Assembly (NCBI RefSeq): GCF_014205015.1
Contig: NZ_JACHMO010000001.1
Span: 4,154,001 to 4,218,000 of the forward strand
Reading direction: 5' to 3'
DNA length: 64,000 bases
Source: Saccharothrix ecbatanensis
GTDB taxonomy: Bacteria; Actinomycetota; Actinomycetes; Mycobacteriales; Pseudonocardiaceae
Shown here: piece after piece, positions 1-64,000 of the stretch
Layout: each line of letters begins with the position of its first letter
Numbering within the stretch: position 1 is the first letter of the stretch
Notes under the pieces: model-generated
What the model saw: the letters and a program-made list of their open reading frames with translations, nothing else
The model's database searches: none
What the model was told of the DNA's origin: nothing
Made by a program: the position numbers and the translations under genes

Positions 1-7
1 TGCTCGA

Positions 8-541
8 ATGGCCATGTTCCCACTCGTCGCCGCCTTCGCATTGCTGGTCGGGGGTTGCTCGGCGGACAGCCCGCGGCCGGAGGTCGCCTCGATCTCCACA
101 CCGGCCACCACGAGCCCCGGCCAGGCTCCACCGGGCAGCGTGGGTGAGGACAAGTTCACCAAGTGCATGCTGGACAACGGCGTCGACCTCAACGCGGGCG
201 GCACACCGGACGACGAGGGTGGCGACGGCACCTCGCAGGGGACGACGTCGCCCGCCGACCAGCAGACGCAGCAGGAGGCACTGGCGAAGTGCCGCCAATT
301 CCTGCCTGATGGCGGAGCGCCGAAACCGTTGGGCGAGGAAGCGCTGCAACAGGCACGCGAGTTCGCGAAATGCATGCGTGACAAGGGCGTCGAGTACCCG
401 GATCCGGATCCGAATGCGCTCGGCGGTGAAGGCGTGACCCCGATTCCCGAGGGAATCGACGTGAACGACCCGGCGACGCGCGAGATTATGGCCGACTGCT
501 CTCGGCAGACGGGTGGAGCCGTGCCCGGGGGTTCACGGTGA
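8..541 (+). CDS. Secreted lipoprotein, 5' end probably outside the window
   Basis: The visible N-terminus is a hydrophobic signal core ending in a lipobox, LLVGGC, so the mature protein should be lipid-anchored outside the membrane. The frame is open to the left edge and no basic n-region is seen, so the true start probably lies upstream. The mature part contains two related motifs, TKCMLDNGVDL (about residues 52-62) and AKCMRDKGVEYPDP (about 120-133), plus further cysteines in KCRQF and DCS. The stop overlaps the GTG of the adaptor gene by GTGA. This makes it the first visible gene of a four-gene export operon. I do not know a function for this family; a role as an extracytoplasmic partner of the transporter is inferred only from position. 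Confidence 0.8.
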   Translation: MAMFPLVAAFALLVGGCSADSPRPEVASISTPATTSPGQAPPGSVGEDKFTKCMLDNGVDLNAGGTPDDEGGDGTSQGTTSPADQQTQQEALAKCRQFLPDGGAPKPLGEEALQQAREFAKCMRDKGVEYPDPDPNALGGEGVTPIPEGIDVNDPATREIMADCSRQTGGAVPGGSR

Positions 542-2028
542 CCGACGCGGTGTCACACCATCGGGACCTTGCGGCAGGGGTGAAGCCACCCAATGGACCG
601 CGCGAACCGCGCGAACCAGGTGAACCGGGTGAACCGGAGCCGACGACCGGATCGGGGTCCGGCGTCGAGGCGGTGCCTGGTCGGCCCTCCCCCGCCGGCC
701 AGGCACCCGCGGACCAAGCGCCCACCGGACAGCCGCCCACCGGACAGCCGCCCACCGGACAGCCGCCCAACGGCCAGGCGCCCAACGGCCAGCCGCCGAC
801 CGAGCCGGAAGCCGCAGAGCCGGAAGCCACCGGACCGGAAGCGGGTCCGGGTGCGGGTCCGGAAGCGGGTCCGGAAGCGGGTCCGGGTGCGGGTCCGGGT
901 CCGGGTCCGGGTGCGGGTCCGGGTGCGGGTCCGGGTGCGGGTCCGGGTGCGGGTGCGGGTCCGGGTCCGGGTGCGCACACGCCGGGTGGTCCGGGTGTCG
1001 CGCGGCGGAGGAGGAGGCGGCGGTGGGTGGTTGTCGCGGTTGTCCTCGGTGTAGTCGCCACTGGAGGGGTTGTCGTGGTCACGCGGCTCGCCGCGGAGAC
1101 TTCGAGTCCGCCGCCGGTCGCCAGTCGACCGCCCGCCACGGCCAAGGTCACGCGGACCGATCTGGTGGACCGCATCCGGGTCGACGGCGAGCCCGGCCAC
1201 GGCGCCGCGTCCGCCCTGACCGGCCGCAAGTCCGGCACGATCACCTGGCTGCCCGAACCCGGCAAGCGCGTCGACCGGGGACAAACCGTCTACGCCGTCA
1301 ACGCGATCCCCGTCCCGCTCCTCCTCGGCGCCACGCCCCAGTACCGCGAGTTGAAGCAGGGCGTGCCGGCCGGCCAGGACGTCAAGGAACTCCAGGAGAA
1401 CCTCGTCGCCCTCGGCCACACCGACTTCGGCACCCCGGACGGCAAGTTCGGCCCGGCCACCACCCGCGCGCTCAAGAAGTGGCAGAAGGCGGTCGGGCTC
1501 GAAGCCACCGGCGTCCTCGCGGTCGGCGACGTGGTCGTGCTCCCCGCCCCGGTACGGGTGGACAGCCTCACCGCCCAGCCGGGCGGCCCCGGTGACGGCG
1601 AGCTGATGAAGGTCACCGGCACCGGACGGCTGATCCAAGTGGAACTCGCCGAGTCCCGCCGCGCGTACGCGCCCGTCGGGGCGAAGGTGGACGTCGTGCT
1701 GCCCGACAAGCGCACGGTGCCCGGCGCGGTGAAGACCGTGGAGGGCAAGCCCGACGGCGACAAGCTGCTGCTGACCATCGCCCTGGACGACCCGGAAGCC
1801 GCGCCGGAGTCGGGTCGCGTGCGCGTCGTCCTCTACGGCGAGCAACGGCAGCAGGTGCTGGCGGTGCCGGTGCAGGCGTTGGTGGCGCTGGTCGAAGGCG
1901 GCTACGCGGTGGAGGTGGTGGAAGGGCGCAGGCTCGTTCCCGTCACCCTCGGCATGTTCGCCGACGGCAAGGTCGAGGTCTCCGGTCCGGGGCTGACCGA
2001 CGGCCTCGAGGTGGTGACGACGTCATGA
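538..2028 (+). CDS. HlyD/MacA-like adaptor with peptidoglycan-binding domain and Pro/Gly-rich N-terminal tail
   Basis: The 496-residue product starts with about 150 residues of low-complexity sequence made of PTGQP and GPGAGP repeats. A run of arginines and one membrane segment (about residues 160-185) follow, so the tail should be cytoplasmic. Outside is a lipoyl/barrel-type adaptor region, a PG_binding_1 domain at about 274-335 (motif [16 protein letters not shown]) and a C-terminal barrel resembling membrane-fusion proteins. Such adaptors couple MacB-type ABC exporters to the envelope. GTGA and ATGA overlaps with its neighbours indicate translational coupling. The GTG at 538 is supported by the overlap with the preceding stop. 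The exported substrate cannot be read from sequence. Confidence 0.85.
721..974 (+). repeat. In-frame tandem repeats in the adaptor gene
   Basis: Positions 721-765 hold three copies of a 15-bp unit, CCCACCGGACAGCCG, followed by degenerate CCCAACGGCCAG units. From about 838 to 974 the DNA is a tandem array of the hexamers GGTCCG and GGTGCG, encoding [12 protein letters not shown]. Unit lengths are multiples of three, so copy-number change would lengthen or shorten the tail without a frameshift. Confidence 0.9.
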
Positions 2029-2705
2029 CCTCCGTACTGGAACTGGACCGGGTGTCGAAGACCTACCTCGGCGGCGTCACGGCGCTGCGGGACGCGTCGC
2101 TCCGCGTCGGCGAAGGCGAGATGGTCGCGATCATCGGACCGTCCGGGTCGGGCAAGTCGACCATGCTGCACCTGATGGGCACGCTGGACCGCCCGAGCGC
2201 GGGCCGGGTGCTGGTCAACGGGCACGACGTCGGCACGGTGCCGGACCGGCGGCTGTCGGCGCTGCGCGCCTGGTGGATCGGCTTCGTGTTCCAGCAGTTC
2301 CACCTGGTCGACGGGCTGACCGCGCGGGAGAACGTGCTGGCCGCCCAGGTCTACCGGGGTGTCCCGCGCCGCGAACGCGGCAGGCGGGCCGACGAGTCGC
2401 TGTCACGTGTGGGGCTCTCGCACCGCTCGGACCACCTGCCGTCGGAGCTGTCGGGCGGCGAGAAGCAGCGCGTCGCCATCGCACGGGCGGTGGTGAACCG
2501 GCCGTTGATCGTGCTGGCCGACGAACCGACCGGGAACCTGGACTCGGCGTCGGGCGGCGAGGTGCTGTCCCTGCTGCACGAGCTCAACGGCGAGGGCACG
2601 ACGATCGTGCTGATCACGCACGACCAGAAGGTGGCGGCGGCGTTGCCGCGGCGGGTCGAGATGCTGGACGGCGCCGTTCGGCTGGACACGGGGTGGCGGT
2701 CGTGA
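2025..2705 (+). CDS. ABC transporter ATP-binding protein (MacB/LolD type)
   Basis: A 226-residue cytoplasmic ATPase with a complete set of ABC motifs: Walker [10 protein letters not shown] at residues 38-46, Q-loop FQQF near 88, signature LSGGEKQR near 142 and Walker [14 protein letters not shown] near 162, with a C-terminal switch His in LITHD. Sequence and size match the MacB/LolD/FtsE class, which powers mechanotransmission rather than classic translocation. It overlaps the adaptor stop by ATGA and the permease start by GTGA, so the three should be made in fixed ratio. Confidence 0.95.
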
Positions 2706-3916
2706 CCAGGCCCGGATTGCCCCGCCCCAACCGGCTCGCCGCGCGGGACGTGGCCGTGCTGAGCCTGGTCGGGCTCCGCGCCAGGATGGCCCGCACGGTC
2801 CTCGCCGCACTGGGCATCGCCATCGGCATCGCCGCGCTGGTCGCGGTGGTCGGCATCCCGGCGTCGAACCAGGAGGCGCTGCGCGCGCAGCTCGCGGCCC
2901 TGGGCCCGAACCTGCTCACCGTCGCGCCGGGCAACGACCTGTTCGGCGCGGACCAGGCCAAGCTGCCGCCCGAGTCCGTCGCCATGATCAAGCGGATCGG
3001 GCCGGTGGAGGCGGTCAGCGCCACCGGTGTCACGAAGGCGTCGGTGCGGCGCAGCGACCTGGTGCCGTCCGAGGAGACCGGTGGCATCCGGGTGGCGGCG
3101 ACCAAGCTGGACCTGCTCGACGTGGTGCACGCGAAGGTGCGGGAGGGTGCGTTCCTCAGCGCGGCCGACGACCGCTACCCGGTGGTGGTGCTCGGCGACC
3201 GCGCGGCGCACCTGCTCGGTGTGGCGCTGGGCGACGACCGGCCCGCGCCGCTGGTGTGGATCGACGACCGGCAGTTCGTGGTGGTCGGTGTGCTGGCCCC
3301 GGTGCCGCTCGCGCCGGAGATCGACAGCTCGGCGCTGGTGGGGTGGTCCGCCGCCGAGACGTTCCTCGGGTTCGACGGGACGCCGGGCCTGATCTACGTG
3401 CGGGCGGCGGAGCACGCGATCGAGGCCGTGAAGTCGGTCCTCGGCCGCACGGTGAACCCGGCCCGGCCCAACGAGGTGCTGGTCAGCAGGCCGTCGGACG
3501 CCCTGGCCGCACAGCGGATCACCGAGAAGGCGTACTCGGCGCTGTTCCTCGGGCTGGGCGGGATCGCGCTGCTGGTCGGAGGCATCGGGGTGGCGAACAC
3601 GATGGTGATCTCGGTGCTCGAACGGCGGCGGGAGATCGGCCTGCGCCGGGCGCTGGGCGCGAGCAGCCGGCAGGTGTGCGTGCAGTTCCTCGCCGAGTCG
3701 GTGGTGCTCGCGGGGCTCGGCGGCGGGCTCGGCGTGCTACTCGGCACCGCCGTCACGGCCGGGTACGCGGTGACGCAGGGCTGGCCCGCCGTGCTGCCCG
3801 TGCCGGTGCTGCTGGGCGGGGTGGGCGCGGCGGTGGTGATCGGCGTGCTCGCCGGCCTGTACCCGGCGGTCCGCGCGGCACGCCTGGCGCCGACGACGGC
3901 GTTGGCGGACGCATGA
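2702..3916 (+). CDS. ABC transporter permease, MacB/FtsX type
   Basis: The GTG at 2702 overlaps the ATPase stop and gives 404 residues; the frame is open further upstream, but that part is antisense-like shadow of the ATPase gene. The protein has one N-terminal membrane segment (about 22-42, [19 protein letters not shown]), a large extracytoplasmic MacB_PCD-like domain (about 45-265) and three C-terminal helices forming the FtsX domain (about 275-400). The motif [14 protein letters not shown] between the first two C-terminal helices is typical of the coupling helix of this family. It is the last gene of the operon and is followed directly by a hairpin terminator. Confidence 0.93.
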
Positions 3917-3918
3917 AA

Positions 3919-3955
3919 GCACGCGGTTCCGGGATCGCTCGCCGGAACCGCGTGC
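3919..3955. terminator. Strong bidirectional hairpin between convergent genes
   Basis: A perfect 14-bp stem (GCACGCGGTTCCGG against CCGGAACCGCGTGC) with a 9-nt loop starts three bases after the permease stop. It lies between two convergent genes and has no clear U-tract, as is common in GC-rich actinomycetes. Confidence 0.85.
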
Positions 3956-3974
3956 CTCATGGCGTGGGAAAGGA

Positions 3975-4358
3975 TCAGCCGGTGCTCTGGATGCCGGACC
4001 CGACCCTGGAGCTGCCGCTCGGGCAGACCTGGACGATCCGCCACGAGCCCTGACCGACCCAGGCCGAGTAGTAGCGGTAGCCGTTGCTGCACGTGATGTA
4101 CGACCGGATGTACCCGGAGTACACGTTGCAGTAGCGCTCGACGGCGTTGGTGTAGAAGTAGTTCGTGCAGGACCACGACGTCGCGATCGACGGCGCGGTG
4201 TCGGCCGCCACGGCCTGGATCGCCACGGCGGTGTGCCGGGCGGGCGCGGCGGAGGCGGACTGCGCGATACCGAACGTGGCGCCGAACAACGCCAGCGCGA
4301 CGACCAGAGCTTTCAGCCCTTGATCGAGCATCGAGCGCTTCGCAGAAGTGGTAGACAT
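3975..4358 (-). CDS. Small secreted cysteine-containing protein, unknown function
   Basis: Starting at the ATG at 4358 the product has 127 residues; an upstream in-frame ATG at 4409 is less likely because it would lengthen the signal n-region. Residues about 10-38 form a signal peptide ending near SASA-AP. The mature domain is rich in Tyr, Trp and Ser and has four cysteines (SCTNY, RYCNV, ITCSNG, QVCPSG), which suggests two disulfides in a small extracellular protein. A weak GGAAAGACAGG-like ribosome site precedes the start. I do not recognise the family. Confidence 0.75.
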   Translation of the reverse strand: MSTTSAKRSMLDQGLKALVVALALFGATFGIAQSASAAPARHTAVAIQAVAADTAPSIATSWSCTNYFYTNAVERYCNVYSGYIRSYITCSNGYRYYSAWVGQGSWRIVQVCPSGSSRVGSGIQSTG

Positions 4359-4711
4359 CAGCGGCCTGTCTTTCCGTGAAGTCGGAAGAATCCGGACGGG
4401 GAGCAGCATGTACGAATGTGGGACCGCTTCCGACGAACGGAAGAGAAGGCTGCCGGCTGACCGATATCCAGGTCGGGCGTGAAATACGCGCGCATAGCAC
4501 GGCGACCCGGCCGGGGGAAGTCACGGAAGCAGACGCTTCCACGGACGCCCCATTCCGCTAGCCCGAACGGGGCACCATATGCGGGTCTTATGTTTTGCTT
4601 ATGAGGCGACTGGCAGACTCCTGGTCGGACGACCGCCGTTCGCGGAGCGCGGTATTACCGTCGGGGAAGCTCCGCCCAAGGGGTGAGATGCACGTCCGAA
4701 GGGGGACCGCG
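4359..4711. other. 353-bp divergent intergenic region with two GGAAG-type inverted repeats
   Basis: This gap separates the leftward secreted-protein gene from the rightward MerR gene. I see two short perfect inverted repeats with similar half-sites: CTTCCG-N5-CGGAAG at 4427-4443 and GGAAGC-AGAC-GCTTCC at 4525-4540. Either could be a regulator site. No convincing open reading frame is present; the one rightward frame of about 60 codons lacks homology I recognise and normal codon bias. Confidence 0.5.
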
Positions 4712-5488
4712 GTGCAGGACGCCACTCTTGTCGCAGAGCACTACCGGAGCGCGCGATCGAGTATCGGCCGACCCGGTAATACTCGACTGATGAATGCGGA
4801 CGAATTCTCCGCAGAAATCGGGCTGACCGCCCGGACGATCCGCTCGTACCACACACGGGGCCTGCTGCCGCCGCCCGTGCGCATCGGCCGGGCGCCGCAC
4901 TACTCGGCCGATCACCTCAACCGGATGCGCCAGGTGCTGTACCTCCAGCGCTGCGGGCTGTCGCTCGACGCCGTCGCGGCGCTGCTCGAGCCGGACATGG
5001 TGCTCAGCCAGGTCATGCCGGTGAAGGCCGCCGTCACGGAGGCGCTGCGCGGCCGGCCGGAACTCCTCGCCGAGAGCGTCGAAGGAGGCATCGTGTCGTA
5101 TCGGGAGGACGGCGCGGTGGAGGTGCGCGCCGTTAGGGCTGTGCTCGCCGCGGGAGGCCGCAGCACGTCGGCGGCCGGCGCGCTGACCTTGTTGGCCGAA
5201 CTCGCCTCGGCGATCGCCCCGCACGCCGACAACGCGCTGGACATCGTGCGCCGGACGGTCGCCCTCTCGCCATTGGCGAACTCCGTGAACAACCAGACCC
5301 TGATCGACCTGGTGGTCGAGGTGCTGCGGGCGAGAATAAGACTGGTCGGCGTGCGGAGTAAGCCCGAACACCACTCCGCAGGCCGGCCCCGGCGCGAACC
5401 CGGCCCGGTGCCGGGCGTTACCCGTTCACCGGGAAATTCCACCCGGCACGTCACCCGGACGGACGGTCCGGCGGCTTTTTGCGGCTGA
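4712..5488 (+). CDS. MerR-family transcriptional regulator
   Basis: The chosen GTG at 4712 has a strong ribosome site (GAAGGGGGA, six bases upstream) and gives 258 residues; an ATG at 4790 is the alternative. A MerR winged HTH lies at about residues 28-95 (EFSAEIGLTARTIRSYHTRGLLPPP, then YSADHLNRMRQVLYLQRCGLS). The longer C-terminal part, with Leu/Ala-rich helices, may sense a ligand but has no domain I can name. The last 50 residues are Arg/Pro/Gly-rich and probably disordered. It sits upstream of, and in the same direction as, the MFS/PKS-NRPS genes, so it may regulate them; that is an inference from position. Confidence 0.85.
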   Translation: MQDATLVAEHYRSARSSIGRPGNTRLMNADEFSAEIGLTARTIRSYHTRGLLPPPVRIGRAPHYSADHLNRMRQVLYLQRCGLSLDAVAALLEPDMVLSQVMPVKAAVTEALRGRPELLAESVEGGIVSYREDGAVEVRAVRAVLAAGGRSTSAAGALTLLAELASAIAPHADNALDIVRRTVALSPLANSVNNQTLIDLVVEVLRARIRLVGVRSKPEHHSAGRPRREPGPVPGVTRSPGNSTRHVTRTDGPAAFCG

Positions 5489-5715
5489 GCGTGAACTATC
5501 CGAAAAATTCTCCTGAAATCCCTGCGGCGGACGCCCGCTCGGCCACCACTCCGGGCCGGAATTCCCACTGACGAAGCCCACCGCGAGCAACCACGACTAC
5601 GGCGTACGGGTATTGGTGCGCCGAGCGGCTGATTTACCGCGGTAATCGACTCCTTCGGAACCCCGAACCGCGTCGGACGCGGCCGGGGCCGGTCTGCGGC
5701 GTTCGGCGTACAGAC

Positions 5716-5764
5716 CCCCTGACCTGCTCGAACACGGAGCGTTGCGCGCTACTCCGGTCAGGGG
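5716..5764. promoter_or_regulatory. Inverted repeat just upstream of the PKS-NRPS promoter
   Basis: CCCCTGACC (5716-5724) and GGTCAGGGG (5756-5764) form a perfect 9-bp inverted repeat. Inside it is a second, weaker GGAG/CTCC pairing. It ends 17 bases before the -35 box, so it could be an activator or repressor site, or a terminator for upstream transcription. Confidence 0.5.
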
Positions 5765-5781
5765 ACGGGACGGTCGTGGGG

Positions 5782-5810
5782 TTGACGCCCTTGAACCTCC
5801 TGAATACCTT
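5782..5810 (+). promoter_or_regulatory. Predicted promoter of the MFS/PKS-NRPS operon
   Basis: TTGACG (5782-5787), a 17-bp spacer and TACCTT (5805-5810) make a good housekeeping-type promoter. Transcription would begin near 5817, about 23 bases before the predicted TTG start of the MFS gene. The imperfect repeat TTCCCCC/GGGGGGAA at 5809-5829 spans the predicted start point and could be an operator. Confidence 0.65.
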
Positions 5811-5839
5811 CCCCCGAGGGTGGGGGGAAATGAACGCCA

Positions 5840-7060
5840 TTGAATGCTGCCAGTTACCAGACGACACCTTCTAGGGCACCGGGCGCGCGGTTCGCTTGCC
5901 TCGTTGTCGCATATGGGGTGTCGGCCTGCGGCAACTACCTGAACCTCGTCGCGTTGGCGTTGTTCAGCTATCAGGCGACCGGCAGCGGGCTCGGTGTCGG
6001 TCTGCTCGCCGCCCTGCGCCTGGCCGCCGGAGCCCTCGCCGGGTTCGCCGCCGCAGCGCTGGTCAAGAGGTTCGACCGGCGCCGGCTCATGATCGGCGCG
6101 GACCTCGCGCAGGTGGCGGCGATGACCGTCCTGGCGGTGACCACCCACGCCTCCGACATCGTGCTGCTCGGTTGCGCGGTCGCGGTGATGGGCGCGGGCA
6201 ACAGCCTGTTCACGGTGGCGCTGCGCTCGGCGGTGCCGGACATGGTGGGCTCGACGGCGAGGGTCCGGGCGAACGGCCTGCTCGTCACGGCGAAGTCGGT
6301 GGCGATGGTGGTCGGCTTCGCCGGGGCCGGACCGCTGATCGGCCTCGGCGGTTTCGCGGCGGCGTTCGCCTTCAACGCGGCGACGTTCGTGGTGTCGGCC
6401 GTAGCACTGGTCCTGATCCGGTTCCGCGGCCACGACGACACCGCGACCGTGGACAAGGAAATGAGCGCGGGCGGCTACGCGTTGGCCGGGATCGCGCCGG
6501 TCGTGCTGCTGATGCTGGTGCTCCGCGGGATCGACGCGTTGGCGTCGTCGTCGCACAACATCGCCCTCCCGGTGTTCGCGAGCACCGTTCAGCCGGACGG
6601 GGCCGCGGCGTTCATGAGCTACTTCTGGGTCGCGTGGGCGGTCGGGGTGCTGTGCGCCCACCGCGTCGTGACGAAGTGGGGTGGTCTGAGCGGCGCCGAC
6701 CGCCTCCAGCGGACGTTCGGCCTGGCCACGTGCCTGATGGCGGTGTCGTTCACGCTCGCGTTCACCGGGCTGCCCGCCCTTGCGATGGCGTGCGTCGTCC
6801 TGGTCGCCGGCCTGGCCGACGGCATCACCGAGATCGCCTACGTCTCACGCCTGCAAGAAGCACCCGACCACCTCCGCACCCGGCTGTTCGGGCTCTCCGC
6901 GACGATCGAGACGTCCGGTTTCGCCGTGGGCATGGCGGTGGCGGGCGGTCTGCTGGAGGTGCTTCCCGCTGTCGCCGTCGTGGGCCTGCTCCACGGCCTG
7001 GCGTTGTGCGCGGCGACGGCTTTCCTGTTGTTCACAACCACACGTCGACGCACCGGTTGA
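5840..7060 (+). CDS. MFS transporter, probable exporter of the PKS-NRPS product
   Basis: The product has 406 residues and about 12 membrane segments, beginning at about residue 17 (FACLVVAYGVSACGNYLNLVALALF). The cytoplasmic loop VKRFDRRRLMIGADL resembles the MFS motif-A region of drug/efflux proteins. The start is assigned to TTG 5840, ten bases after GGGGGGAA, because no ATG or GTG in frame leaves the first helix intact. Its stop is 23 bases before the PKS-NRPS GTG and both share one promoter. That position supports a role in product export or self-resistance; the substrate is not shown by sequence. Confidence 0.88.
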   Translation: MNAASYQTTPSRAPGARFACLVVAYGVSACGNYLNLVALALFSYQATGSGLGVGLLAALRLAAGALAGFAAAALVKRFDRRRLMIGADLAQVAAMTVLAVTTHASDIVLLGCAVAVMGAGNSLFTVALRSAVPDMVGSTARVRANGLLVTAKSVAMVVGFAGAGPLIGLGGFAAAFAFNAATFVVSAVALVLIRFRGHDDTATVDKEMSAGGYALAGIAPVVLLMLVLRGIDALASSSHNIALPVFASTVQPDGAAAFMSYFWVAWAVGVLCAHRVVTKWGGLSGADRLQRTFGLATCLMAVSFTLAFTGLPALAMACVVLVAGLADGITEIAYVSRLQEAPDHLRTRLFGLSATIETSGFAVGMAVAGGLLEVLPAVAVVGLLHGLALCAATAFLLFTTTRRRTG

Positions 7061-7083
7061 GCGGTGGGATTTGGAGCGGCAAC

Positions 7084-10000
7084 GTGGCCGTAAGCACCAC
7101 TTACCAAGGTCCCGAACTTGAACTGACCGAGGACGACCCGCTCAGCGTGGTCGAGGCGTTGACCCGTGCCGCGCGCACACGGCCGGACGCCGGGGTCGTC
7201 GTCGTAGGCACGGCGGGGCAGTCCGAGCTCCTGACGTACCCGCACATCCTCGACCGCGCGCGACGAATCCTCAGTGGACTGCGCGCCCAGGGCGTGGGGC
7301 AGGGCGACTCCGTCCTGCTGTGCGGGCTGCCGCTGGTCGACTTCTTCCCGGCGTTCTGGGCGTGCTTGCTAGGCGGTGTCCGACCGGTCGTGATCGCCGA
7401 ACCGGCCGACGAGGGCTCCCCCGCGGCCGAGCGGTCGCGGCACACGTGGACGTCGCTGGGTGGGCCGGTGGTGCTCGCCGATCCGTCGACAGCGCGCCGG
7501 TTCACGCGAGCGGTCACGGTGGCCGAGTGCGCCCGGCACGAACCCGCCGGCGAGTTCGCCGAGGCACGGCCGGACGACGTCGTCCTGCTGATGCTGTCGT
7601 CCGGCAGCACGGGGATGCCGAAGGCGATCGGTCTCACGCAGCGGGCGTTGGTGCGGTTCGCGGCGAGTTCGAGGCGAATCCTGGACGTGCGGGCGGATGA
7701 CGTCACGCTGAACTGGCTGCCCCTCGACCACAGCGGGGCGTTGCTGCTCTACCACTTGATGACGGTGTTCGTCGGCTGCACGAACGTCCACGTGCCGACC
7801 GAAGTCGTGCTGGCCGACCCGCCGCGCTGGCTCGACCTGATGGCCGAGCACCGGGCGAACCACAGCTGGGCGCCGACGTTCGCCTTCCAGCTGATCGCCG
7901 ACGCGGTCGCGGACCGACGAGCGGACCGGCGGCCGGAGTGGGACCTCTCCGCGCTCAAAACCCTGGTGTGCGGCGGTGAGCAGATCCTGTTGCCGGTCTT
8001 GCGGCGGTTCCTCGCCGCGTTGGAACCGTGCGGTGTCGTCGAACGTCACGTGGTGCCCGTGTGGGGCATGGCGGAGACCACGACGGCCATCAGCTACGGG
8101 CGCCTCGACCGGCCGGGCACCGTGCTGCGCGTGCTGACCTCCAGTCTGGACGGTCGGCTCGCGTACGCCGACGACTCGGTGCCGGACCGGGAGTGCACGA
8201 CGTTCATCGCGGTCGGGGAACCGGCGCACGAGGCGAGCGCCCGGGTGGTGGACGAGCACGGTTCACCGCTGCCCGAGGACCGGATCGGCCGACTCCAGAT
8301 CCGGTCCGTGCGGGTCACGCCGGGTTACCTGAACGATCCGGAGGCCACCGCGGCGGCGTTCGTTGACGGGGACTGGCTGGACACCGGTGACCTGGCGTTC
8401 CTGACCGGCGGGCAGATCGTGATCACCGGTCGGCACAAGGACGTGATCATCCTCAACGGGCACAACCACTTCGCGCACGAGATCGAGAGCGTCGCGACGA
8501 CCGTGCCCGGTGTCCGGATCGGTGACGTCGCCGCGTGCGGTGTCCCGGACGAACGCACGGGCAGCGAGTCGCTCGCCGTCTTCTTCGTCAGCACGGGGGC
8601 CGACGACACGCGGATCGCCGATGAGGTCAAGCGCGTGCTGTACGGCAGGCTGCGGTTGACCGCGGCGCACGTCGTTCCCGTGACGGATTTTCCGCGCACG
8701 TCGGCCGGCAAGGTGCAGCGGTCGAAGCTCCGTGACCGATTACTCCCCGGTCCTCGACGTGACGCGGGTGGGCTGCGACAGGTGCTGTCGGATGCCGTCA
8801 CCGAGGTGGCCGGGCAACGCATCGGCGACCGGGAACCCTTCTACGACGCGGGTTTGTCGTCCGTCACGCTGGTCCGGCTCCGCCGACGCCTGGAGGATGA
8901 GCTGGGCAGGCCGGTTCCGCAGACGGCGCTGTTCGAGCACCCGACGATCGACGCGCTGGCGCGGCACCTGGCCGGAGCGGACTCGGCAAGTGTGCCGAAA
9001 TCCGCGCCGGACGCGACCCCCGACACCAGGATCGCGGTCATCGGAATGGCCGCGCGGTTCCCCGGAGCGCCATCGGTCGACCAGTTCTGGACGAACCTGC
9101 GCGCAGGCGTGGACAGCACCCGCACCTTCTCCCCCGCCGAGGCCACGGCGGCGGGCGTGCCGGCCGAGCTGATCGCCGATCCGGAGCGGGTGCTCGCCAT
9201 CGGGGCGATCGACGACGTCGACGCGTTCGACGCGGAGTACTTCGGCATGACGCCGCGTGAGGCTGAGTCGACCCACCCGGCGCAGCGGCTGTTCCTCCAG
9301 TGCTGCTACCACGCGTTGGAGAACGGCGGTTACGCCACGGCGGCGGACGCTCGGATCGGGGTGTTCGCCGGGTCGGGGATGAACCTCTACGGCCACCAGG
9401 GGATGCCCGCGACCCGGTCGGACGATCCCGCGGAGCGGATGCAGGCGGCCATCGGCCGGGAACCGGACTTCCTCGCCACGAGGGTGGCCTACCGGCTCGG
9501 GTTGACGGGTCCGGCGATCGGCGTGCAGACGGCGTGCTCGACGGCGTTGGTGGCGGTGCACCTGGCCGTGCAGGCGTTGCTGAACGACGAGGCGGACATG
9601 GCGCTGGCCGGTGCGGCTGCCGTGCACCTGCCGCAGGAGTCCGGTTATCGCAGCTCGACGGGTTCGATCCTGTCGCCTTCCGGGCGTTGCCGACCGTTCG
9701 ACGCGCAAGCCGACGGCACGGTCGGTGGCAACGGTGTGGCCTCGGTCCTGTTGAAGCGGTTGGACCGGGCGCTCGCGGACGGCGACACCATCCACGCGGT
9801 GATCCTCGGTTCCGCGGTCAACAACGACGGCTCGGGCAAGGCCGGGTTCACCGCGCCGGGTGTGGCGGGTCAGGTCGACGTCGTGCAGCGCGCGCTGCGA
9901 CGGGCGGGCGTGCCGGGCGACTCGATCTCCTACGTCGAGGCGCACGGGACGGGGACCGAACTGGGTGACCCGATCGAGTTCACCGCGTTGTCACGGGCGG

Positions 10001-13000
10001 TCGGCGCGGACACCGACCGCCGCGGGTTCTGCACGCTCGGCTCCGTGAAGGGCAACATCGGCCACCTGGACAGCTGCGCGGGCATGGCCGGGCTCATCAA
10101 GACCGTGCTGATGGTGAAGCACGGTGAGCTGGTGCCCACGCTGAACCTCGACCAGCCGAACCCGCAGTTGCGCCTGGCGGACAGTCCTTTCGTGCTCGGC
10201 ACCGCGCTGCGGAAGTGGACGACCGACGGCCTGCCTCGACGGGCGGGGGTGAGCGCGCTCGGCGTGGGTGGGACCAACGCCCATGTCGTGCTGGAGGAAC
10301 CGCCGATGCCGGAGGCGCCGAAGACTTTCGGCCCGGTGATCGTGCCGCTGTCCGCCCGTGATCCACAGGCGCTCGCCACGCTGGCGGAACGGGTGCGTGC
10401 CCACTGTGCCGCCCAGCCGTCGCTGAACGTGGCCGATGCGGCCGTGAGCATGGCGCTCGGCCGCCCGCACCTCCCATACCGGGCGGCGGTGGTCGGATCG
10501 GACCCGGCAGAGTTGGCGAGTCGCCTCGACGCCGTGGTGGGGTCCGCAGAACCATTGCGCGCCTTGGTGTTCGCTTTCCCCGGACAAGGTGTCGCCCGGT
10601 ACGGCATGGCGCGTGACCTGTACTCGGAGTTCCCCGTCGTGCGTCAGGTGTTGGACGAGTGCGAGCAGGTGTATGCGGCCGAGTTCGGGACGGGCTTGCT
10701 CCGGCTCCTGGTCGACGCGGACCCGCAGCCGGGTGAGGTGTGGCCGACGGAGACCGCGCAGCCCGCGCTGTTCGCCTTCCAGGTGGCGTTGGGTCGCCTC
10801 TGGGAGAGCTTCGGGACCCGGCCGGATCTCGTCACCGGGCACAGCCTCGGCGAGTACGCGGCGCTGTGCGTGGCCGGGGCGATGTCCGTGGCGGACGGCG
10901 TGCGGCTGACGGGGACGCGCGGGCGATTGGCCTCGCGGTGTGCGGCGGGCGGGATGCTCGCGGTGTGGGCTGACGCGGCGGTCGTGGAGCGGATCGGGCG
11001 GGCCAGCGGCACGGAGGTCGCGGCGGTCAACGGGCCGCTGGCGCACGTGCTGGCTGGGTCGCTGGAAAACGTGCGCCGGGCCGAACAGCTGCTCGGCGAG
11101 GAAGGCTTGAAGGGGCGGCGGCTTCCGGTCGACGGCGCGTTCCACACCGCTCTGTTGGAACCCGTGTTGCCCGAGTTCCGGGAACATGTCCCGTCGCTGT
11201 GGCCGTTGAAGGTTCCGTTCGCCGGCAGTCTCGACGGGCAGGTCAGGCCGGTGGGTTGGCGGCCCGATGCCGAGTACCTGGTGCGGCAGGCTCGTGAGCC
11301 GGTCCGGTTCGACCTGGTGCTGGCTGCCGTCGCGGATCACACGTGTCTGGAGATCGGGCCCGGTGAGGTGCTGACCGACGCGGGTGGTCACGGGTGGCTG
11401 GCGGGGCTGCGCGTCGATCGACCGGCGGTCGTGGCGGTGTTGGAGGCGTTGGGTGAGCTGTACGTCCGTGGCGCAGATGTGTCCTGGCCCGATGTCGTGC
11501 GTGGTGGGCGGCGCGTGCCGATGCCGGAGTACCCGTTCGCCCGGACGCGGTTCCCGGTGACACCAAAGGTGGAACGGCCGAAAGAACCGGTGGCGTCGGA
11601 CGCGCTCGACGCGGTGCGCGGGGCGACGGCCGAGGTGCTCGGATTGCGCCTTGACGCGGTCCCGCCGGACGGCTCGTTCTTCGCGCTCGGCGCGGACTCC
11701 CTGGCGTTGATGAGCTTGAGCAGGGTGCTGGACCAGCGGTTCGGGGTCAGCGTGCCGATGCGGACCTTGATCACCGAAGCCGACACTCCGCGCAAGCTCG
11801 CGGCGCTGGTCAAGCCCGCCGCCACCCCGCAGCCGGTCCAGACGCCCGTGTCCGCGCCCGACGATGTGCAAGACCTGGTCGGCCGCCAACTGCACCTGAG
11901 CGAACGCCTGGTCGATCTGATGGAACGGCAGCTCGCCCTGCTGTCCGCTCCCGGCGTGACCCCGCCTGTCCCCCGGACCCGTGTTCAACAGCCCGCACCG
12001 CTCGCCGAACCCGTGCTCGCCGAACCCGTGCTCGCCGAACCCGTGCTCGCCGAGCCTGTGCTCGCCGCCGGACCCGCGACGTCCTGCGACTTCAGCCTCT
12101 ACTTCTTCGGCGACTACCCGGAACAGCACGAGACCGACAAGTACGCCTTGATCAACGCCGCGACCGAGTTCGCCGACCGGCACGACTTCCACGCGGTGTG
12201 GTTGCCGGAACGCCACTTCCACTCGTTCGGCGCGTTGTTCCCCAGCCCCTCGGTCCTCGCGGCCTGGCTGGCGGCGCGGACGAAGCAGATCCGGCTGCAC
12301 GCGGGCTCGGTGGTGCTGCCGCTGCACAACCCGATCAGGGTGGCCGAGGAGTGGTCGGTCATCGACAACCTCTCCAACGGGCGGGTCGGCCTGTGCGTGG
12401 CGAGCGGTTGGCACGCCAGGGACTTCGCGCTGGCCCCGGAGAACTACGGGCAGCACAAGGAGTTGGTGCACACGCAGCTGGACACCGTTCGCAGGCTGTG
12501 GGCCGGTGAGGCGATCACGACGAAGTCCGGCAACGGTGACGAGGTCGACGTCCGCCTGTACCCGCGGCCGATCCAGTCCAGCCCGCCGCTGTTCCTCGCG
12601 GTCGTCGGCAACCCGGAGAGCTACCGGCGTGCCGCGGCGCAGGACCTCGGCGTGGTGACCAACCTGATGACCCAGACCGTGGACCAGTTGGCGGCCAACA
12701 TCGCGCTCTACCGGCGAACCAGGGCCGAGAGTGGGCTCGATCCGGCGGCGGGCCGTGTCGTGGTGCTGGTGCACACGTACTTGGGCGCCGACGCCGAGAG
12801 GGCACGGGCCGAGGCGTTCCGGCCGTTCTGCGATTACCTGCGTTCGACGCTGTCCCTGTTCGACCAGGTGACGAACAGCCTCGGCTTCGATATCGACCTG
12901 GAGAACACGCCTCCTGACGACGTCGATTTCCTGCTGGAACGGGCGTACGAACGTTACTGCGCCTCACGGGCGCTGATCGGCAGTGAACAGACCGCCGCCG

Positions 13001-16000
13001 CGGTGGTCGACCAACTGGTGGCCGCGGGCGTGAACGAGATCGCCTGTTTCGTGGACTTCGGCGTGCCGACGGACGACGTGCTGGCCGCGCTGCCCGCCGT
13101 GGACCGGCTGCGGGTCCGGTACCGGTCACGGCCGCTGCCGCTGTCACCCGCCCAGCGCCGGATCTGGTTCCTGGAGAAGATGTACCCGGACAGCAGCGCC
13201 TACCACGAGCCGAAGGCCATCCGGTTCGACGGGCCGCTGGACGTGGACGCGCTCACCGGGGCGCTGGGTCGTGCGGTGAACCGGCATCCGGAGCTGCGGG
13301 TCGTGTTCCAGGAACTCGATGGTGAGCCGCACCGGGTGGTGCTGCCGGAGATCGACGTCGACTGCCCGGTGCTGGACTTCACCGGCTACGACGAGCAGGA
13401 CGCGCTGCGGTCGGTGCTGGGCACGGAGGGCAAGCGGGTCTTCAGCCTGGCGGAAGGGCCGTTGATCCTGGCCCGGCTGCTCAGGTTGGGCCCGGACCGC
13501 CACCTGTTGTTCCTGTTGGTGCACCACATCGTGTTCGACTCGTCGTCCAGCGCGGTGCTGGTGGACGACCTCGCCGCGTACTACCGGGCGTGGCCGGCGC
13601 AACCGGTGGGGCTGCCGCCGGTGGCCGTCCGCGCTCCGGTCGAGGCCGATCCGGCGGTCAAGGAACGTGATCTGGCGTTCTGGCGGCGTGAGCTGGCCGA
13701 TCTGCCGGTGCTGAACCTGCCGACCGATCGACCGCGCGGTGACGTGCGGACCGGTGCGGGGGCGAGCATCACGCGGGAGTTCGGGCCCGACCTGCTGCGC
13801 GACCTGCGGTCGTTCGGGGCCGAGCACCGGACGACGGCGTTCATGTCGCTGTTGAGTGCGATCGGTGTGGTGCTCGGCCGCTTCACGGGCCAACAGGACG
13901 TGGTGGTGGGAACGGCCGTGGCGAACCGACCGCCGGGCGCGGAACGGGAAGTCGGCCTGTTCCTCGACACCGTCGCGGTTCGCCTGGACCTGTCCGGTGA
14001 TCCGGCGTTCACCACCCTGCTGCACCGCGTCCGGGAACGCACGACCGCCGCCTACGAGCACCGGGACGTGCCGTTCGACGAGTTGGTGCGGGCGCTGAAC
14101 CCGGAGCGTGACGCGGGGCGCAACCCGCTGTTCCAGGTGATGGTGGAGTTCGAGCAGGAAGGCGAGGTGGAGTTCGACCCGCCCGCCCTGTCGGCCCGGC
14201 TGCTCGACGTGCCCAGCGACCGGGCGCCGTTCGACCTCACCGTCTACCTCACCCAACACCGCGAGGGCGTGCGGTGCATGATCGAGTACGACACGGCGCT
14301 GTTCGACGGGTGCAGCGTCGAGCGGATGCTGGACTACGTCGATCTGGTGCTGCGCTTGGCTTTGAGGGCTCCGGCGAGCCCGCTTTCCGGGTTGACCCCG
14401 CTCACCGAGGCCGATCGGGCGGCGGTGGGCTCCTGGCAGGGCGCGCCCGTCGACCCGCCGGACGTCCGCCTGCACGAGCTGGTCTCGCTCCAGGCTCAGC
14501 GCACGCCGGACGCGGTCGCGTTGCTCGCCGACGGTGTGGAGTGGCGGTATCGGGAGGTGGAGGAGCGCGCGAACCAGATCGCGTCGCGATTGCGTGAGCG
14601 CGGTGTCGGGCGGGGCGATGTGGTCGCGGTCGTCCTGCCACGAGGGTCGGAACTCATCACGGCGGTGCTGGGCGTGCTCAAGAGCGGCGCAGCCTACTTG
14701 CCGCTCGATCCGGGCCTGCCTCCCGCGAGGGTGGCGTTCTGCGTCGAGGACAGCTCGGCGGCTCTGCTGCTCACCACTGGTCGCGTGCCGGACTGGGCCG
14801 GACTTCCGGTGCAACTCGTCGAGGACGTCGGCGGGGAGGTGTCCGGGTCTGTCCCAGGCGGTAGCCCGGACGATCCGGCGTACTGCATCTACACGTCAGG
14901 CTCCACCGGGCGCCCGAAGGGTGTCCTCGTGCCGCACCGGGGGCCGGTGAACCTGGTGCGCTGGCATCTGCGTCGGCACGCCCCGCTGCGTACCGCGCAG
15001 TGGACCTCGCTGTCGTTCGACGTGAGCGTGCAGGAAATCTTCACCACGCTCGCCGCCGGCGGCACGCTCGTGCTGGTGGACGAGGAGTCCCGGCACGATC
15101 TGGCCGCCGTCGTGGCCAAGTACCGGGTGGAGCGGCTGTTCCTGCCGTTCACGCCGCTGAAGTACCTGGTGGAGACGCAGCCCGACCTGCCGTCGTTGCG
15201 GGAGGTGAACTCCGCCGGCGAGGCGCTGGTTCTCACGCCCGCACTGCGGCAGTTCCTGGCCCGGCATCCCGAGTGCCGGCTCTACAACCAGTACGGGCCG
15301 ACGGAGGCTTCGGTCATCGTCACCTCGCACCGGGTCGACCCCGAAGGCGAGCCGCGCCCGCCCATCGGCACGCCGATCGACGGTGTCCGGCTGCGGGTGG
15401 TGGACGTGGCCGGGAGGGACGTGCCGGTCGGCGTGCCCGGTGAGCTGGTGATCGGCGGTCTGCCGGTGGCGCTGGGGTACGTCGGTCAGGACTCCCCCGC
15501 GTTCGCGCCTGATCTGGACGGCGCTCGCGCCTACCGGACCGGTGACCGGGTGCGGTGGCGGTCCGACGGGACGGTCGAGTTCCTGGGCCGGTTCGACCAG
15601 CAGGTGAAGATCCGCGGTCATCGGGTGGAGCCCGGCGAGGCGGAGTTCGTGCTGGCGGGGTTGGACGACGTGGTGGACGCCGCCGTGGTCGTGCGGGAGT
15701 CCCGTGGTGAGCCCGAGTTGGTGGCCTACGTCGTGCCGAAACGCGCGGGCGCTGCGGTGGACTTCCAGCGGGACTTGGAACGGGTCCTGCCGGACCACCT
15801 GGTGCCGCGGCAGTGGGTCGCCCTGGACCGGTTGCCGTACACGGTGAACGGCAAGCTCGACCACTCCCGGCTGCCCGCGCCGTCGGGTCCGGTCGCGGAT
15901 GAGGGGGAGGCCCCGTCGACCCGCGCCGAACGGTTGTTGCACGACTCGTGGCGGGCGGAGCTGGGGGTGGACGCGGTGTCGGTCACCCGATCGTTCTTCG

Positions 16001-17409
16001 AGCTGGGTGGGCATTCGCTGACCGCTCTGCGCCTGGTGAACCGGATGGCCCGCGACCACGGCGTCGAGATCACCATGACGGAGTTCTTCCGCACCCCGAC
16101 CATCCGTGCGCTGGCACGCCGTCTCCCGGCACACGAAGTGGTCGACACGGCCCCGATGCCGTCGAGCCTGCGTCGGCTGTGGCAACGGCACCACGAGCGG
16201 ACGGATCCGTCGGTCTACAACGTGGTCCAGCGGGTCGACATCGACGGTGAGCTGGACGTGGCGGCGTTGACGCGGGCGTTCCGGGAGGTCGTGCGGCGGC
16301 ACGCGGCCTTGCGCAGCCGGGCGGTGCAGCGTGATGGCGACCTCTTGGTCGAAGTGCTCGACGCCGTGGACGTCGACCTGCCCGTCACCACACTGACGGG
16401 TGGTCATGAGGTCGAGCGGTGGTGCCGGGCGCAGGCGGACGAGCCGTTCTCGCTCCAGGAAGCGCCCCTGTTCCGACTGGGGCTCGGCAAACTCGACGGG
16501 TCGCGGTGGGTGCTGGTGGTCGTGCTGAACCACGCGATCTGTGACGCGTGGTCGCTCGGCATCCTGTGGCGTGACCTGGCGGACCTGTACGCCGGTTCCC
16601 CTGCCCTGCCACCTCAAGCCCAGTACACGGACTACGCGAGGTGGGAGCACCGGCAGCTGAGCGGGGACGGCAAGGCATCACTCGAACGGTTCTGGCGATC
16701 GGAACTGGCCGACGTGCCGCTGCGCCCTGCCCTGCCGGTGGACCGCCCCCGTCCGGCGCGGTTGTCCGGGCGTGGAGGGCTGCACGAGTTCGCCATCGGC
16801 CGCGAGGTCGCCGACCGCGTCGGACGTGTCGCCGCCGAGCTCGGAACCACCCCGTACACGGTCTTGGTCAGCGCCTACGCGGTGTGGCTGGCGGCGCGGT
16901 GCGGGCAGCCGGACGTGGTCGTGCCCGCGTCGAGCGTGAACCGGCTGCGTCCCGAGCACGAGGAGGTGTTCGGTTTCATCGGTGACGCGGTCCTACTGCA
17001 CGCGAAGGTGTCCGCGGCGGCCGACTTCGCCGAACTCGTCGCCCAAATGGGGTCCACGATCTACCGCGCGCTCGACCACCAAGCGCTGCCACTGACCGAG
17101 GTCGCACGCCTGCTGGACCCCAACACCGCGGACACCCTCTTCCCGACCACGTTGTTCACCGTCGTGACCACACAGCCACCGACCTTCGCCCTACCGAACG
17201 CGACCGCGGTGGTTCACCTGCCGGCGCGGGAGGGGTTGGCGCGCAATGAGCTGTACGTCGTGCTGATGCCGTCGGACGACGGGATCCGGGTGGCGATGGA
17301 GTACTCGACGGACCTCTTCGACGAGGCGACGGTGGTGTCCTTGGGCGCGACGTTCGCCGAGACGCTGGCGACCTTCACCGACAACCCGCGGCGGTCGTTG
17401 CGGCACTAG
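7084..17409 (+). CDS. Hybrid PKS-NRPS megasynthase with embedded luciferase-like monooxygenase
   Basis: The GTG at 7084, preceded by GGAGCGG, gives 3,441 residues; the same frame is open farther upstream only as a shadow of the MFS gene. Domains in order: acyl-AMP/CoA ligase (about 30-545; SSGSTGMPK at 172); carrier 1 (GLSS, Ser593); KS (from 650; Cys818, His954, His994 all present); AT (about 1160-1460; GHSLGE with Ser1254, and GAFH at 1351-1354, like the HAFH of malonyl-CoA ATs); carrier 2 (GADSL, Ser1539); four LAEPV repeats (1640-1659); luciferase-like FMN monooxygenase (about 1668-2010); condensation domain (HHIVFDS, His2148); adenylation domain (about 2463-2925; A10 Lys2924); PCP (GGHSL, Ser2978); terminal condensation domain (about 3020-3430; NHAICDA, His3150). 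No KR, DH, ER or thioesterase is visible. It should activate an acyl starter, extend once with malonate, oxidise, couple one amino acid, and release through the last C domain; the chemistry is inferred. Confidence 0.93.
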   Translation: MAVSTTYQGPELELTEDDPLSVVEALTRAARTRPDAGVVVVGTAGQSELLTYPHILDRARRILSGLRAQGVGQGDSVLLCGLPLVDFFPAFWACLLGGVRPVVIAEPADEGSPAAERSRHTWTSLGGPVVLADPSTARRFTRAVTVAECARHEPAGEFAEARPDDVVLLMLSSGSTGMPKAIGLTQRALVRFAASSRRILDVRADDVTLNWLPLDHSGALLLYHLMTVFVGCTNVHVPTEVVLADPPRWLDLMAEHRANHSWAPTFAFQLIADAVADRRADRRPEWDLSALKTLVCGGEQILLPVLRRFLAALEPCGVVERHVVPVWGMAETTTAISYGRLDRPGTVLRVLTSSLDGRLAYADDSVPDRECTTFIAVGEPAHEASARVVDEHGSPLPEDRIGRLQIRSVRVTPGYLNDPEATAAAFVDGDWLDTGDLAFLTGGQIVITGRHKDVIILNGHNHFAHEIESVATTVPGVRIGDVAACGVPDERTGSESLAVFFVSTGADDTRIADEVKRVLYGRLRLTAAHVVPVTDFPRTSAGKVQRSKLRDRLLPGPRRDAGGLRQVLSDAVTEVAGQRIGDREPFYDAGLSSVTLVRLRRRLEDELGRPVPQTALFEHPTIDALARHLAGADSASVPKSAPDATPDTRIAVIGMAARFPGAPSVDQFWTNLRAGVDSTRTFSPAEATAAGVPAELIADPERVLAIGAIDDVDAFDAEYFGMTPREAESTHPAQRLFLQCCYHALENGGYATAADARIGVFAGSGMNLYGHQGMPATRSDDPAERMQAAIGREPDFLATRVAYRLGLTGPAIGVQTACSTALVAVHLAVQALLNDEADMALAGAAAVHLPQESGYRSSTGSILSPSGRCRPFDAQADGTVGGNGVASVLLKRLDRALADGDTIHAVILGSAVNNDGSGKAGFTAPGVAGQVDVVQRALRRAGVPGDSISYVEAHGTGTELGDPIEFTALSRAVGADTDRRGFCTLGSVKGNIGHLDSCAGMAGLIKTVLMVKHGELVPTLNLDQPNPQLRLADSPFVLGTALRKWTTDGLPRRAGVSALGVGGTNAHVVLEEPPMPEAPKTFGPVIVPLSARDPQALATLAERVRAHCAAQPSLNVADAAVSMALGRPHLPYRAAVVGSDPAELASRLDAVVGSAEPLRALVFAFPGQGVARYGMARDLYSEFPVVRQVLDECEQVYAAEFGTGLLRLLVDADPQPGEVWPTETAQPALFAFQVALGRLWESFGTRPDLVTGHSLGEYAALCVAGAMSVADGVRLTGTRGRLASRCAAGGMLAVWADAAVVERIGRASGTEVAAVNGPLAHVLAGSLENVRRAEQLLGEEGLKGRRLPVDGAFHTALLEPVLPEFREHVPSLWPLKVPFAGSLDGQVRPVGWRPDAEYLVRQAREPVRFDLVLAAVADHTCLEIGPGEVLTDAGGHGWLAGLRVDRPAVVAVLEALGELYVRGADVSWPDVVRGGRRVPMPEYPFARTRFPVTPKVERPKEPVASDALDAVRGATAEVLGLRLDAVPPDGSFFALGADSLALMSLSRVLDQRFGVSVPMRTLITEADTPRKLAALVKPAATPQPVQTPVSAPDDVQDLVGRQLHLSERLVDLMERQLALLSAPGVTPPVPRTRVQQPAPLAEPVLAEPVLAEPVLAEPVLAAGPATSCDFSLYFFGDYPEQHETDKYALINAATEFADRHDFHAVWLPERHFHSFGALFPSPSVLAAWLAARTKQIRLHAGSVVLPLHNPIRVAEEWSVIDNLSNGRVGLCVASGWHARDFALAPENYGQHKELVHTQLDTVRRLWAGEAITTKSGNGDEVDVRLYPRPIQSSPPLFLAVVGNPESYRRAAAQDLGVVTNLMTQTVDQLAANIALYRRTRAESGLDPAAGRVVVLVHTYLGADAERARAEAFRPFCDYLRSTLSLFDQVTNSLGFDIDLENTPPDDVDFLLERAYERYCASRALIGSEQTAAAVVDQLVAAGVNEIACFVDFGVPTDDVLAALPAVDRLRVRYRSRPLPLSPAQRRIWFLEKMYPDSSAYHEPKAIRFDGPLDVDALTGALGRAVNRHPELRVVFQELDGEPHRVVLPEIDVDCPVLDFTGYDEQDALRSVLGTEGKRVFSLAEGPLILARLLRLGPDRHLLFLLVHHIVFDSSSSAVLVDDLAAYYRAWPAQPVGLPPVAVRAPVEADPAVKERDLAFWRRELADLPVLNLPTDRPRGDVRTGAGASITREFGPDLLRDLRSFGAEHRTTAFMSLLSAIGVVLGRFTGQQDVVVGTAVANRPPGAEREVGLFLDTVAVRLDLSGDPAFTTLLHRVRERTTAAYEHRDVPFDELVRALNPERDAGRNPLFQVMVEFEQEGEVEFDPPALSARLLDVPSDRAPFDLTVYLTQHREGVRCMIEYDTALFDGCSVERMLDYVDLVLRLALRAPASPLSGLTPLTEADRAAVGSWQGAPVDPPDVRLHELVSLQAQRTPDAVALLADGVEWRYREVEERANQIASRLRERGVGRGDVVAVVLPRGSELITAVLGVLKSGAAYLPLDPGLPPARVAFCVEDSSAALLLTTGRVPDWAGLPVQLVEDVGGEVSGSVPGGSPDDPAYCIYTSGSTGRPKGVLVPHRGPVNLVRWHLRRHAPLRTAQWTSLSFDVSVQEIFTTLAAGGTLVLVDEESRHDLAAVVAKYRVERLFLPFTPLKYLVETQPDLPSLREVNSAGEALVLTPALRQFLARHPECRLYNQYGPTEASVIVTSHRVDPEGEPRPPIGTPIDGVRLRVVDVAGRDVPVGVPGELVIGGLPVALGYVGQDSPAFAPDLDGARAYRTGDRVRWRSDGTVEFLGRFDQQVKIRGHRVEPGEAEFVLAGLDDVVDAAVVVRESRGEPELVAYVVPKRAGAAVDFQRDLERVLPDHLVPRQWVALDRLPYTVNGKLDHSRLPAPSGPVADEGEAPSTRAERLLHDSWRAELGVDAVSVTRSFFELGGHSLTALRLVNRMARDHGVEITMTEFFRTPTIRALARRLPAHEVVDTAPMPSSLRRLWQRHHERTDPSVYNVVQRVDIDGELDVAALTRAFREVVRRHAALRSRAVQRDGDLLVEVLDAVDVDLPVTTLTGGHEVERWCRAQADEPFSLQEAPLFRLGLGKLDGSRWVLVVVLNHAICDAWSLGILWRDLADLYAGSPALPPQAQYTDYARWEHRQLSGDGKASLERFWRSELADVPLRPALPVDRPRPARLSGRGGLHEFAIGREVADRVGRVAAELGTTPYTVLVSAYAVWLAARCGQPDVVVPASSVNRLRPEHEEVFGFIGDAVLLHAKVSAAADFAELVAQMGSTIYRALDHQALPLTEVARLLDPNTADTLFPTTLFTVVTTQPPTFALPNATAVVHLPAREGLARNELYVVLMPSDDGIRVAMEYSTDLFDEATVVSLGATFAETLATFTDNPRRSLRH
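12001..12060 (+). repeat. Four 15-bp tandem repeats (LAEPV linker)
   Basis: Four near-identical copies of CTCGCCGAACCCGTG encode LAEPV four times, in the hinge between carrier 2 and the monooxygenase domain. Only the last copy differs (GAGCCT for GAACCC). It is a flexible linker that can change length by slippage. Confidence 0.9.
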
Positions 17410-17448
17410 GTCGCGGTCCCGAGCAGGAGCCCGACCTATGCTGGCGTT

Positions 17449-18027
17449 GTGGACCAAAAGGAGGAACACGGGGGATCGTTGCGCGCGGATGCCGCGCGCA
17501 ATCGTGAACGAGTGCTGGAGGTCGCGCGGGCACAGCTGTCGGCCGGTGACGACTCGCTCCAGCTCAACGCCATAGCCCGGCTCGCGGGGGTGGGCGTCGG
17601 CACGGTGTACCGGCACTTCCCGAATCGGCACGCGTTGCTGGAAGCCCTTATGTCCGAACGCTTCCAGCGCCTGGTCGAGGATGCACGGGTCGCGGCGGCG
17701 GACGTCGACCCGGCGCGTGGCCTCCAGGCCCTGCTGCGGTCCACGCTCGGGCTGATCTCGACGGACGCCGGCTTCGCTGCGGTGCTGGAGTCCGCCGACC
17801 ACGCCGGCGGGTCGACCGCGGCGATGAAGGCCGACCTCGACCAGGTGGTCACGCGACTGCTCGACCGAGCCGGTGAGGCGGGCGTCATCCGAACGGACGT
17901 CGACGCCGACGACATCAGGCGCCTGTTGTGCGGCGTGCAGCACGCGGTCCGCTCCGGCGGCAACGATCCCCGCCAAGCCGACCTGTACCTCGACGTCCTC
18001 CTCGGCGGGCTGCGCCCGAGACACTGA
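17449..18027 (+). CDS. TetR-family regulator
   Basis: A 192-residue protein with an N-terminal TetR HTH at about residues 15-60 (AIARLAGVGVGTVYRHFPNRHALLEAL) and a helical ligand-binding part like that of many actinobacterial TetR proteins. It starts 39 bases after the PKS-NRPS stop with GTG 17449; GAGCAGGAG upstream is rather far for a ribosome site. Two copies of a 12-bp palindrome lie just after its stop and before the SDR gene, so repression of the SDR is likely. Whether the pair belongs to the biosynthetic cluster is unclear. Confidence 0.9.
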   Translation: MDQKEEHGGSLRADAARNRERVLEVARAQLSAGDDSLQLNAIARLAGVGVGTVYRHFPNRHALLEALMSERFQRLVEDARVAAADVDPARGLQALLRSTLGLISTDAGFAAVLESADHAGGSTAAMKADLDQVVTRLLDRAGEAGVIRTDVDADDIRRLLCGVQHAVRSGGNDPRQADLYLDVLLGGLRPRH

Positions 18028-18037
18028 CCACCACTAA

Positions 18038-18089
18038 ACGGATAGCTATCCACTCATGCTACGGTGGGACTAAGTGGATAGCTATCCGT
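18038..18089. promoter_or_regulatory. Twin TetR-type operators in front of the SDR gene
   Basis: The perfect 12-bp palindrome GGATAGCTATCC occurs at 18040-18051 and 18076-18087, with centres 36 bp apart. The flanks are mirror images (ACGG...CCACT and AGTGG...CCGT), so the two sites also form an inverted repeat of each other. A TACGGT -10-like hexamer (18060-18065) lies between them. Binding of the adjacent TetR protein here would block the SDR promoter. Confidence 0.75.
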
Positions 18090-18105
18090 ATATGGGGGTG
18101 CGCCG

Positions 18106-19023
18106 GTGGTGCGAACAGCGGTGGTCACAGCGGGAACGGCCGGCATCGGGTTGGAGACCGCCTTGGGGTTGGCGGCGGCCGGTTTCGCGGTCACGGTGGT
18201 CGGACGCGATCCGGAGCGCGGCGCCCGTGCGGTCGACCGGATCAACGCCGCGGCACCGGACCACCGGGCCCGGTTCCTGGCCGCCGACCTGGCCTCCCTC
18301 GAAGCGGTGCGGGCTCTCGCCGACGGCATCGCCGCCGAAGGGCCGCTCGGCGTCCTGGTCAACAACGTCGGGGCGATGTTCGCGGCCCGCCAGGATTCGG
18401 TCGACGGGATCGAGGCGACGTTCGCGGTCAACCACCTCTCGCCGTACCTGCTGACGGAACTGCTGCTGCCCTCGCTGCGAGCCGGCGCGCCGAGCCGGGT
18501 GGTGAACGTGACCTCGGGCTCGGTCCGCGTCGCCAAGCGGGTGTTCGACGCCGTCGAACCGCCCGGCGGCTACTACGGCTTCCACTGGTACGGCCGCGCC
18601 AAGCTCGCCAACCTCGCCCACACCCTCGACCTCGCGCGGCGGTTGGACGGCTCGGGCGTCTCGGTGTTCGCCGCCGATCCCGGCGGCGCCGCGACGGACA
18701 TGACCAACGGCACCATGGCCGACCCCGCGATCGTGTCCCCCGGACTGCGCCTGCTCTGGCCACTCGTCCGCCGAACGTTCCGACGCGCCACCTCCGGCCC
18801 CGCCTCGGTGGCGGCCAAGCCCTCGATCTTCGCCGCCACCGACGCTTCGTTGGCCGACCGGACCGGCATCGTCATCGGCCCACGAGCCCAGCCCGTCACG
18901 CCGTTCCGCCCGGCCACCGATCCGCGCGTCGCGGCGGCTGTCCGCCGGCTCAGCGAACGTCTCGCCCCGATCACCGCGTCGGCCACCATCGACGGCGTGG
19001 ATGGCCGGGGTCGGCACAAGTGA
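18106..19023 (+). CDS. SDR-family NAD(P)-dependent oxidoreductase
   Basis: A 305-residue short-chain dehydrogenase resembling the retinol-dehydrogenase-like group. Seen: the nucleotide-binding motif TAGTAGIG near residues 6-13, the NNVG motif, a Ser in VNVTSGS, and the catalytic YGRAK (Tyr-x-x-x-Lys). It starts at GTG 18106, downstream of GGGGGTG and the twin TetR operators. The substrate is unknown. It could be a tailoring enzyme for the neighbouring megasynthase or a TetR-controlled detoxification enzyme. Confidence 0.9.
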   Translation: MVRTAVVTAGTAGIGLETALGLAAAGFAVTVVGRDPERGARAVDRINAAAPDHRARFLAADLASLEAVRALADGIAAEGPLGVLVNNVGAMFAARQDSVDGIEATFAVNHLSPYLLTELLLPSLRAGAPSRVVNVTSGSVRVAKRVFDAVEPPGGYYGFHWYGRAKLANLAHTLDLARRLDGSGVSVFAADPGGAATDMTNGTMADPAIVSPGLRLLWPLVRRTFRRATSGPASVAAKPSIFAATDASLADRTGIVIGPRAQPVTPFRPATDPRVAAAVRRLSERLAPITASATIDGVDGRGRHK

Positions 19024-19046
19024 TTTCCGTGAGCGTCTGATCGTGT

Positions 19047-19943
19047 TCAGCGGTCGACCTGTTCCAGCAGGAACTCCTGGTCCGGCCGGCCGGAGCACGT
19101 GGTCTGCGCCAGCTCGGCCCCGGCGTCGACGTCGGCCGGGCCGTACAACAGACCGACGCACTTGCCGCTGTGCACCGGACGCAACGTGAACCCGTTCGGC
19201 ACGGGTGTGCGCACGGGTTCCAGCAGGAACCGCTGGTGCGCGGCCGAGTCGCAGTGTTCCGGCTGTAGCAGCGTTTCGTCGGCCAGGGACGCCTCGCCGA
19301 CCGACAGGCAGCCCCAGCCCTCTTGCGGGTGGTTCCACTTGATCAGGTAGACGCCCGCGCCCACGGCCGCCAGATAGGTGTCCGGCACCAACCCTTCGCA
19401 CGGTCGCTGCACGGCCAGCGCATGGTCGGTGCGCCCGTTGCGCTCACGCCCCTCCCCCACGCACAGGTCGCGGTCGGCGGTGTGGGCCGGGCGGATCAGG
19501 TACTGGCCGTCGGCGGGAAGTGGCGCCAGGTCGGACGGCCGGACCAGCAGCACGACGCTCGTCGCGGCCACGATCACCGCCACCGCGCCGACCACCCACC
19601 ACTTCCACCGTTTGCGGGGCGGCGGCGGAGGAGGAGGCTCTTCGACGTCCGGCAACTGGACGGCTAATCGCCGGCGTGCCGCGAGCCAGCGCTCGACGTC
19701 CGGCTCGTCCAGCCCGCAGGCCCGGGTGAACGCGGACACGAGCGGTTCCCTGGGCAGGGTGTCGCGGTTGAGCATCGTCGCCGTCGTGCTGGACGGCAGC
19801 ACGTCGTCGTTCGCGCGGGCCTTCGCCTCCAACTGCCGGTACGTCAGCCCCGACCACAGGCGAAGGCGTTTCATCGAAGCGATGAACTCCGCCACCGTCG
19901 CCGAGTCCTCTGGCCGTGGTGGCGAATCATCCCGCTGCGTCAC
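19047..19943 (-). CDS. Membrane-anchored HTH protein with extracytoplasmic beta-trefoil-like domain
   Basis: GTG 19943, directly preceded by GGGACC, gives 298 residues; the frame extends upstream but overlaps the divergent promoter. The N-terminus (about 10-75) is the XRE-like HTH common in actinobacteria (FIASMKRLRLWSGLTYRQLEAKA ... LPREPLVSAFTRACGL). A proline run, a basic patch and one membrane helix (about 108-130, WWVVGAVAVIVAATSVVLLV) follow. The outside domain has repeated CLSV/CVGL-type motifs with Gln and Cys, similar to ricin-B-like trefoils. This could be a one-component transmembrane regulator, with carbohydrate sensing as a possibility. It diverges from the SARP gene. Confidence 0.75.
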   Translation of the reverse strand: MTQRDDSPPRPEDSATVAEFIASMKRLRLWSGLTYRQLEAKARANDDVLPSSTTATMLNRDTLPREPLVSAFTRACGLDEPDVERWLAARRRLAVQLPDVEEPPPPPPPRKRWKWWVVGAVAVIVAATSVVLLVRPSDLAPLPADGQYLIRPAHTADRDLCVGEGRERNGRTDHALAVQRPCEGLVPDTYLAAVGAGVYLIKWNHPQEGWGCLSVGEASLADETLLQPEHCDSAAHQRFLLEPVRTPVPNGFTLRPVHSGKCVGLLYGPADVDAGAELAQTTCSGRPDQEFLLEQVDR

Positions 19944-20010
19944 GGTCCCATGATGCCGGCGTAACGCTCCGCGTCCACCGCCGTTTCCGCACGAAACCCC
20001 TTGGCCTGCA

Positions 20011-20040
20011 CGAACAAACCCGAACAGATCCGAACGGCCG
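20011..20040. promoter_or_regulatory. Three 10-bp direct repeats between the HTH and SARP genes
   Basis: CGAAC occurs at 20011, 20021 and 20031 (units CGAACAAACC, CGAACAGATC, CGAACGGCCG), spaced exactly one helical turn. A further CGAAA lies at 19992. SARP activators are known to bind heptameric direct repeats spaced about one turn, so this may be an autoregulatory site. Confidence 0.55.
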
Positions 20041-20093
20041 TCCGGCACGTGCCGCTGGTAGACCGTGGGTCACCGACGACGGGGAGGTCCGCG

Positions 20094-20927
20094 GTGGGGG
20101 TTGAGGTGCGACTGCTCGGTGCGGTCGACGTGGTGGTGGACGGGGTTCCGGCGAACTTGGGGCACGCACGGCAGCGGTGCGTGCTGGCGGCGTTGGCGGT
20201 CGAGGCCAACGATCCGGTGAACTACGACAAGTTGGTGTTCCGGGTGTGGGGGGTGACGCCACCACGCCGGCCGCTCGCCGCGCTGTACAGCTACCTGCAC
20301 CGGCTACGGCAGGCGCTGGCCGGTGCGGAGGGCGTGGAACTGGTGCGGCGGTCGGGTTTCTACCAGCTGGTCGTGGACCCGGAGGTGGTGGACCTGCACC
20401 GGTTCCAGCGGTTGTCCAGGGCGGCGCGTCGGGAACCGGACGACGCGAGGCGGATCGAGCTGCACGAGCAGGCGTTGGCGTTGTGGCGTGGTGAGCCGTT
20501 CGCGGGGTTGACGACCGCGTGGCTGGACGTGACGCGGGTGGCGTTGGTCCAGCACCGGCACCTCGCCGAGGTCGAGCACGTCGACGCCGCGCTGCGGTTG
20601 GGCCGGTGCCACGAGGTGGTGGCCGGCCTGATCGGGCGTGCGGCGGCGCACCCGTTCGACGAGTGCGTCACCGCGCAGCTCATGACCGCCCTGCACGGGG
20701 TCGGCCGCACGGCCGAGGCGTTCGCGGCCTACCGGCGGATGTGCCGACGCCTCGCCGAGGAGTTGGGCACTGGCCCCGGCGAGGCGTTGCGCGCCGCTCA
20801 CCGGCGGCTGCTTCAGACGCCGGCGGCGACCGTCACCCCGGCTCCGGTGCGGCGCGGTGTGGTCACGCCGGTGACCAGGTTGCCGGTCGAGGTGACCACC
20901 AGCCCGGCGCCGGGTCCGCGCTGGTAG
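20094..20927 (+). CDS. SARP/BTAD-family transcriptional activator
   Basis: GTG 20094, preceded by GGGGAGG, gives 277 residues, the usual size for small SARP regulators. An OmpR-like winged HTH covers about 1-90 (VRLLGAVDVVVDG, then LYSYLHRLRQAL) and a bacterial transcriptional-activation domain about 98-240 (DLHRFQRLSRAARREPDD, RGEPFAGLTTAWLDVTRVAL, EELGTGPGEALRAAHRRLL). SARPs recruit RNA polymerase to antibiotic and other promoters. It lies about 2.7 kb from the PKS-NRPS gene and could control it. Its 3' end overlaps the convergent beta-helix gene by 115 bp. Confidence 0.88.
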   Translation: MGVEVRLLGAVDVVVDGVPANLGHARQRCVLAALAVEANDPVNYDKLVFRVWGVTPPRRPLAALYSYLHRLRQALAGAEGVELVRRSGFYQLVVDPEVVDLHRFQRLSRAARREPDDARRIELHEQALALWRGEPFAGLTTAWLDVTRVALVQHRHLAEVEHVDAALRLGRCHEVVAGLIGRAAAHPFDECVTAQLMTALHGVGRTAEAFAAYRRMCRRLAEELGTGPGEALRAAHRRLLQTPAATVTPAPVRRGVVTPVTRLPVEVTTSPAPGPRW

Positions 20928-21922
20928 TCCAGGCCGACGCCGGACCCGTTGCCGCGCAGGGTGTTGCCGATGACGGCGAGGTTGCCGGTCCCGTAGTTCA
21001 CCCGCGTCTCCAGGAACGTGCCCGTGCCGCCGGAGAAGTCGAACACCCGGTTGCCGGACACGGTCGAGGCCGCTTCGCCCTGGATCGACAGCCGGATGCC
21101 GGACTCGCCGAAGTCCTCCAGGTAGTTGTCGGCGATGGAGGACCCGAACAGCCGGTCGGCCCACAGGGCGACGCGGCCGACCCCGTACACGTGGTTGCCG
21201 CGGACGAGCCAGCCGGCGGCGTTGTCCAGGCCGATGCCGTCGGTGCCGGAGTCGGCGATCCAGTTGTCCAGCAGCTGCCAGTCCGTGACCGAGTTGCCGG
21301 TGTCCTCCACGTGCACGCCGCGTCCGCCCGAGTCGTGGATGTGGTTGCCCGCGATCCGGCCGTTGACCTGCGTGTTGGTCAACGCGACGCCGTTGGCGGA
21401 CAGGTTCGTGACGCGGATGCCGTGCCGGTTCGCGTCCCGCACGGTGACGTCCTCGACCACCGACTGCCAGGACCGCAGCACGAGGGCGTCACCGGCGGTG
21501 GGGTTGGTGGACCGTTCGGCCATCAGGGTCAGCGACCGGACGGTGACCGGGTCGCCCGTCCACGGTACGTCGTCCAGGTAGGTGTCGGTGGCGAGCATTG
21601 CGTCCAGGTTCGCCCCCGGCGCCTGCCGGATGACGGCGCCACTGCGGGACGAGCCCTTCAACGTCCGGTCGCCCACGAGCCGGACCGTGCCGTCGATCAG
21701 GCAGGTGCCGGTCAACACCACCTCACCACCGGATGGGGTGCCGCTGATGGCGGCGTTGATCCTCTCGTCGTCCCCGGTGTCGTTCGAGCACACCAACGCG
21801 ACCCGATCGTCCCCCCAAGCGCGCCCACTCACGAGCAGGACGCTCATCAACGCCAACACCAACGCGGACCTGGACAACGCGGTGCGCCGCGCCGCCCCCG
21901 GAAAGCTCAGCCTGCCGCTCAC
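20813..21922 (-). CDS. Secreted right-handed beta-helix protein
   Basis: GTG 21922 with a perfect GGGGAGG site gives 369 residues. Residues about 10-37 are a signal peptide (SALVLALMSVLLVSGRAWG). The rest shows repeated NxI/GxxV rungs (GIRVTNLSANGVALTNTQVNGRIAGNHI) typical of parallel beta-helices in the pectate-lyase superfamily (NosD/Beta_helix). No catalytic Lys/Arg of a named lyase family can be assigned, so polysaccharide binding or lyase activity is only possible. It runs convergent to the SARP gene and overlaps its last 115 bp. Confidence 0.8.
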   Translation of the reverse strand: MSGRLSFPGAARRTALSRSALVLALMSVLLVSGRAWGDDRVALVCSNDTGDDERINAAISGTPSGGEVVLTGTCLIDGTVRLVGDRTLKGSSRSGAVIRQAPGANLDAMLATDTYLDDVPWTGDPVTVRSLTLMAERSTNPTAGDALVLRSWQSVVEDVTVRDANRHGIRVTNLSANGVALTNTQVNGRIAGNHIHDSGGRGVHVEDTGNSVTDWQLLDNWIADSGTDGIGLDNAAGWLVRGNHVYGVGRVALWADRLFGSSIADNYLEDFGESGIRLSIQGEAASTVSGNRVFDFSGGTGTFLETRVNYGTGNLAVIGNTLRGNGSGVGLDYQRGPGAGLVVTSTGNLVTGVTTPRRTGAGVTVAAGV

Positions 21923-22010
21923 GAAAACCTCCCCTTGATCACCTGGATGCGCAGTGTGGGCGACCGATGTTGAGGAAAACTGGAACGGCCCACCAGCCTC
22001 AGGGGGGACC

Positions 22011-23810
22011 ATGGCCGATTACCGCGAGTTCGCGCCGAGCCGGCGATTCCGCTCCAACGTCGCGCTGTCGCCGGACGGCGGGTTCGTGGCGTACGCCGCC
22101 AATCCCGACGGGCCGCACAACCTGTACGTGACGCCGGTTTCGGGCGGTCAGGCGCGCAGGATCACGGACTACACCGAGCACTCGGTGCGCCAGGTCGCGT
22201 GGTCGCCGGACGGCCGGAGCCTGTTGTACACGGCCGACTTCCACGGGGACGAGCAGTTCCAGCTGTACCTGGTCGACGCCGCCGGGGGCGTTCCGCGACG
22301 GCTGACCGACGCCGCCTGCCAGCACGTGCTCGGGTCGACCATCTACGAGTTCCGCGACATCTCGCCGTTCACGCCGGACGGCCGGAGCGTGGTCTACGCG
22401 GGCAACGACCGTGACGCCGCCGTGCAGGACGTGCTGGTCCAGGACCTGGAGACCGGTGTCGTCCGCCGGGTCGAGTCCGTCCCGGCCACGAGGCTGCACG
22501 CGGTGTCGGTGTCACCGGACGGCCGTTGGCTGCTCACCTCCGGCATGCACAGCATCGCCGACACCGACCTCGGGCTCGTCGACCTGCACGACCCGGACGC
22601 GCCGCTGCGGGTCGTGACGGCGCACGAGGACAAGCGGCTGCACGTCGCGGGACCGTGGACCGACTCCGGGTTCCTCCTGCTGCACAACACCGGGCGGGAG
22701 TTCCTCGCGCTGGGCTCGTACTCGCCGGCGACCGGCGTGGTCACCGAGTCGACCCCGCCGTGGGACGTCGAGCAGGTGGTGGCTTCCGGCGCGGTGCGGG
22801 CGTGGACCGTGAACGAGGACGGCCTCTCGCGGCTGTTCGTGACGCGGGACGGCGAGCCGGTGGCGTTGCCCGAGCTGCCTTCGGGTGTGATCGCCTCGCT
22901 GGCGGCGGCGGGTGATGTGCTGACGTTCCTGTTCACCACCGGCAGCCGGCCGACTGAGGTGGTCGCGCTCGACCTGGCCACGAACGAGCTGCGGCACCTG
23001 ACGTCCAGCGCTCCTTCGGTGGCGTGCGTCGAGCCTCAGCTGGTGCGCTACCCGACGCACGACGGCCGCGAGGTGCCCGCGTGGCTGTACCGGCCTGACG
23101 GTGACGGCGTTCGCGGTGTGGTGCTCTCCATCCACGGCGGGCCGGAAGCCCAGGAACGGCCGCAGTACAACTACACCGGGCTCTACCAGTACCTGGTCTC
23201 GCAGGGGATCGCGGTGCTCGCGGTGCTCGCGCCGAACGTGCGCGGCTCGACCGGGTACGGCAAGACCTACCAGCGGCTGATCCTGCACGACTACGGCGGC
23301 GACGAGCTGGGCGACTTCGAGCACGCGGTCAAGTACCTGCACGGGCTGGGCTGGGTCGACCCGGCCAGGATCGGCGTGTGGGGCGGGTCGTACGGCGGTT
23401 TCGCCGCGCTGTCCTGCCTGTCCCGGCTGCCGTCGCTGTGGGCGGCGGGCGTGTCGGTCGTCGGCCCCTCGAACCTGCTCACGATGGTCCGGTCGGTGCC
23501 GGAGACGTGGCGTGCCTCGAAGGCCGAATCGGTGGGCGATCCGGACACCGAGGCCGACTTCCTGCTGGCACGGTCACCGATCACGTACGCCGACGCGATC
23601 ACCGCGCCGCTGTTCGTGGTCCAGGGCGCGAATGACCCGCGCGTGGTGAAGGCGGAGAGCGATCAGATCGTCGCCGCCTTGCGGGGGCGCGGGGTCGACG
23701 TGCGCTACGACGTCTACGAGGACGAAGGACACGGCTTCGCCAACCGGGCGAACGAACTCCAGGTCATGAGTGACGTGGCCGGCTTCTTGGTGGCGCACCT
23801 GGGTGGTTGA
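22011..23810 (+). CDS. S9-family prolyl oligopeptidase/acylaminoacyl-peptidase-like hydrolase
   Basis: ATG 22011 after AGGGGGGACC gives 599 residues. The N-terminal half carries TolB/WD-like propeller repeats (VALSPDGGFVAY, VAWSPDGRSLLY, VSVSPDGRWLL). The C-terminal alpha/beta-hydrolase domain has the nucleophile motif GGSYGG (Ser460), Asp542 in ANDPRV and His574 in DEGHGF, so the serine-protease triad is complete. There is no signal peptide, so it is probably a cytoplasmic oligopeptidase. It is a single gene ending at a strong hairpin. Confidence 0.93.
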   Translation: MADYREFAPSRRFRSNVALSPDGGFVAYAANPDGPHNLYVTPVSGGQARRITDYTEHSVRQVAWSPDGRSLLYTADFHGDEQFQLYLVDAAGGVPRRLTDAACQHVLGSTIYEFRDISPFTPDGRSVVYAGNDRDAAVQDVLVQDLETGVVRRVESVPATRLHAVSVSPDGRWLLTSGMHSIADTDLGLVDLHDPDAPLRVVTAHEDKRLHVAGPWTDSGFLLLHNTGREFLALGSYSPATGVVTESTPPWDVEQVVASGAVRAWTVNEDGLSRLFVTRDGEPVALPELPSGVIASLAAAGDVLTFLFTTGSRPTEVVALDLATNELRHLTSSAPSVACVEPQLVRYPTHDGREVPAWLYRPDGDGVRGVVLSIHGGPEAQERPQYNYTGLYQYLVSQGIAVLAVLAPNVRGSTGYGKTYQRLILHDYGGDELGDFEHAVKYLHGLGWVDPARIGVWGGSYGGFAALSCLSRLPSLWAAGVSVVGPSNLLTMVRSVPETWRASKAESVGDPDTEADFLLARSPITYADAITAPLFVVQGANDPRVVKAESDQIVAALRGRGVDVRYDVYEDEGHGFANRANELQVMSDVAGFLVAHLGG

Positions 23811-23831
23811 AGACGTTGGCCGAACCGACGT

Positions 23832-23861
23832 GGGGAGGCCCGGATCGCCCCGGGCCTCCCC
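23832..23861. terminator. Hairpin terminator between S9 peptidase and xylanase genes
   Basis: A 12-bp stem (GGGGAGGCCCGG with CCGGGCCTCCCC) and 6-nt loop lie between the two convergent stop codons and can serve both directions. Confidence 0.85.
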
Positions 23862-23876
23862 CTCGTCATCGTGCCG

Positions 23877-26616
<2,740 letters not shown>

Positions 26617-26712
26617 GCCCCAGACCATCGGCGACGCCGTTCACTGGTCTCATTTGGCGATCGCTGAACAGGCGAAAGGAGGGCTGCGCTGCGCGCACAG
26701 CCGTCCCAAAAT

Positions 26713-26729
26713 GCTCGAAACTTTCGAGC
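26713..26729. promoter_or_regulatory. 17-bp perfect palindrome, candidate xylan-regulator operator
   Basis: GCTCGAAACTTTCGAGC is a perfect palindrome around a single central base. It lies between the stop of the phosphatase gene and the xylanase promoter, about 100 bp upstream of the -35 box. Confidence 0.65.
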
Positions 26730-26734
26730 TACGA

Positions 26735-27949
26735 CTACGGAGCGGAGTTGTGCAGAACCGTCAGCAGGGCGATGTCGTCGTTCGCGGGCTGGTCGCCGAC
26801 GAGCGCGGTCATGATCCGGACGCAGGCCGCTTCGGGTGGCGCCGGGGACACCGCCTGCCGGAGCAGCTCCAGCCGGTCGTCCAGGTCCACCCCCCGCCGC
26901 TCCACCAGCCCGTCGGTGTAAAGGGCGACCAGCGAGCCGGCCGGCACGTCGACGCCGACGCTCCGCCGGCCGGTGACGCCCAGGTTGTAGCCGACGGGCG
27001 GGCCGACCGGGGCGTCGACGAAGGCGGCGGGCCGGCCGGGCGCGGCGAGGACGGGCGGCAGGTGGCCGGCCAGGGCGAGATCCATGCGGGCCGTCGCCGT
27101 GTCGATGACCGCGTAGGCGACCGTGGCCATGGAGTAGTCCTCGAAGTGGCTGGCCTTCCGGTCGAGCTTGCCGAGCACCTCCGCCGGGTCGGCGAACTCC
27201 AGGGCGTAGGCGCGCAACGCGCTGCGGAGCCGGCCCATGACGATCGCGGCGGGCAGTCCGTGGCCCACGACGTCGCCGATCACCAGGCCGATGCGCCCGC
27301 CGGGGAGGGCGAACACGTCGTACCAGTCGCCGCCGACACCGCTGTCCGCGCCGGGGACGTAGCGGGCGGCCAGCTCCCAACCGTCGGTGGTGGGCAGGCG
27401 ATCGGGCAGCAGGCTGTCCTGGAGCATCGCGGCGGCGGCCAGCTCGGCACGCGACCGGTGCATGCGCGCCGCCATCGCCAGCCGGTCGGCGACCAGCTGG
27501 AGCAGCTCGGTCTCCTCGTCGGTGAACCGCCGGGGCGTGGTGCTGCCCACGTGCAGCACGCCGGTGAGGTGCCCCTGGGCGACCATCGGCACGCCGAGCA
27601 GGGACCGCAGACCTCTGGCCCGCAGCAGCGGGTTGACCACCGTGGACTCGTCGACGCGCTCGATCCACACCGGCTCGCGGTGCTGGGCCACCCGCCCGGC
27701 GAAGCCCTTCCCCATCGGCACCCGCACACCCTGGACGACCTCCGCCTCCAGGCCCACGGTCGCCTTGGCCACCAGTTGCCGGCCGCCGGCGTCGATCAGG
27801 AGGACGGTGACGGTGTCGACCGCGAACAGGTCGCGCACCTGCCACAGCAGCACGTCGAAGAGCTTTTCCAGGTCGAGGTGCCGGAGGGTGCTGTCGGTGA
27901 CCGTCTCCAACACGCGCAGCCGCATCTCCGAGCTCTGCGCTTCACTCAT
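26735..27949 (-). CDS. GAF-domain PP2C/SpoIIE-type serine phosphatase
   Basis: ATG 27949 gives 404 residues; longer forms overlap upstream non-coding sequence. A GAF domain covers about 20-165 (LFAVDTVTVLLIDAGGRQLVAKATVG, GKGFAGRVA). The SpoIIE/PP2C domain covers about 185-402, with the metal-binding Asp residues in GGDWYDVF, GDVVGHGLPAA and the C-terminal NDDIALL. Such proteins dephosphorylate anti-sigma-factor antagonists (STAS proteins) in stress or development switches, with the GAF as sensor. No anti-sigma or STAS gene is adjacent, so the partner is elsewhere. Confidence 0.93.
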   Translation of the reverse strand: MSEAQSSEMRLRVLETVTDSTLRHLDLEKLFDVLLWQVRDLFAVDTVTVLLIDAGGRQLVAKATVGLEAEVVQGVRVPMGKGFAGRVAQHREPVWIERVDESTVVNPLLRARGLRSLLGVPMVAQGHLTGVLHVGSTTPRRFTDEETELLQLVADRLAMAARMHRSRAELAAAAMLQDSLLPDRLPTTDGWELAARYVPGADSGVGGDWYDVFALPGGRIGLVIGDVVGHGLPAAIVMGRLRSALRAYALEFADPAEVLGKLDRKASHFEDYSMATVAYAVIDTATARMDLALAGHLPPVLAAPGRPAAFVDAPVGPPVGYNLGVTGRRSVGVDVPAGSLVALYTDGLVERRGVDLDDRLELLRQAVSPAPPEAACVRIMTALVGDQPANDDIALLTVLHNSAP

Positions 27950-28107
27950 CCGTCGACCCCGTCCACCGTCCTGTCGTGCGTGCCAAGTATCAGCACGACC
28001 GAGTGACGGGTGCCATGAGCCGGTGCCGGGCAAACCACCATACCTGGACGGGTTCGGCCTTGAACGAAGCAGAGGCGCAGTACAGGCGGGGTGCGGGCGC
28101 GTTCGGC

Positions 28108-28806
28108 CTAGCGCACCACCAGCCAATCGGCGCACAACCCGGTCCACGCGCCCGCCGGTTCACCGACCGCGAGACCCAGGCCGTGCTTGCCGTGGGGATA
28201 CACGTGCAACTCCACCGGCACGTCGTGGCGCGCAGCGGCTTCCGCGTAGCGCAGGGAGTTGACGACCGGGACGGCTTCGTCGTCGGCCGTGTGCCACAGG
28301 AACGTCGGCGGTGTCCGGGCGTCGACGTGTCGATCGACGGCCAGGGTCGCGCGGGCGGCGCTGTCGGCGTCGTCGCCGAGCAGGCGGTCACCGCAGCCCT
28401 GGTGCCCTCCGTCGGCCCCGTCGAGACTGATCACGGGGTAGCAGAGGACCGCGAAGTCCGGTCTCTCGTCGGCTGAGGACGGTTCGCCGGTGGGGTGGAC
28501 GCCGGTGGCCAGCATTCCGGCGAGGTGGCCGCCGGCGGAGAAGCCCAGGACGCCGACGCGGTGTGGATCGACCTGTGCGTGCTGACGCACGTGGTGCAGG
28601 GCTTGGCGTGCGTCGAGGAGACCTGCGGGGTGGCGGTGCGGGTCGACCCGGTAGCGCAGGACGAAGGCGTGCAGACCCAGGCCGTTGAGCCACTGCGCGA
28701 CGGGTTCGGCCTCGTGATCGGCGTGCCGCAGGTAAGAGCCGCCGGGCAGCACCAGCACCGCGGGACGCCGCTCGGACGTGTCGATCAGGTGCTCGGCGAG
28801 CTTCAC
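28108..28806 (-). CDS. Alpha/beta hydrolase, BD-FAE/esterase-lipase type
   Basis: GTG 28806 overlaps the preceding Gfo/Idh stop by GTGA and gives 232 residues. Seen: the oxyanion region LVLPGGSY (residues about 16-23), nucleophile elbow GFSAGG, a late Asp in HTADDEAVPV, and His in YPHGKHGLGL. It looks like the acetyl-xylan/feruloyl-esterase-like group found in sugar-utilisation operons. It has no signal peptide, so it should act on imported, acylated oligosaccharides. It is the last gene of the five-gene operon. Confidence 0.88.
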   Translation of the reverse strand: MKLAEHLIDTSERRPAVLVLPGGSYLRHADHEAEPVAQWLNGLGLHAFVLRYRVDPHRHPAGLLDARQALHHVRQHAQVDPHRVGVLGFSAGGHLAGMLATGVHPTGEPSSADERPDFAVLCYPVISLDGADGGHQGCGDRLLGDDADSAARATLAVDRHVDARTPPTFLWHTADDEAVPVVNSLRYAEAAARHDVPVELHVYPHGKHGLGLAVGEPAGAWTGLCADWLVVR

Positions 28807-29900
28807 CGAACGGACCTCGCGGCGTCGAGCCAGGGCACGCCGCTGCCGGCCATGCTGTCGTAGAACGGGTGGCCTTCGGTGATCTCGCCCTGCTCGATCG
28901 TCTTCCCGGTGAACGCGGAGGCGTAGACGGCGGCCACGAACTCCATGGTCACCCGCGTGTCCGCGGTGGAGACGGGTGGCCTGCGGCCGGCGTCCAAGGC
29001 GTCGAGGACGGCGGTGAACTGGGCGGTGTGGCCGCTCGGCGTGTCGGCGGGCCCGCTTTCCCACGCCGAGAGGACGTCCGGCGTGCCGGGGGCGGCGGTG
29101 AGGGTCCAGTCTGCGTCCGAGTACCCGTAGAGGTGCTCCAGTTCCACGGTCGCCCGCTCGAAGTCGAAGCGCAGTTGGCTGGTCTGGCGCGGCGAGATCA
29201 CCGAGTTGACCACGGTGGCCAGCGCTCCCGACTCGAACCGGACCAGCGCGGCGGACACGTCCTCGGTGTCGGTCGGCCGGGCCTGGCGGGCGGCGACGGC
29301 GGTGACGCTGGTCCACTGGCCCAGGATCGACAGCAGCAGGTCGAACTGGTGGATGCCGTGGCCCATCGTCGGCCCGCCGCCCTCCAGCTCCCACTTGCCC
29401 CGCCACGGCACCGCGAAGTAGTCGTCGTCGCGGAACCACAGCGTGTGCGCCGACGCCACCAGCGGCCGACCCAGCACGCCCTCGGCCAGCAAGCGGCGCA
29501 ACCGGACCGCCCCGGAGCCGAACCTGTGCTGGAACACGGTGGCCACGGGCACCCCGGCCTCGGCCTCGGCGGCACGCAGCCGGTCGAACTCGGCCAGCGA
29601 CAGCACCGGAGGCTTCTCCACCACGGGCGACGCGCCGGCCGCCAGGCACTCCAGCGCCAAGGCCAGGTGGGAACCGGGCGGCGTGCAGAGGTGGACCAGG
29701 TCGGGCCGCTGGGCTTCGAGCAGCTCGGTCAGGCTCGCGTAGGCCGGCACGTCCCACGCCGCGCCGAAGGCCGCTGCCCGGTCGGGCTGCACGTCGACCG
29801 CGCCGACGAGCCGGGCGCGGCCGGCCGACTGGACGACCGCTTCGGCGTGCGCGGCGGCGATCGCGCCCGTGCCGACGATCGCGCAGGTGTAGGTGGTCAC
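28803..29900 (-). CDS. Gfo/Idh/MocA-family oxidoreductase (second copy in operon)
   Basis: GTG 29900 follows AAGGAG with an 8-base spacer and gives 365 residues. An N-terminal Rossmann fold (CAIVGTGAIAAAHAEAV) and the EKP motif of the family (VVEKPPVLSLAEF) are clear, followed by the GFO_IDH_MocA C-terminal sheet (FRDDDYFAVPWRGKWELEGGG, GHGIHQFDLLLSILG). It oxidises or epimerises sugars with bound NAD(P). It shares little with the other Gfo/Idh gene of this operon, so the two should do different steps. Overlaps at both ends are GTGA. Confidence 0.92.
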   Translation of the reverse strand: MTTYTCAIVGTGAIAAAHAEAVVQSAGRARLVGAVDVQPDRAAAFGAAWDVPAYASLTELLEAQRPDLVHLCTPPGSHLALALECLAAGASPVVEKPPVLSLAEFDRLRAAEAEAGVPVATVFQHRFGSGAVRLRRLLAEGVLGRPLVASAHTLWFRDDDYFAVPWRGKWELEGGGPTMGHGIHQFDLLLSILGQWTSVTAVAARQARPTDTEDVSAALVRFESGALATVVNSVISPRQTSQLRFDFERATVELEHLYGYSDADWTLTAAPGTPDVLSAWESGPADTPSGHTAQFTAVLDALDAGRRPPVSTADTRVTMEFVAAVYASAFTGKTIEQGEITEGHPFYDSMAGSGVPWLDAARSVR

Positions 29901-30640
29901 GAAGAGTGCTCCTTGTCGGCTACGGCTTGATCGACGGCGTAGGGGCGAAGGCGTCCGCACATGCCGAACGCCCGTTCCGGTGCGGGTTCGGGCGCCTGGA
30001 ACACGGCTGCCCGTTCGAGGTGCCCGGCGACGCCCACGGTCAGGTCGCTGGTCATGGCCAGGCCGGTCTCGGCCCGGCTGAGCGGGCCGTCGCGCACGAT
30101 CGCCGGCCAGCGTGCGGCACGGTCTTGGACCAGGGCCGCGGCGGCAGCGTAGAACTCCCGCAGCGGCTCCTGGTCTCCGGCGCGGATCGCGTCACGGATG
30201 CGGGTGAAACCCTCCACCGCGAGGTCGCGCCGCTTGCGGGCGTCGGCGGCGCGTTCGGCCTCCGTCGTCCGGGGCGGCAGGGTCGCGGCGGCGCGGTAGC
30301 GGTCCGGGTCTGCGACGACGTCGGGCGGGAACGTCATGACGGCGTCACCGGCTTCGGGCAGGCCGGCGTTGTCCATCAGGACGATGACCTGGAGGTCGCC
30401 GTGGTTGACGGCCCGGTGGATGGTGCCGGGGGTGAACCAGACGACCGTCCCGTGACCCAGTGCGATCTCACGGCAGCCGTCGAGGTTCACCGTGTGCAGT
30501 TCGCCCTTCCCGCCGACGACCACGTAGCACTCGGTCGAGGCCAGGTGCACGTGCGGGCTGCCGCCGACGACACCGTCCGGTGCGGCGTCGTCGTAGATGT
30601 CGAGGAACGACAACGAGGTCCCGCCCGGGAACGTGCTCAC
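29897..30640 (-). CDS. Cupin-domain protein
   Basis: GTG 30640 overlaps the previous stop (GTGA) and gives 247 residues. A cupin barrel covers about 1-115, with metal-ligand motifs SPHVHLASTECYVVVGGKGE and a later PGTIHRAVNHG. The C-terminal 110 residues are helical and charged (TTEAERAADARKRRDLAVEGFTR is part of it) and match nothing I know. It is likely a sugar isomerase or sugar-binding cupin working with the two dehydrogenases; the exact reaction is unknown. Confidence 0.85.
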   Translation of the reverse strand: MSTFPGGTSLSFLDIYDDAAPDGVVGGSPHVHLASTECYVVVGGKGELHTVNLDGCREIALGHGTVVWFTPGTIHRAVNHGDLQVIVLMDNAGLPEAGDAVMTFPPDVVADPDRYRAAATLPPRTTEAERAADARKRRDLAVEGFTRIRDAIRAGDQEPLREFYAAAAALVQDRAARWPAIVRDGPLSRAETGLAMTSDLTVGVAGHLERAAVFQAPEPAPERAFGMCGRLRPYAVDQAVADKEHSS

Positions 30641-31554
30641 GAGGCGTCCGCGCGGCGCAGCACGTCGCACACGGAGTCGGCCAGGGCCGTCGCGTCCGCC
30701 ACGCCACCGTCGGCCACGCCCGTGCCGTACCGGAACCGCACGGTGTCACCGTCGGCGACGGCCAGTTCTTCGCTGAAGAACGGCGCCGGGTTCAGGCAGG
30801 CGAAGTCCTCGGTCCGGGCGAACCAGCGCGGCGGGTGGTGCGGGTTGGCCGAGTGGTCGACCATGAGCACCAGGGACTCCGCGTCGTCGCCGTCGTGACG
30901 GCCCGCGAAGGCCATCCACTCGGCCCGTTGGCCACGCAGTTCCTCGCCGCCGACGCCGTCGGACGTGACCAGGCTCCCGCCGGTGAACGAACGCGGGCCG
31001 CGCCAGAACAACCCGCCGTAACCGGCGTTCTCCCGGCCGCGCGTGGTCGGCGAGCCGAACGCGATCTCGTGGCCGGAGGTGTTGGTCATGGTGGTGTCGA
31101 AGGTAAGCGCCCACGCCGCGTCGGACAGCAGCGTGGCGGTGATCGTGCGGCGCTCGGTGATGATCGTGTGCCCGGCTTGGGTGATCCAGTCCAGCTCGTG
31201 GGAGAACCAGGCGGTCTCCCCCTCGGCGCCGATGTCGACCACACGGCGGTGCTGCTGGGTGCCGTTGTTGTCCAGCTGCACGTAGGACTGCCCGTGGACG
31301 TAGGTCGGGCCGCCCCAGAAGTTCTCGTCGCCGACGTTCGGCAGCGACCAGGCGATGCCCTTGTGCCACACGTGGTCGTGCGGCCGGAACAGGCTCACCA
31401 GCCGTCCGGCCCGGGTGTGGATCGGGTGCAGGAACGGCTTGGGCGACTCCAGGAGCGGGGTGTCGGGCACGTAGGTGTAGCGGACGAGGTCGACCTCGCC
31501 GTCGCCGATGGTCAGCGACGACCCGACGTCGTGCCGGACCTCGATGGCGCTCAC
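30637..31554 (-). CDS. PmoA-like (DUF6807) protein
   Basis: GTG 31554 overlaps the preceding Gfo/Idh stop and gives 305 residues. The motifs LFRPHDHVWHKGIAWSLPNV, NFWGGPTY and later GLFWRGPRSFTGG are characteristic of the PmoA/DUF6807 family, which is common beside Gfo/Idh genes in sugar operons of actinobacteria and planctomycetes. The His-rich motif suggests metal or sugar binding, but I know of no established reaction. No signal peptide is seen. Confidence 0.88.
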   Translation of the reverse strand: MSAIEVRHDVGSSLTIGDGEVDLVRYTYVPDTPLLESPKPFLHPIHTRAGRLVSLFRPHDHVWHKGIAWSLPNVGDENFWGGPTYVHGQSYVQLDNNGTQQHRRVVDIGAEGETAWFSHELDWITQAGHTIITERRTITATLLSDAAWALTFDTTMTNTSGHEIAFGSPTTRGRENAGYGGLFWRGPRSFTGGSLVTSDGVGGEELRGQRAEWMAFAGRHDGDDAESLVLMVDHSANPHHPPRWFARTEDFACLNPAPFFSEELAVADGDTVRFRYGTGVADGGVADATALADSVCDVLRRADAS

Positions 31555-32696
31555 AGTGACAGCTCCGGGACCTCGACCCAGCGGCGCTGGGCGGACGACT
31601 CCAGGCCGAGTTCGGCCAGGTTGATGCCCCGCGCGCCGGACATCAGGTCGTGCACGTGCGGGCGGCCGGCCAGCACGTCGCGCAGGTACTCCTCCCACTG
31701 GACCTTGAAGCCGTTGTCGAAGTCGGCGTTGTCGGGGATCTCCGACCACCCGGCGCGGAAGTCCTCCGGCACGGCCAGGTCGGGGTTCCACACCGGCTTC
31801 GGCGTGTTCGACCGGTGCTGGGCGACGCAGCGGCGCAGGCCCGCGACGGCGCTGCCCTCCGTGCCGTCGACCTGGAACTCCACCAGCTCGTCCCGGTGGA
31901 CGCGCACGCACCAGGACGAGTTGATCTGCGCGACGATCCCGCCGTCGAGCTCGAACGTGGCGTAGGTGGCGTCGTCGGCGGTGGCGTCGTAGGGCGCGCC
32001 GGACTCGTCCCAGCGGCGCGGCACGTGCGTGACCGCCTTGGCGGACACGCCCCTGACCTTGCCAAACAGGTTCTCCAGCACGTAGTTCCAGTGGCAGAGC
32101 ATGTCCACGGCGATGCCGCCGCCGTCCTCGGCGCGGTAGTTCCAGCTCGGCCGCTGCGCGGGCTGGAGGTCGCCCTCGAACACCCAGTAGCCGAACTCGC
32201 CGCGCACGGACAGGACCTGGCCGAAGAACCCGCTCTCGACCAGGCGGCGCAGCTTCAGCAGGCCGGGCAGGTAGAGCTTGTCGTGCACCACACCCGCGAC
32301 GATGCCGGCTTCCTGCGCCCGGCGGGCCAGCGCGAGCGCGCCTTCGACGGTGGTGGCCGTGGGCTTCTCGGTGTAGATGTGCTTGCCGGCGTCGATCGCG
32401 GCGGTCAGCGCCTTCTCGCGGGTGGCGGTGATCTGGGCGTCGAAGTAGACCGACACCTCGTCGTCGGCGAGCACCGCGTCCAGGTCCGTGCTCCAGCGCT
32501 TGACGTCGTGGCGCTCGGCGATGTCGCGCAGCTTGGCCTCGTTGCGGCCCAGCAGGACCGGTTCGACCTGGACGCGCCGGCCGTCGGGCAGCGCGAGCCC
32601 GCCCTCGTCCCGGATGGCGAGGATGGACCGGACCAGGTGCTGGCGGTAACCCATCCGGCCGGTCACACCGTTGAGCGCGATGACGATCTTGTCCAC
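31551..32696 (-). CDS. Gfo/Idh/MocA-family oxidoreductase, first gene of the sugar operon
   Basis: GTG 32696, preceded by GAGGGAG, gives 381 residues; the frame continues upstream through the operator and is not used there. The N-terminus (IVIALNGVTGRMGYRQHLVR) is a Rossmann fold of the variant used by this subfamily, and the EKP-like motif is YTEKPTATT. The C-terminal domain has WNYRAEDGGGIAVDMLCHW, with likely substrate-binding Asp and His. It begins the five-gene operon. A TTGACG/AATACT promoter and a 22-bp LacI-type palindrome lie just upstream. Confidence 0.92.
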   Translation of the reverse strand: MDKIVIALNGVTGRMGYRQHLVRSILAIRDEGGLALPDGRRVQVEPVLLGRNEAKLRDIAERHDVKRWSTDLDAVLADDEVSVYFDAQITATREKALTAAIDAGKHIYTEKPTATTVEGALALARRAQEAGIVAGVVHDKLYLPGLLKLRRLVESGFFGQVLSVRGEFGYWVFEGDLQPAQRPSWNYRAEDGGGIAVDMLCHWNYVLENLFGKVRGVSAKAVTHVPRRWDESGAPYDATADDATYATFELDGGIVAQINSSWCVRVHRDELVEFQVDGTEGSAVAGLRRCVAQHRSNTPKPVWNPDLAVPEDFRAGWSEIPDNADFDNGFKVQWEEYLRDVLAGRPHVHDLMSGARGINLAELGLESSAQRRWVEVPELSL

Positions 32697-32720
32697 CCGG
32701 GAACTCCCTCTGGATCTGCG

Positions 32721-32742
32721 GCTTGGAAAGCGCTTTCCAAGC
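32721..32742. promoter_or_regulatory. 22-bp perfect LacI-type operator
   Basis: The sequence is a perfect 22-bp palindrome with core GGAAAGCGCTTTCC and flanks GCTT/AAGC. It lies immediately downstream of the -10 box of the leftward sugar operon, where a bound LacI-family repressor would block transcription. Confidence 0.85.
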
Positions 32743-32771
32743 AGTATTGAACGCGTCCGCCACCTCGTCAA
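32743..32771 (-). promoter_or_regulatory. Predicted promoter of the five-gene sugar operon
   Basis: On the minus strand, TTGACG (32766-32771) and AATACT (32743-32748) are separated by 17 bp. The LacI-type operator begins directly after the -10 box. Confidence 0.7.
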
Positions 32772-32795
32772 GGCAGTCCGCCTGCGCTCGGGCCG

Positions 32796-32824
32796 TTGAC
32801 AAGGGGATGCGGAAAGCGCTTTCC
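32796..32824 (+). promoter_or_regulatory. Predicted glycerate kinase promoter/operator
   Basis: TTGACA at 32796-32801 is followed by the 14-bp palindrome GGAAAGCGCTTTCC at 32811-32824, which occupies the expected -10 region. It shares its core with the operator at 32721, so both divergent units are probably repressed by the same LacI-family protein. The -10 hexamer itself is poor. Confidence 0.65.
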
Positions 32825-32834
32825 TCGTCCGGTG

Positions 32835-33974
32835 ATGAACCACGTGGTCGTAGCGCTGGACTCGTTCAAGGGCTCGTTGTCCGCCCGACGGGCCACGGCC
32901 GCCGTCGCCCGTGGCCTGCGTCGTCGCGCGTCCGCGCTGGTCGTGCACGAGCACCCGGTGGCCGATGGCGGTGACGGCACGCTCGACGCCCTGGCCACCG
33001 CGGGCTTCACGTCCGTGCCGGTCACGTCGACGGATCCGCTGGGTCGGCCGGTCGAGGCGTGCTACGCGTCACGTGACGGCGTGGCGGTGGTCGAACTGGC
33101 CGTCGCTTCGGGGCTCGGCCTGGTCGCGGACGTGCCGTTGACGGCTCAGCGGGCGGCTGCGGCGTCTACCTACGGCACCGGCCAGGTGATCGCCGCGGCG
33201 CTGGACGCAGGCCACCGCACGGTCGTGGTCGGGCTCGGCGGCAGCGCCACCACCGATGGCGGTTCAGGCCTGCTCGCGGCTCTCGGCGTGCGCCTGTTCG
33301 ACGCCGACGGGGCCGAGGCGGACGCCACGACCTCGCCGCTGAACGCCGTCCGCGCGGTCGACATGACCGGACTGCACCCGAGCTTGACCGGCTCTGACCG
33401 GGTGGAACTGGTGGTGGCGAGCGACGTGGACAACCCGCTGCTGGGCGCGCACGGCGCGGCGGCGGTCTACGGCCCGCAGAAGGGCGCGGACGCCGTCATG
33501 GTCGCCGATCTGGACGCCGCCCTGACTCGCTGGGCCGACCTGCTGCACGCGGCGACCGGCGTGGACGCGGCGTCGTCGCCCGGCGCGGGTGCCGCCGGTG
33601 GCGCCGGATTCGCCCTGTTCACGCTAGGCGCCCACGCACGTCGGGGTATCGACCTGGTGCTGGAGCTGACCGGGCTGGCGCACCGGTTGACCGGTGCACG
33701 GCTGGTCGTCACCGGAGAGGGTCGCCTGGACCACCAGACACTGCGCGGCAAGGCGCCGGCTGGGGTGGCCGCGGCAGCGCGGCAGGCCGGCGCCACCGTC
33801 GTCGCCGCGGCCGGAAGCTGCGCGCTCGACCTCGACGAACTGGCCGCCGCCGGCTTCGCCCGCGCGTTCACCCTGACCGACCTCGAACCCGACACCGCCC
33901 GCTGCCACGACCAGGCCGAACCGCTGCTGGAACGCCTGGGCGAGGACATCGCCGCCACCCTGCCCAACCCATGA
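32835..33974 (+). CDS. Glycerate kinase
   Basis: ATG 32835 gives 379 residues, the usual length for type-I (GlxK/GarK) glycerate kinases. It begins with the family signature VVVALDSFKGSLSA, followed by VADGGDGTLDAL, GLGGSATTDGGSGLLAALG and QKGAD. It phosphorylates D-glycerate and feeds lower glycolysis. With the nearby 2-hydroxyacid dehydrogenase and hydroxypyruvate-isomerase-like protein it suggests a glyoxylate/hydroxypyruvate/glycerate route. It is transcribed away from the sugar operon across shared operators. Confidence 0.95.
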   Translation: MNHVVVALDSFKGSLSARRATAAVARGLRRRASALVVHEHPVADGGDGTLDALATAGFTSVPVTSTDPLGRPVEACYASRDGVAVVELAVASGLGLVADVPLTAQRAAAASTYGTGQVIAAALDAGHRTVVVGLGGSATTDGGSGLLAALGVRLFDADGAEADATTSPLNAVRAVDMTGLHPSLTGSDRVELVVASDVDNPLLGAHGAAAVYGPQKGADAVMVADLDAALTRWADLLHAATGVDAASSPGAGAAGGAGFALFTLGAHARRGIDLVLELTGLAHRLTGARLVVTGEGRLDHQTLRGKAPAGVAAAARQAGATVVAAAGSCALDLDELAAAGFARAFTLTDLEPDTARCHDQAEPLLERLGEDIAATLPNP

Positions 33975-33977
33975 CCC

Positions 33978-34104
33978 CCGCGCGAGTCGAACGCTCACGC
34001 CCCGCGTGTCGAACGCTCAGGACCCCTGAGTTCCACGTTCCGAACGGTGAACTCGGAGGTCCTGGAGGTTCGACACGGTGGGCCTGGGTGTTCGACTCGC
34101 GCGG
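33978..34104. repeat. 127-bp nested inverted repeat between convergent genes
   Basis: Three nested stems: outer CCGCGCGAGTCGAAC (33978-33992) with its exact complement at 34090-34104; middle CGTGTCGAAC (34005-34014) with GTTCGACACG (34068-34077); and an inner 16-bp arm beginning CAGGACC with two mismatches. The centre holds CGTTCCGAACG. GTCGAACGCTCA is also directly repeated at 33986 and 34008. It may act as a terminator for both neighbours, but it is more elaborate than a simple hairpin and looks like a mobile or dispersed intergenic repeat. Confidence 0.85.
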
Positions 34105-34105
34105 A

Positions 34106-34873
34106 CTAGTGGGGGTGCCAGCGGGCGAACCAGGTGGCGGCGGCGCGGAGCGGCACCGGCAGCGGGGCGATGCCGGGGTACCAGGCCCGCTCCCACTCCA
34201 GCGACACCCAGCCCGACCAGTCCGCCAAGAGCTTCCCGCAGACGTCCAGCGGCACCGCGCCCTCGCCCGGCGGAACGGGGGTGGGATCGGCCGCCGCCAC
34301 GTCCTTCACCTGGAAGTAGGCCAGGTACTCCCCCAGCACGCGGCGGGTGCGTTCCGGCGGCTCGCCCGCCCGCCACGGGTGCACCGCGTCCCACAGCACG
34401 GCGACGCGCTCCGGCTCACCGAACGGCGCGACCAGGCGCAACGCCGCCTCACCGGTCGGATGCGAATCGTGCGTCTCGACCAGCAGCCGGACGTCGTTCG
34501 CCCGCAGGTCCGGCAGGACGGCCGCGATGCGCTCCAGCCCCAGGTCCTCCCTCTCACCACCGGGGAACACCCGAACCGCGGGCGCACCCAGCGACGCGGC
34601 CAGCTCCACCAAGGCGCGCAACTCGTCCACGACCGGGCCCGGCCCGCAGACCTTCGGGTAACCCGCCAGGCACGCGATCTCCAACCCGGCATCGGCGACT
34701 TCCCGACGCACCCGCGCGGCCCGTGCCGCCGTCAGCCCGAGGTGGACCTCTTCGTCCGGGTGCACCCGGATCTCCAGCCCGTGACAACCGTGCTCGGCCG
34801 CGAGCCGCGCGCTGTCCCCCACCGGCGTGCCTGGCGCACCCAGCGTGCTCACCGCAAAACGCCAACCATTCAT
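34106..34873 (-). CDS. Sugar phosphate isomerase/epimerase (TIM barrel, AP-endonuclease-2-like)
   Basis: ATG 34873 gives 255 residues. The sequence has the spaced acidic and His ligands of xylose-isomerase-like TIM barrels: GLEIRVHPDE, LLVETHDSHPTG, VLWDAVHPW, YFQVKDV and a final SLEWERAW. Metal-dependent epimerases and hydroxypyruvate isomerases of this fold are usual partners of 2-hydroxyacid dehydrogenases. It lies 45 bp after the dehydrogenase gene and should be co-transcribed. Confidence 0.88.
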   Translation of the reverse strand: MNGWRFAVSTLGAPGTPVGDSARLAAEHGCHGLEIRVHPDEEVHLGLTAARAARVRREVADAGLEIACLAGYPKVCGPGPVVDELRALVELAASLGAPAVRVFPGGEREDLGLERIAAVLPDLRANDVRLLVETHDSHPTGEAALRLVAPFGEPERVAVLWDAVHPWRAGEPPERTRRVLGEYLAYFQVKDVAAADPTPVPPGEGAVPLDVCGKLLADWSGWVSLEWERAWYPGIAPLPVPLRAAATWFARWHPH

Positions 34874-34918
34874 TGGAACACCCCCAGGAAGATCACGTCA
34901 GTCCGGCCGAACCAGGCG

Positions 34919-35932
34919 TCAGGCGATGTACGGGAGCTGCGCGGGCTCCACCCGTCCGAGCAGCGGCATGCCCTTCAGGTACCGGCCCACCTCGGCGACG
35001 GCGAACTCGCCCAGCGTGCGCACCTCACGTCCCTGCGCTCCGGCCAGGTGCGGCGTGATGAGGACGTTGGGCAGGGAGAAGAGCGGGTGACCGGGCGGCA
35101 GGGGCTCCGGGTCGGTGACGTCCAGGATGGCGGAGATCCGGCCGTCGACGCACAACCTCGTCAGCGCCTCGGTGTCGATCAGCGATCCGCGGGCGGAGTT
35201 GAGGACGACCGCGCCGTCGGGCAGGAGTTCCAGCCGGCGGGCGTCGAGCATGTGGTGGGTCTCGGGCAGGGCCGGCGCGTGCACGGTGACGAGGTCGCTG
35301 CGGCGGCACAGGTCGTCCATGCCCACCCGCTCGACGCCGAGGCTCGCCGCTTCGGCGGCGGTCACGTACGGGTCGTAGAGCAGGACTTCGACGTCGAACG
35401 ACCGCAGCCGGCGCAGCACCAGGCGACCGATCCGGGACGCGCCGACGACCCCGACGGTGCAGTCGTGCAGCCCCGTGCCGTCACCGGCCAGCCAGTCACG
35501 CGGCGTGTCCTCGCCGGCGGTCGCGTAACGCCGGGCCCGGCTGAACGCCCGCTTGGCGCCCAACACCAGCATCGCCATGGTGTAGTCGGCGACCGGGACG
35601 GCGTTGATCTCGGCGGCGGACGACACCACAAGACCGCGCTCGAACACGACGGGGTCGAGGCGTGCCTTGACGGTGCCCGCGGCGTGGACGACGACCCGCA
35701 ACCTGGGCGCGGCGGCCACCACGTCGGCGTCGATGCGCGGGCAGCCCCACCCGGTGAGCAGGATGTCCGCTTCCGCCAGGGCCGCCGCGGCGGCAGGCCC
35801 CTCGAAGGACGTGAACGTCGTCGCCGGGTCGATGTCGACCAGTTGCCTCAGCCGGGTGACGAGGTCGGGTGGGAAGACGTCGCGGTGCGCCCAAGGGGCG
35901 AGGGCGAAGACCGCGACAGGTCGCCGTGACAC
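34919..35932 (-). CDS. D-isomer-specific 2-hydroxyacid dehydrogenase
   Basis: GTG 35932 with ATAGGAG upstream gives 337 residues. The NAD-binding motif is GVVGASRIGRLVLRRL. Catalytic residues are Arg in LNSARGSLID, Glu in DVTDPEPLPPGHPLF and His in ITPHLAGAQG, so the enzyme is complete. It could reduce hydroxypyruvate, glyoxylate or a keto acid from sugar breakdown. A LacI-type site lies 41 bp upstream of its start. Confidence 0.93.
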   Translation of the reverse strand: MSRRPVAVFALAPWAHRDVFPPDLVTRLRQLVDIDPATTFTSFEGPAAAAALAEADILLTGWGCPRIDADVVAAAPRLRVVVHAAGTVKARLDPVVFERGLVVSSAAEINAVPVADYTMAMLVLGAKRAFSRARRYATAGEDTPRDWLAGDGTGLHDCTVGVVGASRIGRLVLRRLRSFDVEVLLYDPYVTAAEAASLGVERVGMDDLCRRSDLVTVHAPALPETHHMLDARRLELLPDGAVVLNSARGSLIDTEALTRLCVDGRISAILDVTDPEPLPPGHPLFSLPNVLITPHLAGAQGREVRTLGEFAVAEVGRYLKGMPLLGRVEPAQLPYIA

Positions 35933-35972
35933 GGAGTGGGCTCCTATCGGTGGATCAGCGAGCGCCGACCGA

Positions 35973-35986
35973 TGTAAACGTTTCCA
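35973..35986. promoter_or_regulatory. LacI-type operator before the hydroxyacid dehydrogenase gene
   Basis: TGTAAACGTTTCCA is a palindrome around the central CG with one mismatched pair, the classic LacI/GalR layout. It lies in the leader of the leftward dehydrogenase/isomerase pair. Confidence 0.75.
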
Positions 35987-36095
35987 TCACGACCGTACTC
36001 TACGCACAACTACTCTCCGCCCACAACGCTCCTCACTGGACCGTCGTACCGTGACGACGTGCGCCTAAGTGGCCAAAGTGGGCCCCCGCAGGCTG

Positions 36096-36124
36096 TTGAC
36101 GTACTCATGTAACCGTTTTATCTT
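36096..36124 (+). promoter_or_regulatory. Predicted promoter and operator of the ABC importer operon
   Basis: TTGACG (36096-36101), a 17-bp spacer and TATCTT (36119-36124) form a strong promoter. TGTAACCGTTTTAT at 36108-36121 lies across the spacer and -10 box and resembles the half-sites upstream of the lyase and lacI genes near 50.1 kb. Confidence 0.75.
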
Positions 36125-36170
36125 GGTGAACATTCTGTTTCGGCTCTGCACCGCAAGAGAGGCCTCTGAC

Positions 36171-37166
36171 GTGAGCATGACGCGGGTCCGCGGCGGCGCT
36201 GGTGGCACCAGCCCTCCGGTCGAGAAGCCACCACCCCGACCCCGGGACGACAGCTCGCGCTCCGGCCACCTGCGTCGCATCCGGGCGGACCTGGTGCTGC
36301 TGGCCGTCGCGGTGCCGGGCCTGGTCTACTTCCTGGTCTTCCACTACGGCGCCCTGTTCGGGAACGTGCTGGCCTTCCAGGACTTCATCCCGTTCCTCGG
36401 CGTCTCGGGCAGCGAGTGGGTCGGCCTGGCGCACTTCGAGCGCATGTTCGGCGACGCGCTGTTCTGGAACGCGGTGAAGAACACGCTGGTCATCGCGGCC
36501 CTCCAGCTGGTGTTCTTCTTCCCCGCGCCGCTGGCCCTCGCGCTGCTGCTGAACAGCGTCGTGGGCGACACCGTGCGGCGGTTCGTGCAGAGCGTGGTCT
36601 ACCTGCCGCACTTCCTGTCGTGGGTGATCGTGGTGGCGCTGTTCCAGCAGATGCTGGGCGGCGCGGGCGTGCTCAACGGGTGGCTGTCGGACCTGGGCAT
36701 GGGCACCGTGTCGATCATCGGCAACCCCGACGCGTACGGGCCGCTGGTGATCGCGCAGCTCATCTGGAAGGAATGCGGCTGGGCCACCATCATCTTCCTG
36801 GCCGCGCTGTCCCAAGTGGACGAACAGCAGTACGAGGCGGCGGCGCTGGACGGCGCGGGCTACTGGCGGCGGCTGTGGCACGTGACGCTGCCCGCGATCC
36901 GGCCGGTCATCGCGCTGCTGCTGGTGCTGCGGCTGGGCGAGTTCCTGTCCATCGGGTTCGAGCAGTTCTTCCTCCAGCGGCAGTCGGTCGGTCCGGAGAC
37001 CGGCGAGGTGCTGGAGACGTTCGTGTACTTCACCGGCTTCGCGGGCGGCGACTTCGGCTACGCCGCGGCGGTCGGGCTGTTCAAGGGCGTGATCGGCGTG
37101 GCGCTCATCTACGCCGCCAACAAGGTCGCGCACAGGCTGGGCGAGCAGGGGGTCTACCAGAAATGA
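36171..37166 (+). CDS. Oligosaccharide ABC transporter permease (LplB type)
   Basis: GTG 36171 after GAGAGG gives 331 residues; the longer open frame would include the promoter, so it is rejected. Six membrane helices start at about residue 42 (LVLLAVAVPGLVYFLVFHYGALF). The EAA loop QYEAAALDGAGYWRRLWHVTLPAI identifies a binding-protein-dependent MalF-like permease. The family is the LplB/YtcP/YesP group that imports pectic and other oligosaccharides. It overlaps the next gene by ATGA. Confidence 0.92.
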   Translation: MSMTRVRGGAGGTSPPVEKPPPRPRDDSSRSGHLRRIRADLVLLAVAVPGLVYFLVFHYGALFGNVLAFQDFIPFLGVSGSEWVGLAHFERMFGDALFWNAVKNTLVIAALQLVFFFPAPLALALLLNSVVGDTVRRFVQSVVYLPHFLSWVIVVALFQQMLGGAGVLNGWLSDLGMGTVSIIGNPDAYGPLVIAQLIWKECGWATIIFLAALSQVDEQQYEAAALDGAGYWRRLWHVTLPAIRPVIALLLVLRLGEFLSIGFEQFFLQRQSVGPETGEVLETFVYFTGFAGGDFGYAAAVGLFKGVIGVALIYAANKVAHRLGEQGVYQK

Positions 37167-38053
37167 GCAGGACAGGCGCAGCTCCGGCGTGGATGGGCCG
37201 GCCCACCGTCGCGGTCCGCGCGGCCAAGGCCGTGGCGTTGACCGTGGTGGTCCTGCTGGTGGTCTTCCCGCTGTGGACGGTCCTGGCGACGAGCCTGGCC
37301 AGCCCGCAGACCGTCATCGACAACGGCGGGTGGGTGGTGTGGCCCGGCGAGTTCTCGTTCAGCGCGTACACCGAGATCCTCCAGGGCGGGATCATCACCC
37401 GCGCGATGCTGGTCAGCGCCGGCATCACCCTGGTCGGCACGGCGCTGAGCCTGGCGTGCACCATCGGCCTGGCCTACACGCTGAGCCGGCCCAAGGTCTA
37501 CGGCGGCAAGCCCCTGCTGCTGTTGGTGCTGTTCACGTTCCTGTTCCCGCCGGGGATGGTGCCGCTCTTCCTGGTGGTGCAGAGCGCCGGGCTGTTCGAC
37601 CAGTACGCCGCGCTGATCCTGCCGTTCCTGATCAACGTGTTCAACCTGGTCGTGATGCGCGGCTTCTTCCAGTCGATCCCGCCGGAGCTGATCGACGCCG
37701 CCCGGATCGACGGCGCGGGCGAGCTGGCGATCCTGCGCCGGATCGTGCTGCCGCTGTCGAAGGCGGTCATCGCGGTGATCGGCCTGTTCTACGCGGTCGC
37801 GTACTGGAACCGCTTCTTCGAGGCGATCATCTACTTCAACGACCAGACCAAGTGGCCGATCGGCACGGTGCTGCGCCAGTACGTCACGGGTGGCGCCTCG
37901 CTCGCCGAGACCTCGGGCGAGCTGGCCACCTCGTCCCCGCAGTCCGTGCAGATGGCCGTCGTCATGCTGGCGACGCTGCCCATCGTGTGCGTTTACCCGT
38001 TCTTGCAGCGCTACTTCGTCAAGGGCGTCGTCACCGGGGCCCTGAAGGCCTGA
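37163..38053 (+). CDS. Oligosaccharide ABC transporter permease (YtcP/MalG type)
   Basis: ATG 37163 overlaps the LplB-like stop and gives 296 residues with six helices, the first at about 22-44 (AVALTVVVLLVVFPLWTVLA). The EAA loop is ELIDAARIDGAGELAILRRIVLPL. It pairs with the preceding permease to form the channel. No ATP-binding gene is in the operon, as is normal for carbohydrate importers that borrow a shared MsmK-type ATPase. Confidence 0.92.
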   Translation: MSRTGAAPAWMGRPTVAVRAAKAVALTVVVLLVVFPLWTVLATSLASPQTVIDNGGWVVWPGEFSFSAYTEILQGGIITRAMLVSAGITLVGTALSLACTIGLAYTLSRPKVYGGKPLLLLVLFTFLFPPGMVPLFLVVQSAGLFDQYAALILPFLINVFNLVVMRGFFQSIPPELIDAARIDGAGELAILRRIVLPLSKAVIAVIGLFYAVAYWNRFFEAIIYFNDQTKWPIGTVLRQYVTGGASLAETSGELATSSPQSVQMAVVMLATLPIVCVYPFLQRYFVKGVVTGALKA

Positions 38054-38092
38054 AACCCGTCCCACCGCCAACTCTTGGACAGGAATCTCGTC

Positions 38093-39736
38093 ATGAATCA
38101 CCGCATCGACCGCCGTTCCCTGCTGCGGCTGGCGGGAGTCGGCGCGCTCGGCTTGGCCGCGCCGTCCTTCCTCACGGCGTGCGGAACGGGTGGCTCGTCC
38201 GGCGACGTCTCCAACGCGGGCAAGAACCTCGCCCCCTGGCCGTCGTACGTGCCGTTCTCCGGCCCCGCCCCGGACGCGCCCGGCGACGTCACGGGCGTGC
38301 AGCCGCTCTACCTGAAGTACCCCGAGAAGCTCGTGCAGTCGGTGAACAACCCCGTGGGGGACGGTTCCGACGTCACGGTGCTGGTCGTGTCCTACGGAGC
38401 GCCGCCCAAGCCGGTCGGCGAGAACCAGTACTGGCAGGCGATCAACAAGGCGCTGGGCGTCAACCTGAAGGTCATCGTCGTGCCCGATCCCGAGTACGGG
38501 CAGAAGATGGCCACGCTGATGGCCTCGGGCGAAGACCTGCCGGACCTGATCATGTTCTCGAACCTGGCGCTGCCGCACGCGGCCGAGTTCGTCCAGAGCC
38601 GCACCGCCGACCTGTCGGAGTTCGTGGGCGGCGACGCGGTCAAGGAGTTCCCGAACCTGGCCAACATCCCGACCTACGCGTGGAAGGGCATGGGCCGCAT
38701 CGGCGGCAAGATCCACGGCATCCCGCTGGAACGCCCGATGCCCGCCAACAGCCTGTTCGTCAACCGCTCGGCCATGGACGCGGCGGGCATCCCCAAGGAC
38801 TGGACGACCGAGCAGTACCTGGACGGCATGAAGGAGCTGACCGGCGACAACAAGTGGGGCGTCGGCTGGTTCAAGACGCTGTTCGGCGGGCTGGGCGGCA
38901 TCACGTACCACGCCGGCTCGCTCGGCGCGCCCAACACCTGGTCAGCGGACGGCGGCAAGTTCAGCCACACCATCGCCACGCCGGAGTTCGAGCAGGCCAT
39001 GGAGGTCATGCGCAAGCTGGTCGAGACCGGCACGCACTACCCCGACAGCCTCACCATCAGCTCCACCGACATGCAGAGCCACTTCTACAACGGCACCGTC
39101 GCCTCGATGAACGACGGCTTCGGCTCGGTGAACCTGTCCAACCTGAGCAAGATCAACGGCCGGTTCGCCCTCGACCTCGGCCGGCCGTACGGGCCGAAGG
39201 CCACACCGTGGCAGGGGGCCGGCGTGTTCGGCTACGTCACCTTCAAGAAGGCCGAGTCGGCCCGGATCAAGCTGCTGCTGCGCGTCGTCGACTACCTCAG
39301 CGCGCCGTTCGGCACCACGGAGTACGAGCTGGCCAACTACGGCGTGGAGGGCAAGCACTTCACCAAGGACGCCAACGGCATCAAGACGACCGACCTGTAC
39401 AGCCAGGAGAACAACTCGCTGCTGCCGACGAAGTACATCGGCACCGCGCCGGCGGTCCTGTACCTGCCCGGTCACGGCGACGTGGCCAAGGCGGTCCACG
39501 AGTGGCAGAAGGCGTCGCTGCCCAAGAGCGTGCGCAACCCCGCCGTCGGACTCCGGTCGAGCACCGAGGCGAGCAAGGGCGCCCAGCTGGGCCAGATCAT
39601 CGGGGACGGCATCACGGCGATCACGTTCGGCCGCAAGCCGCCGTCGGCCTGGAAGGACGTCGTCGCCCAGTGGCGGCAGGCCGGCGGTGACCAGGTCGCC
39701 GAGGAACTGGCCAAGGAGCACGCGGCGAACCAGTGA
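38093..39736 (+). CDS. Extracellular solute-binding lipoprotein of the ABC importer
   Basis: ATG 38093 is preceded by AGGA; a TTG six codons upstream is the only other choice. The N-terminus DRRSLLRLAGVGALG is Tat-like and ends in the lipobox LTAC, so the 547-residue protein should be exported folded and lipid-anchored. Its size and the sequence match the long LplA/YtcQ family 1-type binding proteins. It would capture the oligosaccharide for the two permeases. A hairpin terminator closes the operon. Confidence 0.92.
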   Translation: MNHRIDRRSLLRLAGVGALGLAAPSFLTACGTGGSSGDVSNAGKNLAPWPSYVPFSGPAPDAPGDVTGVQPLYLKYPEKLVQSVNNPVGDGSDVTVLVVSYGAPPKPVGENQYWQAINKALGVNLKVIVVPDPEYGQKMATLMASGEDLPDLIMFSNLALPHAAEFVQSRTADLSEFVGGDAVKEFPNLANIPTYAWKGMGRIGGKIHGIPLERPMPANSLFVNRSAMDAAGIPKDWTTEQYLDGMKELTGDNKWGVGWFKTLFGGLGGITYHAGSLGAPNTWSADGGKFSHTIATPEFEQAMEVMRKLVETGTHYPDSLTISSTDMQSHFYNGTVASMNDGFGSVNLSNLSKINGRFALDLGRPYGPKATPWQGAGVFGYVTFKKAESARIKLLLRVVDYLSAPFGTTEYELANYGVEGKHFTKDANGIKTTDLYSQENNSLLPTKYIGTAPAVLYLPGHGDVAKAVHEWQKASLPKSVRNPAVGLRSSTEASKGAQLGQIIGDGITAITFGRKPPSAWKDVVAQWRQAGGDQVAEELAKEHAANQ

Positions 39737-39743
39737 CGTCGCG

Positions 39744-39772
39744 GCGGCGCCGGAGGGTGACTCCGGCGCCGC
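39744..39772. terminator. Hairpin terminator between importer operon and MMPL gene
   Basis: A 12-bp stem (GCGGCGCCGGAG with CTCCGGCGCCGC) and 5-nt loop separate two convergent genes. Confidence 0.85.
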
Positions 39773-39776
39773 TCGG

Positions 39777-41960
39777 CTATCCGTTGACGTCGACCAGGGT
39801 TCGCTGTTCGGTCTTCGGCTCCCGGGCGAGGGCGGCGCCTTCGACGTCGAGGGCAGGCAGCCACCGCAGCCACTTGGGCAACCACCACGCCCGTTCGCCG
39901 AGCAGGGCCAACGCCGCCGGGACGAGGATCATGCGGACCACGAAGGCGTCCGCGAGGATGCCGATGGCCAGCGCGAAGGCGATGGACTTCATCGCGAGCT
40001 GGCCGGCCGGGACGAACCCGGCGAAGACCGAGAACATGATCAGAGCCGCGGCGACGACGACCGGTGCGGCCTGGCGGAAGCCGGTCACGATGGCGTCGCG
40101 GGGTGCGGCGCCGCGGTGGTGCGCCTCGTGCATCCGGGAGACCAGGAAGATCTGGTAGTCCATCGCCAGGCCGAACAGGATGCCGATCACCAGGATCGGG
40201 GTGAGGCTGATCAGCGGTCCGGTGGTGTCGAGGTTGACCGCGTCGGCCAGCCAGCCCCACTGGAACACCGCCACGGTCGCGCCGAGCGACGCGCCCACGG
40301 TCAGCAGGAAGCCGAGCACGCCGACCAGCGGGACCAGCAGCGACCGGAAGACCAGCACGAGCAGGACCAGCGCCAGACCGACGACCAGCACGAGGTAGAC
40401 CGGCAGCGCCTCGTCGAGGGACACCGCCACGTCGACGCTCACGGCGGTGGCGCCGGTGACGGACGCGGTGCCGCCGTCGAGACCGGACAGCTGCTCGCGC
40501 AGCTCGGTGACCAGCCGTTCGGTCGCTTCGCTTGTGGGACCGGACTTGGCGATGACGGTCAGCAGCGCCGCGGTGTCGTCGGCGTTGGGGATGGCCCTGG
40601 TGACGACGGCGACGTCACCGAGCGCGCTGATCGCACCCGTGGCGTCGGTGGCGGTCCTGGTGGCGTTGTCGCCCTCGAACAGGACGACCAGCGGTCCGTT
40701 GAAGCCGGGGCCGAAGCCGTCGGTGAGCAGCTGCTCGGCCCGTGCCTGGGTGCTGTCCGCCTCGGGGAGTTGGACGAGGGTGGTCTGCATGGCGGCGAAC
40801 GGCACCGCGACGACGCCCAGGGCGATGATCGACAGCAGCAGCGCCGTCACCCGGCGGCGGGTGATCGTGCCGATCCAGCCCGCGTAGAAGCCGCGTTCCG
40901 GCGCGTCTGCGGTGTCGGCTGGTGCGGCGGTGGCTGGTGCGGTGCGCTGCTTGCGGGGCAGTGCACGGCGGCCGAGGTAGCCGAGCACCGCGGGGACCAG
41001 GGTGATCGCGACGAGGACGGCGACGACGATGGTCCCGGCCGCGGCCAGGCCCATCTGGGTGAGGAACGGGATGCCGACCACGACCAGCCCGACCAGGGCG
41101 ATGACCACGGTGATGCCCGCTGTCACCACCGCCGATCCGGCGGTGCCGACAGCGATGCCGATCGCCGTCGGCACGTCCGCGCCGCCACGCAGTTCCTGCC
41201 GGTAGCGGTTGATGATGAACAGGGCGTAGTCGATGCCGACCGCCAGGCCGAGCATCCCGGCCAGTGCCGTGGTGGTGGACTGGAGTTCCATGAACCCGGT
41301 GGCGATGGTGATGCCCAGCACGCCGATGCCGACGCCGACGGACGCGGTGAGCAGGTTCATCCCCGCCGTCACCAGCGACCCGTAGGTCAGCGCCAGGATC
41401 AGCAGGGCGATGACGACGCCGAGCGCCTCGGTCACGCCGCCGATGTGCGGCGGCGTCTGGGTGGCCTCACCGGTCACCTCGGCGGTCAACCCGCCTGCTC
41501 TGGCGTCGTCGACGGTGTCGAGCAGTGCGGTCTGCTGCTCGGCGGTCACCTCACCCGCGGCGGCGTCGAAGGTCACCGTGCTGAAAGCCGTGTCCTGCGC
41601 CGCGTTGATCGTCGGCGCGGCCGGGTCCAGCGGGTTGCTCGCCGAGGTGACGCCGGGCAGCGTGCCCAGTTCGGCCACCAGTTTCCCGATGGCCTGGGCG
41701 TTCTCCGGCGTGGTCAGCGTCTGCCCTTGAGGCGCCTGCACCACGACGCGGGCGGACGCGCCTCCCGCGCCGAACTCCGCCTTGATCTTCTCCAGTGCGG
41801 TGCTGGACTCCTGACCGGGGATGGCGAAGCTGTTCGACGTGGTCCCGGACAGCGTCAGCGCGCCGACACCGGAGCCGATCAGGACGACCAGCCACAACAG
41901 GACGACCGCCAACCGGCCTCTGTAGGCGGCCATGCCGAGCCGGTGCAACAGAACTGCCAT
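39777..41960 (-). CDS. MMPL-family RND transporter
   Basis: ATG 41960, with GGAGG inside the end of the TetR gene, gives 727 residues. Twelve helices in two halves are visible, each with a large extracytoplasmic loop (about 45-170 and 390-500). Each half carries the MMPL signature: GLAVGIDYALFIINRYRQE and GLAMDYQIFLVSRMHEA, whose Asp-Tyr pairs form the proton path. It should export a lipid, siderophore or toxic hydrophobic compound with proton motive force. It is co-transcribed with, and probably repressed by, the TetR protein five bases upstream. Confidence 0.93.
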   Translation of the reverse strand: MAVLLHRLGMAAYRGRLAVVLLWLVVLIGSGVGALTLSGTTSNSFAIPGQESSTALEKIKAEFGAGGASARVVVQAPQGQTLTTPENAQAIGKLVAELGTLPGVTSASNPLDPAAPTINAAQDTAFSTVTFDAAAGEVTAEQQTALLDTVDDARAGGLTAEVTGEATQTPPHIGGVTEALGVVIALLILALTYGSLVTAGMNLLTASVGVGIGVLGITIATGFMELQSTTTALAGMLGLAVGIDYALFIINRYRQELRGGADVPTAIGIAVGTAGSAVVTAGITVVIALVGLVVVGIPFLTQMGLAAAGTIVVAVLVAITLVPAVLGYLGRRALPRKQRTAPATAAPADTADAPERGFYAGWIGTITRRRVTALLLSIIALGVVAVPFAAMQTTLVQLPEADSTQARAEQLLTDGFGPGFNGPLVVLFEGDNATRTATDATGAISALGDVAVVTRAIPNADDTAALLTVIAKSGPTSEATERLVTELREQLSGLDGGTASVTGATAVSVDVAVSLDEALPVYLVLVVGLALVLLVLVFRSLLVPLVGVLGFLLTVGASLGATVAVFQWGWLADAVNLDTTGPLISLTPILVIGILFGLAMDYQIFLVSRMHEAHHRGAAPRDAIVTGFRQAAPVVVAAALIMFSVFAGFVPAGQLAMKSIAFALAIGILADAFVVRMILVPAALALLGERAWWLPKWLRWLPALDVEGAALAREPKTEQRTLVDVNG

Positions 41961-41965
41961 CGGGA

Positions 41966-42556
41966 TCAGGCCTCCACCTGGGAAGAACGGGATGCAGCGG
42001 CGTCGGGCCGGTGATGGCCGATCGCGTCGGAACAGGTCTCGATGATGTGCGGCCGCCAGGTGGTCTTGTCGCCCACCTCGTTGGCGGCCAGGCTCAGCGC
42101 GGCCAGCGCGCTGAGCGCGCCCACGACCCGCACCACCCGATCCGGTGGGGCCGCGGCCAGGTCGACGGCGAAGATCTTCTCCACGAACGTGTCGTAGGTG
42201 TTGTTCGCGGGGTCGATGTCGGGGGCGGTGAGCGAGCGGAACCCGAGTGCCACCAGCCCCGGTCGGTCGAGCGCGATGTCGGTCAGCAACTCCAGCGCGC
42301 GCCGGTCCCGGTCCGGGCCTGGCGGCAGTGGCTCCAGCTGTTCGAGCACCCGCTCGCCCAGCGCCTGGCCCAGGCCCAACGCGGCCTCGTAGAGGGCTTC
42401 CTTGCTCGGGAAGTGGTGCAGCAGGCCGGGTTTGGACAGGCCGACGGCGTCGGCGAGGGACTTCAACGACGTCTGGGCGAACCCGTGCTGCGCGAAGAGC
42501 CCGGCCGCTCGGTCGAGGATCTCGTCGTCGATCTGCTGCCGGAACCGTCCTGCCAT
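41966..42556 (-). CDS. TetR-family repressor of the MMPL exporter
   Basis: ATG 42556 gives 196 residues; GTG 42562 is an alternative. The HTH covers about 12-55 (ILDRAAGLFAQHGFAQTSLKSLADAVGLSKPGLL is spread across it). The helical C-terminus would bind an inducer. It ends five bases before the MMPL start. Two spaced palindromic repeats lie upstream in its own promoter region, consistent with autorepression. Confidence 0.9.
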   Translation of the reverse strand: MAGRFRQQIDDEILDRAAGLFAQHGFAQTSLKSLADAVGLSKPGLLHHFPSKEALYEAALGLGQALGERVLEQLEPLPPGPDRDRRALELLTDIALDRPGLVALGFRSLTAPDIDPANNTYDTFVEKIFAVDLAAAPPDRVVRVVGALSALAALSLAANEVGDKTTWRPHIIETCSDAIGHHRPDAAASRSSQVEA

Positions 42557-42577
42557 GCCCACGACCGTACGCGCCGA

Positions 42578-42612
42578 CCGACCGATTCGGTAGGTAAACC
42601 GACCGACCCGGT
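42578..42612. promoter_or_regulatory. Paired TetR operators
   Basis: CCGACCGATTCGGT (42578-42591) and CCGACCGACCCGGT (42599-42612) repeat with a 21-bp period, two helical turns. Each contains ACCG-N3-CGGT. They lie just upstream of the TetR/MMPL operon, so the TetR protein could bind as two dimers on one DNA face. Confidence 0.6.
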
Positions 42613-42746
42613 CTGTGATACCGCTCGCAGATCGCATTGAGGCCGCACTGGTGCGGAGACCTCGTCAGGTGGTCGGGACGACGCATTCACCGCACGATCA
42701 GCGGCGATACTGCTGGACAAGCAGGCGGGTGTACCGGGGGTGCGTG

Positions 42747-45257
42747 GTGGCCGAGTTCGTGGAGTTGGTGCTGGTGGCATTGACCGCGGGTGCGGCAGTG
42801 GATACGGGAGAAGCTGCGTCGACCGCGATACAGGACGCCTACCAGGGACTGAAGATCACCGCGGGCAAAGTCCTGCGCCGTGGGATCTCCGACCCCGATG
42901 AGGCTGGTGGCGTGGTGGAGATGCAGTTGGCCGATCCACGAGCCCACCAGGAGGAACTCGAAGGCGTCCTTGCGCGAGCCGACGACGATGAGCGGGCGGA
43001 GCTGCTCGCCGCAGCGCGCAAGGTGCTGGTGCTTGTCGATCCACGAGGTGACGCGGCGGGCAAGTACCGGGTGGAGTCGCGCCGGGACGAGGGCGTCCAG
43101 GTTCGAGATCACAACGCGCGAACCCACGATCGGGATCGTGCGACGACGGAGAACTCTGCGAACGCGGAAGCCATCACGGCGGTGGTCCAAGCAGGCGTCG
43201 TCAACGGTGGCATCAGTGTCCACCACGGCTCCGCGCACACGCCGGTCCCCCACAACCTGCCGCCCGGCACGCGTCGCTTCGTCGGGCGCTCCGCCGAACT
43301 CGACCGGTTGACCGCGTTCGCGACGGCGGAAGCCGGCAGTCGCGTCTGCGTACTCGACGGACAGCCGGGGATCGGCAAGACCACGTTGGCGCTGCGATGG
43401 GGCGACACCGCACGTGGTCTGTTCCCGGACGGTCAGGTCTACGTCGACCTGCGCGGATTCGACTCGATCCGCACTGCGGTCACCCCTGAAGCAGCAGCCC
43501 GCATGATCCTCGGCGCCCTACACGTGCCCATGGGGTCGATCCCACCCGAACCGGACGACCAGTTGGCGTTGCTCCTCAGCACGCTGGACGAACGACGAGT
43601 CTTGCTGATCATCGACAACGTGCGCGACAGCGCTCAGGTCCGACCACTGCTCCCCGGCTCGCGCAGCTGCTTCACGGTCGTGACCGCGCGCCACCGGCTC
43701 CACGGCTTGGCGGTGCACCACGACGCCGAGCGCATCCACCTCCCGCCGCTCACCGCGGACGAGGCGGTGCACCTCCTCGAACAGCGCCTGGGCACATACC
43801 GCGTGGAGACCGAAAGCGCGGCGGTGGCACGCGTCGTGGCCGCGTGCGGCGGACACCCGCTGGCGTTGAGCGTGGTAGCCGCGCGCGCGGCCGACGACCC
43901 GACGAACTCCCTGAACGGCATTGTCAAAGCGTTGGAGAACAAGACCGAGGCGCTGGACGCCTTGCACCTCCCGGACGCTGCGGATATGCGAGCGGTGTTC
44001 TCCCTGTCGTACGACAATCTGCCGCCCGCCATGGCGGAGGGGTTCCGGACACTGGCCCTGTTCCCGGGTTCCGGGATCGACGTGCACGCTGCCGCCGCAA
44101 TGATCGGCAGCGACCTGTTCCAGGCACGTGAAACGATCCACGAACTCGTCCGTTGCCATCTGTTGGGGCGGACCTCTTCCGGCCACCACGCCTTCCACGC
44201 GCTGACGCACATCTACGGCCTGGAGAAAACCCTGCGGCACGACTCCCCAGACCGGCGCGAAGCGGTCGTGGTCGCGGTGCTCAACCACTTGCTGCACGCC
44301 GCGAGCCGTGCAGACCGGCTGATCAACGATCACCGACGGCCGATGGAGCTCGAACCGTGCCTGCGTCCGGAACTGCTGCCCATTCTCATCAACCGCACCG
44401 ACGCGCTGGCGTGGTTCACCTCCGAGTACGACAACGTCCTCGCCACGATCGCATTCGCCACCGCGGAGCAGCTGCATCCCTACACATGGCAACTGGCGTG
44501 GACGATCTCCAACTTCGCCTACCTGACCGCGCGCCTGCGGGACTGGATCGACACCCACACCGACGCCGTGGCCGCCGCCCGGCACCTCGGCGACCGGCCG
44601 GTCGAGGTCCGGCTCCAACAGTCCCTGGCACGGGCGCACGGCGAGAGCGGCGACTACCAGCGGTCCGTCGACTGGTACTTGACCGCGCTCGACATCCTCG
44701 ACGAACTCGGTGACGTGCAGGGGCGAGCGAACGCGCTCAACGGCCTCGCCGCGGTGCAGTTGCGCGCCAACGCCCTCCACGACGCGTTCGACTCCGCATC
44801 GAAGGCTCTTGAGCTGTACGAAGGTTCTGGCGATGACGCGGCCACGGCCAGCACGTACAGCCACCTCGGCCGCACCTGCCAGGCCCTGGGTGAACCGACC
44901 AAAGCCAAGCGCTACCACCGACTCGCGGAGGACCTCTACGCGAAGTCCGACAATCTCTACGGACTGGCACACGTCGCTGATTCGATGGCCGAACTGGAAT
45001 CGGCGGCCGGCAGGCACCGTGCCGCCATGACTCACCTCCGACGGGCGGTGGAACTGCACTACAAGGTCGGAAACCTCAACTACGCCGCCCAGTCGTGCCG
45101 GCAGCTACGCTCCCTCTTGCTCGACTTGGCCCCCTCGCATGTGTTGATCGAGTGGCTGTCCAAGGCGATCGGAACCCTGGAGGACAACCGGAAGAGTGAA
45201 GCAGCCTCTTTGGTCGAGGAGATCACGAATCATCGAAGCTGGTCGATGTCGAGCTGA
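42747..45257 (+). CDS. STAND NTPase (NB-ARC type) with N-terminal RHIM-like motif and C-terminal TPRs
   Basis: GTG 42747, with GGGGG six bases upstream, gives 836 residues (GTG 42744 is equivalent). The N-terminal domain of about 110 residues is helical and unnamed. A charged spacer and a Val/Gly/Asn motif VVQAGVVNGGISVHH (146-160) follow. The NTPase has P-loop GQPGIGKTT (Lys211), Walker B LLIIDNV and a winged-helix region. The rest (about 600-836) is TPR repeats (ARAHGESGDYQRSVDWYLTA, YSHLGRTCQALGEPTKAKRY). The order effector-amyloid motif-NB-ARC-TPR is that of bacterial NLR-like signalling proteins. It could equally be an AfsR-like regulator, but no DNA-binding domain is seen. Confidence 0.88.
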   Translation: MAEFVELVLVALTAGAAVDTGEAASTAIQDAYQGLKITAGKVLRRGISDPDEAGGVVEMQLADPRAHQEELEGVLARADDDERAELLAAARKVLVLVDPRGDAAGKYRVESRRDEGVQVRDHNARTHDRDRATTENSANAEAITAVVQAGVVNGGISVHHGSAHTPVPHNLPPGTRRFVGRSAELDRLTAFATAEAGSRVCVLDGQPGIGKTTLALRWGDTARGLFPDGQVYVDLRGFDSIRTAVTPEAAARMILGALHVPMGSIPPEPDDQLALLLSTLDERRVLLIIDNVRDSAQVRPLLPGSRSCFTVVTARHRLHGLAVHHDAERIHLPPLTADEAVHLLEQRLGTYRVETESAAVARVVAACGGHPLALSVVAARAADDPTNSLNGIVKALENKTEALDALHLPDAADMRAVFSLSYDNLPPAMAEGFRTLALFPGSGIDVHAAAAMIGSDLFQARETIHELVRCHLLGRTSSGHHAFHALTHIYGLEKTLRHDSPDRREAVVVAVLNHLLHAASRADRLINDHRRPMELEPCLRPELLPILINRTDALAWFTSEYDNVLATIAFATAEQLHPYTWQLAWTISNFAYLTARLRDWIDTHTDAVAAARHLGDRPVEVRLQQSLARAHGESGDYQRSVDWYLTALDILDELGDVQGRANALNGLAAVQLRANALHDAFDSASKALELYEGSGDDAATASTYSHLGRTCQALGEPTKAKRYHRLAEDLYAKSDNLYGLAHVADSMAELESAAGRHRAAMTHLRRAVELHYKVGNLNYAAQSCRQLRSLLLDLAPSHVLIEWLSKAIGTLEDNRKSEAASLVEEITNHRSWSMSS

Positions 45258-45312
45258 TCGTGGTCGGCTTCGAGTAGCGGATCACCGCCGGCGGTAGTCC
45301 AATAGCCGGTGA

Positions 45313-45385
45313 CCGGGTCGTGCCGCGTCCGACCCGGCCGCTGGTTCCTCCGGTCTGCCGCCCCCGACCGGCAGACCGGAGGAAC
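45313..45385. terminator. Double hairpin terminator between convergent genes
   Basis: CCGGGTC/GACCCGG pairs at 45313-45337. It is followed by a perfect 17-bp stem, GTTCCTCCGGTCTGCCG (45344-45360) with its complement at 45369-45385. The second hairpin ends two bases before the stop of the DUF2264 gene, so it serves both the STAND gene and the lyase/DUF2264 operon. Confidence 0.88.
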
Positions 45386-45387
45386 GC

Positions 45388-47256
45388 TCAGCCGGTGGAG
45401 GCGCGTTCGCAGGTCGGGGTGTCGCCCAGGCGGACCGTGACGGTCTCGGGCAGGGACAGCACCACCAGGTCGTCTTCGACGCGTACGTCCACTGTGGGCG
45501 GCTCTTGGGCCGCGAGTTGCACGAGGGTCACGTAGACCGCGGTGCCACCGGGATGCGCGTCGGCGATCACGTACGGCGTGGCCGAGTGGCGGGCGAAGGC
45601 GTTCGTTCCCTCCGCGGTCACGACGCCCGCAGAGGTGAAGCCGTGCAGGGCTCGCACGGCACTGCACAAACCGTCCGGACGTCGTGCCAGCGCAACGCCG
45701 TCGGCTGCTTGGGATTCGAGCGGTGTCGGCGCGGCTAGCGCGTGGCCGCCGTCCCGGACCTGGTAGCCGGCCGGGGCGGTGACCTGGTGGATCCTGACCT
45801 CCACCGCGCCGTGGACCACGGAGGCCGTCACCACGCGGACGGGGCCGTCCTGGTAGGCCGACGCGGCGAAGCCGTCCGACACGGTCAGCGGCTCGATGCG
45901 GCGACGCGCGGAGGCGGTGCCGTCGGGTGCGATGACGGCGAGGTGATTGTCCACACCGGACGCCGGCCCGTCGAACTCCGGTCCGGTGTGGCTGGTGTAG
46001 GCGAACTTGAGGTAGTGCGGGTCTGGCGTGCCGTCCAGGGCCTGGACGCGGTCGCGGTCGCTGCCGTGGTTGAGCAGGCGGACGACACCGTCCGACCGGG
46101 TGCTGTGCAGCAACCAGCCGGGCGCGGGCATCGGCACGACCTGGTCCGCCACGTCGACCGGCGCCGCCTCCTCCGGGTCTGTCCAGACGGGATGGTCGGG
46201 CGGCACGAGCAGGCCGAGGAACGCCTTGCTTGCCCAGTACGGCGATGCCGGGCCGGAGTAGGCCTGAACCGTGGGCAGGAACTCGTCGTACCAGCCCAGG
46301 GTGAGCAGCCCTCGCTCGTCCGGCGCACCCCGCTCCACGAAGTGGCGCAGGCCGCCGCCGGCGATGCGTCGCGTGCGACCGGGCGGCAGGGGTGACGCGC
46401 CGGTCAGCGCGCCGAGCCAGAACGGCGCCACCGCGGCGAACCGGTACGTCAGGGAACGTCCCTGGTGCACCGGTCCGCCGTCGGCCGCGAAGAAGTGCTG
46501 GTACTGCTCGAGGAACCGACGCAGCCGCCCCGCGTAGAGCTCCTGACGGACCTTGTCGCCCGCCATCCGCGCCCACAGCGACGGGTACTGGTGCATCGCC
46601 CAGCCGCAGTAGTAGTCGAAGTTCTTGCCCTTGCCGTCGGAGTACCAGCCGTTGCCGACGTACCACTCCTCGATCCGCTCCAGCCCGCCGGTGATCTCGT
46701 CCGGCTCGTGCGGACCGCCGACCGACGCCAGGAACTGCTCGACCACCACCCGGAACAGCACCCAGTTGTTGTCCGGCGTGCGCTTCCCGACCGCTCCGGC
46801 CAGCCACGCCACCACCCGTTCCTGCTCGGCCGACGTCAACCGGTCGAACAGCCACGGTCGGGTCTCGTGCAGCGCCAACGCGACCGACGCCGCCTCGGCC
46901 AACTGCTGGGACATGTCCGTCAGGGCCGGCCACGCGAACGGGTGCGCCGGATCGGTCCCGGCCACCAGCCCCTGCGCGTAACGCTCCAGGAGCGCGGGCG
47001 GCACGTCGCCGCCCGCGCCCGCGATCCGGAACGCGGCGAGCAGGAACGTCCGGGCGAAGCCCTCCAGCCCATCGCTCACCTGCCCCGACCAGCTCGCCCG
47101 GCCGGGCAGCCGGAACTGGGCGAAGTCGTCCGTCGCGTACGGCACGACGGACGTCAGCAGGTGATCCGCGACGGCCTCCCAATGGGTCCGGGTCCAGCCG
47201 GTGTGCGGGGACCGTCGGGCATCGGGCATCGGGAGGCCGTGCGGCAAGCGGGTCAT
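45388..47256 (-). CDS. DUF2264-family protein, probable polysaccharide-utilisation enzyme
   Basis: ATG 47256 after AGGAAG gives 622 residues. The N-terminal two thirds match DUF2264 (WYVGNGWYSDGKGKNFDYYCGWAMHQYPSLWARM, given here only in part, is its hallmark), an alpha/alpha-barrel fold like unsaturated glycosyl hydrolases. The C-terminal third is beta-rich. There is no signal peptide, so it should act in the cytoplasm. It lies 34 bp downstream of the YetA-like gene on the same strand, which suggests it processes the sugars that protein releases. The exact reaction is not known to me. Confidence 0.88.
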   Translation of the reverse strand: MTRLPHGLPMPDARRSPHTGWTRTHWEAVADHLLTSVVPYATDDFAQFRLPGRASWSGQVSDGLEGFARTFLLAAFRIAGAGGDVPPALLERYAQGLVAGTDPAHPFAWPALTDMSQQLAEAASVALALHETRPWLFDRLTSAEQERVVAWLAGAVGKRTPDNNWVLFRVVVEQFLASVGGPHEPDEITGGLERIEEWYVGNGWYSDGKGKNFDYYCGWAMHQYPSLWARMAGDKVRQELYAGRLRRFLEQYQHFFAADGGPVHQGRSLTYRFAAVAPFWLGALTGASPLPPGRTRRIAGGGLRHFVERGAPDERGLLTLGWYDEFLPTVQAYSGPASPYWASKAFLGLLVPPDHPVWTDPEEAAPVDVADQVVPMPAPGWLLHSTRSDGVVRLLNHGSDRDRVQALDGTPDPHYLKFAYTSHTGPEFDGPASGVDNHLAVIAPDGTASARRRIEPLTVSDGFAASAYQDGPVRVVTASVVHGAVEVRIHQVTAPAGYQVRDGGHALAAPTPLESQAADGVALARRPDGLCSAVRALHGFTSAGVVTAEGTNAFARHSATPYVIADAHPGGTAVYVTLVQLAAQEPPTVDVRVEDDLVVLSLPETVTVRLGDTPTCERASTG

Positions 47257-47290
47257 GGATCAGCTTCCTGTAGGTGACGGATGGAGTGGA

Positions 47291-50017
47291 TCAGCCGGGG
47301 AGCCGGTTCCCCACCAGGGCGAGGCACTGGATGGCGGCCAGACCGTACTGCGAGGAGGCGTTGGTCGAGGCGAAGGCAGCCTCGTCGACCGGCTTGAGCA
47401 CCGCCGGTCCCGCCACCCGCGCGGACGTGAACTCCAGGGTCCGCGGGTAGCCCGCGTGGCCGGTGTCGAACTCCTTCCAGGCCCGTGCGGCCAGGGTGGC
47501 GTCACCGAGCTTGACGGAGGCGTAGGCGGTGAGCCTGGAGTGGGCCTGGCGCAGGTTGAGGCTGCCCCAGGACTTGCCGGTCTCGGCCTGCTGCTCGGCG
47601 GCGGTGCCGTTGTAGAGGCGGCAGTACTGCAACCACGCCTTGGTGAACGCCTCGTCACCGGTGAGCGAGATGACCTCGCTGCACAGCTCGACCAGGCCGA
47701 ACACCGACCCCAGCGAGCCGACGCTCACCGCCGGTTGAGCCGGGGCGAACTTGCCGTTGTCGAGGTCGTACAGGCCGCTGCCCTGCGCGAACCCGTTGGG
47801 CATCGCGGCGATGGTGCGCATGCCGTTGAGCAGCTTCTCGCGTGCGATCGGGTCGCCGCCGCGCTCCCACTCGGTCAACCAGGCGAACGCGAGGCCGCTC
47901 CAGTCGGTGCCGAGGCCGACGCTGAGGGCGTGCGGGTCCGGCTCGTACGGCCCCGTGCGGATCTTGCGGATCGGGTCGAGGGCCAAGAACGTCTTGTCGG
48001 CGTCCACGAGGTCGCGCATCAGGTCGCCGGTGCGCTCGTCGGCGGTGAGGAAGTAGAGGAAGCGCCGGTACCCGGCGGTGCTGATGCGGAGCTGCTTGGC
48101 GCTGTCCGCCCAGTGCTGCACCCCGTGCCGGGTCCCGAGGTCCTTGTACTTGCCCAGGTGGTACACGTCGACCTCCCCGGTGTGCCGGGTCATCGCCTCC
48201 GCGAAGCGGAACACGTCGGCCCGGCCGGAGCGCAGGTACTGGTACCACAGCCACAGGTCCGGGGACAGCTCGGAGTTGGCCCACGCGTAGCCGCCGACGT
48301 CATAGCGCCACACGTGCCGATCCGGGTCGTAGCTGTGCATGATGTCGCCGTAGTCCCAGAACCCGTACCAGGACCGCTGCTCGACCTGCCTGCTGTGGTA
48401 CTCGAACAGGAAGTCCAGCCGGTCCTCGATGCGCCCCATCGCCGGGGTCGAGCGGTCGACCGGCGACCAGTCGCCGAACACGCCGGCGGCGCGCAGGTGA
48501 GCGGGTGACGCGACGACGAGGGGCGGCGTGCGCACCGCGTCGGCGAGTTCCGCGATCCGCTGGGCGGGCGGGGTGGCGTCGAGCGCCCAGAACATCAGCT
48601 CGGTGGTGCGCGCGGTCCCGTACGGGGTGCCGAAACCCGGCTCGTAGTCCTCGTACGTGATCTCCAGGCCTTCGAGCTGCTCCGGGTAGGTGTCCTGGCC
48701 CATGCCGTCGTGGTAGAAGCGCAGGTCCATCGCTCCGGCGTCGGGCGACCACAGCCACAGGGTGACCTCGGCCGTCTCGCCCGCCGCGCCGCGGATGTCG
48801 AGCTGGGTGGGGTTCAGCTGCCAGAAGTTGCGCATCCCGAAGGCGAAACCGCCGCTGGGGCCGCCGACGTAGCCCAGGCCGCCGGCCCGTCCGCCGGAGT
48901 CGACCGGGATCCAGCCGTGGCCCGCCTTGGTGCGCTTGCGGATCTGGAAGCCGTCGGCGGTGACCTGGCGCAGCGAGTAGTCGCCGAAGGCGGGGATCAG
49001 GTGCAGCCGCGAGCTGACGCGGGTGTCCCACGTCTGCACGGACGGGGTGGCCTGGCCTTCGACCTGCGCCTTGCGGACCGCCGCGCCGGGGTCGCGGCGC
49101 AGTCCGGTGATGCCGCGCACCGCCTCGGCCAGCACGCCGTCGTCCGGACCGGCGAAGCGCACGTGCCGGTTGTGCAGGTCGTCGCGCATCGGCACGTCGA
49201 ACCGGATGCCGAGGCCGCGCAGGAAGTCCTTCTTCTCGTCGCCGTCGAACACGAAGCTGTGCACGGCGCGGATGCCGTCGCTGCCGGCGTAGAAGTACAG
49301 GCGCACGGTGAACGGCAACCAGGTCCGGTTGCCGTGCCGGTGGCCGCCCTCGATCTTGACCACGGCGCGGACCGGGCCGGACGACTCGACCGTCACCTTC
49401 TCGGTGCGGCCGGTGAACTTCTCGGGCTTCGCGGTGCTGTCCTCGTCACCCGGCTCGTCCTGCCGCAGGCACACCAGCCTGCCGTTCTTCGCGATCTCGC
49501 GGTCGCCCCGGTAGAGGGCGCGGACCAGCTGGTCGCCCTTCTTGGCGATCACGCACCGGATGGCGCCGGTGTTCACCTCGACGTGGTCGCGGCGGTCGTT
49601 GACGGTCACCGCCGTCGCGGGCGCGGCGGGTGTTCCGGCGGTGAGCACGTACTGCTCGGCCGGGGGCACGTCGGCGCCGATCGCGTGCGCGGTCCACTTG
49701 AGGGAGCCGTCGGGCCAGTACCCGGTGGGCCACGTCTGCACGGGGACCTGCTGACCGGCGGCGGTGCGCAACGCGAAGGCCTGCTCTTTGGGCACCGTGC
49801 CCTTGGGCCACGGGACGCCCCAGGTGGACCCGGCGGCGAGCTGCCGGGGCGCGCCGCCTTCCAGCCACTTGAGCTGCACGCCGTCGTCGATCAGGCCGCT
49901 CGCGGTCTGGGCCGCGACGGGGTCGGCACGGGCCTCTCCGGCGGCTCGGGCGAGGTGTCCGGCGGCGCCGACGGCCGCCGCGCTGAGGAGGAGGTTACGA
50001 CGGGAAATCTTCGCCAT
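47291..50017 (-). CDS. Tat-exported YetA-like protein (exo-rhamnogalacturonan lyase family)
   Basis: ATG 50017 after GGAG gives 908 residues. The N-terminus is a Tat signal (SRRNLLLSAAAVGAAG, cleavage near ARA-DP). The mature protein shows the family features of large beta-sandwich plus alpha/alpha-toroid proteins: GVPWPKGTV, WPTGYWPDGSLKWTAHA, HSFVFDGDEKKDFLRGLG and the barrel part YDVGGYAWANSELSPDLWLWY. Bacillus YetA lies in the rhamnogalacturonan gene region. Extracellular action on rhamnogalacturonan or a related pectin is therefore likely, but the substrate is inferred. Transcribed from a TTGACA promoter flanked by LacI-type sites. Confidence 0.85.
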   Translation of the reverse strand: MAKISRRNLLLSAAAVGAAGHLARAAGEARADPVAAQTASGLIDDGVQLKWLEGGAPRQLAAGSTWGVPWPKGTVPKEQAFALRTAAGQQVPVQTWPTGYWPDGSLKWTAHAIGADVPPAEQYVLTAGTPAAPATAVTVNDRRDHVEVNTGAIRCVIAKKGDQLVRALYRGDREIAKNGRLVCLRQDEPGDEDSTAKPEKFTGRTEKVTVESSGPVRAVVKIEGGHRHGNRTWLPFTVRLYFYAGSDGIRAVHSFVFDGDEKKDFLRGLGIRFDVPMRDDLHNRHVRFAGPDDGVLAEAVRGITGLRRDPGAAVRKAQVEGQATPSVQTWDTRVSSRLHLIPAFGDYSLRQVTADGFQIRKRTKAGHGWIPVDSGGRAGGLGYVGGPSGGFAFGMRNFWQLNPTQLDIRGAAGETAEVTLWLWSPDAGAMDLRFYHDGMGQDTYPEQLEGLEITYEDYEPGFGTPYGTARTTELMFWALDATPPAQRIAELADAVRTPPLVVASPAHLRAAGVFGDWSPVDRSTPAMGRIEDRLDFLFEYHSRQVEQRSWYGFWDYGDIMHSYDPDRHVWRYDVGGYAWANSELSPDLWLWYQYLRSGRADVFRFAEAMTRHTGEVDVYHLGKYKDLGTRHGVQHWADSAKQLRISTAGYRRFLYFLTADERTGDLMRDLVDADKTFLALDPIRKIRTGPYEPDPHALSVGLGTDWSGLAFAWLTEWERGGDPIAREKLLNGMRTIAAMPNGFAQGSGLYDLDNGKFAPAQPAVSVGSLGSVFGLVELCSEVISLTGDEAFTKAWLQYCRLYNGTAAEQQAETGKSWGSLNLRQAHSRLTAYASVKLGDATLAARAWKEFDTGHAGYPRTLEFTSARVAGPAVLKPVDEAAFASTNASSQYGLAAIQCLALVGNRLPG

Positions 50018-50061
50018 GAGGGCTCCACTTGGGTGGGCGTTACTCGGGGGAAATGGCGCGG

Positions 50062-50146
50062 TGTTTAACCGTTTACTGTGGCCCAGATCGCAGCATGACC
50101 TGCAAGGCATGTCAAGAGTGCAACGGCGAAGTGGTATACGGTTACA
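50062..50146 (-). promoter_or_regulatory. Predicted promoter and two operators of the lyase operon
   Basis: On the minus strand, TTGACA (50110-50115), a 17-bp spacer and TGCGAT (50087-50092) form the promoter. AGTAAACGGTTAAACA (50062-50077) lies about ten bases after the -10 box and TGTAACCGTATACC (50133-50146) upstream of the -35 box. Both share half-sites with the importer and lacI operators, so DNA looping by one LacI protein is possible. Confidence 0.65.
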
Positions 50147-50211
50147 GTCGGACACGGCAGCAGGCTGCCCACCCGGCGCCCGCTCCTCGAACCGGCATCA
50201 CCGCGAACGAT

Positions 50212-50260
50212 TTGACACCAGGGCAGGCAGCCGGAAACATCGCGTGTAAGCGGTTTACCA
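50212..50260 (+). promoter_or_regulatory. Predicted promoter and autoregulatory operator of the lacI gene
   Basis: TTGACA at 50212-50217 is followed by a weak -10 (AAACAT, 50235-50240). The near-palindrome TGTAAGCGGTTTACCA at 50245-50260 sits at the expected transcription start, 25 bases before the ATG. Confidence 0.65.
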
Positions 50261-50284
50261 GCTAGTTTCACGACAGGGGGCGGG

Positions 50285-51367
50285 ATGGTCCGGCGTGCGG
50301 CGTCCGACACCGATGGACGACGACCGGTCACGATCAGGGACGTGGCCGCGCACGCGGGCGTGTCCGTGGCCACCGTTTCGCGGATCCTGTCCGGCACCTA
50401 CCCCAGCGCGCCCGCGACCCGCACGAAGGTGCTGCGCGCGGTCCGCGAGCTGGACTACGTGGCGAACGCCAACGCGCGCGGACTGGCCGGTGCGAGCAGC
50501 CGCAGCGTCGCCATCATCGTCAACTCCGTGGTGTCGCCCCACTACGCCCACGTCGCGCAGGGCGTGCAGACCCAGGCCGCGATCGAGGGCAAGCTGTGCA
50601 TCGTCGGCACCACCGGCGGTGACGCGGAACGCGAGCTGGCGACGGTGCAGTTGATGCGCGAGGAGCACGCCGAGTGCGTGATCCTCGTCGGCAACGTCGT
50701 GGCGGACGACGCCTACCGCGAGCGCATGGGTGAGTACGCCCGTGCGCTGGCGCTCGCGGGCTCGCAGCTGGTCCTGTGTGGACGGCCGACGCTCGGCCCC
50801 GACGTGCCCGCCCTCGTGGTGGAGTACGACAACACCGGCGGCGCCTACGCCATCACGAGCCACCTGCTGTCGGCCGGCCACCGGCGCATCCTGTTCCTGG
50901 GCCGCCGGGACAGCTACACGACGCCGGAAAGCCGCATCGCGGGCTACCGCAAGGCGTTGGCCGACCACAACGTGCCGCACGACGCGGACCTCGAGGTCGT
51001 GGGCAGCATGGAACGGCGCGAGGGCTACCGGATGATCAACGAGAAGCTCGCCGCCGGGCCACGTGACTTCACGGCCGTCTTCGCGGGCAACGACCTCCTC
51101 GCGGCGGGTGCGCGGCAGGCGTTGCGGGAGCACGGGTTGCGCATCCCCGAGGACGTCTCCATGGTCGGCTTCGACGACCTGCCGCCGTCCGCCGACATAG
51201 ACCTCACCACCGTCCACGTGCCACACGAGGAGCTGGGCCGCACCGCCGTCCGCATGGCCCTCGCCCGTGCGCGGGACAAGTCGGACCCGGCGGAGCACGT
51301 CATGCTCGGCACCCACATCGTCGTCCGCGACTCCGTCCGCCCTCTCATCCGGCCCGACGCGCCGTAG
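50285..51367 (+). CDS. LacI-family transcriptional repressor
   Basis: ATG 50285 after CAGGGGGCGGG gives 360 residues. The N-terminal HTH with hinge is clear at about 16-70 (VTIRDVAAHAGVSVATVSRIL ends near 37; RARGLAG-type hinge follows), then a periplasmic-binding-protein-like sensor with typical segments SVAIIVNSVVSPHYA, VILVGNVV and VSMVGFDDLPPSADIDLTTVHVP. It is divergent from the lyase operon. Operators of matching type lie at both promoters and at the importer promoter, so it probably represses all three until a pectic sugar is present. Confidence 0.93.
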   Translation: MVRRAASDTDGRRPVTIRDVAAHAGVSVATVSRILSGTYPSAPATRTKVLRAVRELDYVANANARGLAGASSRSVAIIVNSVVSPHYAHVAQGVQTQAAIEGKLCIVGTTGGDAERELATVQLMREEHAECVILVGNVVADDAYRERMGEYARALALAGSQLVLCGRPTLGPDVPALVVEYDNTGGAYAITSHLLSAGHRRILFLGRRDSYTTPESRIAGYRKALADHNVPHDADLEVVGSMERREGYRMINEKLAAGPRDFTAVFAGNDLLAAGARQALREHGLRIPEDVSMVGFDDLPPSADIDLTTVHVPHEELGRTAVRMALARARDKSDPAEHVMLGTHIVVRDSVRPLIRPDAP

Positions 51368-51378
51368 GACCCGCGGTC

Positions 51379-51537
51379 ATGTCCGGCGGCGCGAACAGCA
51401 AATCGGACCGGGTGGCGCCCGAGCACCGGGGGACCTGGCCGGAGCGGTTCGCGGTGAGCGCCGCCGAGCAGTTGTCGGCCCGCGTCGACGGGCCGGTCCT
51501 GCTCTGCCGGGTGCTCGACCACACCAACTGGCACTGA
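51379..51537 (+). CDS. Possible small protein of 52 residues, unknown
   Basis: An ATG frame from 51379 to a TGA at 51537 fills most of the gap between the convergent lacI and pobA genes. The product, beginning MSGGANSKSDRVAPEHRG and ending VLDHTNWH, has normal third-position GC but no clear ribosome site and no family I recognise. It could be a decayed fragment rather than a gene. Confidence 0.3.
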   Translation: MSGGANSKSDRVAPEHRGTWPERFAVSAAEQLSARVDGPVLLCRVLDHTNWH

Positions 51538-51558
51538 CTCGGGCTCAGGGTTCGATCC

Positions 51559-52734
51559 TCAGAGTTCGATCGGCCAGCCGGTGTAGGCCTCGGCCAGGTG
51601 GGTGGCGGCGGCCGTGGTGGAGGTGAGCAGTTCCAGTTCGCCGAGTTGCCGCTTGAGGTCGAACGCCGAGCCGGCCGGGTCGGTGTGCAGCATCGAGGTC
51701 ATCCACCACGAGAAGTGCTGGGCGCGCCACACCCGCCGTGACGCGGTCGGCCCGTAGGCGTCCAGGAGGTCGGTGGAGCCGGTGGCGAAGAAGCTCTCCA
51801 GCGCACGGGCGAGCACGACGACGTCCGCCACGGCCAGGTTGAGGCCCTTCGCGCCGGTGGGCGGCACGGTGTGCGCGGCGTCCCCGGCCAGGAACAGCCG
51901 GCCGTGCCGCATCGGCTCGCAGACGTAGCTGCGCATCGGGATGACGCCGCGGTCGAAGATCCGGCCCTCGGCCAGGGTGAACCCGTCGCCGGCGACGCGG
52001 GCGTTCAGCTCGGCCCAGATCCGGTCGTCGCTCCAGTCCTCGGCGCGTTCGCGGGGATCGCACTGGAAGTACATCCGCTGCACCTGCGGCGTCCGCGTGC
52101 TGATCAGCGCGAAGCCTCGCTCGGAGTGGGCGTAGACCAGTTCGTCGGACGACCGCGGCGCCTCGGCCAGGATGCCGAACCACCCGAACGGGTAGACCCG
52201 GAAGTAGTCGGTGCGCTGGTCGTCGGGGATGGTGTGCCTGCTGACGCCGCCGGACCCGTCGCACCCCGCGATCACGTCGCACCGCAGCTCGACCCGGGTG
52301 CCGTCGGCCTCGGTGAACGCGATGACCGGCTCGTCGGAGGTGACGTCGCGCAGCGACACGTCGGTGACGTCGAACCGGATGTCGGCCCCGGTGGCGAGCC
52401 GCGCGGCGATCAGGTCCTTGAGCACCTCGTGCTGCGGGTAGAGCCACACCGCGCGGTCCGCGAGCTTGGCGAAGTCGATCCGGTGACCTTGGCCGCCGAA
52501 CCGCAGTTCGATGCCCTCGTGCCGGGCGCCCTCGGTCAGCGCCCGCTCCCCCACGCCCATGGCGGTCAGCAACTCCACCGTGCCCTGCTCCAGGACACCG
52601 GCGCGCATGGTCTGCTCGATCTCCTGACGACCGCGCGTCTCGACCACCACGGAGTCGATGCCGCGCTCGGCCAGGAGGTGGGACAGCACCAGGCCGGCGG
52701 GGCCCGCGCCGACGATTCCGACTTGGGTTCGCAT
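51559..52734 (-). CDS. pobA: 4-hydroxybenzoate 3-monooxygenase
   Basis: ATG 52734 gives 391 residues, the normal length of PobA. The FAD-binding motif VGIVGAGPAGL is at residues about 4-14, followed by CDGSGG (DG motif) and the second FAD motif FLAGDAAHTVPPTGAKGLNLA. The active-site segment MRAGVLEQGTVELL and the end PIEL agree with the family. It hydroxylates 4-hydroxybenzoate to protocatechuate with NAD(P)H and oxygen, feeding the beta-ketoadipate pathway for lignin-type aromatics. A divergent IclR gene and shared operator make it a typical regulated pair. Confidence 0.94.
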   Translation of the reverse strand: MRTQVGIVGAGPAGLVLSHLLAERGIDSVVVETRGRQEIEQTMRAGVLEQGTVELLTAMGVGERALTEGARHEGIELRFGGQGHRIDFAKLADRAVWLYPQHEVLKDLIAARLATGADIRFDVTDVSLRDVTSDEPVIAFTEADGTRVELRCDVIAGCDGSGGVSRHTIPDDQRTDYFRVYPFGWFGILAEAPRSSDELVYAHSERGFALISTRTPQVQRMYFQCDPRERAEDWSDDRIWAELNARVAGDGFTLAEGRIFDRGVIPMRSYVCEPMRHGRLFLAGDAAHTVPPTGAKGLNLAVADVVVLARALESFFATGSTDLLDAYGPTASRRVWRAQHFSWWMTSMLHTDPAGSAFDLKRQLGELELLTSTTAAATHLAEAYTGWPIEL

Positions 52735-52777
52735 GGGTCGACCCAATGGCCACGGCGGCACGATCGCCAGTCCGGGC

Positions 52778-52792
52778 TTCCACTGGGTGGAA
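52778..52792. promoter_or_regulatory. IclR-type operator between pobA and its regulator
   Basis: TTCCAC-TGG-GTGGAA is a perfect inverted repeat with a 3-bp spacer in the 101-bp divergent region. IclR-type regulators bind short TTCC/GGAA palindromes, so this is the likely site for the adjacent protein. Confidence 0.65.
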
Positions 52793-52835
52793 ACAGTGCG
52801 GAATCCGGGGTCGGCCCGTCGTTACGTTCACCGGC

Positions 52836-53594
52836 ATGGCGGACGAGACGTCCAGGGGGTCGGTGACCGGGCGGGCGCTGGCGCTGCTCGGCGCGTTCGA
52901 CGGCGCCCACACGCGGTTGAGGATCACGGACCTGGCCAGGCGGGCGAACCTGCCGCTGGCCACGGCCCATCGGTTGGCGGCCGAGCTGGTGTCGTGGCGT
53001 GCGCTGGACCGTGACGCCGGCGGCGGTTACAGCATCGGCCTGCGGTTGTGGGAGGCGGCCACGCTGGCGCCGGTGGCCGGTCGGCTGCGTGAGGTCGCGC
53101 TGCCGTTCATGCAGCACCTGTGCGAGACGACCCACGAGAACATCCACCTGGCGGTCCACGACGGGTTCGACGCCCTGTACGTGGAGAAGCTGTGCGGCCA
53201 CCGCTCCGTGCCGGTCATCTCGCGGGCCGGGGCACGGCTGCCGATGCATTCGACGGGTGTCGGGAAGGTGTTGCTCGCCCATGCCGGCGGGGCGTTCGTG
53301 CACAGCTATGTCGAACGTCCGCTGTCTCGTTTCACCGCCTACACGATCACGGAACGGGCCCGTCTGCTGCGCGAGCTGCGCACTACGGCGGACCGCGGTT
53401 ATGCGCTGACCAGCGAGGAGATGACGTTGGGGTCGTGCTCGGTCGCCGTGCCGATTCCCGGGGACGGCGTGGAGCCGGCCGGTGCGCTGGGTGTCGTGGT
53501 GCGGTCGGTTCGCACCGACCTGGCCCGGCTGGTGCCGGAGCTGCGGACCGCCGCCGACGGGATCGCCCGGAAGCTGAAGGCGACGCGCCCCTGA
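52836..53594 (+). CDS. IclR-family regulator, probable pobA regulator (PobR-like)
   Basis: ATG 52836 gives 252 residues. The winged HTH lies at about 10-65 (ALALLGAFDGAHTRLRITDLA, then ANLPLATAHRLAAEL), followed by the IclR effector domain (LHDGFDALYVEKL-type strand, MHSTGVGKVLLAH, GYALTSEEMTLGSCSVAVPI). Streptomyces uses an IclR protein (PobR) for pobA, so the same role is likely here, with 4-hydroxybenzoate or a product as effector. Its stop codon lies inside the hairpin shared with the methyltransferase gene. Confidence 0.88.
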   Translation: MADETSRGSVTGRALALLGAFDGAHTRLRITDLARRANLPLATAHRLAAELVSWRALDRDAGGGYSIGLRLWEAATLAPVAGRLREVALPFMQHLCETTHENIHLAVHDGFDALYVEKLCGHRSVPVISRAGARLPMHSTGVGKVLLAHAGGAFVHSYVERPLSRFTAYTITERARLLRELRTTADRGYALTSEEMTLGSCSVAVPIPGDGVEPAGALGVVVRSVRTDLARLVPELRTAADGIARKLKATRP

Positions 53595-53608
53595 CCTTGC
53601 CGGTCAGG
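53590..53608. terminator. Compact hairpin containing both convergent stop codons
   Basis: CCTGACC-TTGCC-GGTCAGG forms a 7-bp stem. The TGA of the IclR gene and the TGA of the opposite methyltransferase gene lie in the two arms. Confidence 0.5.
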
Positions 53609-54329
53609 CTTGCAGGACGGCGGCACGCACTTTCGGGTGGGGCGGGTCGATCGGGGTGAAGCCGGCTTCGCGCAGTTCGGCGGTGATGGTGGCGTGCGGG
53701 GTGGGCCAGAGGGTGAAGTCCTCGTGCTCCTCGCGGATGAGGGTGCCGGCGCGGTGGACCCGGTAGGTGAAGCGGAGGCGCTGCGTCCCGTCTTCCGGGG
53801 TCGAGGTGACGTGGGCGCTGTACACGTCGGGGCCTTTGTGGACTGTGGGCAGGCGCCACTGGGATTGACGTTCCGGCGGCTCCGGCGGTGGGTCGAACAG
53901 CAGGAGGCCGCCGGGGATGAGGGCGTCGGCCAACGCGTGCCAGGTGGCGCGGCGGTGTGCGGGCGGCAGGCACGGGACCACGTTGGCGGCCACGGCGAGG
54001 TCGGCGGTCCGGTGCAGGTCGCAGTCCTGGACGGGGCACGGGTGGACGGTGACGCGGGCCTGGTCGGGTGCGGGCCGGGCGGCGAGGCGGGCTCGCAGGA
54101 ACGCGCGCATGGCGGGGGCGGGCTCGATGGCGTGGACGGGCACGGTCGTGGCGCTGAGCAGGACGTCGGCGACGATGCCGGTGCCGGCTCCGACGTCGAT
54201 CACGCCTGCGCGGGCTTGTCGTGCGGCGGCGGCGAAGCGGTCGTGGGCGCGAGCGCGGTCGCGTTCCTCCTGGAGGACGTCGTAGAACTCGGCCGAGACG
54301 TCGTAGGCGGCGGTGACGGCAGGTTGCAT
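53604..54329 (-). CDS. Class I SAM-dependent methyltransferase
   Basis: ATG 54329 gives 241 residues. The SAM-binding motif I is VIDVGAGTGIVADVL (about 43-57), with an acidic residue after the next strand (HAIEPAPAMRAFL). The C-terminal half has the beta-strands GGLLLFDPPPEPPE and LRFTYRVHRAGTLIREEHEDF. The substrate is unknown; small-molecule methylation is most likely. It is a single gene after the sigma-factor gene, convergent with the IclR gene. Confidence 0.88.
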   Translation of the reverse strand: MQPAVTAAYDVSAEFYDVLQEERDRARAHDRFAAAARQARAGVIDVGAGTGIVADVLLSATTVPVHAIEPAPAMRAFLRARLAARPAPDQARVTVHPCPVQDCDLHRTADLAVAANVVPCLPPAHRRATWHALADALIPGGLLLFDPPPEPPERQSQWRLPTVHKGPDVYSAHVTSTPEDGTQRLRFTYRVHRAGTLIREEHEDFTLWPTPHATITAELREAGFTPIDPPHPKVRAAVLQA

Positions 54330-54487
54330 GCGGTGCGTCCGATCCACGTTGCGGGGCGTCGCCCGCAGGACCACGGTGGTGGTTCCGGGATAGCCGGTTC
54401 GGAGCGCGATGGATCACGGTGCCCGCCACGTCCACCTCATCGGGTGGCGGTCACCGGACAGAGGAGGGATGCAGGCGGGGACTGGCG

Positions 54488-55384
54488 TCAGCGGGTCACG
54501 GCGGTCTCCTGCTCCACGCGCGACAGCTTCTCCGGGTTGCGCACGTAGTACAGCCCGTTGATCAGGCCGTTCTCGATCCGCATCGCCAGCACGCCGTCGA
54601 TCTCGCCGTCCAGCCGCATGATCAGCGCCGGGCAGCCGTTGACCTGCACCGGCTCGAACACGATCCGGTCGAGGAACTTGGTGATCCCGCCGGACAGCAC
54701 GCGGGCCGCCCGGTCCGCGCCCACGACGGGCTTCGGCATGGCCTGCTTGACCCCGCCGCCGTCGCTCAGCATGACGACGTCCGGGGCGAGGATGTCGATC
54801 AGGCCCTGGAGGTCGCCCGTCTTGACCGCCCGCTGGAAGGCGTCCAGCACGGCTCGGGTCTCGGCCGGTGACGCGATGTCGCGCGGTCGGCGTGCGGCGA
54901 CGTGCGCCCGTGCCCGGTGGGCGATCTGGCGGACGGCGGCAGGCGTCTTGTCGACGGCCTCCGCGATCTCGTCGTAGTCGAGGTCGAACACGTCGCGCAA
55001 TACGAACACCGCCCGTTCGATCGGCGCGAGCGTCTCCAGGACCAGCAGCATCGCCATCGAGACGCTGTCCGCCAGCTCGACGTCGTCGGCCACGTCGGGC
55101 GCGGTGAGCAGCGGCTCGGGCAGCCACGGGCCGACGTACGACTCCTTGCGCCGGCCGAGCGTGCGCAGCCGGTTGAGCGCCTGGCGGGTGGTGATGCGGA
55201 CCAGGTAGGCGCGCTGGTCGCGGACCGCGGCGAGATCGACGTCGGCCCAGCGCAGCCAGGTCTCCTGGAGGACATCCTCCGCGTCCGCCGCCGAGCCGAG
55301 CATCTCGTAGGCGACGGTGAAGAGCAGGTTGCGGTGGGTGACGAAGGCCTCGGTGGCGGGGTCCGGACGGCTGTCCTCGATCAT
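54488..55384 (-). CDS. ECF41-type sigma factor (SigJ-like) with SnoaL-like C-terminal domain
   Basis: ATG 55384 after AGGAGCC gives 298 residues. Region 2 (YEMLGSAADAEDVLQETWLRW) and region 4 (LAPIERAVFVLRDVFDLDYDEIAEAV) are clear. The linker has WLPEPL. The C-terminal SnoaL-like domain has SDGGGVKQA and ends with RNPEKLSR, matching the WLPEP, DGGG and NPDKL signatures of ECF41. These sigma factors use this domain instead of an anti-sigma partner. A sequence matching the ECF41 promoter lies upstream, so it probably activates itself. Confidence 0.93.
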   Translation of the reverse strand: MIEDSRPDPATEAFVTHRNLLFTVAYEMLGSAADAEDVLQETWLRWADVDLAAVRDQRAYLVRITTRQALNRLRTLGRRKESYVGPWLPEPLLTAPDVADDVELADSVSMAMLLVLETLAPIERAVFVLRDVFDLDYDEIAEAVDKTPAAVRQIAHRARAHVAARRPRDIASPAETRAVLDAFQRAVKTGDLQGLIDILAPDVVMLSDGGGVKQAMPKPVVGADRAARVLSGGITKFLDRIVFEPVQVNGCPALIMRLDGEIDGVLAMRIENGLINGLYYVRNPEKLSRVEQETAVTR

Positions 55385-55430
55385 GCCCGGGTGGCTCCTG
55401 TCTGGTCGCGTCCGATGGTGTCCCCCACTG

Positions 55431-55457
55431 GACACCGGCCACCGCCGTTCTGTGACA
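55431..55457 (-). promoter_or_regulatory. ECF41-type promoter upstream of the sigma-factor gene
   Basis: On the minus strand, TGTCACA (55451-55457), exactly 16 bp and TGTC (55431-55434) match the published ECF41 pattern TGTCACA-N16-CGTC with one base changed. It lies about 47 bp before the sigma start. Confidence 0.7.
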
Positions 55458-55568
55458 GCCGCGTAGGGGCAGGCTGGGGTTGTCGGTGCCGCGCGGCATG
55501 CCGGCCCGATTCCCGTATCCCCCCGACCAGCCCATATTTTGGTTGACCGGCGCAGGACACTGGGCGTT

Positions 55569-56528
55569 GTGCGACCGGTGGTCGTCGCCGCCCCAGGGGG
55601 AGTCTTGTCGGAGAACATCACGTTCGCCAACGCCGGAGTGGTGTTGGCCGGTTCGCTGACCTTGCCCGACGGCGGTGCGCCGACGCCGGGTGTGGTCATG
55701 GTCGGTGGGTCAGGGCCGTCGGACCGGGACAACGACACGCACTTCCCGCCGATCCGGCGGCACCTGGTGGACGCCGGGATCGCCGTGCTGTCCTACGACA
55801 AGCGCGGCGTCGGCGGGTCGTCCGGTGACTGGCTCGACGCGACGATGGACGACCTGGCGTCCGACGCGGCCGCCGCGCTGGACTTCCTGCGCGCGCGGCC
55901 GGAGGTGCGGAGCGGGGCTGCCGGGTTGTTCGGGCACAGCGAAGGCGGCTGGGTCGTCCTGCGCGCCACCACGTTGCGCGACGACGTGCCGTGGGTCGTC
56001 ACCAACGGCGGCCCCGGCACGACACCCGCCGCGCAGGACCGCTACGCGCTGGACACCTCGCTGCGGCGGGCCGAGGGCATCTCCGACGACGAGGTCGAGG
56101 CCGCGCTGGCCGCCTACGACCGCGTCGTCGAGGCCGGTCGACGCGATGCCGACTTCGCCGAGGTGGCCCGACTCGCCGAATCCCCGCCGACCGCGTTCAC
56201 CGAGATCGCGGCCGAGGTGGACGAGCGTTACTGGCGGCTCCTCAAGCGCAAGCAGGACCACGACCCCGTCCCGGACGCGCTGCGCCTGCGCTGCCCGCAC
56301 CTGGCGATCTTCGGCGCCGACGACGAGGTGGTCCCGGTCGCCGACAGCATCCGCCTGTTCACCGCCGCCGCCTGCCACCGCGACCGCGACAGTCGGGCGA
56401 CGCTGACCGTCGAGGTGTTCCCCGGCGCGGACCACCGCGTCCGGACCGACGGCACCAGCCTGGCTCCCGGCTACCTCGACACCCTTTCCCGGTGGATCAA
56501 CGGCCGGACCGGGGACCAGGGCGTCTGA
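55569..56528 (+). CDS. Alpha/beta hydrolase (serine hydrolase)
   Basis: The start is uncertain: GTG 55569 gives 319 residues; TTG 55605, close behind GGGGGAG, would give 307 and still keep the whole domain. The fold begins at ITFANAGVVLAGSLTLPDG. The oxyanion motif VMVGGSGPSDRDN, nucleophile GHSEGG, Asp in FGADDEVVPV and His in GADHRV are all present. It resembles the YqiA/FrsA-like acyl-hydrolase group. It diverges from the ECF41 gene, and the other half of the shared region shows no clear ECF41 promoter facing it. The substrate is unknown. Confidence 0.85.
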   Translation: MRPVVVAAPGGVLSENITFANAGVVLAGSLTLPDGGAPTPGVVMVGGSGPSDRDNDTHFPPIRRHLVDAGIAVLSYDKRGVGGSSGDWLDATMDDLASDAAAALDFLRARPEVRSGAAGLFGHSEGGWVVLRATTLRDDVPWVVTNGGPGTTPAAQDRYALDTSLRRAEGISDDEVEAALAAYDRVVEAGRRDADFAEVARLAESPPTAFTEIAAEVDERYWRLLKRKQDHDPVPDALRLRCPHLAIFGADDEVVPVADSIRLFTAAACHRDRDSRATLTVEVFPGADHRVRTDGTSLAPGYLDTLSRWINGRTGDQGV

Positions 56529-56637
56529 ACCTCGGCACGCCGTGGCGCATAGCCATGACCACCTTGATCACCCGGTCCCTGGTCCGCGCTCGGGCTCACC
56601 GGACCTCGGTGATCGAACCTGGCCTACATTGAGGCGC

Positions 56638-57384
56638 ATGAGTGGCGACGCACCGCTGTCCGCGGCCGAGAAGACGCTGAGCGTCCTCGAAGCGCTCGCC
56701 GACCACTCGCGCATCGCCGACATCGCCGACGCCTCCGGCCTGCCCAAGCCGACCGTGCACCGGATCCTGCAGACCCTCGTCCGGCGCGGTTTCGCCCGTG
56801 CGGACGGCCAGGGCGGCTACCTGGGCGGCGCGCGCATCCTCAGCCTCGCCGGCCGGTTCCTCCAGCGCCTGGACGTCGCCGAGCACGTCCACCCGGTCCT
56901 GCGCGACCTCCAGGGGCGGACGGGGTGGACGGTCCACCTCGCGCTGCTGTCCGGGGACGAGGCGGTGTACGTGGCCAAGCTGGAGGGTGTGCGGCCGTAC
57001 CACCTGGCGTCACGGGTGGGCATGAGCCTGCGGCTGCACTGCACGTCCATCGGCAAGGCGATCCTGGCCGCGATGCCCGACGACGAGGTCCGCGCGCTGG
57101 TCCGGCGCACGGGTCTGCCCGCCCGCACCGAGCGCACGATCACCGACGAGGGCACGTTGCTGGGCGCGCTCGCCGATGTCCGGAAGCGCGGGTATGCGGA
57201 GGACCACGAGGAGAACGAGACCGGGGTGCGTGCGGTCGGCGCGGCCGTGTTCGACCACAGCGGCGAGGTGATCGGCGGGGTGTCGACGGCGGCGTTGGTC
57301 GACCTCGCCGAGACGCCCGGTGACCTGCCGGAACTGGTGGTGCGTGCCGCCGCCGACGTGTCGCGCGCGCTGGGCGCGTACTAG
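56638..57384 (+). CDS. IclR-family regulator, probable regulator of the sugar-acid operon
   Basis: ATG 56638 after GAGG gives 248 residues. The winged HTH is at about 8-65 (LSVLEALADHSRIADIADASG, LPKPTVHRILQTLVRRGF) and the effector domain follows (VAKLEGVRPYHLASRVGMSLRLHCTSIGKAILA; GYAEDHEENETGVRAVGAAVFD), quoted in short parts. The Cys-Thr-Ser-Ile-Gly-Lys segment is the IclR ligand loop. KdgR and similar uronate regulators belong to this family, which fits the dehydrogenase/transporter operon 600 bp downstream, whose promoter carries IclR-type repeats. Confidence 0.88.
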   Translation: MSGDAPLSAAEKTLSVLEALADHSRIADIADASGLPKPTVHRILQTLVRRGFARADGQGGYLGGARILSLAGRFLQRLDVAEHVHPVLRDLQGRTGWTVHLALLSGDEAVYVAKLEGVRPYHLASRVGMSLRLHCTSIGKAILAAMPDDEVRALVRRTGLPARTERTITDEGTLLGALADVRKRGYAEDHEENETGVRAVGAAVFDHSGEVIGGVSTAALVDLAETPGDLPELVVRAAADVSRALGAY

Positions 57385-57396
57385 AAGGGGATTTCG

Positions 57397-57876
57397 ATGG
57401 GTTCGTTCGATGTGCTGCTGGACGACGAACGCACGCAGCTCGACGCGTTCATCGAGGACTACCGCCGTGCCATCGAGGCGACGCTCGACTCCCTCACCGA
57501 GGAACAGGCCTGCCGCCGGCTCGTCCCGTCGGCGACGACGTTGCTCGGGCTGCTCAAGCACGTCACGTGGATGCAGCGGGTGTGGTTCGAGGAGTGCGTC
57601 GGTGGCACGTCCCGCCGGGAGCTCGGCCTGGTGCAGACGCCGGAGGAGTCCTTCCTGCTCTCCGACGACGACACCATCGCCTCGGTCACGGCTGCCCACC
57701 GCGAAGCGTGCGCCACGGCCCGGACCGCGGTCGCGGACCTGGCACTGGACGCCGTGGTGACCGGCCACCGGTCCGGACCGCGCACGCTTCACTGGGTGTA
57801 CCTGCAAGTCCTGCGGGAACTGGCCCACCACTGCGGGCACGCCGACATCTTGCGCGAACAGGTGCTCGCCGACTGA
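57397..57876 (+). CDS. DinB/DUF664-family protein
   Basis: ATG 57397 with AGAAGGGGAT upstream gives 159 residues, 12 bp after the IclR stop. It is a four-helix DinB-like protein: LLGLLKHVTWMQRVWFEE carries the first His and ELAHHCGHADILREQ the last two of the metal site. Actinobacterial members are often mycothiol-dependent transferases or unassigned. Co-transcription with IclR is likely; the functional link is unknown. Confidence 0.9.
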   Translation: MGSFDVLLDDERTQLDAFIEDYRRAIEATLDSLTEEQACRRLVPSATTLLGLLKHVTWMQRVWFEECVGGTSRRELGLVQTPEESFLLSDDDTIASVTAAHREACATARTAVADLALDAVVTGHRSGPRTLHWVYLQVLRELAHHCGHADILREQVLAD

Positions 57877-57968
57877 GACCTCGCGGAACTGGCGGGCATC
57901 TGAACCGAACCAGCCTGTGACCCGCTTCACAAGGCGCTCCAGTCGTGTCATCGTGGGGACATGGCGAT

Positions 57969-57993
57969 GGAACACCGTTCCGTCAGGCGGAAC
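57969..57993. promoter_or_regulatory. Overlapping IclR-type inverted repeats before the Ldh operon
   Basis: GGAAC-ACC-GTTCC (57969-57981) and GTTCCG-TCAGG-CGGAAC (57977-57993) share a half-site and end two bases before the ATG. Binding there would block transcription or translation of the operon. Confidence 0.6.
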
Positions 57994-57995
57994 GT

Positions 57996-59015
57996 ATGAA
58001 GGTGACGTCGAGCGAGTTGACGAAGCTCGCGGTGCACGTCCTGCTCGACGCCGGGACGACCCTCGTGGACGCCAAGACCGTCGCGGCGTCCCTGGTGGAG
58101 TCGAACCTGACCGGCCACGACTCGCACGGCGTGCGGCGGCTTGTCGACTACGTCGCCCGGATCCGCGACGGCCGGATCGACCCGCGGGCCCGTCCCGAGG
58201 TGGACCACCCGCGTCCCGGCTCGGTCGTGGTCCGCGGCAACCGCGCCCTGGGCCGGATCGCCGCCGGCGCCGCGACCCGTGAGCTGCGCGCCCTGAGCCG
58301 CACCCACGGCAGCGGTGTCGCGGTGATCCGGGACTGCAACCACGTCGGCAGGCTGGCCGAGTACGTCGGCTTCCTGGCCGAGCACGACCTGGTCGCGTTC
58401 GCGTTCGGCAACGCCGATCCCAGCGTCGCCCCGTACGGCGGCCGGGCCCGGCGGCTGGGCACCAATCCGCTCGCGTGGGCCGCGCCACGGGCGTCGGGCA
58501 GTCCGCCGATCGTGGTGGACTGGGCGACGTCGGGCGTGGCCGAGGGCAAGCTGGCGGTGGCCCGCGACCGCGGTGAGCGCCTGCCCGAGGGCTTGGTGCT
58601 GGACGCGCGCGGCCTGCCGAGCACCGACCCCGGCGACTTCTACGCGGGAGGCTCGCTGCTGCCGTTCGGCGGGCACAAGGGCTACGGCCTGAGCGTGCTG
58701 ATCGAGGTGGTCGCCGGGCTGCTGACCGGCATGGGCATCGGTAGCCTCCCCGGCTACGGCGGCGGGTTCGGCACCGTGCTGATGGCGGTCGACATCGGCA
58801 CGCTGACCCCGGTCGAGCGGTTCCGCGAGCAGGCGGAGCTGTTCTGCCGGGAACTGAACCGCACCCCGCCCGCCGAGGGGAGCACCGAGGTGCTGGTGCC
58901 GGGTGAGCCCGAGGCACGCACCCGTCGCGCCCGGCTGCGTGACGGGATCCCGATTCCGGAGGAGACCTGGCACGAGCTGCACGGTCTGCTCAGGGCGAAG
59001 GAGGGAACGACATGA
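57996..59015 (+). CDS. Malate/L-lactate dehydrogenase (Ldh2) family oxidoreductase
   Basis: ATG 57996 gives 339 residues. The family motifs are visible: catalytic His in TGHDSHGVRRL (about 39-49), the NAD site NADPSVAPYGG, GTNPLAWAAPR and the closing GHKGYGLSVLIEV. Members reduce 2-oxo acids such as 2,3-diketogulonate, ureidoglycolate or sugar-derived keto acids. It heads a four-gene operon, overlapping the transporter gene by ATGA, which points to sugar-acid use. Confidence 0.92.
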   Translation: MKVTSSELTKLAVHVLLDAGTTLVDAKTVAASLVESNLTGHDSHGVRRLVDYVARIRDGRIDPRARPEVDHPRPGSVVVRGNRALGRIAAGAATRELRALSRTHGSGVAVIRDCNHVGRLAEYVGFLAEHDLVAFAFGNADPSVAPYGGRARRLGTNPLAWAAPRASGSPPIVVDWATSGVAEGKLAVARDRGERLPEGLVLDARGLPSTDPGDFYAGGSLLPFGGHKGYGLSVLIEVVAGLLTGMGIGSLPGYGGGFGTVLMAVDIGTLTPVERFREQAELFCRELNRTPPAEGSTEVLVPGEPEARTRRARLRDGIPIPEETWHELHGLLRAKEGTT

Positions 59016-60370
59016 CCGGAGCCGCCGACAGCACCTCGGCCGAGCTGAACGTGGAGCGCGTGGAACCGACCGACGGCAAGCGGCTGCGCCGGGTCGTGGG
59101 CGCGTCCGTGGTCGGCACCGCGTTGGAGTGGTACGACTTCTTCATCTACGGCTTCGCCGTGACGCTGGTGTTCAACGAGCTGTTCTTCGTCACCGGGGAC
59201 CCGGCCACGGGCGTGATCGTCGGGTTCGCCACCTTCGGCGTCGGCTTCGCGGTCCGGCCGCTGGGCGGGTTCGTGTTCGGCCACCTCGGTGACCGGATCG
59301 GACGCCGGGCCACCCTGGTGCTCACCACGATCGTGATGGGTGTGTCGACCGGGTTGATCGGTCTGCTGCCGACGTACGACTCCATCGGCATCGCCGCGCC
59401 GATCCTGCTGACCGTGCTGCGGATGTGCCAGGGTCTCGGCGCGGGCGCGGAGTTCGGTGGCGCGTCCACGTTGCTGGCGGAGCACGCGCCACCGCACCGG
59501 CGTGGTTTCTTCACGTCGTTCGCGCAGACCGGCGTGCAGATCGGTCTGCTGTCGGGCACCGCCGTGTTCCTGATGGTCGAGACGCTGCCCCGGGAGACCG
59601 TGCTGGCGTGGGCGTGGCGCGTCCCGTTCCTGTTCAGCTTCGTGCTGATCGCGGTCGCGCTGTACGTGCGGCTGCGGGTGGACGAGTCGCCGGTGTTCCA
59701 GCGCATGGTCAAGCAGCGGACGACGGTGAAGCTGCCCGTGTTCGAGGCGCTGCGCCGCTACCCGCGCAACTTCCTGATCGGCATCGGCGCGCACATCTGC
59801 GACACCGCGATCGTGTACATCTACTCGACCTACAGCCTGGCCTACATCACCAAGTCGTTGGCGTTGCCGCGGTGGGTCGCACTGACCGGCGTGGTGGCGT
59901 TCACTGTGGTGGTGATCGTGCTGCAACCGGTGTACGGCGCGTTGTCCGACCGGATCGGACGGCGTCCGCTCAACCTGTTCAGCGTGGTGTTCACGGCGGC
60001 GTTCGCGTTCCCGTTCTTCCTGCTGCTCGACACGCGCGAGCCGGTGCTGATCTGGCTGGCGCTGGTCGTGGCCACCGCGTTCGGGTTCGCCCCGATGATC
60101 GCGGTGCAGCCGGTGTTCTACGCGGAGCTGTTCGGGGCGCGCGTCCGCTACACGGGGTTCGCCGCGTCCCGTGAGATCGGCGCGGCGCTGGCCGGGTTCT
60201 CGCCGCTGGTGGCCGCCGCGCTGGTGGCGCAGGCCGGTGGCAAGGGGTGGCCGGTGGCACTGTGGATGATCGGCACGGCGGCCGTGTCGTTCGTGGCGTT
60301 CCTGCTGTCGAAGGAGGGCAAGAACGTCGACATCGGCGCTGCCGACAGCACGGAGGTGGCGCCGCGGTGA
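59012..60370 (+). CDS. MFS transporter, metabolite:H+ symporter (MHS) subfamily
   Basis: ATG 59012 overlaps the Ldh stop and gives 452 residues with 12 membrane helices. The start LRRVVGASVVGTALEWYDFFIYGFA and the loop GHLGDRIGRR are signatures of the MHS group (shikimate, proline/betaine, alpha-ketoglutarate importers). With the surrounding dehydrogenases, uptake of a sugar acid or related carboxylate is the best inference. It overlaps the next gene by GTGA. Confidence 0.93.
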   Translation: MTGAADSTSAELNVERVEPTDGKRLRRVVGASVVGTALEWYDFFIYGFAVTLVFNELFFVTGDPATGVIVGFATFGVGFAVRPLGGFVFGHLGDRIGRRATLVLTTIVMGVSTGLIGLLPTYDSIGIAAPILLTVLRMCQGLGAGAEFGGASTLLAEHAPPHRRGFFTSFAQTGVQIGLLSGTAVFLMVETLPRETVLAWAWRVPFLFSFVLIAVALYVRLRVDESPVFQRMVKQRTTVKLPVFEALRRYPRNFLIGIGAHICDTAIVYIYSTYSLAYITKSLALPRWVALTGVVAFTVVVIVLQPVYGALSDRIGRRPLNLFSVVFTAAFAFPFFLLLDTREPVLIWLALVVATAFGFAPMIAVQPVFYAELFGARVRYTGFAASREIGAALAGFSPLVAAALVAQAGGKGWPVALWMIGTAAVSFVAFLLSKEGKNVDIGAADSTEVAPR

Positions 60371-61716
60371 GCCGTCCGCGCCTGTCGGCGGCACGCCTGC
60401 CCGAGTGGTTGGCCGACCTGCCCCGCGCACCGGTCGGCATCGTCCACATCGGACTGGGCGCGTTCCACCGGGCGCACCAGGCGGTGCTGACGCAGGAGGC
60501 CATGCGGGTCTCACCGGGGCCGTGGGGAATCTGCGCCGTGGCGCAGCGCAACGCGCGGTTGGTCGACGCGCTGGTCGAGCAGGACCACCTGTTCACCGTT
60601 TCGGAGCGGGACGCCGCCGGCGATCGGTTGCGGGTGGTCGGCAGTGTGCGGGAAGTGCTGCTGGCGGTCGAGCAGCCCGACCGGCTGACCACCGTGCTGG
60701 CCGAACCGGACACCCGGGTGGTGACGCTGACCGTCACCGAAGCCGGGTACCGGCACGACCTCACCACCGGGCAGTTGCGCGCCGACGACCCGGATGTGGC
60801 GAGCGATCTGGCGGGCGGGCCGCCGTGCACACCGGTCGGGCAGCTCGTCGGCGGACTGCGTCGGCGTCGTGAGCGCGGGCACCCCGGCGTGACGGTCGTG
60901 TCGTGCGACAACCTGCCCGACAACGGCCGGCTGGTGGGGAGCCTGGTGCGCGAGTTCTGCCTGCTACGCGGCGAGAACGACCTCGCCGACTGGGTGGAGG
61001 AGCACGTGCGGTTCCCGTCCAGCGTGGTCGACCAGATCGTGCCCGCGACCACCGAGGCCGACATCGCGTGCGTCGCGGAGAAGCTGGGGCTGGAGGACCG
61101 TGCCGCGGTGGTCGGCGAGCCGCACCGCAAGTGGGTCGTGGAGGACTCCTTCGCCGCCGGGCGACCGGCCTGGGACGCGGTGGGCGTGGAACTGGTGGAC
61201 GACATCGCGCCGCACCAGGCCGCGAAGCTGCGGCTCGTCAACGGCACGCACTCGGCGCTGGCCCACCTCGGCCTGCTCGCCGGCTGCACGAGCACCGCGG
61301 ACGCTCTCGCGCGCCCCGAGTTCGCGCACTACGCCGAGTGCCTGCTGCGCACCGAGACCGGACCCTCGTTGCGCCGGTTCGGCATGTGCCCGGACGAGCG
61401 GGCGGTCGAGGCGCTGCTGACGCGGCTGGCCAACCCGCGGATCACCCACCGGCTCGACCAGATCGCTGCCGACGGCCGGCGCAAGCTGCCGCAACGCCTG
61501 CTCGACCCGGCGGTGGACCTGCTGGTGGCGGGCATCGAGCCGCGCCTGATCTGCCTGGCCGTTGCCGGTTTCCTGCACCAGCAGAACTTCCACGTGATGC
61601 CCCTGCCGCTCCCGCTGCGCCAGTCACGCGTGTTCCGCACGTTGCTGGCCGAGGCGGTGCGCCGGATCGACAACGACGGGGTGGTCGCCACGCTGAGCCG
61701 GATCGGGAGGCACTGA
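60367..61716 (+). CDS. Mannitol dehydrogenase family protein (fructuronate/tagaturonate reductase-like)
   Basis: GTG 60367 overlaps the transporter stop and gives 449 residues. It begins with the polyol-dehydrogenase motif PVGIVHIGLGAFHRAHQ and has HRKWVVEDSF and KLRLVNGTHSALAHLG, which contains the catalytic Lys, Asn and His. The family includes mannitol 2-dehydrogenase and D-mannonate or D-altronate oxidoreductases. The pectin-type setting favours a hexuronate step, but mannitol cannot be excluded. Its last bases lie in the 16-bp tandem duplication. Confidence 0.9.
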   Translation: MSRPRLSAARLPEWLADLPRAPVGIVHIGLGAFHRAHQAVLTQEAMRVSPGPWGICAVAQRNARLVDALVEQDHLFTVSERDAAGDRLRVVGSVREVLLAVEQPDRLTTVLAEPDTRVVTLTVTEAGYRHDLTTGQLRADDPDVASDLAGGPPCTPVGQLVGGLRRRRERGHPGVTVVSCDNLPDNGRLVGSLVREFCLLRGENDLADWVEEHVRFPSSVVDQIVPATTEADIACVAEKLGLEDRAAVVGEPHRKWVVEDSFAAGRPAWDAVGVELVDDIAPHQAAKLRLVNGTHSALAHLGLLAGCTSTADALARPEFAHYAECLLRTETGPSLRRFGMCPDERAVEALLTRLANPRITHRLDQIAADGRRKLPQRLLDPAVDLLVAGIEPRLICLAVAGFLHQQNFHVMPLPLPLRQSRVFRTLLAEAVRRIDNDGVVATLSRIGRH

Positions 61717-61732
61717 GATCGGGAGGCACTGA
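61701..61732 (+). repeat. 16-bp perfect tandem duplication at a gene junction
   Basis: GATCGGGAGGCACTGA is present twice in a row (61701-61716 and 61717-61732). The first copy carries the stop of the dehydrogenase gene; the second separates it from the next ATG and supplies GGGAGG as ribosome site. Confidence 0.95.
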
Positions 61733-62497
61733 ATGGACCTGCGCGACACCATCGCCGTCGTCACCGGCGGCGGCACCGGGATCGGTCGGGCCACCGCGCT
61801 GGCGCTGGCGCGGTCGGGCTGTCGGGCGGTCGCCGTGACCTACTCGCGGTCGGGGGCGGATGCGGAGGCCGCCGTGGCAGAGCTGACCGCGTTCGGCTGC
61901 GAGGCGGTGGCCGAACGCGTCGACGTGGCCGACGACGGGCAGGTGCGTGCGCTGGCCGAACGGGTGCGGGCGAGGTTCGGGCGGGTGGACGTGCTGGTCA
62001 ACAACGCGGGCACGACGCAGGCCGTGCCCCACCCGGACCTGGACGCCCTCACCGACGACGTCTTCCACCAGGTCCTCGACGTCAACGTCGTCGGCCCGTT
62101 CCGCGTCACCCGCGCGTTCGCGGACGACCTGCGAGCGTCCCAAGGTGCGGTGGTCAACGTCGCCTCCATCTCCGGGTACCGGGCGGGTGGGTCGTCCATC
62201 GCCTACGGGGTCAGCAAGGCCGCCCTACTGCAACTGACCCGCAACCTCGCCGTGGCCCTCGCGCCGGACGTGCGGGTCAACTCCGTCGCGCCCGGCACGG
62301 TGGCCACGCGCTGGCAGACGTCGCTGCACGGTGAGGCGGGCTTCGCCGAACGGGCGGCGACCGAGCGGCAGACCGTGCCACTGCACCGCACCGCCGAGCC
62401 CGAACACGTGGCGCAGGCGGTCCTGGGGCTGCTGACGATGGACCTGGTCACCGGCGAGGCGGTCATCGTCGACGGCGGCAAGCACGTCGTGTACTAG
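61733..62497 (+). CDS. SDR-family oxidoreductase (FabG-like)
   Basis: ATG 61733 gives 254 residues. The classical SDR motifs are complete: TGGGTGIG near 12-19, NNAG, a catalytic Ser in ASISG, YGVSK with Tyr and Lys, and a C-terminal GEAVIVDGGKHV. It ends the sugar-acid operon and may be a gluconate-type or other hydroxy-acid dehydrogenase. Confidence 0.92.
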   Translation: MDLRDTIAVVTGGGTGIGRATALALARSGCRAVAVTYSRSGADAEAAVAELTAFGCEAVAERVDVADDGQVRALAERVRARFGRVDVLVNNAGTTQAVPHPDLDALTDDVFHQVLDVNVVGPFRVTRAFADDLRASQGAVVNVASISGYRAGGSSIAYGVSKAALLQLTRNLAVALAPDVRVNSVAPGTVATRWQTSLHGEAGFAERAATERQTVPLHRTAEPEHVAQAVLGLLTMDLVTGEAVIVDGGKHVVY

Positions 62498-62555
62498 TGC
62501 CGAACCACAGCGTCACGGCTGAATTGCAGATCTGCGCTCATGTAGCGTTCGCGAC

Positions 62556-63113
62556 GTGGTTGTTGAGGAACCTACCGGCGCGTCGACTCGCTGGACGATC
62601 CACGGCGAACGCCTGGTGGACGACACCCGCAAGTTCAACGTCAGCATCGCCCATGTCGAGCTACCCGACGGCGTGCACTTCGAGCAGTGGGTCCTGCGAA
62701 TGCCCAGGGCCGTCATGACGCTGGTCCTGGACGACGCCCGCGAACACGTCCTCATGATCTACCGCCACCGCTGGATCATGGACCGCTGGACCTGGGAACT
62801 GCCCGGCGGCTACCTCGACCCGGACGAGGACCCCGCCGACTGCGCCATGCGCGAGGCCATCGAGGAGACCGGCTGGAAGCCCCGCAGCGTCGAGCTGCTG
62901 ACCACCTTCCAGCCGCTCACCGGCACCGCCGACTTCGAGAACCTGATCTACATGGGCCACGGAGCCGAGGACACCGGGCAGCAGGCCGACATCAACGAGG
63001 CCGAGCGCGTCGCCTGGATTCCCCTCGCCGACATCAAGGACATGCTCGCCAACGGCGAAATCATCGGGGCCGCCGCGCAGATCGGCCTGCTACACGTCCT
63101 GGCCTTCCGCTGA
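62556..63113 (+). CDS. Nudix hydrolase
   Basis: GTG 62556 gives 185 residues. The Nudix box G-x5-E-x7-REUxEExGU is complete in GGYLDPDEDPADCAMREAIEE with TGW after it. The family cleaves nucleoside-diphosphate-linked compounds such as ADP-ribose or NADH. A TAGCGT -10-like hexamer lies only seven bases before the GTG, so the mRNA may be leaderless. The 3' end overlaps the convergent gene by 24 bp. Confidence 0.92.
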   Translation: MVVEEPTGASTRWTIHGERLVDDTRKFNVSIAHVELPDGVHFEQWVLRMPRAVMTLVLDDAREHVLMIYRHRWIMDRWTWELPGGYLDPDEDPADCAMREAIEETGWKPRSVELLTTFQPLTGTADFENLIYMGHGAEDTGQQADINEAERVAWIPLADIKDMLANGEIIGAAAQIGLLHVLAFR

Positions 63114-63998
63114 CCCGACGATCCCCATTACCCGCATCTCCGCGAACAGCTCCTCAACCGCCGGCTCCCGATTGAAGGGCGCCAGCCGAGCAGCCACGTC
63201 CGCGAGGTACCTCACCGTCCGCACCGAGGTCAGGTTGCCCGCCATCCGCAGCGCCGACAACCCGACCTCGACCGCCTCCTCCACCCGCCGCAGATCGGCC
63301 AGGATCGAGGCGAGCAACGCCGTGTTGAACAGCCGCCCCCGCTCGTACCCCTCGGTCATCTCCAACGACCGCCGAGCGAACCCCTCAGCCACATCCGGCC
63401 GCCCGAGATCCCGGAACGTGTGCGCGAACTTCGCCGACAGGTACGCCGCATCGAAGTAGCCCAGCCACTCCGGCACCACCGAACCCTCAGCTCCGGAGAA
63501 CAACGCCTCAGCATCCCGCAGCGCCGCCACCGCTCCCCTTGTGTCGTGCCGCAACGCGAGCCCGTGCGCCTCCATCACCGCGGCTTCCGCCTGGAGCACT
63601 CCGAGCCCGGTCCGCGAAGCGTTGTCCCGAGCCCCGCGCGCCAGGTCGACCGCCACCAACGGCGACCGGAAGAAGGCCGCGTGATGACTCATCCCGGCCA
63701 GCATCTCCGCAGCCAGAGCGTCATCACCCACGTCCTTGCACAACTGCAACGCCAACCGCAGATGCTTCCGCCCAGCCTCGACATCACCCATGTCGTACGC
63801 CATCCACCCGGCGAGCTGGTTCATCTCCGCAACAGCCCCGAACAGCTCCCGCCGCACGCCATCCCGGAACCGCCCGGCCCGCAGCAGCGGCACGCCCTCG
63901 GCCACCAGGTACTGACTCACCGTGGACCGCGCGTGCCCACCACCGAACCGGTTGTCGAGCAGCCGGAACGTCCGCGTCATGGCCCGCAACGTCTCCAC
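63090..63998 (-). CDS. TPR-containing regulator, 5' end outside the window
   Basis: The visible 302 residues are all helical tetratricopeptide-like repeats (GRFRDGVRRELFGAVAEMNQL, AGRKHLRLALQLCKDVGDDAL, RARGARDNASRTGLG and later). This is the C-terminal part of actinobacterial XRE-type HTH proteins with TPRs, or of similar signalling proteins. The frame is open to the right edge, so the internal ATG near 63998 is probably not the start. The N-terminal HTH, if any, is not in view. Confidence 0.75.
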   Translation of the reverse strand: METLRAMTRTFRLLDNRFGGGHARSTVSQYLVAEGVPLLRAGRFRDGVRRELFGAVAEMNQLAGWMAYDMGDVEAGRKHLRLALQLCKDVGDDALAAEMLAGMSHHAAFFRSPLVAVDLARGARDNASRTGLGVLQAEAAVMEAHGLALRHDTRGAVAALRDAEALFSGAEGSVVPEWLGYFDAAYLSAKFAHTFRDLGRPDVAEGFARRSLEMTEGYERGRLFNTALLASILADLRRVEEAVEVGLSALRMAGNLTSVRTVRYLADVAARLAPFNREPAVEELFAEMRVMGIVGSAEGQDV

Positions 63999-64000
63999 GT

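Follow-up and report, generated by a model that had tools for sequence, protein, structure and literature searches.

The window analyzed here, a 64,000-nucleotide stretch of the genome of the soil actinomycete Saccharothrix ecbatanensis, carries what appears to be a two-gene cassette, in which an MFS exporter gene directly precedes the gene for a single PKS-NRPS protein that has no thioesterase and ends in a condensation (C) domain. Our preferred reading, to which we give a probability of roughly 0.48, slightly short of even odds, is that this protein builds a starter-malonyl-hydroxyl-proline chain and that the terminal C domain releases it onto a free nucleophile, probably an amine.

The synthetase is encoded in one frame, and its GTG start at 7084 sits 23 bases past the MFS stop and is preceded by GGAGCGG. 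Pfam profiles, applied to the longer open frame 5896-17409, matched two AMP-binding, three PP-binding, one KS, one AT, one Bac_luciferase, and two Condensation domains; no KR, DH, ER, aminotransferase, TE, or reductase domain was found in that frame. Taken together, the sequence and the domain layout give the order starter adenylation-ACP-KS-AT-ACP-luciferase-like monooxygenase (LLM)-C-A-PCP-C, with the following coordinates in the window:

5840..7060, + strand: MFS exporter gene (PF07690), directly upstream of the synthetase, start codon uncertain
7084..17409, + strand: PKS-NRPS gene, 3441 aa (Pfam, GTG start)
7111..8769, + strand: starter adenylation domain, with Ser at the amino-acid-binding Asp place and GM in the A5 motif
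8791..9003, + strand: ACP1 (GLSS)
9025..10488, + strand: ketosynthase with linker, Cys-His-His intact
10561..11493, + strand: acyltransferase (GHSLGEY/AFHT)
11551..11823, + strand: ACP2 (GADS)
11824..12084, + strand: linker between ACP2 and LLM, 261 bases, too short for an aminotransferase or KR
12085..13113, + strand: luciferase-like monooxygenase (TIGR04020, 472.5 bits)
13135..14433, + strand: first condensation domain (HHIVFDS)
14491..15873, + strand: amino acid adenylation domain, proline-like code DVQFNAQVI(K), last K assumed
15901..16137, + strand: PCP (GGHS)
16138..17406, + strand: terminal condensation domain, the proposed release domain
16528..16548, + strand: NHAICDA motif, with the second His (16531-16533) and the Asp (16543-16545) kept

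The Cys-His-His triad of the KS is intact (TACSTA, EAHGTGT, and GHLDSCAG), as are the AT motifs GHSLGEY and AFHT, a combination that we take to be of the malonyl type. The active-site serine is kept in all three carrier proteins. An initial annotation of this region had given the same domain order and coordinates, a KS-AT module free of reductive domains, and a full set of carrier serines and KS catalytic residues; Pfam and the intact motifs bore out each of these points.

One genome per species was scanned, and relatives of the starter domain turned up at 23 loci. The window-type gene is present in Saccharothrix sp. NRRL B-16314 (83% in the best segment), S. carnea (80%), Actinosynnema sp. 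ALI-1.44, and four Streptomyces, and in Lentzea aerocolonigenes as a gene cut by the contig end. Counting our own genome, searches at E <= 1e-100 gave matches in 7 of 298 genomes of the order and 2 of 396 in a phylum sample, and a genus search at E <= 1e-80 gave matches in 5 of 25 genomes, with close matches in three (our own, 84%, and 80%). Eleven window-type genes are full length (the window, NRRL B-16314, S. carnea, ALI-1.44, TRM68416, MP131-18, YS415, S. zhaozhouensis, G076, G283, and G429), and each carries all ten domains in a single frame with no stop; four carrier domains that BLAST had missed in this comparison were located via the serine motif in the gaps. Two candidates, G150 and G700, whose starter domains matched at 39 and 42%, were rejected as orthologs, with no LLM or C match in the stretches examined, and the counts leave out G171 and L024, the latter being cut off inside the AT by the contig end. 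We concluded that other actinomycetes carry this kit as well.

We compared 19 neighborhoods, our own included, and three further ones. An MFS match adjoins the synthetase in 17 of the 19, and also in G429; the two misses are TRM_2, a different line with no KS or C matches, and G209b, where the contig starts inside the gene. Clustering of composition-scored ORFs found no gene family besides MFS common to more than two neighborhoods; this gene calling is crude and missed several genes, including the window's own MFS gene, and hence a small conserved gene could have escaped notice. The next downstream genes were mutually dissimilar in ten proteins compared by eye. Because the MFS gene is the only conserved neighbor found, it and the PKS-NRPS gene appear to be the natural unit.

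The initial annotation had placed the synthetase in a cluster with an exporter and regulators. The exporter kept its place, and the regulators did not: MerR matches occurred in 2 of the 19 neighborhoods (our own and NRRL B-16314), and TetR and SDR each had a match in 1 of 19, our own. The stretch 17449-19023 holds a TetR gene and, after it, an SDR gene, with the sequence ACTAA(AC/GT)GGATAGCTATCC standing twice between the two (18033-18051 and 18069-18087) as a doubled palindrome. The pair is likely self-regulated and has no matches in the ortholog neighborhoods. We rejected it as part of the cluster, and the SDR as a reductase for the beta-keto group: 0 of the 18 other neighborhoods matched at E 1e-6, in a search that covered about 1.2 kb of downstream sequence in S16314 and none in Lentzea. 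Elsewhere in the window, the stretch 538-3916, upstream of MerR, encodes a set that resembles an exporter: an ABC ATPase, a MacB/FtsX permease, and a protein that combines a long Gly-Pro-Ala repeat with a peptidoglycan-binding domain. On the minus strand, a single protein (23877-26555) combines glucuronyl esterase and GH10 glycosyl hydrolase domains, and a single chain (19047-20048) has weak helix-turn-helix and weak ricin-type lectin matches.

The hallmark of TE release in canonical PKS-NRPS lines, a C-terminal or clustered TE, is absent. No PF00975 thioesterase was found within the window or among its 30 coding-like ORFs that were scanned; of 22 matches genome-wide, the nearest lie about 127 kb downstream and about 157 kb upstream of the gene. 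Among the same 30 ORFs, the alpha/beta hydrolase closest to the gene belongs to Peptidase_S9 (21954-23810) and lies 4.5 kb downstream. The stop follows the end of the last C match by 0 to 26 residues in all 11 full-length genes. The earlier observation that the line lacks a thioesterase and closes with a C domain was thereby confirmed. We concluded that, of the domains seen, only the terminal C domain is a candidate for release.

That domain carries NHAICDA, which the initial annotation had described as standing in place of HHxxxDG. The motif is indeed present, but it is not a full replacement: the second His and the Asp are kept, and none of the 13 terminal C domains aligned departs from these residues (His132 and Asp136). 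Outside Saccharothrix, the seven window-type orthologs that were aligned read HH(A/S/L)(V/I)CD(A/G), in an alignment whose C2 block holds C1 sequence in the Lentzea and G157b rows, and the Asn is confined to three Saccharothrix. The substitution thus occurs in Saccharothrix alone and leaves the catalytic His in place, and the bearing on mechanism that had been given to it was not upheld. We rejected a dead or odd C domain on the same evidence; the last domain is a C domain with its catalytic His, as in lines released by a terminal C domain. The ratio dN/dS of the last C domain was 0.19 against NRRL B-16314 and 0.25 against S. carnea (NG86, script), and that of the whole gene was 0.24 and 0.27, respectively (NG86, script), indicating that the last domain is under constraint like the rest of the gene. 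With 11 full-length genes and these ratios, the ten-domain order is more than chance.

A phylogeny of C domains was built from 52 sequences, including 20 of the 62 C-domain matches of our own genome (fragments are counted in the 62). Fifteen terminal C domains formed one group (support, 100/99), 17 first C domains formed another (100/100), and the 20 own-genome domains stood apart; the terminal C domains of Lentzea (where the contig ends before it), G157b, and G429 were left out of the tree. The terminal domains are thus monophyletic. The clade, which includes an aminotransferase-containing sister line (L052), points to terminal C domains inherited together and says nothing on known subtype. 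An AlphaFold model of the last domain (pLDDT, 91.5) has a plain C-domain fold, and the best matches in a fold search include TycC5-6, Txo2, CmnI, HtmB2-CT, and SgcC5. HtmB2-CT has the highest identity among the best 50 fold matches (30%; TM, 0.87) and is also the best PDB sequence match (8z0q/8z0r; 182.5 bits, with the next at 153.8). It is a terminal C domain by its name, but it has Trp where the last C domain here has the catalytic His, and hence it does not predict the reaction of our domain. We concluded that the system is real, conserved, and probably functional.

The starter domain matched StsA (310 bits) and McyG (290 bits) best among the solved structures listed, whereas the solved fatty-acyl ligases listed scored about 140 bits or less. 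The FAAL profile NF006624 did not reach its cutoff of 600, with a score of 303.5 bits that covers the whole open frame in two stretches, the better of them on the starter domain. A fatty-acyl starter is therefore not favored, given 310 bits for StsA against about 140 for the listed fatty-acyl ligases. Of the acyl ligase proposed initially, the adenylation-type starter stands, and the kinship with fatty-acyl ligases does not, as StsA and McyG are nearer by bit score. StsA takes alpha-ketoisocaproate, has Ile306 at the place of the amino-acid-binding Asp, and needs Met415 (PMC11253843). Alignment with 6ulw puts Ser at the Ile306 place and Met at Met415, and the Ser (at the Asp235 place) and the Gly-Met are kept in 10 window-type rows plus Lentzea; L052 and G065, two sister lines, have Val at the Asp place. 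The Ser and Met at these two places make a small acid with no alpha-amino group the likely starter substrate. McyG, however, has Val at the Asp place and yet is listed as activating L-Phe (PMC11253843), so an amino acid starter remains compatible with the missing Asp.

The LLM domain scored 472.5 bits against TIGR04020 (MupA/Atu3671 luciferase-like monooxygenases), above the cutoff of 244.45, and its nearest solved domain is the PuwE Ox domain (6ket; 398 bits). The compact line and the small acyl-beta-keto(oxidized)-aminoacyl chain put forward in the initial annotation were both supported. The first C domain reads HH(I/L)VFDS across 11 window-type rows, our own and Lentzea included. The adenylation domain after it gave the code DVQFNAQVI(K), with the columns placed manually from motifs against a reference and the last K assumed; with columns placed in the same way, 8 of 10 window-type rows (our own included) fit DVQF(F/Y/N)AQ(V/I)(I/V)K, and the deviating codes are DVQLLCQII in G076 and DVQFAAEII in G283. 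Both DVQFVAQVVK and DVQFVSQVMK are listed as Pro codes (PMC9113097), and other Pro codes have His where the Gln stands (PMC2866473, PMC9113097). Among solved A domains, that of LgrA is nearest in sequence, a match that says little about specificity. On its code, the A domain reads as proline-like; sister lines do not keep the proline code.

The sister lines vary the same theme. L052, the second line in ALI-1.44 (frame 4024-17943; 4639 aa), reads starter-KR-ACP-KS-AT-ACP-aminotransferase(III)-LLM-C-A-PCP-C by Pfam, and G065 has the same spacing. The aminotransferase and monooxygenase of PuwE have been assigned a 3-amino-2-hydroxy pattern (PMC4219810), and a cyanobacterial preprint links such a pair to a 3-amino-2-hydroxy motif (PMC13252402); the product of L052 is expected to be a 3-amino-2-hydroxy acyl amino acid. 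In G157 (L053) the terminal C domain is a separate frame (5997-7487, minus strand) right after an LLM-C-A-PCP protein. Two lines that lack a starter domain begin with the KS, one in S. zhaozhouensis and one in G157. The former (L056), a second MFS gene with a KS-first line that ends LLM-C-A-PCP-C, shares a contig with the window-type cassette, about 30 kb away and on the opposite strand. An MFS gene is present in every sister line named here.

We infer the steps from starter activation to proline coupling from the families of the domains. The starter domain would activate a small carboxylic acid (alpha-keto- or aryl-acid-like, probably with no alpha-amino group) and load it onto ACP1. The KS-AT pair would add a single malonyl unit, whose beta-keto group the protein would leave unreduced, and the LLM domain would hydroxylate the alpha carbon on ACP2. 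The first C domain would condense the chain with PCP-bound proline, and the terminal C domain would take the acyl-prolyl chain off the PCP and join it to a small free nucleophile, for which an amine is the likeliest candidate. The resulting product would be R-CO-CH(OH)-CO-Pro-NHR', built and released by the single PKS-NRPS and presumably exported by the MFS protein. The nature of the nucleophile is the least supported point of this proposal. In the biosynthesis of glidonin, the last module uses its C domain to add putrescine to the chain, and the second His of HHxxxDG is functional (PMC10587159); we count this capture of a free amine as precedent for the proposed release.

Free-amine capture is favored; an internal ester and a hand-over in trans come next, and a Dieckmann closure is less likely. 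In the internal ester reading, which we regard as unlikely, the terminal C domain would use the alpha-hydroxyl installed by the LLM to attack the prolyl thioester of the same chain, giving a six-membered morpholine-2,5-dione fused to the proline ring, so that the enzyme would yield a finished bicycle without a second substrate. Such a closure requires no extra gene and fits a two-gene cassette, and an LLM is present in 15 of 15 lines of the terminal-C clade, some of which were found via the LLM. Cyclizing terminal C domains are general in fungal cyclic-peptide NRPSs (PMC8949500), and one has been proposed for palmerolide. Against it, the literature excerpts consulted hold no precedent for closure of a small-ring depsipeptide by a bacterial terminal C domain, and the sister lines differ in their A-domain code. 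In this picture the oxygenase would prepare the chain for release, one polypeptide making the finished bicycle through the hydroxyl that it installed, a notion that we consider unlikely; if it were true, the sister lines of the terminal-C clade would act likewise on beta-amino chains.

A hand-over in trans, in which the chain would pass through the terminal C domain to an amino acid carried by an A-PCP protein from another locus, is also improbable. The genome is rich in NRPSs, as its 62 C-domain matches (fragments included) suggest, and the separate reading frame in G157 indicates that the domain is able to stand apart. However, no A-PCP gene was found conserved beside the orthologs in the neighborhoods compared, and the short distance from the last C match to the stop leaves little room for a docking stretch.

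Rather less probable is a Dieckmann reaction, in which the terminal C domain would close an N-(beta-ketoacyl)-prolyl-S-PCP to a bicyclic proline tetramate. Lines that make tetramate precursors usually hand a beta-ketoacyl chain to C-A-PCP (PMC10161427), but the closing enzymes named in the excerpts consulted are TE, R, KS, or free cyclases, none of which stands at the end here. The terminal-C clade also holds an aminotransferase line, which should lose the bare beta-keto group that the reaction needs, and this makes a Dieckmann closure less likely. Finally, a relic terminal C domain, with the chain set free by hydrolysis either spontaneously or through an unlinked hydrolase such as one of the 22 PF00975 proteins elsewhere in the genome or the S9 protein with its alpha/beta-hydrolase fold 4.5 kb downstream, is very improbable in view of the purifying selection on the last C domain, its invariant His and Asp, and the lack of a counterpart of the S9 gene in the other neighborhoods compared.

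We return to release onto a free nucleophile as the preferred reading. At 11.6 kb, the two genes are small enough for whole transfer into a laboratory host, which lets the role of a lone bacterial terminal C domain as a release domain be asked directly. The cassette would also define a recurring actinobacterial family, with or without aminotransferase and KR, tied to one release logic, and the terminal-C clade, the LLM, and an adjacent MFS gene together offer a marker for further lines. Even if the product proves ordinary, the cassette would represent an additional orphan family for which the structure hypothesis is clear. The titles and abstract openings searched in the open-license literature yielded no description of the cassette or its product, and no paper was found there on a Streptomyces PKS-NRPS with a monooxygenase domain and a terminal C domain. 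The parts are known; their order and stand-alone setting were not found described in the literature searched.

Several known systems share parts of this arrangement. Amine-adding C domains stand at the ends of rhabdopeptide/xenortide-like lines. Like StsA and McyG, the starter domain has a nonacidic residue at the Asp place and keeps the Gly-Met of StsA; it differs in having no KR beside it, and a KR is present in the sister line L052. PuwE of the puwainaphycin pathway (KS-AT-ACP-aminotransferase-Ox-C-A-PCP) has in common with our line a single malonyl extension without reduction and an LLM of the same family followed by an NRPS module, and the order KS-AT-ACP, then LLM, then C-A-PCP of such beta-amino-alpha-hydroxy acyl lines is found here. 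It differs in that our line has no aminotransferase (no Aminotran_3) in the 261-base linker between ACP and LLM, carries a fused starter domain, and ends in a C domain with no further NRPS and no TE. Tetramic acid PKS-NRPS lines also pass a beta-ketoacyl chain to C-A-PCP and from there to a TE, an R domain, or a free cyclase (PMC10161427, PMC8949500); here there is no terminal TE or R* by Pfam and no PF00975 in the window, and an LLM is added. The likeness to glidonin module 13, in the excerpt consulted, lies in a C domain that forms the bond of release by capturing a free amine, and the difference lies in what follows that domain: A*-T-TE in glidonin, whereas here the C domain is the last.
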